This document shows positions 1-39,254 of a DNA stretch of 39,254 bases, in pieces. This DNA is from Paracoccaceae bacterium (GTDB lineage: Bacteria; Pseudomonadota; Alphaproteobacteria; Rhodobacterales; Rhodobacteraceae). Below the pieces are notes generated by a model. That model saw nothing but the letters and a program-made list of their open reading frames with translations, did no database searches and was not told where the DNA came from. The stretch covers positions 1 through 39,254 of the forward strand of contig JAGQRV010000051.1 of assembly GCA_020425125.1 (NCBI GenBank), in the 5' to 3' direction. Made by a program: the position numbers and the translations under genes. Position 1 is the stretch's first letter; each line of letters opens with the position of its first letter.

Positions 1-191
1 CAACCGACACATCGTTCCCGTCCATCTCAAGGTCTCCGTTGATATCTCTCGATACGACAGCGCCGCGGCCGGCCGACGGCCAGTTCGGCGACACGCGCCC
101 GGGTCCGGCGCCGCATCGGCGAGGCCAGGCGATGGCACTTTCCGCGGGTCTGTCGATGTTCCTTGCCCGCCCGTCCGCGGGCAGGTGCGCC

Positions 192-215
192 GCCGGGGCC
201 GGAACCGGCCCCGGC
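192..215 (-). terminator. Hairpin after the monooxygenase operon
   Basis: A perfect 11-bp inverted repeat (GCCGGGGCCGG, two-base centre AA, CCGGCCCCGGC) begins 12 bases past the stop codon of the last gene of the leftward operon. There is no T-run after it on the minus strand, so it is either a Rho-assisted terminator or an mRNA-end stabilising hairpin. Bases 1-191 to its left hold no gene I can support. Confidence 0.45.
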
Positions 216-227
216 CTCACGTCGGTC

Positions 228-1271
228 TCAGGGCACGATGACCCCTCGGCCGGTGAAGCGCCGGTTCTTGAAATCGTCGATCGCGGTGTTGATCTGATCG
301 AGCCCGTAGCGGCTGTAATGCATCTTCACCTTGCCGTCGGCATTGAGTTCCATCAGTTCCACCAGTTCGGTGTAGTCGCCCACCAGGCTGCCGCCGATCT
401 TGATCTCGTTGACGACGAATTCCAGCGTCGGGATCTCGATCGTGCCACCATAGCCCACGACGATCAGCTCGCCGCCCTGGCGCAGGAGCTTCCAGCAGAT
501 ATTCTCGACGCCGAGTTCGCCGACGAAATCGATCACCACATGGCTGCCGCCCCCGGTGATCTCCTTCACCTGCTCGATCAGGTCGGGTCCGCCGTCGAGC
601 ACGTGATCCGCGCCCAGCTCCTTCGCGAGCTTCTGAGCACCCGGCTCGCGATCCACCGCGATGGTGCGACAGCCCGAGATCTGGGTCAGGCACTGGAGCG
701 CGATGTGGCCGAGCCCGCCGACACCCAGGATCGTGCAATAGGCACCGGGCCGCAGCAATCCCGCCGCACGCTTGGCGGCGCGATAGGCGGTGATCCCGGC
801 ATCGGCCATCGGCGCCACGTCGAGCGGCATGATGTTCGGGTTCAGCTTGATCAGCGACCGTTCGCTGGTGACGAAATATTCCGCGAAGCCGCCGTTCAGC
901 CCGAGCCCGGGAAACTTCCCGTGCTCGCAATACATGTCATGGCCGTAGCGACAGTTCAGGCAGACGCCGCAGGTGCTGAGCGGGTGGCAGATCACCGCGT
1001 CGCCCGGCTTGACCGATGTCACGTTGGAACCGACATCCTCCACCCAGCCGGCATTCTCGTGTCCCATGATGTAGGGAAGCAGGCTGCCTTCGGCATCCAT
1101 GATGTCCTTCCAGACACCTTCGATGATATGAAGGTCGGTCCGGCACAGACCGGCCGCACCGACCTTCACGACCACCTCGTTCGGGCCGTTGATCGTGGGG
1201 GGAGGAACATCCTCGATCTTCAGCTGCACGTTCATCGCGGGGTCGTATTCGTAAAGCCGCGCCGCTTTCAT
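228..1271 (-). CDS. Zinc-dependent medium-chain alcohol dehydrogenase (second ADH of the operon)
   Basis: A 347-residue cytoplasmic MDR-family alcohol dehydrogenase that should oxidise an alcohol to the aldehyde or ketone with NAD(P)+. The catalytic zinc set is visible as C43 (GLCRTDLH), H71/E72 (GHENAG) and probably D157. A full structural-zinc loop is present with C101, C104, C107 and C115. The Rossmann nucleotide loop GVGGLG lies near residues 183-188. The ATG at 1271 has AAAGGAA eight bases upstream. It is the last gene of the leftward operon, 58 bp after the chaperonin gene, with a hairpin between them. It differs from the first ADH (4898-5974), which lacks this four-Cys lobe, so the two probably handle different alcohols. 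A primary alcohol such as 1-propanol is a guess; the family alone does not fix the substrate. Confidence 0.9.
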   Translation of the reverse strand: MKAARLYEYDPAMNVQLKIEDVPPPTINGPNEVVVKVGAAGLCRTDLHIIEGVWKDIMDAEGSLLPYIMGHENAGWVEDVGSNVTSVKPGDAVICHPLSTCGVCLNCRYGHDMYCEHGKFPGLGLNGGFAEYFVTSERSLIKLNPNIMPLDVAPMADAGITAYRAAKRAAGLLRPGAYCTILGVGGLGHIALQCLTQISGCRTIAVDREPGAQKLAKELGADHVLDGGPDLIEQVKEITGGGSHVVIDFVGELGVENICWKLLRQGGELIVVGYGGTIEIPTLEFVVNEIKIGGSLVGDYTELVELMELNADGKVKMHYSRYGLDQINTAIDDFKNRRFTGRGVIVP

Positions 1272-1298
1272 GGCGGGTTCCTTTCATGCTGGGGGGCC

Positions 1299-1320
1299 GG
1301 GCGGGCCCGCACGCCCGCCC
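1299..1320 (-). other. Intercistronic hairpin between chaperonin and ADH genes
   Basis: GGGCGGGC, six-base loop, GCCCGCCC: a perfect 8-bp stem in the 58-bp gap. Without a T-run it is better read as an RNA processing or stabilising element, or an attenuator, than as a clean terminator. Confidence 0.4.
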
Positions 1321-1329
1321 GAAGGGGTG

Positions 1330-2967
1330 TCAGGGCCGGCCGAGAAGTTCGGCGCCGCCGCCACGCGCGGGACCTTCGGTTGGATCCGCCTCGTCCTCGG
1401 CCAGATCGCCGATCAGCGTTTCGGTGGTCAGGATGAGCGTTGCCACGGACGCCGCGTTCTTCAGCGCACTGCAGGTCACCCGGACCGGGTCGATGATGCC
1501 GGTGTCGAACATGTTGGCGAAGGTGCCGGTCTCGGCGTCGAAGCCGTTGTCACCCTGACTGTCGCTGACCTTGGAAATCACCGCGTTCGGGTCGTGACCC
1601 GCATTGAGCGCGATCCGCGCCAGCGGCTGCGAGAGCACCGAGCGCACCACGGCCACGCCCTTCTTCAGGTCGCCGTCGACCTCGGCCAGCAGCGGGTCGA
1701 GAGCCGGCGCCGCCCGGGTCAGCGCGGTGCCGCCCCCGGCGACAACGCCTTCCTCGACGGCCGCCCGCACGGCACAGAGTGCGTCCTCGATCAGCTGGAT
1801 GGTGCGCTTCTGCTCCACCGGCGTCACGCCGCCGGCATGGATGATCGCGGTGCCGCCGGTCAGTTTGGCCAGGCGCTCCCGAAGCTTGTCCTGTTCGATG
1901 TTCGGCGGGGCCGCCTCGTACTGCCTCTGCACCTGAACCCGGCGCGCCCGGATCAGATCGGGATCACCTTCGCCGCGGATGATCGAGCAGTTGCTGGCCG
2001 AAGCCCGCACCAGATGTGCGCCGCCAAGCTGGGCGCGGGTGACGTTCTCGATCCGCTGGCCGAGATCGCGGGCCAGGACCTGCCCGCCGGTCAGGATCGC
2101 CATGTCGTCCATCATCGCCTTGCGCCAGTGGCCGTATTCGGGCGGATGCACGATCAGGTACTTGCCTCGCGGCTGGTTCTCGAGAAGCGAGATCACCACT
2201 TCGGGCGACACCTCCTCGGCGATGATCAGCAGCGCCCGGTTCTCGTCATCGGCGATCTTGCGCGCGGGCTCGATCTGCAGCGGCGACAGGATCTTCTGGT
2301 CCGTCATCAGGATCAGCGCGTTCTGCAGCTCGGCGATCATCTCGGTCTGGTCGGTGACCATGTGGTGCGAGATGTAGCCGCGGTCGAACGACATCCCTTC
2401 CACGACTTCAAGCGTGGTATCGGTGACGACGCCGTAATCGGTGGTGATGACGCCGTCGGCGCCAACGCGCGCGAAGGCCTCGGCCACCATCTCGCCCAGG
2501 GCTGCATCGGTCGCGGCAATGGTCGCCACGGCCTTCAGGAGTCCCGGATTGTCCCGCGCAGGTACCGCCGCTGCGCGCAGCGCTTCCTCGACCTTTGCCA
2601 CGGCCAGTTCGATGCCGCGGCACAGATCGACCGTGCGCGACCCGCTTTCTGCCGCCTTCACGCCCTGCTGGATGATCGCGTTCGCCAGCACGATCGCCGT
2701 CGTGGTGCCGTCGCCGGCCACCTCGTTGGTCTGCATCGAAACCTCGCGCGCGACCTGGGCACCCATGTTCTCGAACCGGTCGGCCAGTTCGATCTCGGAT
2801 GCGATCGAGACGCCGTCCCGCGTGATCAGCGGCGTTCCGACCGGGCGGTCGATCATCGCGTTCAGACCCTTCGGTCCCAGCGTCGGTTCGACGGCCGCAG
2901 CAAGGCGCGCGACTCCGCGGGCAAGCGAGCGGCGTGCTTCGGCGCTGTGTTGCATGAGTTTTGCCAT
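1330..2967 (-). CDS. GroEL-type chaperonin dedicated to the diiron monooxygenase
   Basis: A 545-residue group I chaperonin (HSP60). Around residues 29-34 it has TLGPKG, and at 85-90 GDGTTT with the ATPase Asp at 86; the later EDAL and VEEGVVAGGGTAL blocks also match GroEL. It is divergent from housekeeping GroEL: the C-terminus ends in an acidic and Gly/Ala-rich stretch instead of the GGM-repeat tail, and no groES lies beside it. Chaperonin homologues inside soluble diiron monooxygenase operons (MimG of mycobacteria, MmoG of methanotrophs) are known to be needed for hydroxylase folding, and the position here implies the same role. The ATG at 2967 is chosen because GGAGGAC precedes it and homology begins there; the frame stays open upstream to 3117, but that stretch has no GroEL character. 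Confidence 0.93.
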   Translation of the reverse strand: MAKLMQHSAEARRSLARGVARLAAAVEPTLGPKGLNAMIDRPVGTPLITRDGVSIASEIELADRFENMGAQVAREVSMQTNEVAGDGTTTAIVLANAIIQQGVKAAESGSRTVDLCRGIELAVAKVEEALRAAAVPARDNPGLLKAVATIAATDAALGEMVAEAFARVGADGVITTDYGVVTDTTLEVVEGMSFDRGYISHHMVTDQTEMIAELQNALILMTDQKILSPLQIEPARKIADDENRALLIIAEEVSPEVVISLLENQPRGKYLIVHPPEYGHWRKAMMDDMAILTGGQVLARDLGQRIENVTRAQLGGAHLVRASASNCSIIRGEGDPDLIRARRVQVQRQYEAAPPNIEQDKLRERLAKLTGGTAIIHAGGVTPVEQKRTIQLIEDALCAVRAAVEEGVVAGGGTALTRAAPALDPLLAEVDGDLKKGVAVVRSVLSQPLARIALNAGHDPNAVISKVSDSQGDNGFDAETGTFANMFDTGIIDPVRVTCSALKNAASVATLILTTETLIGDLAEDEADPTEGPARGGGAELLGRP

Positions 2968-3043
2968 GATGTCCTCCCTCCCCCGGACGCGCGGCCGCGG
3001 GGGTCTCTGCTTTACGGTTCGACAGTTTCGGGTCAGCCGGCGC

Positions 3044-3847
3044 TCAGACCGCCGCTCCCGCGTGGCGTGCTGGCACGCGGCCCCGGATGAAATCCACCAG
3101 TGTCGGCTCCTCGTCACCGGCGGTGTGCTCGTGATAGCGCGCGCGCTTCAGCCCCCGGCAGAGTGCGCCGTTGAACTCCATGTTCAGGCGCACGCTCTTC
3201 AGACGCTGCAGATGGTCGGCGAACCCGTCCGCCGTCAGCGGCGCACCGGACCAGGTCCGGAAGGCCGGATCCGTCCCGAACCGGGCCAGACCGCGCGCAA
3301 CCAGCAGAGTCCGGTAACGCGGAAGCTGCATGCGCGCATCTTCTGCCTCGAAGACAAGGCGGCCGAGATCGTCGAGGGTCATCGCGACGATCGTCTCCGG
3401 CGGAACTCCGCTGGCACGCAGCGCCAGCAGCACGCATTCCTGCCGCCGCTGGAACGCCTTCTCTTCGAACTTCGCGCGCAGTTCGGCCAAATCGGTTCCG
3501 TCCGACAACTCGCGAAAGATCTCGTGGAAGTCGCGCCCGCCATTCACGCCTTCGTTCACCTGCTCGGCAAACATGTGGTCGTGCAGGCGCACGTCGACGC
3601 GCTCCACCCATGACAGCGCCGAAACCTCCCGATGGATGCCTTCGGCCATCAGGAAGGCGAAGTTGGGCGAGCACCAGTAGGTTGGAAGCCGAAAATCGAC
3701 TTCCACCCGCCCGCCGTCGCGGAGGCTGACCAGTTCGACGAAACCCATCGCGGTGATGGGTTCGTCGAGCTCCGGGTCAGGAACCTCCTCGAGCCGCGCC
3801 CAGACTTCGCTCAGAAACCTGGCTTCGGTTTCCCGGTCCTCACGCAT
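3044..3847 (-). CDS. DUF59/MIP18-type protein with long C-terminal domain, monooxygenase accessory
   Basis: A 267-residue protein. Roughly residues 8-100 resemble the DUF59 (MIP18/PaaD/SufT) fold: the start pattern VWARLEEVPDPELDEPITAMGF and a later Cys in the TYWCSPNF block match the family's E-x-V-x-DPEL and the reactive Cys loop. Residues 100-267 are mostly helical, rich in Arg/Glu/Leu, and not recognised. DUF59 proteins act in Fe-S cluster or metal-site assembly, and in phenylacetate oxidation (PaaD) they sit beside diiron oxygenases. Here the gene lies six bases after the amidohydrolase stop and 76 bp before the chaperonin gene, so a role in maturing the hydroxylase or its reductase is a reasonable inference. 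GGAG before the ATG at 3847 supports this start. Confidence 0.75.
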   Translation of the reverse strand: MREDRETEARFLSEVWARLEEVPDPELDEPITAMGFVELVSLRDGGRVEVDFRLPTYWCSPNFAFLMAEGIHREVSALSWVERVDVRLHDHMFAEQVNEGVNGGRDFHEIFRELSDGTDLAELRAKFEEKAFQRRQECVLLALRASGVPPETIVAMTLDDLGRLVFEAEDARMQLPRYRTLLVARGLARFGTDPAFRTWSGAPLTADGFADHLQRLKSVRLNMEFNGALCRGLKRARYHEHTAGDEEPTLVDFIRGRVPARHAGAAV

Positions 3848-3853
3848 CGCGCC

Positions 3854-4876
3854 CTACTCCGCCGCAACGCTGACCGGAGCCTGCGACAGCTTCGCGCGCA
3901 TCGCGTCGACGTCGATGTTGTAGAGCTTGGCGGCATTGAGGCCGAGGATCTTTTCCTTGACCGCCGGCGTCAGGTCGACCCCGCGCTCCTGCTTGATGTC
4001 CTCGGGCAGCTCGAACGCCCAGAACTTTTCGACCAGCCATTGCGGCGTCCAGATCGCATAGTCCGAGCCGAACAGCAGCTTGTCCTCGCCGACCCAGAAC
4101 AGAAGCTCCGCGATCATTTCGGCAAAGTAGCGGGGACGGCTGTGGATGAATGGCAGGACCACGGCAAGGCCGCCATAGACGTTGGTCTCCTGCACCGCGA
4201 TCCAGCAGAAATCGTCGATCCGGGGCTGGCCGCAATGTTCCACGATCCAGTTGAGGCCCTGGAAATCGGTCGCCGCATAGTCGACGTCGTGGACGTCGAA
4301 GGCATCCTTGTTCAGGGGTATGATCGTCGGCCCCTTGTGAACATGCATGTTCTTGATGCCGAGCTTCTCACACAACTCGAAGCATTTGTAGGCGGCGGGA
4401 TCGTTCAGGCGCCAGCCCTTGGAGTCGCCGTGCCACTCGGCGGTGTAGAGCTTCACCCCCTGAATGTCGTAGGTCTCCTTCATGAAGTGGATGTATTCCA
4501 GCGCCTTCTCGCCGTCGCGGGGATCGAACGCGCCGTTGACGATGAACCGGTCCTTGGCGCGCGCGGCCAGGTCGGTCGCGCGCTGGATGCAGCCGAAGCC
4601 GGTCTTGTAGAAATCCCGCAGGACGGTGGTCTGGATGATCGCCATGTCGTCGGGTCCGTCGACGAAGAGATCGCGGTAGAGATCGTCGGCGCTGTACTTC
4701 TCGAATTTCGGCTTCTCCCACAGCTCTTCGGACGGGCTCAGCGCCGTGTGGTAGGCATAGAAGCAGTCGATGAACTGCTTGCCGTGGATGTTCGACTGAT
4801 TGCCGGGGCTGCCATCCCAGAAATGGGTGTGGGCGTCGATGACGAAGATCTCTTTTCCGTCAGGGGTCTTGTACAT
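3854..4876 (-). CDS. Amidohydrolase-family metal-dependent hydrolase (amidohydrolase_2)
   Basis: A 340-residue cytoplasmic TIM-barrel hydrolase. The metal-binding HxH is at H16/H18 (DAHTHFW). Further metal-site histidines are probably H178/H180 (MHVHKG) and H214 (VEHCG), and the catalytic Asp is D272 in FGSDYAIW. Family members hydrolyse or decarboxylate cyclic or carboxylated substrates. An amidohydrolase of this type is a regular neighbour of prmABCD in actinobacterial propane monooxygenase clusters, but its reaction there is not established as far as I know. The gene is 21 bp downstream of the first alcohol dehydrogenase and nearly abuts the DUF59 gene. The ATG at 4876 is preceded by GGGAGG. 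Substrate cannot be read from sequence. Confidence 0.88.
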   Translation of the reverse strand: MYKTPDGKEIFVIDAHTHFWDGSPGNQSNIHGKQFIDCFYAYHTALSPSEELWEKPKFEKYSADDLYRDLFVDGPDDMAIIQTTVLRDFYKTGFGCIQRATDLAARAKDRFIVNGAFDPRDGEKALEYIHFMKETYDIQGVKLYTAEWHGDSKGWRLNDPAAYKCFELCEKLGIKNMHVHKGPTIIPLNKDAFDVHDVDYAATDFQGLNWIVEHCGQPRIDDFCWIAVQETNVYGGLAVVLPFIHSRPRYFAEMIAELLFWVGEDKLLFGSDYAIWTPQWLVEKFWAFELPEDIKQERGVDLTPAVKEKILGLNAAKLYNIDVDAMRAKLSQAPVSVAAE

Positions 4877-4897
4877 GGTAACCTCCCAGTTGTCTTG

Positions 4898-5974
4898 TCA
4901 GGTTGAGATTGCGACCTTCAGCACGCCATCGCGCTGGTTCGCGAACAGGTCGTAGGCCTCCTCGATCTGATCGAGGCTGTAGCGGTGGGTGACGAGCGGC
5001 TTCAGATCGACCCGGCCCGATCCGATCACCTCCATCATCCGTCGCATCCGCTCCTTGCCGCCCGGGCACAGCGCGGTCTTGATCGCATTGTCGCCGAGAC
5101 CTGCGGAGAAGGCATCGAGCGGGATCTTCAGGTCGGTCGAGTAGACGCCGAGGCTCGACAGGGTGCCGCCGGGACGCAGGACGCGCAGCGCCGCCTCGAA
5201 GGTCGCCTGGGTGCCCAGCGCCTCGATCGAGACGTCGACACCCCGGCCGTCGGTCAGGTCCATGATCGCCTCGACCGGGTCGGCTTCCTTGAAGTTCACC
5301 ACCTCGTCGGCACCGAGCTTGCGCGAGACCGCCATCCGCGCTGCCACCGCATCGACGGTGATGATCCGCGTCGCCCCCAGAAGTTTCGCCCCTGCCGTGG
5401 CACAAAGGCCGATGGGACCCTGGGCGAAGACCGCCACCGTGTCGCCGATCCGGATGCCGCCGTTCTCGGCCCCGGCAAAGCCGGTGGACATGATGTCCGG
5501 ACACATCAGCACTTCTTCGTCGGTCAGGTGATCGGCGACCGCGGCAAGGTTTGCCATGGCGTCGGGCACCAGCACGTATTCTGCCTGACAGCCGTCGATC
5601 GTGTTGCCGAACTTCCAGCCACCGATCGGCTTCCAGCCATGCTTCGTGCCGGCGCCGTCCTGGCTGCAGTAGCCGCAGAGGCAGGCATTCGACCAGCCCG
5701 ACGGCGTGATTGCACCGGCGATCACCCGCTGGCCCTCAGTGAAGCCCTTCACTTCCGAGCCCAGCTTCTCGATGACGCCGACCGGTTCGTGACCGATCGT
5801 CAGGCCCTTCTCGACCGGATATTCGCCCTTGAGAATATGAACGTCGGTGCCGCAGATCGTGGTAGTCGTGACCCGGACCAGCGCATCCATCGGCCCCACA
5901 TCCGGGATCGGCTTGTCGTCTAGAACGATGCGGTTCTTCTCGACGAAGATCGCCGCTTTCATCTTGGCTGTCAT
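4898..5974 (-). CDS. Zinc-dependent secondary alcohol dehydrogenase (2-propanol to acetone type)
   Basis: A 358-residue MDR alcohol dehydrogenase. The catalytic zinc ligands C41 (TICGTD), H62/E63 (GHEPVG) and D160 (CPDIMSTGF) follow the C-H-D pattern of clostridial and thermophilic isopropanol dehydrogenases. A reduced Cys group (C98, C100, C103) replaces the usual four-Cys structural lobe. The NAD(P) fold is around residues 180-260. Group 5 monooxygenases hydroxylate propane mainly at C2, so an isopropanol dehydrogenase straight after the coupling-protein gene fits oxidation of 2-propanol to acetone. MTAKMK is chosen as start: GGAGA stands seven bases before the ATG at 5974; a second ATG at 5962 is possible. 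Two strong hairpins separate it from prmD. Confidence 0.9.
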   Translation of the reverse strand: MTAKMKAAIFVEKNRIVLDDKPIPDVGPMDALVRVTTTTICGTDVHILKGEYPVEKGLTIGHEPVGVIEKLGSEVKGFTEGQRVIAGAITPSGWSNACLCGYCSQDGAGTKHGWKPIGGWKFGNTIDGCQAEYVLVPDAMANLAAVADHLTDEEVLMCPDIMSTGFAGAENGGIRIGDTVAVFAQGPIGLCATAGAKLLGATRIITVDAVAARMAVSRKLGADEVVNFKEADPVEAIMDLTDGRGVDVSIEALGTQATFEAALRVLRPGGTLSSLGVYSTDLKIPLDAFSAGLGDNAIKTALCPGGKERMRRMMEVIGSGRVDLKPLVTHRYSLDQIEEAYDLFANQRDGVLKVAIST

Positions 5975-5995
5975 AGGTGTCTCCGGTGGCTGTCC

Positions 5996-6020
5996 GGGAA
6001 GGCGCGCTCCGCGCCTCCCC
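5996..6020 (-). other. Intercistronic hairpin 1 between prmD and ADH
   Basis: AGGCGCG, loop CTC, CGCGCCT, extended by a further GGG/CCC after one mismatch. With the next hairpin it fills most of the 95-bp gap. It may end part of the transcripts or protect the 3' end of the hydroxylase message. Confidence 0.45.
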
Positions 6021-6022
6021 GA

Positions 6023-6052
6023 CGGCAGGCCAGGTCTGCGCCCGGCCTGCCG
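6023..6052 (-). other. Intercistronic hairpin 2 between prmD and ADH
   Basis: CGGCAGGCC, 12-base loop, GGCCTGCCG: a perfect 9-bp stem directly after the prmD stop at 6070. No T-run follows on the minus strand. Confidence 0.45.
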
Positions 6053-6069
6053 CCTGTCGCAGGTCGAGA

Positions 6070-6438
6070 TCAGATGTATTCCATGACCTCTTCCATATCC
6101 CCGAAGAGGATCACGGTGTTGTCGTCGACGCGCACCATGCGGCCGTAATGGGTCGAGGTATTCACCTCGAAGATTTCGGCCGTCATCTCCTTGCCGAGGA
6201 ATTCGCTGATCTCGTCCATCTTGAAGACCAGCTTGCCCTCGCCATCGATACGGATCAGCGCCGGATTGTAGGTGACCGTCACGTTCGGGTCCTGAGCCAT
6301 GAATTCGGCGATGGCGCGGGCCTCGACCGAGTCGTTCATGGTCACCCCGCACTGGTGCGAGATCGACTGTTCGAAGGTGATGTCCTTCATCGCCTTGAAG
6401 ATGTTCTTCTTCGAAGCGTCACGAGCAACTGTGGACAT
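6070..6438 (-). CDS. prmD: Monooxygenase coupling (regulatory) protein, MmoB/DmpM family
   Basis: A 122-residue small protein without cofactor. It has the MmoB/DmpM core: a predicted N-terminal helix, the HQCGVTMNDSVEARAIAEF block, the DPNVTVTYNPALIRIDGEGK strand pair, and a C-terminal region with HYGRMVRVDD. Proteins of this family bind the hydroxylase and tune electron transfer and oxygen activation at the diiron centre. The ATG at 6438 is preferred because GGGAG is eight or nine bases upstream; an in-frame GTG at 6447 would add three residues but has poor spacing. The gene sits 15 bp after prmC, the group 5 order. Confidence 0.93.
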   Translation of the reverse strand: MSTVARDASKKNIFKAMKDITFEQSISHQCGVTMNDSVEARAIAEFMAQDPNVTVTYNPALIRIDGEGKLVFKMDEISEFLGKEMTAEIFEVNTSTHYGRMVRVDDNTVILFGDMEEVMEYI

Positions 6439-6453
6439 GTGCTGCACTCCCTG

Positions 6454-7512
6454 TCAGCGGCTGAGGCCAAGTTCGCCGAGGATCTGCGCGATCCTTTCGT
6501 GGGACACGGTCCGCACATGCTCGAACGAGACGGGTTTCGAATGGGGCTGCGACCAGATCGGCTGGAGCCCTGCCGCGGCCTTGTCGGCAAGCGCACCGTG
6601 CTTCTTGACCCAGCCTTCGAAGAGCGCGCGGTTTTCCTTGCCGTACTGCTCGTCGTTCACGAGCAGGTACATCAGGTCGATCGTGTTCGCGAGGTTGCGC
6701 TCGTAATCGGCCTCGGCTGCCGAGATCACGGGCGGGGTCACGAAATCGTTGTTCGCCGCCGCCGCCTGCATCAGGAAGCCCGAGCGGAACAGTTCGCCCA
6801 CCAGAGGTTCGAAGATGATGTTGATCGCGAAGTACTGCTCCAGATAGTCCTCGGTCCCCATGATGGTCTCGACCGCTTCGCGCGTGGGCTGCCAGATCGG
6901 GTCCTCGAGCCAGGTCTTCTTGCCCAGATCGTCGTCCCAGCCGGGGATATCCATGCCGATCTCGGCGAGGTACAGCGTGATGTCCTGGCAGAGCCGCATC
7001 TTGTACGACGAGTTGGTCAGCGTCGCGTTGTTGATCATCTGGGTGTAGCCGTAGCGCTGCGCCTGCATCAGCGACGTGCCGAGACCGAACTCCACATGCT
7101 TCCAGGCGCCCAGATGCTTCTGCAGGATGGTCTGCCAGACCCGGTCGAAGGCCTGCGGCGCGCCGGCCTTGCGGGCATTGGCGATCACCGCCTGCACCAT
7201 CGTCTCGATCTTGGACTGGCGCTGGTAGTGGGTTCGCTCCCATTCCTGGTCGGGCGCCCGGAAGGCATGCCAGTTGGAGCTTTGCGCCCGCGTATTGTCC
7301 TTTACATAGGCGCCCTTGCCGTCCGCGAAGGAAATGATCCAGTCCTGGATCAGGTAGCGCTCGGGATCGGGCTGGACGTCGACGGTGACGTCCTCGTAAT
7401 GGGTCGCCCGCTTGCCGCGCGGCTCGAAATACCGGTATTTCCGGCTGGCCGAGCCCGCGAAGATCGCGGCACCGGCAGCTCCCGAACCGACAGAGCTTGA
7501 AGTTGCTGGCAT
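6454..7512 (-). CDS. prmC: Diiron monooxygenase hydroxylase beta subunit
   Basis: A 352-residue beta subunit of the hydroxylase (ferritin-like helical fold without the iron site), which packs against the alpha subunit in the (alpha-beta)-type dimer. Seen blocks typical of group 5 beta subunits are SRKYRYFEPRGKRATHYEDV near the N-terminus, a middle HVEFGLGTSLMQAQRYGYTQ stretch, and a long helical C-terminal half. The alpha subunit's E-x-x-H iron pair is absent, as expected. The first 25 residues are low-complexity Ser/Gly/Ala. The ATG at 7512 follows GGGAG; the gene begins 27 bp after prmB ends. Confidence 0.94.
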   Translation of the reverse strand: MPATSSSVGSGAAGAAIFAGSASRKYRYFEPRGKRATHYEDVTVDVQPDPERYLIQDWIISFADGKGAYVKDNTRAQSSNWHAFRAPDQEWERTHYQRQSKIETMVQAVIANARKAGAPQAFDRVWQTILQKHLGAWKHVEFGLGTSLMQAQRYGYTQMINNATLTNSSYKMRLCQDITLYLAEIGMDIPGWDDDLGKKTWLEDPIWQPTREAVETIMGTEDYLEQYFAINIIFEPLVGELFRSGFLMQAAAANNDFVTPPVISAAEADYERNLANTIDLMYLLVNDEQYGKENRALFEGWVKKHGALADKAAAGLQPIWSQPHSKPVSFEHVRTVSHERIAQILGELGLSR

Positions 7513-7539
7513 TGTCTTGGTCTCCCTGTTCCTTGAGGA

Positions 7540-8628
7540 TTACTCGGCGGCCGCAGCGGTCGGATGCGGCGCATCCGCGGCCGCGCCGGACGTCGTGGTG
7601 AACTTGTCGTAGAAGATCCGGTCGGTATCGAAGTCGAGCATGAAGAGGACCGGCGTCAGTGCGTCGATCATCGGCGGCGGCCCGCAGGCATAGACGTCGC
7701 CCTCGCCCTCGATCCCCAGCTCGCGCAACCTGCGGTCGACGGCCTCGTGAACGAAGCCGCGTTCGCCCTGCCAGTCGGCATCGTCATCGGCGTGGCTGAG
7801 CACGGGCACGAAGGTGACGTTCGGATGCGCCTCGGTGATCGCCGCGATCTCGTCGAGCTTGAACAGATCGTCCTGCGTCCGCGCCCCGTAGAAGAACCAG
7901 ACCGGGCGGTCTTCTCCGCTGGCGATGTGATCGTTGAGGATCGACCAGACCGGCGACATGCCCGAGCCGGCCCCGACGAGGATCATGGGTCCCTCTCGTC
8001 CTTCCCGGCGGAAGCACATTCCGTAGGGGCCTCTGACCCGGACTTCGGCACCGTTCCGGATTCCGCCGCTGTCGAGCTGGTTGGAGAACTTTCCGTCTGG
8101 ATATTTCTTGATGATGAAGGAGAGCCTTTCGCCTTCGCTCGGCGGATTTGCCATGGAAAACGAACGCGTGATCGTCTCCCCTTCTTCCGTTGTGACGGTG
8201 ATGTCGACATATTGGCCGGCCCAGAATTTCAACGGCGAGTCGAGGTCGATCTCGACGCTGCGGATGTCGTGGGTCAGCCGGTCGAAGCCGACGATCCGCC
8301 CGGTGAAGTCCTTGACTGCGATGGCTTTCGACAGGACCTCCTCGTCGAAATTCAGAAGCTCGATGTCCACGTCCGTATAGGCGTGGGACCGGCACATCAG
8401 GATGTGGCCGGAATCGCGCTCCGAGTCGTTGAGCGCGAAGGTCGAGTACTTGAGCAGATCCACCTCGCCGTCGAGCAGGATGCACTTGCAGGCCGAACAC
8501 TGGCCTTCCTTGCAGCCGTGCGGCAACGCGATGCCTTGCCGGAACGCGGCATCAAGGATCGTCTCCCCCTCCTCGACCTCGAACTGGACGCCGACCGGTT
8601 CCAACCGGACGGTATAGGTGTCCGCCAT
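7540..8628 (-). CDS. prmB: Monooxygenase NADH reductase ([2Fe-2S] ferredoxin + FAD/NAD domains)
   Basis: A 362-residue reductase that passes electrons from NAD(P)H through FAD and a plant-type [2Fe-2S] cluster to the hydroxylase. The cluster ligands are C39, C44, C47 (GCKEGQCSACKC) and C79. The flavin motif TRSFSMAN is in the middle domain. The nucleotide domain shows GAGSGMSP and a C-terminal YACGPPPM. The Ala/Pro-rich tail of about 15 residues is extra. The ATG at 8628 is preceded by GGAGGT at ideal spacing, which rejects a longer start at 8643. Its place between the alpha and beta hydroxylase genes is diagnostic of the group 5 (propane/THF) monooxygenase layout. Confidence 0.95.
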   Translation of the reverse strand: MADTYTVRLEPVGVQFEVEEGETILDAAFRQGIALPHGCKEGQCSACKCILLDGEVDLLKYSTFALNDSERDSGHILMCRSHAYTDVDIELLNFDEEVLSKAIAVKDFTGRIVGFDRLTHDIRSVEIDLDSPLKFWAGQYVDITVTTEEGETITRSFSMANPPSEGERLSFIIKKYPDGKFSNQLDSGGIRNGAEVRVRGPYGMCFRREGREGPMILVGAGSGMSPVWSILNDHIASGEDRPVWFFYGARTQDDLFKLDEIAAITEAHPNVTFVPVLSHADDDADWQGERGFVHEAVDRRLRELGIEGEGDVYACGPPPMIDALTPVLFMLDFDTDRIFYDKFTTTSGAAADAPHPTAAAAE

Positions 8629-8701
8629 TTGGTGACCTCCCAAGACCTCTCCGTTCCCGGCCAGGGATCTGGCGGGCGACGAGGTGTTCTGGTTGCGGTG
8701 G

Positions 8702-8725
8702 GGCGGAGGCCGCGCGGCCCCCGCC
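8702..8725 (-). other. Intercistronic hairpin between prmA and prmB
   Basis: Two 12-base arms (GGCGGAGGCCGC and GCGGCCCCCGCC) form an almost perfect GC-rich dyad with one A/C mismatch, 10 bases past the prmA stop. The 106-bp prmA-prmB gap is the longest inside the core. It may set a higher prmA dose or slow RNA decay. Confidence 0.4.
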
Positions 8726-8734
8726 GTTGATCGC

Positions 8735-10402
8735 TCAGTTGCAGGGATTGATGGTGAACCCGGCCTTGTACTCGGCGATGTGCTTCTCGCGATCCGCGGG
8801 GCTCATCTCGCGCAGGAGCGTGAGCGGCGACAGCAGCGTATGGCCGCGCACGTCGTCGAGCGTCCACATGTCCTTGTCGTCGAAGCGCAGATGCGGCTGC
8901 GGGATCAGGGTCTTACCGTCCTCGCGAACGAAGTTCAGATCCTTGATCGCGTCGGCCAGATCCCAGCCGTGGTACAGCGTCTCCCACTCGCGCTTGCCCG
9001 AGAAGCGGCCCATGGCGGGTGTCGGGCGTCCCTCGTACTCGTCCGAGAACGCCTCGACGGCCGTCCAGCGGTCAAGCTCGTGCGCAAAGGTATGCAGCTT
9101 GCCGTCGATCTCGTCGACGACCATGTCCTCGCGGATGAGGCACGGCACCAGGCACGACCAGCAGCGATGCGGGTAGACGTAGCCGACATCCTCGTTGAAG
9201 GTGATCACCTTCTGGCCCGGCTTCGACAGCTTGCCGTACCATTTCCAGAAATCGCCGAACTCGGCGTACCAGCCCGGGTACTTGTGCTCGAACCACTCGA
9301 AGTCCTTGTCGGTCTGGGCCTCGATTCGCCAGAAGTTCACCGGCCAGCCGACTGCGAAGAACTGCGCGACCTTGTGGACGTAGTTCTTCTTGGTGATCCG
9401 GTTCCAGGCCTCGTGGACGTCGTCGTGATGCACCTTGATGCCGTACTTTTCCAAGGGAAGCATGTAGGTGCGGTAGTAATCCTCGAAGATCCAGCGGTGC
9501 CACATCTCCGCATAGGACTCCTTGTCCTTGTCGCGGTTGGTTGTGCCGTATTCGATGAACGTCCCAATGGCCGCATCGACGATGGCGTGGTTCTGCCAGA
9601 ACGCGTAGCGCAAGTCGCGTTCCAGAAGCAGATGGTTCTCCGGCTCCTTCAGGGCCGCCATCAGCATCGAGTGGCCGTTGCCGATATGCCGGCTTTCATC
9701 CGACTGCACCGACAGGAACACGGTCGGCAGGGCATAGTCGCCGTTGCGGGCCGCTTCCGATGGCATGGCCACGAAAAGCGTGTTGGTGAAGGCGGTCTCG
9801 GCGACGACGGTCAGGTACATGCAGGCGGCGGTCATGGTGTCGCCGGTGATGAAGCCCTCGCCGAACTGGCGGCCGATCGTGGTGGCATAGCACTTGCCGA
9901 AGGCTTCCTCGGTAATGTCGAACCCGGCCGGGTCGATGTAGTTCTCCATGTACCACTTCTTCAGGTTCATCTGGATCGTGGAATGGCGGAACTCGTCGAC
10001 CATCTGCATGGTGAAGCCGGTGCGCAGATCCTCGCCCGGCGCCAGACGGCCGACCATCGCCATGGAGCGCGCGGCAGAGATTTCCGGAAACGGGATGATC
10101 GCCAGGAACAGCTTCATCCATTCGACCCAGCGCGGCTCCACATTGCGGAACATGTCGCCGCGGAGGGCCGCATCGAGCGCGCCGTAGACGCGGTTGTCCT
10201 TTTCTTCCTGCATCGGGAAGTAGGACCGCAGCACCTGCTTCATCGGATCGCGCGGCGCCTTGGTGATCTTGTAGTCGGTGGGGAAGGTGTTCGCTTCCTG
10301 GACATAGGTCGGGTTCCACCCCAGGTCGGCGATCTTCTTCGTCGCCTCCCCGACCGAGATGCCCCGCTGGGACGTGATCTTGTTGAGCGTCAAAGACGTC
10401 AT
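8735..10402 (-). CDS. prmA: Diiron monooxygenase hydroxylase alpha subunit (propane monooxygenase type)
   Basis: A 555-residue catalytic subunit holding the carboxylate-bridged diiron centre that inserts an oxygen atom from O2 into a C-H bond. The six ligands align with those of MmoX: E107 (PFPEISAA), E137 and H140 (VDEFRH), E202 (VAETAFTN), E236 and H239 (SDESRH). The blocks LPTVFLSVQSDESRH and NGHSMLMAAL are characteristic. The length and A-B-C-D gene order point to group 5 (PrmA/MimA/ThmA); exact substrate (propane, THF, phenol, acetone) cannot be told from sequence. The ATG at 10402 follows GGAGG at eight bases; the frame extends to 10642 but that part does not resemble the family. First gene of the operon, under the sigma-54-type promoter at 10673-10687. 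Confidence 0.96.
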   Translation of the reverse strand: MTSLTLNKITSQRGISVGEATKKIADLGWNPTYVQEANTFPTDYKITKAPRDPMKQVLRSYFPMQEEKDNRVYGALDAALRGDMFRNVEPRWVEWMKLFLAIIPFPEISAARSMAMVGRLAPGEDLRTGFTMQMVDEFRHSTIQMNLKKWYMENYIDPAGFDITEEAFGKCYATTIGRQFGEGFITGDTMTAACMYLTVVAETAFTNTLFVAMPSEAARNGDYALPTVFLSVQSDESRHIGNGHSMLMAALKEPENHLLLERDLRYAFWQNHAIVDAAIGTFIEYGTTNRDKDKESYAEMWHRWIFEDYYRTYMLPLEKYGIKVHHDDVHEAWNRITKKNYVHKVAQFFAVGWPVNFWRIEAQTDKDFEWFEHKYPGWYAEFGDFWKWYGKLSKPGQKVITFNEDVGYVYPHRCWSCLVPCLIREDMVVDEIDGKLHTFAHELDRWTAVEAFSDEYEGRPTPAMGRFSGKREWETLYHGWDLADAIKDLNFVREDGKTLIPQPHLRFDDKDMWTLDDVRGHTLLSPLTLLREMSPADREKHIAEYKAGFTINPCN

Positions 10403-10672
10403 GCCATGAGCCTCCGTTGTTGTCCCGGCACCGCGCGGCGCGGCGCCATGCGACGGCCAGAGCCGCCATTCTTGCTGTCCGATCCGGGGCGCGCCTGCTC
10501 CGCGCGGCTCCGCATCGCCTGGATCACGGCAAAGGTTCTGGTCGGTTCCCGGCCGCCGCTGGTGCTCCCTGCCCCGCCATGCGGGTCTGGATCGCGGCGT
10601 CCTCGGTCCTCCCATCCTTCGTTCTTGTCGCGTCCCGGACACACCGGGTCGGCTTCTTCTGCATGACTAGAC
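10403..10672 (-). other. Long GC-rich leader of the prm operon
   Basis: If transcription starts about 12 bases below the -12 element (near 10661), the prmA message has a leader of roughly 260 bases. It is GC-rich with runs of GCGC complementarity near 10425-10445. I see no known riboswitch and no supportable small gene in it. Confidence 0.35.
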
Positions 10673-10687
10673 GCAAGACCCGTGCCC
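10673..10687 (-). promoter_or_regulatory. Sigma-54 (-24/-12) promoter of the prm operon
   Basis: Read on the minus strand the sequence is GGGCACGGGTCTTGC. It matches the consensus TGGCACG-N4-TTGC in all core positions except the first T, with the correct 10-base gap between the invariant GG and GC. Transcription should start near 10661. Sigma-54 control of soluble diiron monooxygenases is known (mimR/mmoR-type activators), and this window encodes both an activator and an RpoN paralog. Confidence 0.8.
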
Positions 10688-10705
10688 GCTCCGGCCGATC
10701 CGCAT

Positions 10706-10724
10706 GAAAAAATTCTGAAAAAAT
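10706..10724. promoter_or_regulatory. Phased A-tracts (bent DNA)
   Basis: Two copies of GAAAAAAT occur exactly 11 bp apart (10706 and 10717), in helical phase, inside very GC-rich DNA, 20-40 bp upstream of the -24 element. Phased A6 tracts bend DNA and would help activator looping. Confidence 0.55.
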
Positions 10725-10737
10725 CGAGAGCGGCAAT

Positions 10738-10750
10738 TAACGCGTTGATC
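10738..10750 (-). promoter_or_regulatory. IHF-like binding site
   Basis: On the minus strand GATCAACGCGTTA matches the IHF core WATCAA-N4-TTR in all but the first base. It lies about 55 bp upstream of the -24 element, between the promoter and the putative activator sites, which is the standard IHF position at sigma-54 promoters. Confidence 0.55.
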
Positions 10751-10839
10751 CGGAAAAGATAAAATCCAGCTGGGATTTGGAGACAACGTCCGGCCCACAA
10801 TCCTGCCGCCAGCAACGCAGCACGACACCGGCCCGGCAC

Positions 10840-10865
10840 TGTCAACGGATGTTACAGATGTAAAG
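10840..10865. promoter_or_regulatory. Putative activator site 1 (TGT-N11-ACA)
   Basis: TGTCAACGGATGTTACA is a TGT-N11-ACA dyad-like site, followed at once by TGTAAAG (10859-10865). It is about 155-175 bp upstream of the -24 element, a normal distance for an upstream activating sequence of a Fis-type activator. Confidence 0.45.
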
Positions 10866-11007
10866 GCCAGCCTGTTTCGCGGCGAACGCAAAAGGAAATC
10901 ATGCCGCATTGCAGAACATCGGCGGCAGACCCGGATCGAAAATCCAAGCGTCCGGCCCACCTGATTCGCCGCAATTTACGGCTTCTCGGAGCGACGTGCG
11001 CGGCAAG

Positions 11008-11024
11008 TGTAACGTTTTGAAACA
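11008..11024. promoter_or_regulatory. Putative activator site 2 (TGT-N11-ACA)
   Basis: TGTAACGTTTTGAAACA has the same TGT-N11-ACA shape and length as site 1. The centres of the two sites are 168 bp apart, close to 16 helical turns. Confidence 0.45.
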
Positions 11025-11039
11025 GGCCGCTCGGACGCC

Positions 11040-11065
11040 TGTAAAGCTCTGTTCCGGACTTTACA
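11040..11065. promoter_or_regulatory. Putative activator site 3, perfect TGTAAAG/CTTTACA dyad
   Basis: A perfect inverted repeat, TGTAAAG at 11040-11046 and CTTTACA at 11059-11065, with a 12-base spacer. TGTAAAG also occurs in site 1. It lies between the leftward operon and the rightward gene at 11240, so it could serve either side. Confidence 0.45.
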
Positions 11066-11239
11066 ATTCCGGCGACATTTTCTTTCGCCAATTCTATCAG
11101 AAACCCACGGCGCAGGTTTTTTCGATGTATCGGGACTGATAAATTCGACCGTCAATGAAGCCACAGCCTTTTGCAGCCGGACCGGGAAATTCCATTCCGC
11201 GACTGCAGAAAGGCGCAAGCCAATCCGGATCGCCGCGGA

Positions 11240-11701
11240 ATGACACGACCACGCACACCATTCGAAGACGCGGCGCCTTCGCGGCAGATCGCCGAGCGCC
11301 TGGTTCAACGCAGTCCGCAGGATCTGGTCTTCGTCATGCGGTTTCTCGGCGAAAGTCAGCTGCTTCTTTATGACCATTTCCGGCGCTTCGTGGCCGAGGA
11401 GCTCGCGCAGCGTGGCGCCACCCGGGACCGGCATCCGCTGCTGCAGCTTTTCATCGACGCCCATGCCAACGAATTGCGCGAGTTCGTGTTTACCGGCGTG
11501 TCGCTGGCCCGCCAGTTCCGCCTGCCCGAGATCGAGACGCTGACCGGCGACGCGGAAACGATGATGCGGATCGACATCTGGGACGCACTGGCCGGACACG
11601 TGGAGATGGCTCAGTGGCGCTTCCTTCAGCAGGCCGACGGCCTGCCGGCGCAGCTCGACCAGATGGAAGCGGCGCGTGCCGCCGGGAACGGTCCAAGATG
11701 A
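11240..11701 (+). CDS. Hypothetical helical protein
   Basis: A 153-residue soluble protein with no family I recognise. It reads as mostly alpha-helical (Leu, Phe, Arg, Glu rich), with scattered His residues, and has neither signal peptide nor membrane segment. The ATG at 11240 is the likely start, though the upstream GCGGA is a weak ribosome site; the frame is open back to 11171. It is the first rightward gene after the shared control region of the prm operon and heads a group ending in an RpoN paralog, so it may belong to the same regulatory unit. Function unknown. Confidence 0.6.
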   Translation: MTRPRTPFEDAAPSRQIAERLVQRSPQDLVFVMRFLGESQLLLYDHFRRFVAEELAQRGATRDRHPLLQLFIDAHANELREFVFTGVSLARQFRLPEIETLTGDAETMMRIDIWDALAGHVEMAQWRFLQQADGLPAQLDQMEAARAAGNGPR

Positions 11702-11715
11702 CCGCCCCTGCCGTG

Positions 11716-11991
11716 TCAGTTCACGGGGCCGTCCGGTCCGGGCGCGCCGGGCAGCAGGTCCCAGATTGCCGAAATATCCTCGCGCAGCCGGCGGTGGGTT
11801 TCGGCCATGACCGCGTCCCGGTCGGCATCCGGCAGCGCCGCCAGGGCACGCTGCGCATCCAGGACCGCGGCGGGATCGTCGCCCCGCGCTGCGGCCTCGG
11901 CGAGCTGAAAGGCCGGATGTTCCGGGTCGAACCGTCCGGCAAGGGCAGCCGCGAGAGCGGCGAAGAAGCGGGTCTGGGGCGGGAAGGCCAT
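11716..11991 (-). CDS. Small hypothetical protein on the opposite strand
   Basis: A 91-residue acidic, Ala-rich, helical protein (MAFPPQTRFFAALAAALAGR at the start). AGAGGA stands at good spacing before the ATG at 11991, and the stop is 14 bp from the convergent end of the gene at 11701. It interrupts an otherwise rightward series, facing the preceding gene and divergent from the next with a 69-bp gap. No known domain recognised. Confidence 0.5.
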   Translation of the reverse strand: MAFPPQTRFFAALAAALAGRFDPEHPAFQLAEAAARGDDPAAVLDAQRALAALPDADRDAVMAETHRRLREDISAIWDLLPGAPGPDGPVN

Positions 11992-12060
11992 CGCGTCCTC
12001 TTGCGCGGCGGACGACCGATCCGTCGTCCGGATTGGCCCGAAGGCATAGGGGAGAACCAG

Positions 12061-12354
12061 ATGAGCCGTCAACCTCGCCCCATCGCCGAGATCCTGAATG
12101 AGCGCCTGGAAACGGTCGCCCGGATCGCCGCCCAGAACGCCGAGCACCTGCGCCTGCTCCAGTTTGCCGGCGGGCTCGAGATTCACCGCCTGCGCGCGGA
12201 GCGGGACGGCGAGGACGTCCCGGAAGAACATGGCCCGGCCGAAACCGACGCAGCCGTAACGCGCTCGCAGGAGCGTCTCGATGCGCTCGAGGCCGAGCTT
12301 GACCGGATCGACCGCGAACTTGCCGAAGCCACCAACCCGGGGACCACGAACTGA
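12061..12354 (+). CDS. Small coiled-coil hypothetical protein
   Basis: A 97-residue, strongly charged protein. Residues 65-90 have the heptad-like RLDALEAELDRIDRELAEA pattern of a coiled coil. The ATG at 12061 is preceded by GGGGAGAACC. Its TGA overlaps the ATG of the WD40-like gene by one base, so the two are translationally coupled and may act together. No catalytic motif is seen. Confidence 0.65.
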   Translation: MSRQPRPIAEILNERLETVARIAAQNAEHLRLLQFAGGLEIHRLRAERDGEDVPEEHGPAETDAAVTRSQERLDALEAELDRIDRELAEATNPGTTN

Positions 12355-13472
12355 TGGACGATGTGCTGACCCAACCTTCCCTGTTCGACCTCTTGGCGCG
12401 GTGCTGGCCGCTGGGCAACGCGGTATCGTCCGCAACTTTCAACCACGCGCAGACCGCCGTCGCCTTTGCCTGTGCCGACGGACGCGCCGCTGTGGTGGCG
12501 CTCGCCGATGACGAGGCTCCGGGCAAGCGGATCCGCATAGAGTTCGACACCGGACGCACGACGATCCGTCCGAGAACCCGGCCTCTGCCGCCGCCGATCA
12601 TGGTCGGCCCCCTCCCCGGCGGCAGGGCGCCGTCCCTCGTCGCGCTTGGAGAGCAGGGCTTCTGCCTCGGCGCGGGGGACGGCAGCCTTCACCGGATGAC
12701 GGCGCGCGGGCAGATGCTGTCCTTCGCCCCGGCCGCATCCGTCCCCGTCACCGCACTGGCCAGCCATGCCGGAACCGAAGGGGTCGCCGCGGCGCGCGGA
12801 CACCGCCTGAGCCTTCACGGCCCGACCGGAGCCGAGACCGCTGCGACAAACCTCGCGGAGGAGATCGGCGTGATCGCCCATGCGCCCGACGGGAAAGCGC
12901 TGGCGGCCGGGCACGGTCCGTTTGTGACCGTCTTCGCTGCCGACGGCCTCGGGGACGAGCGGCCGATCGGCGTCGGCGCTCCGGTCGTGTCGCTGGCCTG
13001 GAGCCAGGACGGAACGCGCCTCTGCTGTGGCTGCGGCGACCGCAGCGTCGCAATCGTCGATCCGGCGACAGGCACAGTGAAACGGATCGACAGTTTCCCG
13101 GCCGTACCCGCCGCCCTCGACGTCTCGCACCCGGCTTCGGCGCTGCTCGCCTCGGGCACCTACCGCCTTGCCGCATGGTCCTTGCGCGGCGACTCGGCCC
13201 TTCCGCTGAAGACCGGGCGGCCCGGCCTCGTGCTCGTCGATCAGGTCGCCGCCCATCCCACGCGCGGGATCGCCGCGACCGGCTATACCAGCGGCCTTTT
13301 GATCCTGTCGCATCTCGGCCAGGCCGGCGAGGTCCTGCTGCGCGAGGGCGCGAGCGGACCGGACGCCGCTGTCACCGCGCTCGCCTGGTCGGACGATGGC
13401 CGCCACCTGGCCGCCGGCACGGCCTCGGGCGACGCGGCGGTGATCACCTTCCCCGACCAATTCTTCAAATGA
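12354..13472 (+). CDS. WD40-like beta-propeller protein
   Basis: A 372-residue soluble protein built of repeated beta-strand units. Recurring blocks such as VVSLAWSQDGTRLCCGCGD near residue 215 and AVTALAWSDDGRHLAAGTAS near residue 340 carry the A-W-S-x-D-G-x-x-L pattern of WD40-type blades. About six or seven units fit the length. There is no signal peptide. Such propellers serve as protein-binding platforms. It starts inside the stop of the coiled-coil gene and is followed 22 bp later by a 57-residue gene and then an RpoN paralog, which suggests a regulatory or assembly role; this is inference only. Confidence 0.75.
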   Translation: MDDVLTQPSLFDLLARCWPLGNAVSSATFNHAQTAVAFACADGRAAVVALADDEAPGKRIRIEFDTGRTTIRPRTRPLPPPIMVGPLPGGRAPSLVALGEQGFCLGAGDGSLHRMTARGQMLSFAPAASVPVTALASHAGTEGVAAARGHRLSLHGPTGAETAATNLAEEIGVIAHAPDGKALAAGHGPFVTVFAADGLGDERPIGVGAPVVSLAWSQDGTRLCCGCGDRSVAIVDPATGTVKRIDSFPAVPAALDVSHPASALLASGTYRLAAWSLRGDSALPLKTGRPGLVLVDQVAAHPTRGIAATGYTSGLLILSHLGQAGEVLLREGASGPDAAVTALAWSDDGRHLAAGTASGDAAVITFPDQFFK

Positions 13473-13494
13473 CGCCCGCAACGGAGGACCCCCG

Positions 13495-13668
13495 ATGACC
13501 CGGCAACTCACCCCCGAAGAAGAGAGCAAGGACCGATTCTTCGCGCGCGTAGCCGCCTTGTCCGAAGAAATGATCGCGGCCCACGGCAAGGAGTTCGCCA
13601 TGGGCACGCTTGTCCTGGCGGCCCGCTGGATCGCCGAGGGCAAGATGGAAAAGGCTAAGGCCAACTGA
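13495..13668 (+). CDS. 57-residue hypothetical protein
   Basis: A short soluble protein, charged and helical (starts MTRQLTPEEESKDRFFARV, ends in a Lys-rich tail). GGAGGACC lies at good spacing before the ATG at 13495. Its TGA shares bases with a downstream ATG (TGATG at 13666-13670). The good ribosome site and tight fit in the operon argue that it is real. Function unknown. Confidence 0.6.
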   Translation: MTRQLTPEEESKDRFFARVAALSEEMIAAHGKEFAMGTLVLAARWIAEGKMEKAKAN

Positions 13669-13841
13669 TGTCGCCCGCGCCCCACCAGATCCCGGCTTTG
13701 CCGCTGCGGATCACTCCCTCCGTCATGCCGTCCGACGCGGCCGTTCCGGATCCGTATCGCCGGACCGTCCGGCCGTTGCGGCCCAGCGGACCGGTCGACC
13801 GGCGCCGATCAGCCGCACCGCAAGCGGAGCCAGCCGCATGA
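13668..13841 (+). CDS. Possible 57-residue Pro/Arg-rich coupling ORF
   Basis: A short frame that begins in the TGATG of the preceding gene and ends in the ATGA of the RpoN gene (13838-13841). Its product is rich in Pro, Arg and Ala and looks unstructured. It may serve only for translational coupling, or it may be chance; there is no protein-family support. Confidence 0.3.
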   Translation: MSPAPHQIPALPLRITPSVMPSDAAVPDPYRRTVRPLRPSGPVDRRRSAAPQAEPAA

Positions 13842-15142
13842 CCCTTGCGCTCCGCGTCGAACAGGGCCAGCGACTCGCCACGACGCCGCAGATGCGTCTG
13901 GCGCTCGATGTGCTGTCGATGTCGACCGACGCACTGTGCGACCACCTCCGGGCCGCGGCCGCCGCGAACCCGTTTCTCGACCTCAGCTGGCCGTCCTCGG
14001 CGTCGGGCTCCGGGCCGGACGACCTGCCGGATCTGGCCGAGGAGTGCGGGCTCTACGCCCATGTCCTGGCGCAGATCCCGCTCTGCCTGCCTGCGGGACG
14101 GCCGCGCGAGATCGCTCTGTGCTTCGCCGACGCGCTGGAACCCACGGGCTGGTTGGGACTGCCGCTCGACCGCATCGCCGCGGCGTCAGGCTGTTCCCTG
14201 AACGAGGCGCGGTCGGTGCTCGACGGGTTGCAGCGGATGGAGCCTGCGGGGCTCTTTGCCCGCGATCTCAGGGAATGCCTTCGCCTGCAGGCCGCCGATC
14301 TGGGCTGCGACAGCCCGGCGATGCTGCGGATCCTCGACCGTCTCGACCTGGTGGCCGCAGGCGATCCCGCGGCGCTCGCGGCGGCCTGCGGGATCAGCCC
14401 TGACGACGCGGCCGCCTGTCTGATGCGGATCCGCGGCATGGATCCGAAACCGGGTGCGCGATTCTCGACCGACCCCACCCTGGCGCGGGCGCCCGATCTC
14501 GTGGTGACGGAAGCGAACGGGCGCTGGCATGTGGCCCTGAACCGATCGGACATGCCGGCGGTGCGGATCGCGGATCCGGGGCGGAATGTCACGCTGTCGC
14601 CCGAACTGGGCGACGCCTTGCGGGCTGCCACCTGGCTCCAGCGCGCCGTGGCGCAGCGTCACCAGACCACGCTGACCGTGGTCTCCGAACTGCTGCGCCG
14701 GCAGGGCGACTTCCTGGCCCGGGGTCCGGCGGCCCTGCGTCCGCTCAGCCAGCGGGACCTCGCCCGCACGCTCGGCATCCATGAAAGCACGGTCAGCCGC
14801 GTCGTCGCGGGGCTGACCATCGCCACGCCGCACGGGGTCTTCGCCGTCAAGGCGCTTTTCACTCATGCCAGCGGGCCGGATGGCCGCGGACCCAGCGCGG
14901 CGGCGCTGCGGCACCGGATCGCCGCCCTGATCCGCAGCGAGGATCCGGCACGGCCGCTGTCCGACGGCGCCATCATGGAGCGGCTCTGCGCCGAGAACCT
15001 GACCGTCGCCCGCCGCACCGTCACGAAACACCGCGAAGCTCTGGGCCTGCCACCCGCCCAGGACCGCCGGCGCGCCCATGGCGCCTGCTTGCGGGCCGGC
15101 CTCGCGTTGCCAACCGGTGGCTCGGCAAGAGGCCAAGCATAG
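13838..15142 (+). CDS. rpoN: RNA polymerase sigma-54 factor paralog
   Basis: A 434-residue sigma-54. Region I is seen at the start (LRVEQGQRLATTPQMRLALD, then the AANPFLDL block), followed by a short acidic linker, as in compact alphaproteobacterial forms. The DNA-binding helix-turn-helix is LARTLGIHESTVSRV near residue 310, and the RpoN box is ARRTVTKHRE near 391-400, where the usual ARRTVAKYRE Tyr is His. After the box a 22-residue tail departs from the family. GGAG lies before the ATG at 13838. Sequence is divergent from housekeeping RpoN, so this is probably a specialised copy. Methanotroph sMMO clusters also carry an rpoN gene, and Rhodobacter has several non-exchangeable copies. It probably transcribes the prm operon. 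Confidence 0.9.
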   Translation: MTLALRVEQGQRLATTPQMRLALDVLSMSTDALCDHLRAAAAANPFLDLSWPSSASGSGPDDLPDLAEECGLYAHVLAQIPLCLPAGRPREIALCFADALEPTGWLGLPLDRIAAASGCSLNEARSVLDGLQRMEPAGLFARDLRECLRLQAADLGCDSPAMLRILDRLDLVAAGDPAALAAACGISPDDAAACLMRIRGMDPKPGARFSTDPTLARAPDLVVTEANGRWHVALNRSDMPAVRIADPGRNVTLSPELGDALRAATWLQRAVAQRHQTTLTVVSELLRRQGDFLARGPAALRPLSQRDLARTLGIHESTVSRVVAGLTIATPHGVFAVKALFTHASGPDGRGPSAAALRHRIAALIRSEDPARPLSDGAIMERLCAENLTVARRTVTKHREALGLPPAQDRRRAHGACLRAGLALPTGGSARGQA

Positions 15143-15161
15143 ACCTCGGGAGGAAGAAGCA

Positions 15162-15452
15162 ATGTGCAAGCTACTAGAGGGCCAGGACCCGGCCAGCCAC
15201 ATTCCGACGACCCGGCGCCTCCGCATCAACGGCCACGGCACCAGCATCCGTCTGGAGCAGGCCTTCTGGCAGGCCATCGACGAGATCGCGGCCGAACAGG
15301 GGATGACCACTCCGGCCTTCCTCACCCGGCTTCATGACGAAGTGCTCGACATTCATGGCGAGGTCGGCAATTTCACGTCGCTTCTGCGGTGCGCCTGCCT
15401 GTTCCATCTGAGCGACGCGCCGCGCCTTCGCACGAATGCCCTGAGACAGTAG
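15162..15452 (+). CDS. Ribbon-helix-helix domain protein
   Basis: A 96-residue protein. Its core has TRRLRINGHGTSIRLEQAFW then AIDEIAAEQGMTTPAFLTRL, matching the ribbon-helix-helix (RHH_4 type) fold in which a short strand (SIRLE) contacts DNA. The part after residue 65 (NFTSLLRCACLFHL) is the usual RHH_4 end. GGGAGGAAG precedes the ATG at 15162, 19 bp after the RpoN stop, so it is in the same operon. A transcription regulator role is likely, target unknown. Confidence 0.75.
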   Translation: MCKLLEGQDPASHIPTTRRLRINGHGTSIRLEQAFWQAIDEIAAEQGMTTPAFLTRLHDEVLDIHGEVGNFTSLLRCACLFHLSDAPRLRTNALRQ

Positions 15453-15539
15453 CGGCCCGCGCAAAAAAGGTCTCCACAAGGGCACGGCAATGCGCATACT
15501 GAATTCAAAAGACTGGGCCGCAAAGGCAAAGGGGGGAAA

Positions 15540-15935
15540 GTGGCGAAAGCAATCCATTCGATGATCCGCGTCCTCGACGAGGAGCGCTCCAAGGACTTCT
15601 ATCAAAGGGCGTTCGGGCTGACCGTCGCCGACCGGCTCGATTTCGACGATTTCACGCTCGTCTACATGAGCAACGCGGAAACCCCGTTCGAGATCGAGCT
15701 GACCGTCAACAAGGGCCGGACCGAGCCTTATGACCTCGGCAACGGCTATGGCCATCTCGCGGTATCGGTCGATGACCTCGACGCGGAACACGCGCGGTTC
15801 ACGGCAGAGGGCCTCGCCCCGCGCAAGATCGTCGAATTCAACCGCGACGGGGCCCTGCTGGCCCGGTTCTTCTTCGTCCAGGACCCTGACGGCTACCAGA
15901 TCGAAGTGCTGCAGCGGCATGGGCGATTTCTCTAG
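15540..15935 (+). CDS. Glyoxalase I-like VOC protein (lactoylglutathione lyase type)
   Basis: A 131-residue vicinal-oxygen-chelate protein. The four metal ligands of glyoxalase I line up: H6, E53 (EIELT), H72 (YGHLAVS) and E122 (GYQIEVL). The family turns the glutathione adduct of methylglyoxal into S-lactoylglutathione. The start is a GTG at 15540 with a GGGGGGA site; the fit to E. coli GlxI starts right there. It lies 27 bp ahead of the GMC dehydrogenase pair, likely in one operon, so its true substrate may be a 2-oxoaldehyde that enzyme makes. This link is inferred. Confidence 0.88.
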   Translation: MAKAIHSMIRVLDEERSKDFYQRAFGLTVADRLDFDDFTLVYMSNAETPFEIELTVNKGRTEPYDLGNGYGHLAVSVDDLDAEHARFTAEGLAPRKIVEFNRDGALLARFFFVQDPDGYQIEVLQRHGRFL

Positions 15936-15962
15936 GTGACACGATAATAGCGGGAGGAAGAC

Positions 15963-16487
15963 ATGGGCATTCAAGGTAAGCCCGCGGGAATGACCCGGCG
16001 GGATCTGTTGCTGCGTTCCGTTGCGGCGGGCGGCAGCTTCGTGGTGGGGACCGGCTTCGTCGCGGCACGGGATGCGGCCTGGGCGACCGAGGTCACATCG
16101 CTTAGCCCTCAGGCCATGGCGACGCTGATCCAGATGGCACGGGACATCTATCCGCATGACCGGATCCCGACCGAATACTACGTCGTCGCCGTCAAGGGCT
16201 ATGACACGCCCGAGACCGCCGAGGCGACCGAAGCCGGCATCGCGCTGGTGAACGGGGCCGCCGAGGGCAAGGGATACAGCAGCTATCTCGACGCCGGATG
16301 GGAGGCCGACCGGGTAGAGATCCTGCGCAGCATCGAGGACTACCCGTTCTTCCAGACCGTCCGCGGCGGGCTGGTCACCGGGCTTTATAACCAGAAGGCC
16401 GTCTGGCCGCTCTTTGGCTACGAGGGCGAGAGCTATTCCAAGGGCGGCTACATCAACCGCGGCTTCGACGACATCAACTGGATCTGA
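15963..16487 (+). CDS. Tat-exported small subunit of a GMC dehydrogenase
   Basis: A 174-residue protein of the gluconate 2-dehydrogenase subunit 3 type. A twin-arginine signal is plain at residues 11-40 (MTRRDLLLRS, then a hydrophobic Ala/Gly stretch to AWA). After it, helical blocks LSPQAMATLIQMARDIYPHD and PFFQTVRGGLVTGLYN fit the family. In such enzymes the small subunit carries the signal and drags the flavin subunit to the periplasm. GGGAGGAAG precedes the ATG at 15963; the large-subunit gene begins 12 bp after its stop. Confidence 0.85.
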   Translation: MGIQGKPAGMTRRDLLLRSVAAGGSFVVGTGFVAARDAAWATEVTSLSPQAMATLIQMARDIYPHDRIPTEYYVVAVKGYDTPETAEATEAGIALVNGAAEGKGYSSYLDAGWEADRVEILRSIEDYPFFQTVRGGLVTGLYNQKAVWPLFGYEGESYSKGGYINRGFDDINWI

Positions 16488-16499
16488 GGAGGGATCGAC

Positions 16500-18071
16500 A
16501 TGCCTGCACCATTTGATCTCAACGACGACACGGTTGTCGTCGTGGTCGGCACCGGCGCCGGGGGCGGCGTCCTTGCCAACGAACTGGCCCAGAAGGGCAT
16601 CTCGGTCGTCGCACTCGAGGCCGGGGGGCGGTACCTGCCCGAGGACTACATCAACGACGAATGGGACAGCTTTGCCCAGCTCGCCTGGCTCGACCCGCGC
16701 ACGACGTCGGGCGACTGGCGGGTGGCCAAGGATTTCTCCGGCCTGCCCGCCTGGATCGTGAAGGCGGTGGGCGGCACCTCGATCCACTGGGCAGGGGCGT
16801 CGCTCAGGTTCCAGGACCACGAATGGAAGGCGGCGACCACCTATGGCCCGGTGCAGGGCGCGAACCTGCTCGACTGGCCGATCGACGCGGCCGAGATGGC
16901 ACCCTGGTACGACAAGGCCGAGGACAAGCTGAAGGTGACCCGCACCGGCGGCCGCGACGGCCTGCCGGGCAACAACAACTTCAAAGTGCTCGAAGCCGGA
17001 GCCAAGGCGCTCGGCTACCAGGAAGTGAATACCGGTCACATGGCGATCAACTCGGCCGACTACGACGACCGGATCTCGTGCCAGCAGACCGGCTTCTGCT
17101 TCCAGGGCTGCAAGTGGGGCGCCAAGTGGTCGGCGGCCTATACCGACATCCCGCGCGGCGAGGATACCGGAAATCTCGAGGTGCGCGACCGCTGCCAGGC
17201 GCTGCGGATCGAACATGACGACACCGGCAAGGTCACCGGCGTCGTCTATGTCGATCCAGACGGCAACCAGCAGATGCAGCAGGCCCGGATCGTCGCCGTT
17301 GCCGGCAACTCGATCGAAAGCCCGCGGCTCCTGCTGAACTCGTCCTCGTCCATGTTCCCGAACGGGCTGGCAAACTCGTCCGGGCAGGTCGGCCGCAATT
17401 ACATGCGCCACACCACGGGCTCGGTCTATGCGGTCTTCGAGAAACCGGTCCGGATGTGGCGCGGCACCACCATGGCCGGGATCGTCCGCGACGAGGCGCG
17501 GCATGATCCGTCGCGCGGCTTCGTCGGCGGCTACGAGTTCGAAACCCTGTCGCTGGGCCTGCCCTTCATGGCGGCGTTCCTCGATCCCGGCGCCTGGGGC
17601 CGCGAATTCACCTCGGCACTCGACGGGTACGAGAAAATGGCCGGGCTCTGGATCGTCGGCGAGGACATGCCGCAGGAAACCAACCGCATCACGCTGAACT
17701 ACGATGTGACCGACAAGTTCGGCATGCCTGTGGCGAACGTGAACTTCGACAACCATCCGAACGACAACGCGATGCGCAACCACGCCTACCAGCAGGGCAA
17801 GGCGATCTACGAGGCTGTCGGCGCGACCCGCACCTTCCCGACGCCGCCCTATCCTTCCACGCACAATCTCGGCACCAACCGGATGTCCGAGAACCCGCGG
17901 GACGGCGTGGTGAACAAGTGGGGGCAGAGCCACGACGTCCCGAACCTGTTCGTTTCGGATGGCAGCCAGTTCACCACCGGCGCGGCGGAAAACCCGACGC
18001 TGACCATTGTCGCCCTGGCGATCCGTCAGGCCGATCACATTGCCGGCGAAATGAACGCCGGGAACATCTAG
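16500..18071 (+). CDS. GMC-family FAD dehydrogenase large subunit with Fe-S motif
   Basis: A 523-residue flavoprotein. The FAD Rossmann motif GTGAGGGVLANELAQKG is near residue 17, and the C-terminal active-site block with NLGTNRM and VSDGSQFTTGAAENPT is intact. Cys194, Cys200 and Cys204 form C-x5-C-x3-C, the spacing that holds the [3Fe-4S] cluster in bacterial FAD-glucose dehydrogenase and fructose dehydrogenase. It has no signal of its own and should travel with the Tat small subunit. No cytochrome c subunit gene follows, so the electron acceptor is unknown. The substrate (a sugar, polyol, acid or small alcohol such as acetol) cannot be told. Confidence 0.9.
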   Translation: MPAPFDLNDDTVVVVVGTGAGGGVLANELAQKGISVVALEAGGRYLPEDYINDEWDSFAQLAWLDPRTTSGDWRVAKDFSGLPAWIVKAVGGTSIHWAGASLRFQDHEWKAATTYGPVQGANLLDWPIDAAEMAPWYDKAEDKLKVTRTGGRDGLPGNNNFKVLEAGAKALGYQEVNTGHMAINSADYDDRISCQQTGFCFQGCKWGAKWSAAYTDIPRGEDTGNLEVRDRCQALRIEHDDTGKVTGVVYVDPDGNQQMQQARIVAVAGNSIESPRLLLNSSSSMFPNGLANSSGQVGRNYMRHTTGSVYAVFEKPVRMWRGTTMAGIVRDEARHDPSRGFVGGYEFETLSLGLPFMAAFLDPGAWGREFTSALDGYEKMAGLWIVGEDMPQETNRITLNYDVTDKFGMPVANVNFDNHPNDNAMRNHAYQQGKAIYEAVGATRTFPTPPYPSTHNLGTNRMSENPRDGVVNKWGQSHDVPNLFVSDGSQFTTGAAENPTLTIVALAIRQADHIAGEMNAGNI

Positions 18072-18076
18072 CAAGG

Positions 18077-18110
18077 GATCGGGCCCCGGCCATCCGGACG
18101 GGGCTCGATC
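18077..18110 (+). terminator. Hairpin after the GMC operon
   Basis: Two 12-base arms (GATCGGGCCCCG and CGGGGCTCGATC) pair with one G-U around a 10-base loop, six bases past the stop codon. The convergent lrp gene ends at 18164, so this may work in both directions. No T-run. Confidence 0.5.
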
Positions 18111-18163
18111 GATCGGCGGACGGTTCCGGCCGTGCGCGGGAACCGGCGAAGGATCGGATGCGG

Positions 18164-18628
18164 CTAGACGATCCGCGCGCCCTGCGCCTTGACCCGGCGG
18201 ATCGGGATGGCGGATTCGATCGACGCCACCCCCTCGATCCGGGTCAGCCGCGTTGTCAGGAACCGTTCGTAGTCTTCCAGTCCGCGCACCACGACTCGCA
18301 GAAGGTAGTCCCGGCTTCCGGTCATAAGCCAGCAATCCACTACCTCGGGATACTGGCCGATGGCCGCCTCGAAGGCCTCGAGCCGGTCCTGTACCTGGCG
18401 CGTCAGCTTGACCGACACGAAGACCGAGAACCCGAAGCCGAGCCTGGTTTCGTCGATCCGGGCGCCGTAGCCGGTGATGACTCCGTCTTCTTCCAGCAGC
18501 CGCACGCGCCGCGCGCAGGGGGTCGGCGACAGTCCCACCCGTTCGCTCAGCACCTGCTGCGAGAGGCGCGCGTCGCGGTGAAGTTCCGACAGGATTCGCA
18601 GGTCTTTGGCGTCAATGTCGCGGGGCAT
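18164..18628 (-). CDS. Lrp/AsnC-family transcription regulator
   Basis: A 154-residue regulator. The N-terminal winged helix shows DAKDLRILSELHRDARLSQ, LSERVGLSPTPCARRV and RLLEEDGVITGY; the C-terminal RAM (ligand-binding) part has LMTGSRDYLLRVVV. Family members bind amino acids or 2-oxo acids. It is transcribed away from the E1 gene with a 136-bp gap and probably controls it. The pair recalls mdeR-mdeB of Pseudomonas, where an Lrp protein controls a homodimeric 2-oxobutanoate dehydrogenase E1. Confidence 0.92.
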   Translation of the reverse strand: MPRDIDAKDLRILSELHRDARLSQQVLSERVGLSPTPCARRVRLLEEDGVITGYGARIDETRLGFGFSVFVSVKLTRQVQDRLEAFEAAIGQYPEVVDCWLMTGSRDYLLRVVVRGLEDYERFLTTRLTRIEGVASIESAIPIRRVKAQGARIV

Positions 18629-18764
18629 CGATTCTCTTGGAGGATTTTTCTACTCGTTCGGCGTTTTCTGACGCTGATCGCCAAATACTGCAAGAGATAC
18701 GCCAGCCTTTGGCCACAATTCGCGCCCCTATTGGCCCATGATCCCTGAAACGGAGGATCCCGCG

Positions 18765-21446
18765 ATGAACATGATGGACGTCCGCCCGGCCGACGCAACG
18801 GATACCGATCCCGAGGAGACCGCGGAATGGATCGAGGCCCTCGAATCCCTGGCAGGCACGGACGGTCCTGACCGGGCGCAATTCGTTCTGAAGCGCGTCC
18901 TCGAGGCGGCGCAACGTCTGGGCGTGCCCCTGACCGGGCTTCCCTATTCGGCCTACCGCAACACGATCCCGGCGTCGCGCCAGCCGGCCTATCCGGGCGA
19001 CCTCGCGGTCGAAGAACGGATCACCTCGATCATCCGGTGGAACGCCCTCGCGATGGTGATGCGTGCGAACCGGGCGCATGGCGAACTCGGCGGGCATATC
19101 GCGTCGTTCGCCTCTGCCGCCGAGATCTTCGAGACCGGCTTCAACCATTTCTTCCGCGCCGCCGGCGACGGCAGCGCCGGCGACCTCGTCTTCTTCCAAC
19201 CCCATTCCGCCCCCGGCATCTATGCCCGCGCCTTCCTCGAAGGCCGCCTGGCCGAGGCCGATCTGGCCCGCTACCGGCAGGAGCTTCCCGGTCCCGGCCT
19301 CTGCTCCTACCCGCATCCCTGGCTGATGAAGGAGTTCTGGCAGCTTCCCACCGGATCGATGGGGATCGGCCCGCTGTCCGCCGTCTACCAGGCCCGCTTC
19401 ATGCGGTATCTGTCGGCGCGCGGACTGGCCGAGACCTCGGGGCGCCGGGTCTGGGGCGTCTTCGGCGACGGCGAGATGGACGAACCCGAAGCCATCGCCG
19501 GGCTGACCCTCGCCGCGCGCGAAGGGCTCGACAACCTGACTTTCGTGATCAACTGCAATCTCCAGCGGCTCGACGGCCCGGTGCGCGGCAACGGCCAGAT
19601 CATCCAGGAACTGGAAGCCCTGTTCGTCGGCGCCGGCTGGAACGTGATCAAGGTACTGTGGGGTTCGGAATGGGACGCGCTGTTCGGACGCGACCGCAAC
19701 CACGTCTTGCTGCGCCGCTTCGCCGAGACGGTCGACGGGCAGTACCAGGATCTCGGCTCCAAGGACGGGGATTACAACCGCCACAAGTTCTTCGAGGCCG
19801 ATCCCGAAAGCGCGGCGCTGGTCCGCGACATGACCGATGACGAGATCCACCGCCTGAAGCGGGGCGGCCACGACATGCAGAAGCTCCACGCCGCCTTCGC
19901 CGCGGCCGTTGCGCACAAGGGCCAGCCGACCGTCATCCTGGCGAAGACCAAGAAGGGCTACGGCATGGGCGGCGCCGGAGAGAGCCGGATGATCGCGCAT
20001 CAGGCCAAGAAGCTTGACCTCGCGGCGCTGCGGGACTTCCGCGACCGTTTCGACCTTCCGCTGAGCGATGCGCAGGTGGAGGCGCTGGACTTCTACCGCC
20101 CTGCGGACGGCAGCGCGGAACTCGCCTATCTGCGCGACCGGCGCCGCGCACTTGGCGGCCACCTGCCCCGGCGCGCGCTTGCGGCGGCGCATCCCGCACC
20201 GGCCCACCCGAAGCTGGCCAGCTACGCCGGTTTCGCAATGGCGCCCGAGGGCCGGGCAATGTCGACCACCATGGCCGCCGTACGGATGCTGGGCGGATTG
20301 CTGCGGGACAAGGCGTTCGGACCGCGCCTCGTGCCCATCGTCGCCGACGAGGCCCGCACCTTCGGCATGGACAGCCTGTTCCGGCAGATCGGCATCTACG
20401 CGCCCGCCGGCCAGCTCTACGAGCCCGAGGATGCGGGTTCCATGCTCTATTACCGCGAGGCGGCGACCGGCCAGCTTCTCGAGGAAGGCATCACCGAGGC
20501 CGGCGCGATCAGTTCATGGACCGCCGCCGCAACGGCCTACAGCGCCCATGGCGTCGAAATGCTGCCGGTCTACATCTTCTATTCCATGTTCGGCTTCCAG
20601 CGCGTCGGCGACCTGATTTGGGCCGCCACGGACCAGCGGGCGCGCGGCTTCCTGTTCGGGGCAACCGCCGGCCGAACCACGCTGTCGGGCGAAGGTCTCC
20701 AGCATCAGGACGGCTCCAGCCTGCTGCAGGCGGCAACGATCCCGACCTGCCACGCCTACGACCCCGCCTTTGCCTACGAGGTCGCGGTCATCCTCGACCA
20801 CGGCATGGCGCGGATGCTCGACGAAAAGCGCGACGAATTCTTCTACCTGACGCTGATGAACGAATCCCAGCCCCAGCCGGCCATGCCGGACGGCTCGGCA
20901 GACGACATCGTCCGGGGACTTCACCTGATCGCCCGATACGGACCGGCGGACGGCCCGCGGGTTCGCCTTCTCGGCTCGGGCACGATCCTGGCGGAGGTGC
21001 TTGCCGCCGCCGAAATTCTTGCCGAAAGCCACGGCATCGCCGCCGAGGTGTTCAGCGCGACCAGCTATTCCGAACTGGCCCGAGACGCTGCTGCGGTTGA
21101 GCGGCAGAACCGGCTCACCGCAGCGCCCGACATTCAGACCAGCCATGTGGAGCGGCTGCTGGCCGGCCCAGCGCCGGTCATCGCCGCGTCGGACTATGTG
21201 CGCGCCGTTCCGCAGCAGATCGCGCCCTGGATCCGTGCGCGCTACACAGTCCTCGGCACCGACGGGTTCGGACGGTCATCGGATCGCCGGACGCTGCGCC
21301 GCTTCTTCGAGGTCGACCGCCATCATGTCGCGCTCGCGGCAGTGGAGGCGTTGGTCAGAGACGACGCACTTCCCCACACGATTCTGGACACCGCGCTGCG
21401 GGATCTGGAGATCGACCGTGCGGCGCCGGCGCCCTGGACCAGGTAG
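18765..21446 (+). CDS. aceE: Homodimeric 2-oxoacid (pyruvate-type) dehydrogenase E1
   Basis: An 893-residue thiamine-diphosphate E1, close to the 887 of E. coli AceE. The ThDP motif GDGEMDE is at residues 234-240, followed by INCNLQRLDGPVRGN. Active-site histidines are conserved at GGHIAS (H111), FFQPHSAPG (H147) and the AHQ loop. The family decarboxylates pyruvate, or 2-oxobutanoate in MdeB. No E2 or E3 gene is nearby, so it must use lipoyl partners made elsewhere. The ATG at 18765 is chosen for GGAGG nine bases upstream; an ATG at 18738 would add nine residues. It is divergent from an Lrp gene, so induction by an amino-acid or 2-oxo-acid signal is probable. Confidence 0.9.
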   Translation: MNMMDVRPADATDTDPEETAEWIEALESLAGTDGPDRAQFVLKRVLEAAQRLGVPLTGLPYSAYRNTIPASRQPAYPGDLAVEERITSIIRWNALAMVMRANRAHGELGGHIASFASAAEIFETGFNHFFRAAGDGSAGDLVFFQPHSAPGIYARAFLEGRLAEADLARYRQELPGPGLCSYPHPWLMKEFWQLPTGSMGIGPLSAVYQARFMRYLSARGLAETSGRRVWGVFGDGEMDEPEAIAGLTLAAREGLDNLTFVINCNLQRLDGPVRGNGQIIQELEALFVGAGWNVIKVLWGSEWDALFGRDRNHVLLRRFAETVDGQYQDLGSKDGDYNRHKFFEADPESAALVRDMTDDEIHRLKRGGHDMQKLHAAFAAAVAHKGQPTVILAKTKKGYGMGGAGESRMIAHQAKKLDLAALRDFRDRFDLPLSDAQVEALDFYRPADGSAELAYLRDRRRALGGHLPRRALAAAHPAPAHPKLASYAGFAMAPEGRAMSTTMAAVRMLGGLLRDKAFGPRLVPIVADEARTFGMDSLFRQIGIYAPAGQLYEPEDAGSMLYYREAATGQLLEEGITEAGAISSWTAAATAYSAHGVEMLPVYIFYSMFGFQRVGDLIWAATDQRARGFLFGATAGRTTLSGEGLQHQDGSSLLQAATIPTCHAYDPAFAYEVAVILDHGMARMLDEKRDEFFYLTLMNESQPQPAMPDGSADDIVRGLHLIARYGPADGPRVRLLGSGTILAEVLAAAEILAESHGIAAEVFSATSYSELARDAAAVERQNRLTAAPDIQTSHVERLLAGPAPVIAASDYVRAVPQQIAPWIRARYTVLGTDGFGRSSDRRTLRRFFEVDRHHVALAAVEALVRDDALPHTILDTALRDLEIDRAAPAPWTR

Positions 21447-21463
21447 CCCGGCACCGGAAGTGG

Positions 21464-21481
21464 CCCGGCGGCCCCGCCGGG
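21464..21481. terminator. Hairpin between convergent E1 and activator genes
   Basis: CCCGGCG, loop GCCC, CGCCGGG: a perfect 7-bp stem in the 60-bp gap between two convergent genes. No T-run on either side; probably bidirectional. Confidence 0.4.
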
Positions 21482-21506
21482 TGCCGCCACGGCCGACCAA
21501 GGGCGG

Positions 21507-23528
21507 TCAGCCGTAGCTGCGCCGGATGCCGTAAAGCCGCATCTTGCGGTAGAGGGTAGGACGCGAGATGCCGAGACAGGCGGCGACACGCGTCATGTTG
21601 CCCTGCTCCCGCTCGATCGCCTCCAGGATAGCGCTGCACTCCATCGCCTCAAGGCTTGTCGGCGACGGACCTGGCTGGACCTCGGCCTCGCCCTCGACCA
21701 GGGTCGCCGCGTGGCCGGACCGGATCCCGGTCAGTTCTGTCGGATAATCCTCGGCCCGGATCTCTCCGTCCTGACTCAGAAGCATCAGCCGCTCGGTCAT
21801 GTTGCGCAATTCGCGCACGTTCCCCGGCCAGGCATAGGCATCCATCAGCCGCAGCAGATCGTCCGGCGGCTTGATCGGCGCGACCCGCATGCGTTTCGCG
21901 AACAGATCGAAGAAATGGCGCACCAGAATCGGAATGTCGCCGCGGCGGGCGCGCAGCGGCGGCACTGCGATGCTGATCGTGCTGATACGGTAGTAGAGGT
22001 CGCTGCGGAACCGGCCCCCGGCGATCGCGTCGCGCAGGTCCCGGTTCGTCAGCGCGACAAGCTGGACGTCGATCGGACGGCGGCGGCTTTCGCCGATGCG
22101 GTAGACAGCGCGCTGTTCGAGCACACGCAGAAGATAGGGCTGAATCTCCAGCGGCATCTCGCCGATCTCGTCAAGGCAGATCACCCCGCCATTGGCCAGT
22201 TCGAACTTCCCGGCCTTGCCTTCCCGGCTCGCGCCGGTGAAGGCACCCGGACTGTGACCGAACAGCTCGCTGCCCACCAGTTCGCTGGAAATCGCACCGC
22301 AATTGACCGCGACATAGGGCGCCGGCGCCTTGCGTTGACGCACGTCATGGACGAGCCGTGCGAACAGCTCCTTGCCGACCCCGGTCTCGCCCTGCACCAG
22401 GATCGAAGCCCCGGCCTCGGCCGCCCGCTGCGCGAGTTCGATCGCCTTCAGCAATCCCGGATCGCGGCCGAGGATGGTGATGGGCTCCTCGCTGGTCCCG
22501 GCCCGCGGCCGGATCTGGATGCCGGCGCTCTCCGATGATGCGCGGCCGCGCCGCTGGTCGGGCAGCAGCAGCGCCGCACCGCGCAACGATCCGTCAAGCC
22601 GCAGCCCCCGGATCCCGGCGGGCTTCAGTTCGCCCGGCAAGGCCGCCGCAATGGCATTGTCGTCCATGCCGTCCGTCAGGCGCAGCAGGCGCCGCCCGAT
22701 CTCCAGATGCTGCGACGGCGGCACCGCCCGCCGGTCGCCGACGCGGCAATCCACGACCCGACCCAGCCGGTCGAGAACCACGAGACTATCGCCCGAATTC
22801 GCCGGGCGCAGCAATTCGCGCGACGCATCGATCAGGCGCAGATGCTCGCGCTTCTGGAACTCTGCCAGCGCCGCCTCGATCCCCTGTGCAGAGGCGATCA
22901 GCAGCGCGGTGTTGTGCGGCCGGAAAATCCCCGGCGGGCCGGAGAGATCGACAAGACCGATGATGCTGCCGTCGAACGGATCGCGGATCGGCGCCCCGAC
23001 GCAGGTCCAGTTCTTGATGCCCGAGCAGAAATGCTCCGAGGCATGCACATGCGCGGGCTTGCCGGTCCTGAGCGGCGTGCCGATGCCGTTGGTGCCGATC
23101 ACCTCCTCGTTCCAGATCCCGCCCACTTCCAGGTGGATACGGCGCCCGGCATCCAGCGTGGCCGGATCCCCCAGGGTCTCGATGATCGTGCCCTGCTTGT
23201 CGGTGAGGATCAGCATGACCCCGGCATTTTCCAGCAGCGGCGCCAGACGGGCGAACACGTCGCTGGCCGCAGCGCGCAGATCGCTGCTGTCGTGCTTCAG
23301 GCGATGGATTTCGTCGCCGCCCCCGGCCAGCGGTGCCATATCGGCCTCGGCGCTGATCCCGGCCTCGCTGCAGCGGAACCACGACTCGAGTATCTCGGAA
23401 CGCACCCCCATCTGGTCCCCGCCGGTCCGGCCGCTGCCGTCCAGAAATCGCTCCCATGCGTCACGGGTCAGGGAATCGTCGTAGTCCTGGAAATTTCCGT
23501 TGAAGCAAGTCTGGCGTGTGTCGTTCAT
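21507..23528 (-). CDS. Sigma-54-dependent activator, AcoR/MimR type (GAF-AAA+-Fis)
   Basis: A 673-residue enhancer-binding protein. Residues about 95-225 form a GAF-like sensor (with WNEEVIGTNGIGT and VGAPIRDPFDGSIIG, as in AcoR). The AAA+ motor has Walker A GETGVGKE at 380-387, the sigma-54 contact loop GAFTGA at 428-433, and Walker B CLDEIGE near 451. A C-terminal Fis helix-turn-helix ends with CLGISRPTLYRKMRLYGIRR. AcoR-type activators respond to acetoin or other small ketones and alcohols; MimR, of this type, switches on mycobacterial propane monooxygenase. It is the best candidate for the sites upstream of prmA. The ATG at 23528 (AAGG upstream) is preferred to a GTG at 23552. Confidence 0.93.
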   Translation of the reverse strand: MNDTRQTCFNGNFQDYDDSLTRDAWERFLDGSGRTGGDQMGVRSEILESWFRCSEAGISAEADMAPLAGGGDEIHRLKHDSSDLRAAASDVFARLAPLLENAGVMLILTDKQGTIIETLGDPATLDAGRRIHLEVGGIWNEEVIGTNGIGTPLRTGKPAHVHASEHFCSGIKNWTCVGAPIRDPFDGSIIGLVDLSGPPGIFRPHNTALLIASAQGIEAALAEFQKREHLRLIDASRELLRPANSGDSLVVLDRLGRVVDCRVGDRRAVPPSQHLEIGRRLLRLTDGMDDNAIAAALPGELKPAGIRGLRLDGSLRGAALLLPDQRRGRASSESAGIQIRPRAGTSEEPITILGRDPGLLKAIELAQRAAEAGASILVQGETGVGKELFARLVHDVRQRKAPAPYVAVNCGAISSELVGSELFGHSPGAFTGASREGKAGKFELANGGVICLDEIGEMPLEIQPYLLRVLEQRAVYRIGESRRRPIDVQLVALTNRDLRDAIAGGRFRSDLYYRISTISIAVPPLRARRGDIPILVRHFFDLFAKRMRVAPIKPPDDLLRLMDAYAWPGNVRELRNMTERLMLLSQDGEIRAEDYPTELTGIRSGHAATLVEGEAEVQPGPSPTSLEAMECSAILEAIEREQGNMTRVAACLGISRPTLYRKMRLYGIRRSYG

Positions 23529-23617
23529 GTCGACCTTGTTGTTTGTCGTCACCTTGTGCCGGCGAGTTCAGAAGGCGGTCTCGACCCGCTACCGCGGTGC
23601 GCCCGCCCCGGAGGGGC

Positions 23618-24106
23618 TCAGTCGAGCCCGAGACGCTGCGCGATCTCTGCCGCCAGTTCACGCTCCGCAGCCGACGACCCGGCAATTTCCCGCCCGTCGA
23701 GATCCGCAAGCACGGCGCCGATCCCGTCCTCCACCGGCGAGAAGAAGCGGTTCTCCCGCGTGGCCAGCACGAAACACCGGCGCCCGTCGAGGCGGCGCAG
23801 CTCGCCCAGGAAATGCATCTGGCGGCCGGTCTCGCCATCGACGACAACAACGCGGTTGTTCGGGCTCACGCGGATATAGGGCTTCGGCGCCGTCTCGGCG
23901 CGGCCCGCTCCCAGGTCATGGATCATCAGCCCTGCGGGCACCGGTTTCTTCCGGCGTTCGGCATCCGCGGCCCGCGCCCTGGAATAGCCGCCGCCGCTGA
24001 TCTGGTCGGCAAGGCGTTCGATGGTCTGGCGGTTTTCCCCGATCAGACGCTGCGCCCCCTCGTCCTGCGGTCTCGGCGATCCGCTTCTCGAAAAGATGTC
24101 GACCAC
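23618..24106 (-). CDS. Hypothetical protein upstream of the sigma-54 activator
   Basis: A 162-residue soluble protein with no family I recognise. The N-terminal third is charged and probably helical; the middle part (KPYIRVSPNNRVVVVDGETG onward) looks like a run of beta strands; the end is helical and acidic. The start is a GTG at 24106 with GGAGGGAGAG upstream. It lies 89 bp before the activator gene on the same strand and may be cotranscribed, so it may take part in sensing. Function unknown. Confidence 0.6.
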   Translation of the reverse strand: MVDIFSRSGSPRPQDEGAQRLIGENRQTIERLADQISGGGYSRARAADAERRKKPVPAGLMIHDLGAGRAETAPKPYIRVSPNNRVVVVDGETGRQMHFLGELRRLDGRRCFVLATRENRFFSPVEDGIGAVLADLDGREIAGSSAAERELAAEIAQRLGLD

Positions 24107-24670
24107 TGGTTCTCTCCCTCCTGCGCCGGCGCAGGCTCTACCGGTTCGGTCTGTTCTGGCTCAAAGGCTCGGCACGCGTTGGTCGTGCCCGTTCCGCTCC
24201 TCCGATTGTCGGCGATCTGTGCGCGCCGTTTCGAAACGTGCCCGTTTGCTTATCCGTTGACGCGCATTCTGCACATGATTCGTCCGTCGTGGGAACTCTA
24301 CTCTCTTCCAGGCCCGGTTGGGAGGTATCTACTACGCTGTTCTGCCGCTCAATGTCGCTTGGCGCGACGCGCTGCACAGTCCCCAAATCGTGATCGCCGG
24401 CCGCGACGCAGCGGGGCGGAAATCGCGTCTCCGGGCGGATTTCCCATCTTGTCCCCGGCAGAAGCGGCAGGCCCTGCCGCAGCCAATGCGCTTGGAGGCG
24501 GCCGGCTTTGCCCCTAGGCTGACCCCGCAGCCCGCAGGGAACAGCATGCGACGCGAGTTTGCAGATCAGCACCATCCGCCGGGTCGCCGTGCGGCCTGGC
24601 CCTTGCCGCGCTGCAGGCAAATCGCGACCGTGGCTTCTCCGGTCGTGCCGGCAGCCCTGGGGGCGTCGCC
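24107..24670. other. 564-bp divergent intergenic region
   Basis: It lies between the leftward activator unit and the rightward kinase gene. I see an inverted repeat GGAAATC/GATTTCC with a 13-base loop at 24418-24444, and a GGCACG/CGTGCC dyad at 24171-24189. The dyad carries a weak -24-like element on the minus strand (see rejected items). No supportable gene; open frames here have no coding character. Confidence 0.35.
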
Positions 24671-25513
24671 GTGGCCCGCATCCTGATCCTGTCAAGCTGG
24701 GTGGCCGCAGGCCATGTCGGGCTCTGTGCCGCCGCCCCGGCATTGCAGGCACTCGGCCACTCCGTCAGCCAGTTGCCGATGACGCTGCTCTCGAACCATC
24801 CGGGCTGGTTCCGGACGGCCGGTCGGGCCGTGCCGCCGGACGACATCGCGGCGATGATCGACGCGCTGGACGCGAACGGGTGGCTCCATCGCCACGATGC
24901 CCTGCTCACCGGGTACCTGCCGACCGAAGAGCATGTCCTCCTCGCCGCCCGCCTGATCGACCGGCTCCGCGCTTGCGGGACGGCGCCGCGCATCGTCGTC
25001 GATCCGGTGCTGGGCGACGCCCCCGACGGGCTCTATCTGCCGGAAACGGTGGCCGACGCGGTGCGGCGCACCCTGCTGCCCCGCGCCGATATCCTCACCC
25101 CGAACGCCTTCGAGCTCGGCTGGCTGAGCCGACGGCCCGTCGCCACGCTGGCCCAGGCGCAGGCTGCGGCAGCGGCGCTGGCGAGCGTCGGTCCGCAGAT
25201 CCTCGTCACCTCGCCGCCGGTCGACGCACATACGACCGGCCTGCTCGCATTCGGCGACGGCGCCCCTCGACTGTTCCGCACCGCCCGGCGCGCCCCGGTG
25301 CCGCATGGCACCGGCGACGTCTTCGCCGGCTTCGTCGCTGCCGGTCTGCCGCCCGGCACCGCGCTCGGCCATCTCCAGACGCTGATCGGGGCGAGCCTCG
25401 GCGCCGCGCATCTGCGGATTGCAGAAGCCGCCGCGCTCTGGACCGCCGCGCCGCCGCTGCCCGCTGACATCCTGCCCACCACCTGCGAGACGCCACCGCT
25501 TGAGGAGACCTGA
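24671..25513 (+). CDS. Pyridoxal kinase-like (PdxK/PdxY family) protein
   Basis: A 280-residue ribokinase-fold kinase. It matches PdxY in SSWVAAGHVG at the start, LLSNHPGW near residue 40, LLTGYL near 80, VVDPVLGD near 110 and LTPNAFEL near 140. The catalytic-base motif HGTGDVFAGF is near residue 213. It should phosphorylate pyridoxal or a related alcohol with ATP. The gene starts with GTG at 24671 and a weak ribosome site. Its stop is three bases before the ATG of the TIM-barrel/MGS fusion, so the two are coupled. This makes a pathway-specific substrate (a small hydroxy-aldehyde or vitamin-like alcohol) as likely as vitamin B6 salvage. Confidence 0.82.
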   Translation: MARILILSSWVAAGHVGLCAAAPALQALGHSVSQLPMTLLSNHPGWFRTAGRAVPPDDIAAMIDALDANGWLHRHDALLTGYLPTEEHVLLAARLIDRLRACGTAPRIVVDPVLGDAPDGLYLPETVADAVRRTLLPRADILTPNAFELGWLSRRPVATLAQAQAAAAALASVGPQILVTSPPVDAHTTGLLAFGDGAPRLFRTARRAPVPHGTGDVFAGFVAAGLPPGTALGHLQTLIGASLGAAHLRIAEAAALWTAAPPLPADILPTTCETPPLEET

Positions 25514-25516
25514 GCC

Positions 25517-26587
25517 ATGGCCTTCGACTTCATCCTGATGCTCACCGCCGAAGACCGCACCATTCCGGATGCCCGCGCCCGCCTCGACGAAGCGCTCGAC
25601 GGCGGCGCCCGGCATATCGGGTTCAAGGATGTAGGCCTGCCGCTTGGCGAGTTGCGCGGGCTGGCCGACGCGATCCGCGCCGCCGGCGGGCGGTCCTATC
25701 TCGAAGTGGTCAGCCTCGACGCGGACAGCGAACTCGCCTCGGCGCGGGCGGCGGTCGCGCTGGACGTGGACTGCCTGCTCGGCGGCACCCGCGCGGCGGA
25801 GGTGACCGAGATCACCCGCCACCATCCGATCCGCTACTATCCCTTCCCGGGCCGGATCACCGGGCATCCGAGCGTCCTCGAGGGCAGCGAGGCCGAGATC
25901 GCGGGCTCGGCCCGCGCGCTGGCCGATCTGGAGCATGTCCACGGGCTCGACCTTCTCGCCTACCGTCACGCAGGCGACGTCCCAAGCCTGATGCAGGCGG
26001 TCTGCGCCGCCGTCGCCAAGCCGGTCATCGTGGCGGGCAGCATCGACCGCGAGGCGCGGATCACCGCCACCGCCGAAGCCGGGGCGGCCGGGTTCACGGT
26101 GGGCACGGCGGCACTTGCGGGCGTCTTCCCGGCCGAGACGCGGGGCTTCATCGACCAGGTGCGCAGCATCCTTGCGATGACCGCCCGGGCCCGCGACCGG
26201 GCCACCGCGCCGCGCCGGCTGGCGCTCGTCGCCCACGACACCCGCAAGGCGCATCTGCGGGCCTGGGTGCTGCGCCATGCGAAGGCGCTCGCCGGGCACC
26301 GGCTGGTCTGCACCGGCGGCACCGGGCGGATGGTCGCCGACGCCGTGCCCGCGCTGGCGGTCGAGCGGCTCCAGCGCGGCGGCCGCGGCGGCGACCAGCA
26401 GCTCGGCGCGCTGATCGCGACGGGCGAGCTCGACGCGGTGATCTTCTTCGCCGACCCGACGATCCCCCATGGTGGCGACGTGGATCTGCAGGCCCTGACC
26501 CGCCTGGCCGTCCTCCACGACACCCCGATCGCGCTCAGCGGCGCCGCCGCCGACATGGTGGTCAAGGCGCTGATGGCCCGGCCCTGA
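25517..26587 (+). CDS. Fusion of a TIM-barrel protein with a methylglyoxal-synthase-like domain
   Basis: A 356-residue protein with two parts. Residues 1-225 look like a phosphate-binding TIM barrel: alternating strands and helices end in IVAGSIDREARITATAEAGA and GFTVGTAAL, like the phosphate loops of HisA/TrpC-type barrels; I cannot name its reaction. Residues 234-356 resemble MgsA, with VAHDTRK (H240, D241, K244), CTGGTG, GGDQQLGALI (D293, the catalytic Asp71 equivalent), FFADP, and PHGGDV (H318, D321). MgsA turns dihydroxyacetone phosphate into methylglyoxal and phosphate. Phosphate-site residues differ: MgsA Thr47 is Gly268, Ser65 is Arg287, and the C-terminal Arg150 region is missing. 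A different substrate, or no activity, is possible. Confidence 0.8.
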   Translation: MAFDFILMLTAEDRTIPDARARLDEALDGGARHIGFKDVGLPLGELRGLADAIRAAGGRSYLEVVSLDADSELASARAAVALDVDCLLGGTRAAEVTEITRHHPIRYYPFPGRITGHPSVLEGSEAEIAGSARALADLEHVHGLDLLAYRHAGDVPSLMQAVCAAVAKPVIVAGSIDREARITATAEAGAAGFTVGTAALAGVFPAETRGFIDQVRSILAMTARARDRATAPRRLALVAHDTRKAHLRAWVLRHAKALAGHRLVCTGGTGRMVADAVPALAVERLQRGGRGGDQQLGALIATGELDAVIFFADPTIPHGGDVDLQALTRLAVLHDTPIALSGAAADMVVKALMARP

Positions 26588-26604
26588 CCGGCGCCCCGCC
26601 CCCG

Positions 26605-27270
26605 TTACCGCGGACGGATGCCGCTCAGGAACACCTCGAGCGCCAGATCGAAGCGCCGCTCCAGCGCGGCCTCGTCCGGCACCCGGTCGGGCGCAAGCAG
26701 CGCTTCCAGCGGCGAGGGGCGCGCCATGTCCAGAAGCAGCGCCGCCAGCGCACCGGTGTCCGAGGCGACGATCTCTCCCGCCGCGGCGGCCCGGTCGAGT
26801 TCGGCGCGGATGGTCTGCCCGGGCTCGATGCACGCGCTCTCGACCAGCCGCGCGCCCAGTTCGGGCCGGTCCGGCACTTCAGCCACGATGGCCCTGAGAA
26901 GGCTCAGCGGCAGGTGCAGGCCGGGCCCGCCCGGCGCCGGCTGCAGAAGCGCCCTGAGCCGCGCCTCGACCGGGGCACCGTCCATCTCCTGCCCCAGCGG
27001 GCGCAGATGTTCGGCCTTCAGCCGCTCCAGATAGGCCACGAACAGCGCCGTCCGGTCGGCGAAGATCGCATAGAGCGTGCGCTTCGACATCCCGGCATGG
27101 CGCGCCACCTCGTTCATGCTGAGCCCGTCCATCCCGGATCGCGCATAGATCGCATCGAGCGAATCGAGCACCTGCCGCCGCCGCTCCGCCTCGGTCGCGC
27201 TCGACGGCCGGCCGCGGCGCACGGGATGCCGTGCGCTGCAGCAGGGATCGTGATCTTCGCCTTCGCTCAT
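26605..27270 (-). CDS. TetR-family repressor of the RND pump
   Basis: A 221-residue regulator. The N-terminal helix-turn-helix is LSMNEVARHAGMSKRTLYAIF near residues 50-70, followed by a helical ligand domain rich in Leu, Arg and Ala. It is divergent from an RND efflux pair with a perfect 19-bp palindrome between them, so it should repress the pump and itself. The start is uncertain: ATG at 27270 is used, but in-frame ATGs at 27318 and 27327 exist, the latter with AGAGG 13 bases upstream. The stop is 17 bp from the convergent fusion gene. Confidence 0.88.
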   Translation of the reverse strand: MSEGEDHDPCCSARHPVRRGRPSSATEAERRRQVLDSLDAIYARSGMDGLSMNEVARHAGMSKRTLYAIFADRTALFVAYLERLKAEHLRPLGQEMDGAPVEARLRALLQPAPGGPGLHLPLSLLRAIVAEVPDRPELGARLVESACIEPGQTIRAELDRAAAAGEIVASDTGALAALLLDMARPSPLEALLAPDRVPDEAALERRFDLALEVFLSGIRPR

Positions 27271-27384
27271 GCCGGCCAGACAGGCATCGCGACCGCGCTC
27301 CTCTCCCGATCCGGACATTCGCGTCATGGGGTTGCCGGAACCTCTTGCATCGGCGCGAATGCCGGGATTAAGAAACCGCAGGGT

Positions 27385-27414
27385 TTTATATTTGTTTCGG
27401 GGACGTCTTGGCAA
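27385..27414 (-). promoter_or_regulatory. Likely sigma-70-type promoter of the tetR gene
   Basis: On the minus strand TTGCCA (27414-27409) and TATAAA (27390-27385) stand 18 bp apart. The -35 box lies inside the palindrome at 27402-27420, so bound TetR would block it. Confidence 0.5.
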
Positions 27415-27420
27415 GACGTC
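27402..27420. promoter_or_regulatory. TetR operator palindrome
   Basis: GACGTCTTG, centre G, CAAGACGTC: a perfect 9+1+9 palindrome in the tetR/RND intergenic region, 23 bp before the start codon of the adaptor gene. Size and place are typical of a TetR operator. Confidence 0.75.
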
Positions 27421-27442
27421 TGTCCGGAAGGAGCATTGACCG

Positions 27443-28627
27443 ATGACGACCCGAATCCTCTGCGCAATCGCGCTTCTCGCGTCCGGACTGCTGCTTCTGG
27501 GCCTGGCGGGTCCGGCCGCCGCGCAGCAGCCCGGCCAGGGCGCGCCGATGGCCGTCACCGTGGTCACGCTCCAGCCGCAGACGATCACCCTGACCACCAC
27601 CCTGCCCGGCCGCGTCGCCGCCTCGGCCGAGGCCGAGGTGCGCCCCCAGGTCAACGGCATCATCCTCGACCGGCTGTTCAAGGAAGGCGCCCACGTGGAT
27701 GCGGGCGATCCGCTCTACGAAATCGACCCGGCGACCTACAAGGCGGCGGTGGCGCAGGCGCGCGCCGCGGTCCAGCAGGCGCAGGTCCAGTACGACAATG
27801 CCGTGACCGAGGCCCAGCGCCTGAACGAACTGCAATCGCGCAAGGTCGCCAGCCAGCAGGCGCTCGACAATGCCCAGGCGACCCGTGACGCTGCTGCGGC
27901 GGCGATGCAGGTGGCCGAGGCGCAGCTGAGTCAGGCGCAGATCGACCTCGACCGCACCACCATCCGCGCCCGGCTCTCGGGCGAAATCGGCCTGTCGCAG
28001 ACCAGTCCCGGCGCGCTGGTCACCGCAAGCCAGGCCGATCCGCTGGCGGTGATCCGCAAGCTCGACCCGGTCTATGTCGACGTCACCCAGTCGGCCGCCG
28101 ATCTCCTGCGCTGGCGCCGCGGGCAGAGCGCCGAGGTTGCGGCCGATGCCGACAAGCAGGTCGAACTGATCCTTGCCGACGGGTCGACCTTCGACCACAA
28201 GGGCACCCTGACCGCGGCCGAACCCCATGTGGACCCGCAGACCGGCGTGGTCACGCTCCGGATGGAATTCGCCAACCCCGACCAGCTTCTGCTGCCCGGC
28301 ATGTATGTCCAGGTGAAGATGCCCACGGTCGCCGCGCACGACATCTTCCTCGCGCCGATGGAAGCGGTGGTGCGCGACCGCCGCGGCCGCCCGGTCGCCT
28401 GGGTGGTCAACAAGGACAACGTCGTCGAGGAGCGCCAGCTCACCGTGCTGCAGGATCACGGCAACGACTGGGTGGTCAGCCAGGGGCTCGAACCCGGCGA
28501 CCGCATGGTCGTCGCCGGCTTCCAGAAGACCGCCCCCGGCGCCACGGTGAAGCCCGAGGATCTCCAGGCCGCGGCTGCGCCCGCCGCCGATGGATCCGCC
28601 CCCGCAGCCGCTGCCCCGGCACAGTAG
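27443..28627 (+). CDS. RND efflux periplasmic adaptor (MexA/AcrA family)
   Basis: A 394-residue membrane fusion protein. A signal peptide spans residues 1-28 with cleavage likely after PAAA; there is no lipobox Cys, so it is not a lipoprotein. The lipoyl half-motif GRVAASAEAEVRPQVNGII, the Ala/Gln-rich coiled-coil hairpin (about 95-165), the second lipoyl half LSGEIGLSQTSPGALV, and the beta-barrel part are in normal order. The C-terminal tail is Ala/Pro-rich. AAGGAG precedes the ATG at 27443. The pump gene follows 23 bp later; no outer-membrane channel gene is present, so a TolC-type partner must be elsewhere. Confidence 0.93.
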   Translation: MTTRILCAIALLASGLLLLGLAGPAAAQQPGQGAPMAVTVVTLQPQTITLTTTLPGRVAASAEAEVRPQVNGIILDRLFKEGAHVDAGDPLYEIDPATYKAAVAQARAAVQQAQVQYDNAVTEAQRLNELQSRKVASQQALDNAQATRDAAAAAMQVAEAQLSQAQIDLDRTTIRARLSGEIGLSQTSPGALVTASQADPLAVIRKLDPVYVDVTQSAADLLRWRRGQSAEVAADADKQVELILADGSTFDHKGTLTAAEPHVDPQTGVVTLRMEFANPDQLLLPGMYVQVKMPTVAAHDIFLAPMEAVVRDRRGRPVAWVVNKDNVVEERQLTVLQDHGNDWVVSQGLEPGDRMVVAGFQKTAPGATVKPEDLQAAAAPAADGSAPAAAAPAQ

Positions 28628-28650
28628 CCCGAAGCGCCAGGAGCCGTCCG

Positions 28651-31600
28651 ATGGCCCGTTTCTTCATCGACCGCCCGGTCTTCGCCTGGGTCATCGCCAT
28701 CCTGATCATGGGGATCGGGATCCTGGCGATCCGCACCTTGCCGATCTCGCAATATCCCCAGATCGCGCCGCCGGAAGTGTCGATCTCGGCCACCTATCCG
28801 GGCGCCTCGGCCGAGACGCTGGCCAATACCGTCACCCAGGTCATCGAGCAGCAGATGACCGGACTCGACGGGCTCAGATACATCACGTCGAGCGCCACCT
28901 CGGACGGGCGCACCCAGGTCACGCTGACCTTCCGCACCGGCACCGATCCCGACATCGCCCAGGTCCAGGTGCAGAACAAGCTCTCGCAGGCGACGCCGCT
29001 GCTGCCGGAAGCGGTGCAGCGCCAGGGCGTCACGGTCGAGAAATCCTCGGCCGGGTTCCTGATGGTGATCGGCCTGATCTCGCCCAACGGGGAATTCGAG
29101 CAGGTCGACCTCGCCGACTACCTCGTCACCAACATGGTCGACGATTTCAGCCGGATCGAGGGCGTCGGCAGCATCCGCGTCTTCGGCGGCCAGTACGCGA
29201 TGCGGATCTGGCTCGACCCCGACAAGCTCGCCGCCTACGAGCTGGCACCGTCGGACGTGATCAAGGCGGTTTCCGAGGAGAACGCCCAGATTTCCGCCGG
29301 CGCCTTCGGCACCCGCCCCACCGTCGAGGGCCAGCAGCTCAACGCCACGATCACCGCCCAGTCGCTGCTCAGGACGCCCGAGGATTTCCGCCAGATCGTG
29401 CTGACGGCCAAGACCGACGGCGCGCTGGTGCTGCTCGGCGACGTCGCCGAGGTCGAGATCGGCGCCGAGAACTACGCCACGATCAGCCGCTACAACGGCC
29501 AGCCCGCCACCGGCATGGCGATCAGCCTCGCCACCGGCGCCAACGCGCTCGACACCGCGGCGCGGGTCAAGGACCGGCTGGCGGAATACGCCAAGTTCTT
29601 TCCCGAGGGGATGGACTACGTCGTCCCCTACGACACCACGCCCTTCGTGAAGATCTCGATCGAGGAGGTGGTGAAGACCCTGTTCGAGGCGATCGTGCTC
29701 GTCTTCCTGGTGATGCTGCTCTTCCTGCAGAACTTCCGGGCGACGCTGATCCCGACACTGGCGGTGCCGGTCGTGCTGCTCGGCACGTTCGGCATCCTCG
29801 CCGTTGCCGGCTTCACCATCAACACGCTGACCATGCTCGCCATGGTCCTCGCCATCGGCCTCCTCGTCGACGACGCCATCGTCGTCGTCGAGAATGTCGA
29901 GCGGATCATGGAGGAGGAAGGGCTCGAACCGCACGAGGCGACGCGCAAGTCGATGGACCAGATCACCGGCGCGCTGATCGGCATCGCCATGGTGCTCTCG
30001 GCGGTGTTCGTGCCGATGGCGTTCTTCGGCGGCTCCACCGGCGTGATCTACCAGCAATTCGCGATCACCATCGTCTCGGCCATGGCGCTGTCGGTCGTGG
30101 TGGCGCTGACGCTCACCCCGGCGCTCTGCGCGACGCTGCTGAAGCGGCCCAGCCACGACAAGAAGCGCGGCATCTTCGGCCTCTTCAACCGCGGCTTCGA
30201 CGGCGTCCAGCACGGTTATGCCGGGACGGTCGGCTGGCTGGTCAACCGCCCGTTCCGGATCTTCCTGATCTATCTCGCGCTCGCCGCGGGCATGGCCTAC
30301 ATGTTCGAACGCACCCCGACGGGCTTCCTGCCGGACGAGGATCAGGGCATCCTCTTCACCCTGATCCAGGCCCCGACCGGCGCCACCGCCGACCGCACCC
30401 TGGCCGTGGTCGAGCAGGTCGAGAACCATTTCCTGCAGGGCGAATCCCAGTCCGTCGCCTCGGTCTTCGGGGTGGTCGGCTTCAGCTTCGGCGGCAGCGG
30501 CCAGAACATGGGCATCGTCTTCGTCAAGCTGAAGGACTGGTCCGAACGCACCGGCCCCGGCCAGAGCGCCCAGGCCATCGCCGGCCGCGCCTTCGGGCAG
30601 TTCATGGGGATCCAGGACGCGATGGCCTTCCCGATCGTGCCGCCCGCGGTGATCGAACTGGGCAACGTGTCGGGTTTCGACTTCTATCTCCAGGCCCGCG
30701 GCGGGCAGAGCCACGAACAGCTGCTTCTCTCCCGCAACCAGGTCCTCGGCGGCGCGGCGCAAAGTCCGCTGATCGCCTCGGCACGGCCGAGCGGGCTCGA
30801 GGACGCGGCGCAGTACAATCTCGACATCGACTGGCGCAAGGCCGGCGCGATGGGGGTTTCGGCGACCGATGTGGGCAACCTGCTGTCGATCGCCTGGGCC
30901 GGCCGCTACGTCAACGACTTCATCGACCAGGGCCGGATCAAGAAGGTCTATGTCCAGGGCCAGGCCGACGCCCGCGCCACGCCGTCGGACATCGAGAAAT
31001 GGCGCGTGCGCAACAGCTCCGGCGGGCTGGTGCCCTTCGCCAATTTCTCGGTCGGCAACTGGACCTACGGGCCGCAGGGACTCTACCGCTACAACGGCGT
31101 GCCGGCGATGCAGATCCAGGGCTCGCCCGCGCCGGGCACGACGACCGGACAGGCGATGGCCGAGATGCAGAACATCGTCAGCCAGATGGAGGGCAACTAC
31201 AATCTGGCCTGGACCGGCCTGTCGCTCGAAGAGATCGAATCCGGCAACCAGGCGCCGCTCCTCTACGCGCTGTCTCTGGCCGCGGTGTTCCTATCGCTCG
31301 CCGCGCTCTATGAAAGCTGGTCGATCCCCTTCGCGGTGATGCTGGCGATGCCGATCGGCGTGCTCGGCGCGCTGGCCGGCGCCTGGCTGGGCGGATTCGA
31401 GAACGGCGTCTTCTTTCAGGTGGGCCTTCTGACCGTGATCGGCCTGACCGGCAAGAACGCGATCCTGATCGTGGAGTTCGCGCGCGACCGCCACGCCGCC
31501 GGCGAACGGGTGGTGGATGCCGTCCGCGAAGCCGCGCGGCAGCGCTTCCGGCCCATCATCATGACTTCCATGGCGTTCTCGCTGGGGGTCCTGCCGCTGG

Positions 31601-31797
31601 TGATCAGCACCGGCGCCGGATCGGGCGGGCGCAACGCGATCGGCGCGGGCGTCCTGGGCGGGACGATCTCGGCCACCGTGCTGGGCATCCTCTTCGTGCC
31701 GCTCTTCTTCGTCATCGTCACCCGGATGTTCCGGCGCACCGGCGCGCTGCGGTCCGCGCCGGCGGTCAAGGATACCGGCACCTCCGCGACCGGCTGA
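28651..31797 (+). CDS. RND efflux inner-membrane transporter (MexB/AcrB, HAE1 type)
   Basis: A 1048-residue pump, the usual length. It starts with the family's MARFFIDRPVFAWVIAI. The proton-relay pair is in LLVDDAIVVVENVER (about residue 407) and the partner Lys in TGKNAILIVEFARD (about 940). Twelve membrane segments and two large periplasmic loops fit. The C-terminal PLFFVIVTRMFRR is typical. It should export hydrophobic drugs or solvents by proton antiport, with the adaptor encoded just upstream; solvent tolerance would suit an alkane-oxidising cell, but that is inference. GGAG precedes the ATG at 28651. Confidence 0.95.
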   Translation: MARFFIDRPVFAWVIAILIMGIGILAIRTLPISQYPQIAPPEVSISATYPGASAETLANTVTQVIEQQMTGLDGLRYITSSATSDGRTQVTLTFRTGTDPDIAQVQVQNKLSQATPLLPEAVQRQGVTVEKSSAGFLMVIGLISPNGEFEQVDLADYLVTNMVDDFSRIEGVGSIRVFGGQYAMRIWLDPDKLAAYELAPSDVIKAVSEENAQISAGAFGTRPTVEGQQLNATITAQSLLRTPEDFRQIVLTAKTDGALVLLGDVAEVEIGAENYATISRYNGQPATGMAISLATGANALDTAARVKDRLAEYAKFFPEGMDYVVPYDTTPFVKISIEEVVKTLFEAIVLVFLVMLLFLQNFRATLIPTLAVPVVLLGTFGILAVAGFTINTLTMLAMVLAIGLLVDDAIVVVENVERIMEEEGLEPHEATRKSMDQITGALIGIAMVLSAVFVPMAFFGGSTGVIYQQFAITIVSAMALSVVVALTLTPALCATLLKRPSHDKKRGIFGLFNRGFDGVQHGYAGTVGWLVNRPFRIFLIYLALAAGMAYMFERTPTGFLPDEDQGILFTLIQAPTGATADRTLAVVEQVENHFLQGESQSVASVFGVVGFSFGGSGQNMGIVFVKLKDWSERTGPGQSAQAIAGRAFGQFMGIQDAMAFPIVPPAVIELGNVSGFDFYLQARGGQSHEQLLLSRNQVLGGAAQSPLIASARPSGLEDAAQYNLDIDWRKAGAMGVSATDVGNLLSIAWAGRYVNDFIDQGRIKKVYVQGQADARATPSDIEKWRVRNSSGGLVPFANFSVGNWTYGPQGLYRYNGVPAMQIQGSPAPGTTTGQAMAEMQNIVSQMEGNYNLAWTGLSLEEIESGNQAPLLYALSLAAVFLSLAALYESWSIPFAVMLAMPIGVLGALAGAWLGGFENGVFFQVGLLTVIGLTGKNAILIVEFARDRHAAGERVVDAVREAARQRFRPIIMTSMAFSLGVLPLVISTGAGSGGRNAIGAGVLGGTISATVLGILFVPLFFVIVTRMFRRTGALRSAPAVKDTGTSATG

Positions 31798-31857
31798 GAC
31801 GCACAAGACGCACAGACCAAGCGCCCGGCCCACCCGGCAGAGCGGCGCCGATCCGGC

Positions 31858-31869
31858 CCCCGGCCGGGG
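31858..31869 (+). terminator. Short GC palindrome after the RND operon
   Basis: CCCCGGCCGGGG, 60 bp past the pump stop, is a short dyad without T-run. A 9-bp tandem repeat AGACGCACA (31797-31814) also occurs here. The rest of the 191-bp gap shows nothing. Confidence 0.25.
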
Positions 31870-31988
31870 CGAGCCGCTTTACCGGACTCGACCGAAGGTG
31901 TATCCGCACGGGCGGGGCGAGCGCAGCGCCCGGCGCGCCGGCTGGCGGAGCGCAGATCGCGAGGCCCGCGGCGCGGGCGGGAAGCGGA

Positions 31989-32843
31989 ATGGACCATACC
32001 CGACAGCCGTCCGACCCCGGGACCGCCCGGACCGACAGCGGAGCCGATGCGGAGCTGACGGCGCGCCGCGCCCGCGTCCGGGCCTTCGTGCGGCGCAATT
32101 TCGGCATCCGCGGATCGCTCCGCCTGCACCGCACCGCGCTCGGCTGGGACATGCTCCGCGCGCCGGTGAACGTGATGCTGGCGCCGGTCTTTCTCGGCAC
32201 CCGGCTGATCGCGGCGGTTCTTGCCCTTCTGCGGCTGCGCCGCGCTGCGGGCTGGTTCGCCGCGCGGCAGATCCTGTTCCGCTCCAGGCTCGCCACGCAG
32301 GTCCAGGACCTGATCCGCGGCGAGCTTCTGGACACGCCCGACGGCCGGCTTCCGCCCCGGCAGGAGCGGCTTCTGGACGACTACACCTCGGTCCGCTCGG
32401 CGGTGTCCGAGATCACCACCATGCTCCTCGTCCTGACCCTCGGGGCGCTCGTCTTCCGCACCGCCACGCCGGGCATCGTCTCTCTCGCACCGACCATTTC
32501 CGACATCGTCGCGCATTCGACCGCGGTGGCCGACTTCCCGCTCGGCTCCTGGCTCGGCGGCGTCTGGTACGGTGTCTTCCCGGCGCATCTTCCGGTCTGG
32601 TACGTCGTTGCCATCGGCATCGCGCTCGGGATGGTGGCGGCGACGGTCACCACCTTCGCCGGGATCATCGCCGATCCGGTCCAGGCCGCGCTCGGCATCC
32701 ACCAGCGCCGGCTGATGCGGCTGCTGGCGGCGCTCGACGCCGCCGACGACAAGGCCCCGTCGCTTGCGAAGGAACACATCGTCGCGCGCATGGGCGACAT
32801 CGCCGACGCCGCGACCAGCCTGATGCGGATCTTCCGGTCCTAG
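31989..32843 (+). CDS. Hypothetical membrane protein
   Basis: A 284-residue protein. A hydrophilic N-terminus of about 45 residues is followed by hydrophobic stretches near residues 60-80 (VMLAPVFLGTRLIAAVLALL), 140-160 (MLLVLTLGALVF) and 205-230 (VWYVVAIGIALGMVAATVTT), so three or four membrane crossings are likely. The C-terminus ends in an amphipathic helix. I do not recognise a catalytic or transport motif. It stands alone between the RND operon and the UspA gene, with a weak purine-rich ribosome site before the ATG at 31989. Function unknown. Confidence 0.7.
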   Translation: MDHTRQPSDPGTARTDSGADAELTARRARVRAFVRRNFGIRGSLRLHRTALGWDMLRAPVNVMLAPVFLGTRLIAAVLALLRLRRAAGWFAARQILFRSRLATQVQDLIRGELLDTPDGRLPPRQERLLDDYTSVRSAVSEITTMLLVLTLGALVFRTATPGIVSLAPTISDIVAHSTAVADFPLGSWLGGVWYGVFPAHLPVWYVVAIGIALGMVAATVTTFAGIIADPVQAALGIHQRRLMRLLAALDAADDKAPSLAKEHIVARMGDIADAATSLMRIFRS

Positions 32844-33077
32844 TGAAAAAACCTGCGGCCGTCCGCTGCACGTCCGCGGGACGGGATTCCCGACGCCAAG
32901 GCGGCAAGTTACGCGGCGTCGGTTTCACGTCCGTTGTGGTCGCTGCCGACCCCGACCGCCCGGCTCTCTCCTGTAAAGGTTGACCTGTCGGCTCCGGCCC
33001 TGTCAGCCTCCCCGACAGGACGGAACAGATCCTGCACCGACTCGCCTCCTCACAAGCAGAAACAGCAGAGAGGGAAG

Positions 33078-33491
33078 ATGTTCGAAAAAATCATGGTTCC
33101 GGTCGACCTGGCGCATAGAAAGTCCCTGGCACGCGCGCTCGAAACCGCTGCTGCCCTGGGCAAGGTGTTCGACGCGCCGGTCGTCTATGTCGGTGTCACC
33201 GCCGAGACCCCGACGCCGAGCGGCCACAACCCCAAGGAATTCCAGGCCCATCTCGACGACTTCGCCGCCGAAGAATCTCGCAGCCACGGCCACAAGGCCG
33301 AAGCCCGCGCCTTTCCCAGCCACGATCCGGCAATCGACCTGAACGACACGCTTCTGAAGGCCGCCGACGAGATCGGCGCCGATCTGATCGTGATGGCCTC
33401 GCACATACCGAACGTGGCCGATCATCTGTGGCCGTCCCATGGCGGACAGGTCGCGAAGCGCGCGAAGGCTTCGGTCTTCGTCGTGCGCTGA
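33078..33491 (+). CDS. Universal stress protein (UspA family)
   Basis: A 137-residue Usp-fold protein. MFEKIMVPVDLAHRKS at the start and ADLIVMASHIPN near residue 98 fit the family. The ATP-binding pattern G-x2-G-x9-G-S/T of ATP-type Usps is altered (ASHIPNVADHL and a late SHGGQ), so nucleotide binding is doubtful. It ends 22 bp before the BCCT transporter gene. Usp partners of osmolyte carriers are known (TeaD beside TeaABC), so it may tune the transporter. GGGAAG precedes the ATG at 33078. The 234-bp gap before it (32844-33077) shows only a GACGCC/GGCGTC repeat and no clear promoter. Confidence 0.88.
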   Translation: MFEKIMVPVDLAHRKSLARALETAAALGKVFDAPVVYVGVTAETPTPSGHNPKEFQAHLDDFAAEESRSHGHKAEARAFPSHDPAIDLNDTLLKAADEIGADLIVMASHIPNVADHLWPSHGGQVAKRAKASVFVVR

Positions 33492-33513
33492 GACCCCGGC
33501 AGGAGATTACGCC

Positions 33514-35157
33514 ATGACCGACATCCAGGAAGACCCGACAGGCATCCCCGCCCCCGAGGGCGCCGCCGGACTGATCGACACCGACTACGAGATCGGGCAG
33601 GACAATATCGAAGGCATGTTCGGCCCGCTGGGTTTCGACGTGCACAACCCGGTCTTCATGATCTCGGGTCTCAGCATCGTCGCCTTCGTCATCTACGCCC
33701 TCGCCCTGCCGGGCCAGGCGGCCGACTTCTTCGGCTGGCTGCGGCCGGCGCTGACCTCGGGCTTCGACTGGTTCTTCCTGCTCTCCGCCAATGTCTTCGT
33801 CATCTTCTGCCTGTTCCTGATCGTCAGCCCCTGGGGCTCGGTCCGGCTGGGCGGTCAGGACGCCACGCCGGACTATTCCTACGTCGCCTGGTTCTCGATG
33901 CTCTTCGCCGCCGGCATGGGGATCGGGCTGATGTTCTTCGGCGTGCTCGAACCGGTCTATCACATGGCCCTGTCCGAGCCCCTGGGCGTACCCTCGCCGA
34001 TCGCCGCGGACGGGTCGATCATCGACGCCAATGTCGCCGCCTCGCGCCGCATGGGGCTGGCCGCCACGATCTACCACTGGGGCCTGCATCCCTGGGCGAT
34101 CTACGCCGTGGTGGCGCTGGCGCTGGCGCTGTTCTCGTTCAACAAGGGCCTGCCGCTGACCATCCGCTCGGCTTTCTATCCCATCTTCGGCGAACGGGTC
34201 TGGGGCTGGGTCGGGCACGTGATCGACACGCTGGCCGTCTTCGCCACCCTGTTCGGCCTCGCCACCTCGCTCGGCTTCGGCGCCCAGCAGGCGGATGCCG
34301 GTCTGGAACATGTCTACGGCATCCCGAACAACACGACCGTCCAGGTGATCCTGATCATCGGCATCACCGCCATCGCGCTCACCTCGGTGCTGAAGGGACT
34401 CGACGGCGGCGTCAAGGTGCTGTCCGAGGTCAACATGGCCATCGCCGCCCTGCTCCTCGTCTTCGTGCTGATCGCGGCGGGACCGGGGCGGATCCTCGGG
34501 GATTTCGTTGTCGGCATCGGCGCCTATGCGCGCGAGATCATCCCGCTGTCGAACCCGTTCGGCCGCACCGATACCGACTTCCTGCATGGCTGGACCACCT
34601 TCTACTGGGCCTGGTGGATTTCGTGGTCGCCGTTCGTTGGCATGTTCATCGCCCGCGTCAGCCGCGGCCGGACGGTGCGCGAATTCGTCACCTGCGTGCT
34701 GATCATCCCGAGCCTCGTCTGCGTGCTGTGGATGGCCGTGTTCGGCGGCGCGGCGGTCGACCAGGTGCTCAGCGACCCGGTGACCAGCGCGGTGAAGGCG
34801 AACGTGATCGACAGCTACAACCCGCCGCTGTCGCTTTTCGCCATGCTCGAAAGCCTGCCGCTCGCCTCGATCACCTCCACGATCGGCGTCATCCTGGTGA
34901 TCGTGTTCTTCGTCACCTCGTCGGATTCCGGCTCGCTGGTGATCGATACCATCACCGCCGGCGGCAAGGTCGACGCGCCGGTGCCGCAGCGGGTGTTCTG
35001 GTGCGTCTTCGAGGGACTGGTGGCCATCGCGCTCCTGGTCGGCGGCGGGCTGGCGGCGCTCCAGGCGATGGTGATCTCGACCGGATTGCCGTTCACGCTG
35101 GTCCTCCTGCTGATGTGCTGGGCGATCTTCCGCGGCCTCGCCAGCGAGCCGCGATAG
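33514..35157 (+). CDS. BCCT-family betaine/choline/carnitine transporter
   Basis: A 547-residue carrier with twelve predicted membrane segments. The glycine stretch AAGMGIGLMFFGVLEPVYH (near residue 130) and the Trp-rich family signature WAWWISWSPFVGMFIARVSRGRT (quoted in part: WAWWISWSPFVGMF, then IARVSRGRT) are clear. BCCT proteins take up quaternary ammonium compounds such as glycine betaine, choline or DMSP with Na+ or H+. The short cytoplasmic C-terminus suggests little osmosensing. GGAG precedes the ATG at 33514. A strong intrinsic terminator follows the gene, ending the uspA-bcct unit. Confidence 0.94.
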   Translation: MTDIQEDPTGIPAPEGAAGLIDTDYEIGQDNIEGMFGPLGFDVHNPVFMISGLSIVAFVIYALALPGQAADFFGWLRPALTSGFDWFFLLSANVFVIFCLFLIVSPWGSVRLGGQDATPDYSYVAWFSMLFAAGMGIGLMFFGVLEPVYHMALSEPLGVPSPIAADGSIIDANVAASRRMGLAATIYHWGLHPWAIYAVVALALALFSFNKGLPLTIRSAFYPIFGERVWGWVGHVIDTLAVFATLFGLATSLGFGAQQADAGLEHVYGIPNNTTVQVILIIGITAIALTSVLKGLDGGVKVLSEVNMAIAALLLVFVLIAAGPGRILGDFVVGIGAYAREIIPLSNPFGRTDTDFLHGWTTFYWAWWISWSPFVGMFIARVSRGRTVREFVTCVLIIPSLVCVLWMAVFGGAAVDQVLSDPVTSAVKANVIDSYNPPLSLFAMLESLPLASITSTIGVILVIVFFVTSSDSGSLVIDTITAGGKVDAPVPQRVFWCVFEGLVAIALLVGGGLAALQAMVISTGLPFTLVLLLMCWAIFRGLASEPR

Positions 35158-35179
35158 GCCGAAATACAACGCGAAGGGG

Positions 35180-35212
35180 AACCGCGCGCCATCGGCGCGC
35201 GGTTTTGCTTTT
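35180..35212 (+). terminator. Rho-independent terminator
   Basis: AACCGCGCGCC, loop ATC, GGCGCGCGGTT: a perfect 11-bp stem, then TTGCTTTT. It lies 22 bp past the BCCT stop and is the strongest terminator in the window. Confidence 0.85.
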
Positions 35213-35215
35213 GCC

Positions 35216-35586
35216 GTTTTTCTCGGCAGCCATGTGCGGAACGCCGGATTCGGTGCCCGTCGCACCGGGTCCCCGGGTCCCCCTCGGGGCCAAACCTTAA
35301 TCACACAGCCGTGAATGGCGCGCAAAAATTGGGCGCCCGCAGCAACCGCCCCCGCCAGACCGGTGCGGCGCGCAATTCCGGTTCCAGCCCCGAGGGACAT
35401 TGCGCAGTTTGCGCAGGGACCGGCGGGACATCCGCGCCGGGTCCGGAACACGCGGCGCACGCCCCCCCGGGGCATGTCGCCGGGTCAGTCAACAGATGCA
35501 CGCTGCGCGCTGGCCGCAAGGCCATCGGCCGGATCCGTCATGGCGGTTCCGGCGCGGAAAAGGCCGTGGCGAACGAGGGAGACACC
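35216..35586 (+). other. Upstream region of the urea transporter operon
   Basis: A 371-bp gap. I see a direct repeat of TTGCGCAG (near 35393-35408) and a repeat of GGGTCCCC near 35270, but no -24/-12 element or clear NtrC dyad. Nitrogen control of urt genes is expected from other bacteria but is not visible here. Confidence 0.3.
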
Positions 35587-36873
35587 ATGACGAAAGCCAC
35601 ACGACTGTTTCTGGCAACCAGCCTCGCGTCCGCGCTTCTGGCCGGCACCGCGATGGCGCAGGAAGGCGAGCCGATCAAGGTCGGGATCCTGCATTCGCTG
35701 TCCGGCACGATGGCGATTTCCGAGACCACGCTGAAAGACGCCATGCTGATGCTCATCGACGAGCAGAACAAGAAGGGCGGCCTTCTCGGCCGGCCGCTCG
35801 AGGCGGTGGTGGTCGATCCGGCCTCGGACTGGCCGCTCTTCGCCGAGAAGGCGCGCGAACTGATCGAGGCGGACGGCGTCGCCGCGGTGTTCGGCTGCTG
35901 GACCAGCGTCAGCCGGAAATCGGTGCTGCCGGTGTTCGAGGAACTCGATTCGATCCTGTTCTACCCGGTCCAGTACGAGGGCGAGGAAAGCCAGCGCAAC
36001 GTCTTCTACACCGGCGCCGCGCCGAACCAGCAGGCGATCCCGGCCGTCGACTACCTGATGAACGAGTCGGGCGTGGAGCGCTGGGTGCTCGCCGGCACCG
36101 ACTACGTCTATCCCCGCACCACCAACAAGATCCTCGAAGCCTACCTGAAGTCGAAGGGCGTGGCGGACGAGGACATCATGATCAACTACACGCCGTTCGG
36201 CCATTCCGACTGGCAGTCGATCGTGTCGCAGATCAAGGATTTCGGCAGCCAGGGCAAGAAGACCGCGGTGGTCTCGACGATCAACGGCGACGCCAACACC
36301 CCGTTCTACAAGGAACTCGGCAACCAGGGCATCTCGGCCGAGGACATTCCCGTCGTCGCCTTCTCGGTCGGCGAGGAGGAAGTCGCGGGCTATGACACTG
36401 CACCGCTGGTCGGCCACCTGGCGGCCTGGAACTACTTCATGTCGATCGACACGCCCGAGAATGACGAGTTCATCGAGGCCTGGCACAACTTCATCGGCGA
36501 CGAAGACCGGGTGACCAACGACCCGATGGAAGCCCATTACATCGGCTTCAACATGTGGGTGAAGGCGGTCGAGGCGGCCGGCACCACCGACCCCGATGCG
36601 GTGATCGACGCGATGGTCGGCGTCGCGGTGCCGAACCTCACCGGCGGCTATTCGGCGATGATGCCGAACCACCACATCACCAAGCCGGTCTTCGTGGGCG
36701 AGTTGCAGGATGACGGCCAGTTCGACGTGGTCTGGGAAACCCCGGGGCTGGTGCCCGGCGATGCCTGGTCCGACTACCTGCCCGATTCCGCCAAGCTGAT
36801 CTCGGATTGGCGCAAGCCGCTCTCCTGCGGGAACTTCAACGTGGAAACCGGCACCTGCGGCGGCTCCGAGTGA
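35587..36873 (+). CDS. urtA: Urea ABC transporter substrate-binding protein
   Basis: A 428-residue periplasmic binding protein. A Sec signal peptide covers residues 1-24 (cleavage after AMA). Blocks GILHSLSGTMAISE, FGCWTSVSRKSVLPVFEE, LFYPVQYEGEE and LAGTDYVYPRTTNKI are hallmarks of UrtA in the branched-chain amino-acid binding family. The C-terminus ends with two Cys. It delivers urea (or short amides) to UrtBC. GAGGGAGAC precedes the ATG at 35587. urtB follows after 72 bp. Confidence 0.95.
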   Translation: MTKATRLFLATSLASALLAGTAMAQEGEPIKVGILHSLSGTMAISETTLKDAMLMLIDEQNKKGGLLGRPLEAVVVDPASDWPLFAEKARELIEADGVAAVFGCWTSVSRKSVLPVFEELDSILFYPVQYEGEESQRNVFYTGAAPNQQAIPAVDYLMNESGVERWVLAGTDYVYPRTTNKILEAYLKSKGVADEDIMINYTPFGHSDWQSIVSQIKDFGSQGKKTAVVSTINGDANTPFYKELGNQGISAEDIPVVAFSVGEEEVAGYDTAPLVGHLAAWNYFMSIDTPENDEFIEAWHNFIGDEDRVTNDPMEAHYIGFNMWVKAVEAAGTTDPDAVIDAMVGVAVPNLTGGYSAMMPNHHITKPVFVGELQDDGQFDVVWETPGLVPGDAWSDYLPDSAKLISDWRKPLSCGNFNVETGTCGGSE

Positions 36874-36945
36874 TCCGCACCTGATCCGGGGGCGGCCCCT
36901 GCCATGGGGGCCGCCCAGGCGTATTTTTGCGATGGACGAGGCCCG

Positions 36946-38550
36946 ATGACCCTAGCCCGCCTGATCCTGGCCTGCTTCTTCACCCTCTGGGCGGCTGCGT
37001 CCTCGGCACAGAGCTTCGACGACCTGGTCAAGGCGCTGCCCGACGGCAGTTACACCGACCGCGCCAAGGTGATCGGCGCGATCACCGGAACCGGGGACGA
37101 CCGCGCCGTCGACGTGCTCGAGGCGCTGCTCGACGGCAATCTGGACGTGCTGAAATCCAACGACGCCGTGGTCGTCGTGTCGAAGAAGGGCCGCGACGAG
37201 ATCGCGACCGACGCGCTGAGCGGCGAAGACTACGGCGCGATCCCGAGCCGCGGCTCGACCAAGATCAAGGTCAACAACGCGCTCCGGCGCGACCTCCGCG
37301 CCGCCATCGGCACGCTCACCCTGTCGAGCGCCAATCCCGCGCGGCGCCTCGCCGCCGCCAACGCCGCCTTCGCGGCGCCCGATCCCGAACAGCTCACCTC
37401 GCTGGAACAGGCGCTGGCGGACGAGACCGACAGCAATGTCGCCGCCGCGATGGAACGCGCCGTGGCCGCGACCCGGATCGCCGATCCGGCCACCGCCACC
37501 GAAACCAAGCTCGACGCGATCGCGCTCCTCGGCAAGCGCGGCGGCCAGTCCGCGCTGGCGGTGCTGAACCCGCTGACCGGCTCGGACGATGCCGCCATCG
37601 CCGAGGCCGCCGACGCCGCCGTCACCCACATCAACAACCAGAAGCAGCTCTGGGACCTGGCCCAGAACGTCTGGTTCGGGCTCTCGCTCGGGTCTGTCCT
37701 GCTGCTCGCGGCGATCGGCCTGGCGATCACCTTCGGGGTCATGGGGGTCATCAACATGGCCCATGGCGAGCTGGTGATGCTCGGCGCCTACACCACCTTC
37801 ATGGTGCAGGACGCGATCCGCAATTCGGCACCGCATCTCTTCGACTGGTCGCTGCTGATCGCCGCGCCGCTGGCCTTCCTGGTCGCGGGCGCGGTCGGCG
37901 TGATCATCGAACGCGGCTGCGTGCGCTTCCTCTACGGCCGGCCGCTCGAGACGCTGCTGGCCACCTGGGGGGTCAGCCTGATCCTGCAGCAGGCGGTGCG
38001 GACGATCTTCGGCCCCAACAACCGCGAGGTCGGCAACCCGTCCTGGATGTCCGGCGCGTTCGAGCTCGGCCAGATGACGATCACCTACAACCGGCTCTGG
38101 ATCCTCGTCTTCGCGCTCGCCGTCTTCGTGATCCTGCTCATGGTGATGAAGCGGACGCCGATCGGACTGCAGATGCGCGCGGTGACGCAGAACCGCGCGA
38201 TGGCCGCCGACATGGGGATCCGCACCGGCTGGGTCGACGCGATGACCTTCGGGCTCGGCGCCGGCATCGCCGGGCTCGCCGGGGTGGCGCTGAGCCAGAT
38301 CGACAACGTCTCGCCCAATCTCGGGCAGAGCTACATCGTCGACAGCTTCATGGTGGTGGTGTTCGGCGGCGCCGGGAACCTCTTCGGCACCCTCGCCGGC
38401 GCCTTCACCATCGGCGTCGCCAACAAGTTCCTCGAACCCCTGACCGGGGCGGTGCTGGGCAAGATCCTGGTGCTGATCTTCATCATCCTGTTCATCCAGA
38501 AGCGGCCCCGCGGTCTCTTCGCGGTGCGCGGCCGCGCGGTGGAGGGCTGA
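36946..38550 (+). CDS. urtB: Urea ABC transporter permease UrtB
   Basis: A 534-residue permease. A signal-like segment (residues 1-21) leads into a periplasmic helical N-terminal domain of about 210 residues, usual in long UrtB forms. The membrane part has VWFGLSLGSVLLLAAIGLA, the LivH-type FGVMGVINMAHGELVMLGAY, and GMNIR-like ADMGIRTGWVD with FGGAGNLFGTLAGA near the end. ATG at 36946 with GAGG upstream gives a proper signal peptide; the frame is open further left but lacks one. A 183-bp GC-rich gap (38551-38733) separates it from urtC. Confidence 0.95.
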   Translation: MTLARLILACFFTLWAAASSAQSFDDLVKALPDGSYTDRAKVIGAITGTGDDRAVDVLEALLDGNLDVLKSNDAVVVVSKKGRDEIATDALSGEDYGAIPSRGSTKIKVNNALRRDLRAAIGTLTLSSANPARRLAAANAAFAAPDPEQLTSLEQALADETDSNVAAAMERAVAATRIADPATATETKLDAIALLGKRGGQSALAVLNPLTGSDDAAIAEAADAAVTHINNQKQLWDLAQNVWFGLSLGSVLLLAAIGLAITFGVMGVINMAHGELVMLGAYTTFMVQDAIRNSAPHLFDWSLLIAAPLAFLVAGAVGVIIERGCVRFLYGRPLETLLATWGVSLILQQAVRTIFGPNNREVGNPSWMSGAFELGQMTITYNRLWILVFALAVFVILLMVMKRTPIGLQMRAVTQNRAMAADMGIRTGWVDAMTFGLGAGIAGLAGVALSQIDNVSPNLGQSYIVDSFMVVVFGGAGNLFGTLAGAFTIGVANKFLEPLTGAVLGKILVLIFIILFIQKRPRGLFAVRGRAVEG

Positions 38551-38733
38551 GCCGATGTGCGCCCCGTCGCCCCTGACCTCTCCCAAGGCGGGGGGGCTCC
38601 CGCCCGTCATCGCCGCCCCGCTACGCGGACCGGCTCTTCCCGTTGGGCCCGGCCCGGCCCCCTCCGGGGTCCGGGCGGCCGCGCCCGCCGCCCGCACCCG
38701 CCGCCCTGCCCCCTTGTCCCACCGGAGCCCGCC

Positions 38734-39254
38734 ATGCACCTGATCGACCGCCGCATGGCCATCTTCCTCGCCGGCCTCTTCGTGCTGACCGTTGCCATCC
38801 CGGTCGGCAACCTCGCGATGACCGAGCAGATGGTCCCCTCCTACATCGTGTCGCTCTTCGGCAAGTACCTGTGCTACGCGCTGCTCGCGGTCGCGCTCGA
38901 CCTCGTCTGGGGCTATTGCGGCATCCTCAGCCTGGGCCACGGCGCCTTCTTCGCGCTCGGCGGCTATGCGATGGGAATGCATCTGATGCGCGAGATCGGC
39001 CCCCGCGGCGTCTACGGCAACCCGATCCTGCCCGACTTCATGGTGTTCCTGAACTGGAAGGAGCTGCCCTGGTACTGGCACGGCTTCGACATGTTCTGGT
39101 TCGCCTGCCTGATGGTGCTGCTGGTGCCGGGCCTGCTGGCCTTCGTCTTCGGCTGGTTCGCCTTCCGCAGCCGCGTCACCGGCGTATACCTGTCGATCAT
39201 CACGCAGGCGATGACCTATGCGCTGATGCTGGCCTTCTTCCGCAACGAGATGGG
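38734..39254 (+). CDS. urtC: Urea ABC transporter permease UrtC (partial, runs off the window)
   Basis: The first 173 codons of a LivM-type permease; the frame is open at the window end. Translation gives [20 protein letters not shown], then [38 protein letters not shown], and [20 protein letters not shown], all typical of UrtC. It forms the membrane pore with UrtB; the ATPase genes urtD and urtE are expected next. GGAG stands before the ATG at 38734. Confidence 0.93.

Follow-up and report, generated by a model that had tools for sequence, protein, structure and literature searches.

The window, by which we mean the whole stretch of 39,254 nucleotides analysed here from a Paracoccaceae bacterium, carries at 25517..26587 on the forward strand a single open frame for a protein of 356 aa with two domains: an N-terminal TIM barrel (aa 1-226, 25517..26194, forward strand), supported by AlphaFold2 and conservation, and a domain derived from methylglyoxal synthase (MGS; aa 231-352, 26207..26572, forward strand), with core residues conserved in 50 of 50 fusions aligned. 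Directly upstream on the same strand is a gene for a PdxY/PdxK-like kinase (24671..25513; 280 aa, GTG start), whose stop codon is three bases from the ATG of the fusion. A possible ribosome-binding site, GAGGAG, was read from the sequence within the end of the kinase gene (25503..25508, forward strand). The reverse strand across 25517-26587 is also open, as is usual for GC-rich DNA.

Other genes of the window were assigned by domain or by eye. A soluble di-iron monooxygenase cluster occupies 3044-10642 on the reverse strand, with two Methane/Phenol/Alkene hydroxylase subunits, a 2Fe-2S/FAD reductase, an amidohydrolase and an FeS_assembly_P protein; a GroEL-like ORF (by eye) is found at 1330-3117, and a sigma-54 activator at 21507-23552 (reverse strand) may belong to the cluster. 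The segment 18738-21446 (forward strand) encodes a pyruvate dehydrogenase E1-type protein of 902 aa with PDH_E1_M and transketolase domains, and is adjoined by an Lrp-like ORF (by eye); no E2 or E3 gene was noticed alongside. The fusion is followed, at 26605-31797, by a TetR-like ORF on the reverse strand and RND-efflux-like genes on the forward strand (27443-31797), recognized by eye, and no link from these to the fusion was seen.

The original prediction of a barrel fused to an MGS domain was borne out by the open frame, the domain matches, AlphaFold2 and the loci of relatives. In a scan of genome contigs the two domains co-occur, far more often than chance would bring about, at 58 of 59 distinct loci of relatives, the odd one being L061 (Labrys), in which the barrel is followed by a cupin and there is no MGS domain. 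An ORF map of the 58 fusion loci revealed a broken frame in a single case, L057, a MAG. An assembly or frame artefact is ruled out by the presence of the fusion in these 58 loci of other genomes. Judged by record titles, the hosts are mostly Rhodobacteraceae and allied families, with a few Rhizobiaceae/Hyphomicrobiales and two Verrucomicrobia MAGs. Alignment of 50 of the 59 loci with the window (nine omitted) gave 50 fusions, the window included, plus the Labrys barrel. Purifying selection acts on each half, with a median dN/dS of 0.17 for the barrel and 0.23 for the MGS half over 823 non-independent pairs (dS 0.05-1.2). The fusion gene and its domain arrangement are real; the residue bookkeeping that came with the original prediction needed mending, as described below.

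AlphaFold2 modelled the whole chain with a pLDDT of 88.4 and a pTM of 0.86. Matches in a structure search with the whole chain were dominated by pyruvate kinase and MgsA, and the barrel was therefore predicted and searched alone. In this arrangement a barrel whose family is unnamed in Pfam and NCBIfam precedes a modified member of an enzyme family already known; we found neither the fusion nor the barrel family described in the open-licence literature.

The Barrel Domain

Predicted alone by AlphaFold2, the N-terminal domain is an eight-strand alpha/beta barrel (pLDDT 89.9, pTM 0.88) of the phosphate-binding TIM type, with phosphate-site motifs present. All 51 close relatives aligned share, among other residues, K37, D38, E63, Y107, H117, D145, Y149, R150, G174-S175 and G196. 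Across 44 diverse members K37, D38, E63, H117, D145, R150, the GS after strand 7 and the T.G.A at strand 8 are invariant or nearly so, and in the AlphaFold2 model they are placed at or near the C-terminal ends of the strands, that is, on the catalytic face.

The barrel passes no cut-off in Pfam and NCBIfam profile searches, and sequence searches of Pfam, NCBIfam and the PDB returned weak partial matches alone, mostly round strands 6-8. It is like HisA and the phosphoribosyl isomerases in the phosphate-site motif of strands 7-8, through a weak match in its C-terminal third, but the match spans only some 50-80 residues and the curated cut-offs are missed (PF00977, 16.4 bits against 23.6; TIGR00007, 14.6 bits against 228.95). 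The best Foldseek matches were tryptophan synthase alpha (TrpA) and PcrB with glycerol-1-phosphate. Identities in the Foldseek rows are 12-19% for tryptophan synthase alpha and PcrB/GGGPS, and identity to hexulose-phosphate synthase is 17%; none of these has a family-level sequence match to the barrel. Set against the active-site motifs of these families, the K37-D38/E63/H117/D145-R150 pattern appears to be the barrel's own. PdxJ tied with many other barrels as a fold match, and among hexulose-phosphate synthase, PdxJ, TrpA, PcrB/GGGPS and KDPG aldolase no single family stood out as the nearest in fold. MfnB-type 4-HFC-P synthase, which has a Lys on strand 2, was not seen among the matches listed in the barrel-alone structure search, an absence that excludes nothing. 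No reaction could be named for the barrel when the fusion was first noticed, and this is still so after domain, structure and literature searches.

The MGS-Derived Domain

The C-terminal half passes the cut-offs of NCBIfam NF003559 (129.6 bits, cut-off 84) and Pfam MGS (31.8 bits, cut-off 24.1) and misses that of TIGR00160 MGSA (102.7 bits, cut-off 146.9). It has sequence matches to MgsA in the PDB, from E=8.9e-27. For the residue comparison we use the numbering of E. coli MgsA, with H19, K23, Thr47, Ser65, D71, D91, H98, D101 and Arg150 as the sites of reference.

Six equivalents are invariant in the 50 fusions aligned: H240 (H19), K244 (K23), T266 (T45), D293 (D71), D323 (D101) and R329 (R107). 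R287 is likewise found in 50 of 50; at D241 (D20) 44 fusions have Asp and the other six Asn, and at D313 (D91) 48 have Asp. Three of the changes originally described are confirmed: the Thr47 position is Gly in 46 fusions (Ser in three, Glu in one), the Ser65 position is Arg in all 50, and the C-terminal region of Arg150 is absent from the window protein and from seven other fusions in the displayed alignment.

The neighbourhood of H98 had to be re-read. A two-residue deletion had been placed before the active-site His; FFWDPLNAVPHDPDVKA and FFADPTIPHGGDVDLQA are equal in length, with no net deletion, and the stretch that runs from FF up to the conserved Asp is as long as in E. coli MgsA (one residue shorter in L051). 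In the ungapped register D313 falls on D91, D321 on D99 (Asp in 45 of 50) and D323 on D101 (Asp in all 50). Residue 320 then takes the place of H98; it is Gly, Ser or another residue, and in none of the 50 is it His. A His two residues earlier, H318, is present in 46 fusions; L046, L048 and L055 have one at 315 instead, and L050 has none. The claim that the catalytic residues are kept therefore stands for H240, K244, D293 and D323, the last replacing D321 as the match of D101, and is not secure for H98. We favour the ungapped register because D323 is better conserved than D321; a gapped alignment, which would place H318 at H98 as originally read, is possible from the sequences. The geometry of the loops is less sure here, since blocks 281-290 and 311-320 have pLDDT values of 75 and 72.

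The fusion thus differs from MgsA (NF003559, TIGR00160; PDB 1b93, 6f2c) in having no His at H98, Gly for T47, Arg for S65 and no C-terminal Arg, and in the position of its MGS half behind a barrel. Retention of the H19, K23, D71 and D101 equivalents suggests that the MGS half probably still eliminates phosphate from a ketone phosphate; the loss of H98 from its position suggests that it may not be a canonical synthase.

The genome of the window also encodes a canonical MgsA, which is 48% identical to the domain in the fusion, passes both MGS model cut-offs, and adjoins a glycerone-kinase-like gene (below cut-off) and ABC transporter genes (by eye). In 33 of 34 fusion genomes, sampled from those of the 58 loci, no MGS-like match other than the fusion was found, the genome of L007 having one more. 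Of 34 same-family genomes without the fusion, 28 have no MGS match; the other six have an MGS match that stands alone, in one case a weak one. Because MGS is missing from so many genomes that lack the fusion, its position as sole MGS says little about replacement of MgsA.

The Upstream Kinase Gene

The kinase shares the SNH, GYL, DPvLGD and GTGD motifs with the pyridoxal kinases PdxY/PdxK, matches Pfam Phos_pyr_kin at 3.6e-17, and has pyridoxal kinases as its nearest solved chains (5zw9, E=2.1e-31). It differs from them in missing the equivalog cut-offs (NF004398 PdxY, 157.7 bits against 292; TIGR00687, 128.7 bits against 144.5), in having SNHP for the SNHT of PdxY and in a changed N-terminal loop. 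It is unlikely to be the ordinary pyridoxal kinase of the organism, as a match to the kinase family at E<1e-30 occurs in three (G000, G026 and G008) of 37 same-family genomes, its own counted among the 37; the gene is thus not general in the family.

The same kinase gene is upstream at 29 of the 58 other fusion loci, a count that follows from 30 of 61 loci once two repeats (L062, identical to L027, and L063, identical to L023) and the non-fusion L061 are set aside. At 27 loci it is within 13 nt of the fusion, though in pieces at one of these, L020, and it is about 0.8 kb away in L017 and L052. When 35 genomes were searched whole (34 with the fusion, and Labrys), a close copy (at least 53% identity) was present in 21, on another contig in two of these (L010 and L025). 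The remaining 14, Labrys among them, have no close copy, and five of the 14 have a relative at 34-40% only. The kinase is a frequent, non-obligatory partner of the fusion.

The Barrel Family and Its Link to PdxA

The barrel also occurs without the MGS domain. We read 45 such loci, some sharing a genome and four having less than 1 kb of upstream sequence. PdxA is directly upstream of the barrel, on the same strand and within 70 nt, at 13 of the 45 (L111/L112/L136 and L076/L179 are near copies), and a DUF1537 kinase precedes PdxA at seven of the 13. In L175, PdxA and the barrel form one chain of 603 aa. PdxA is directly upstream in one of the 58 fusions, L049, and no DUF1537 or stand-alone cupin match was found within 1.5 kb of any of the 58.

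The combination of PdxA2 and DUF1537 characterizes operons for four-carbon acid sugars (D-threonate, D-erythronate). Seven non-fusion barrels are in DUF1537-PdxA operons and one barrel is fused to PdxA; the fusion of the window differs in that neither gene adjoins it. We know of no such barrel in the known PdxA2/DUF1537 pathways for D-threonate and D-erythronate. The PdxA of L072 is called PdxA by NCBIfam, and among solved structures 6e85 (D-threonate-4-phosphate dehydrogenase) is nearer to it than E. coli PdxA. Three stand-alone barrels (L072 7995-8693, L074 7989-8669 and L076 7989-8717) are named '4-hydroxythreonine-4-phosphate dehydrogenase', a name apparently borrowed from the adjacent PdxA. 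Published work describes a role of PdxA2-type enzymes in organic-acid catabolism (PMC9997740) and the conversion of L-threonate to dihydroxyacetone phosphate in bacteria (PMC12540250).

Plasmids carry the barrel as well. Of 22 plasmid records with a match, 20 are 58-63% identical to the barrel; identity is 48% in the Tistrella record and 32% in that of Staphylococcus warneri. Six of the 22 were opened, S. warneri among them. Four of the five alpha/betaproteobacterial records opened have the order LysR, DUF1537 kinase, PdxA, barrel, and the fifth lacks the kinase; two of the opened records have a cupin, either fused to the barrel or placed after it. The S. warneri plasmid stretch (L071 7992-8654) has IS257 copies on either side of a distant barrel (29-32% identity), and none of the usual barrel partners was seen within its annotated stretch.

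Among 385 sampled alphaproteobacterial genomes 32 match the barrel, 31 of them clearly, the genome of the window included; in the latter, the only barrel match is the window's own. Across the phylum, 43 of 398 genomes give a match that passes E 0.001, 12 being clear members (E<1e-80) and the rest short weak matches. Neighbours within 1.5 kb at 41 survey loci include glycerol-1-phosphate-dehydrogenase-like genes (five), class II aldolases (three) and a glycerol-3-phosphate dehydrogenase (one). All three kinds of neighbour are tied to triose phosphates, which supports a three-carbon substrate. Tight pairing of a distant barrel with a glycerol-1-phosphate-dehydrogenase-like gene was observed in L124 (3788-6577, where a HAD-IIB phosphatase is also present), L130 (6032-8029), L171 (4562-7062), L122 and L131, and is a second gene context in which the family occurs. 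In L117 (4261-5936) two ORFs that look by eye like phytanoyl-CoA dioxygenases directly precede the barrel; one of them has no NCBIfam match at 1e-10.

Origin of the Fusion

A tree of 65 barrels, rooted for drawing only, contains 20 MGS-fusion rows; long branches are flagged in it, L071 and the L111 group. The 20 fusions form one group (support 89/99), a single change accounts for them in 88% of bootstrap trees, and the MGS fusion has a single origin in the tree. The group arises at a fork that the tree does not resolve, from which ten PdxA-linked barrels and three cupin-only ones also branch. Three other PdxA-linked rows (L111, L112 and L136) group with distant barrels at weak support (88/47), and genes neighbouring the distant group include glycerol-1-phosphate-dehydrogenase-like, class II aldolase, RraA-like and DeoR genes. 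The glycerol-1-phosphate-dehydrogenase label is scattered, showing no more order on the tree than a shuffled label does.

Within the fusions, the subgroup of L049 also contains the Rhizobiaceae and Verrucomicrobia members. The tree allows, and does not prove, a PdxA-linked ancestor in which one MGS fusion took place, followed by loss of PdxA and gain of the kinase in Rhodobacteraceae. The verrucomicrobial MAGs L046 and L048 carry the fusion at 70% identity, the assignment of their contigs to these organisms being putative; neighbours in L046 (by eye) are ordinary housekeeping genes, IlvD-like and mannose-1-phosphate-guanylyltransferase-like.

Proposed Function and Alternatives

The products of PdxA are three-carbon ketone phosphates, dihydroxyacetone phosphate or 1-amino-3-phosphooxyacetone. 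The substrate of MgsA is of the same kind, and this is the common thread: the barrel would handle one such compound and the MGS half would remove its phosphate. We tentatively favour such a two-domain catabolic enzyme, at a little short of an even chance. In the part of the barrel family closest to the fusion, where a PdxA-type dehydrogenase is a common partner, PdxA would turn a four-carbon acid phosphate, by oxidation and decarboxylation, into a three-carbon ketone phosphate, which the barrel would convert. In the branch of the window the MGS domain fused behind the barrel would take a proton from the ketone phosphate and expel phosphate, leaving methylglyoxal or a compound closely similar to it; the part played in MgsA by Ser65, Thr47 and the C-terminal Arg, all lost here, may be taken over by the Arg that is new in the phosphate loop, and the upstream pyridoxal-kinase-like protein may make the phosphorylated substrate. 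Here we infer the substrate class, the direction of flow, the phosphate elimination and the role of the kinase. The original prediction was that a barrel product may feed a phosphate-elimination step, and such a two-step scheme fits the phosphate-site motifs, the MGS ancestry, the kinase three bases upstream and the link to PdxA; the part of its argument drawn from catalytic residues was partly misaligned.

The PdxA context of the barrel family shifts the likely substrate towards a PdxA-type product, and it is possible, if rather doubtful, that the barrel presents or makes a three-carbon ketone phosphate other than dihydroxyacetone phosphate (such as the PdxA-type amino analogue), from which the rebuilt MGS site, with Arg in its phosphate loop and no His98, would expel phosphate, ending an undescribed catabolic route; the protein would then be a new phosphate-eliminating enzyme. 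Less likely than the favoured scheme is that the barrel is an aldolase-type lyase or isomerase making dihydroxyacetone phosphate from the kinase product, with a working MGS half to drain it, the simplest version of the channelling put forward in the original prediction. This would agree with the passed NF003559 cut-off, the H19, K23, D71 and D101 equivalents in 50 of 50, the adjacent kinase gene and the fusion being the sole MGS-like protein in 33 of 34 genomes. The last argument is weak, however, given the 28 of 34 non-fusion genomes without any MGS match, and a working MgsA sits badly with the displaced or lost H98, the replaced T47 and S65, the missed TIGR00160 cut-off (102.7 against 146.9) and the ordinary MgsA that the window genome has besides.

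The altered site could also mean that the MGS half is non-catalytic, a small-molecule-binding or oligomerizing domain that regulates the barrel. MGS-like domains in carbamoyl-phosphate synthetase are regulatory and provide the model. His is missing in place at H98 in 50 of 50 fusions and H318 in four of 50, Ser65 and Thr47 are replaced, and barrels of other lineages do without MGS, with a cupin or nothing in the C-terminal place. Against this, H240, K244, T266, D293 and D323 are present in 50 of 50, purifying selection is clear (median dN/dS 0.23), and a purely regulatory domain would have no need of the D71 base; we consider a non-catalytic half distinctly unlikely. Least probable of all is a role in vitamin B6 or hydroxythreonine metabolism, for which the barrel would be a PdxJ-like fold acting on 1-amino-3-phosphooxyacetone near PdxA and a pyridoxal-kinase-like gene. 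The genome of the window has one ordinary PdxJ and two PdxA genes over cut-off (the second PdxA adjoins DapA-like and Fe-alcohol-dehydrogenase genes), so that this part of the pathway has no gap; the kinase falls short of the cut-offs for pyridoxal kinase, the PdxA of L072 is closer to 6e85 than to the E. coli enzyme, and PdxJ does not stand out from other barrels in the fold comparison.

Significance

The barrel family is widespread, with a clear member in 31 of 385 sampled alphaproteobacterial genomes, and has no name in Pfam or NCBIfam. A barrel that stands alone or is fused to PdxA, to a cupin or to MGS would, if the reading of a new phosphate-eliminating enzyme is true, represent a new enzyme family, and the natural fusions to these three partners offer a direct way to approach its reaction. 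In its MGS half the fusion provides a natural experiment on the extent to which a methylglyoxal-synthase site can be altered.
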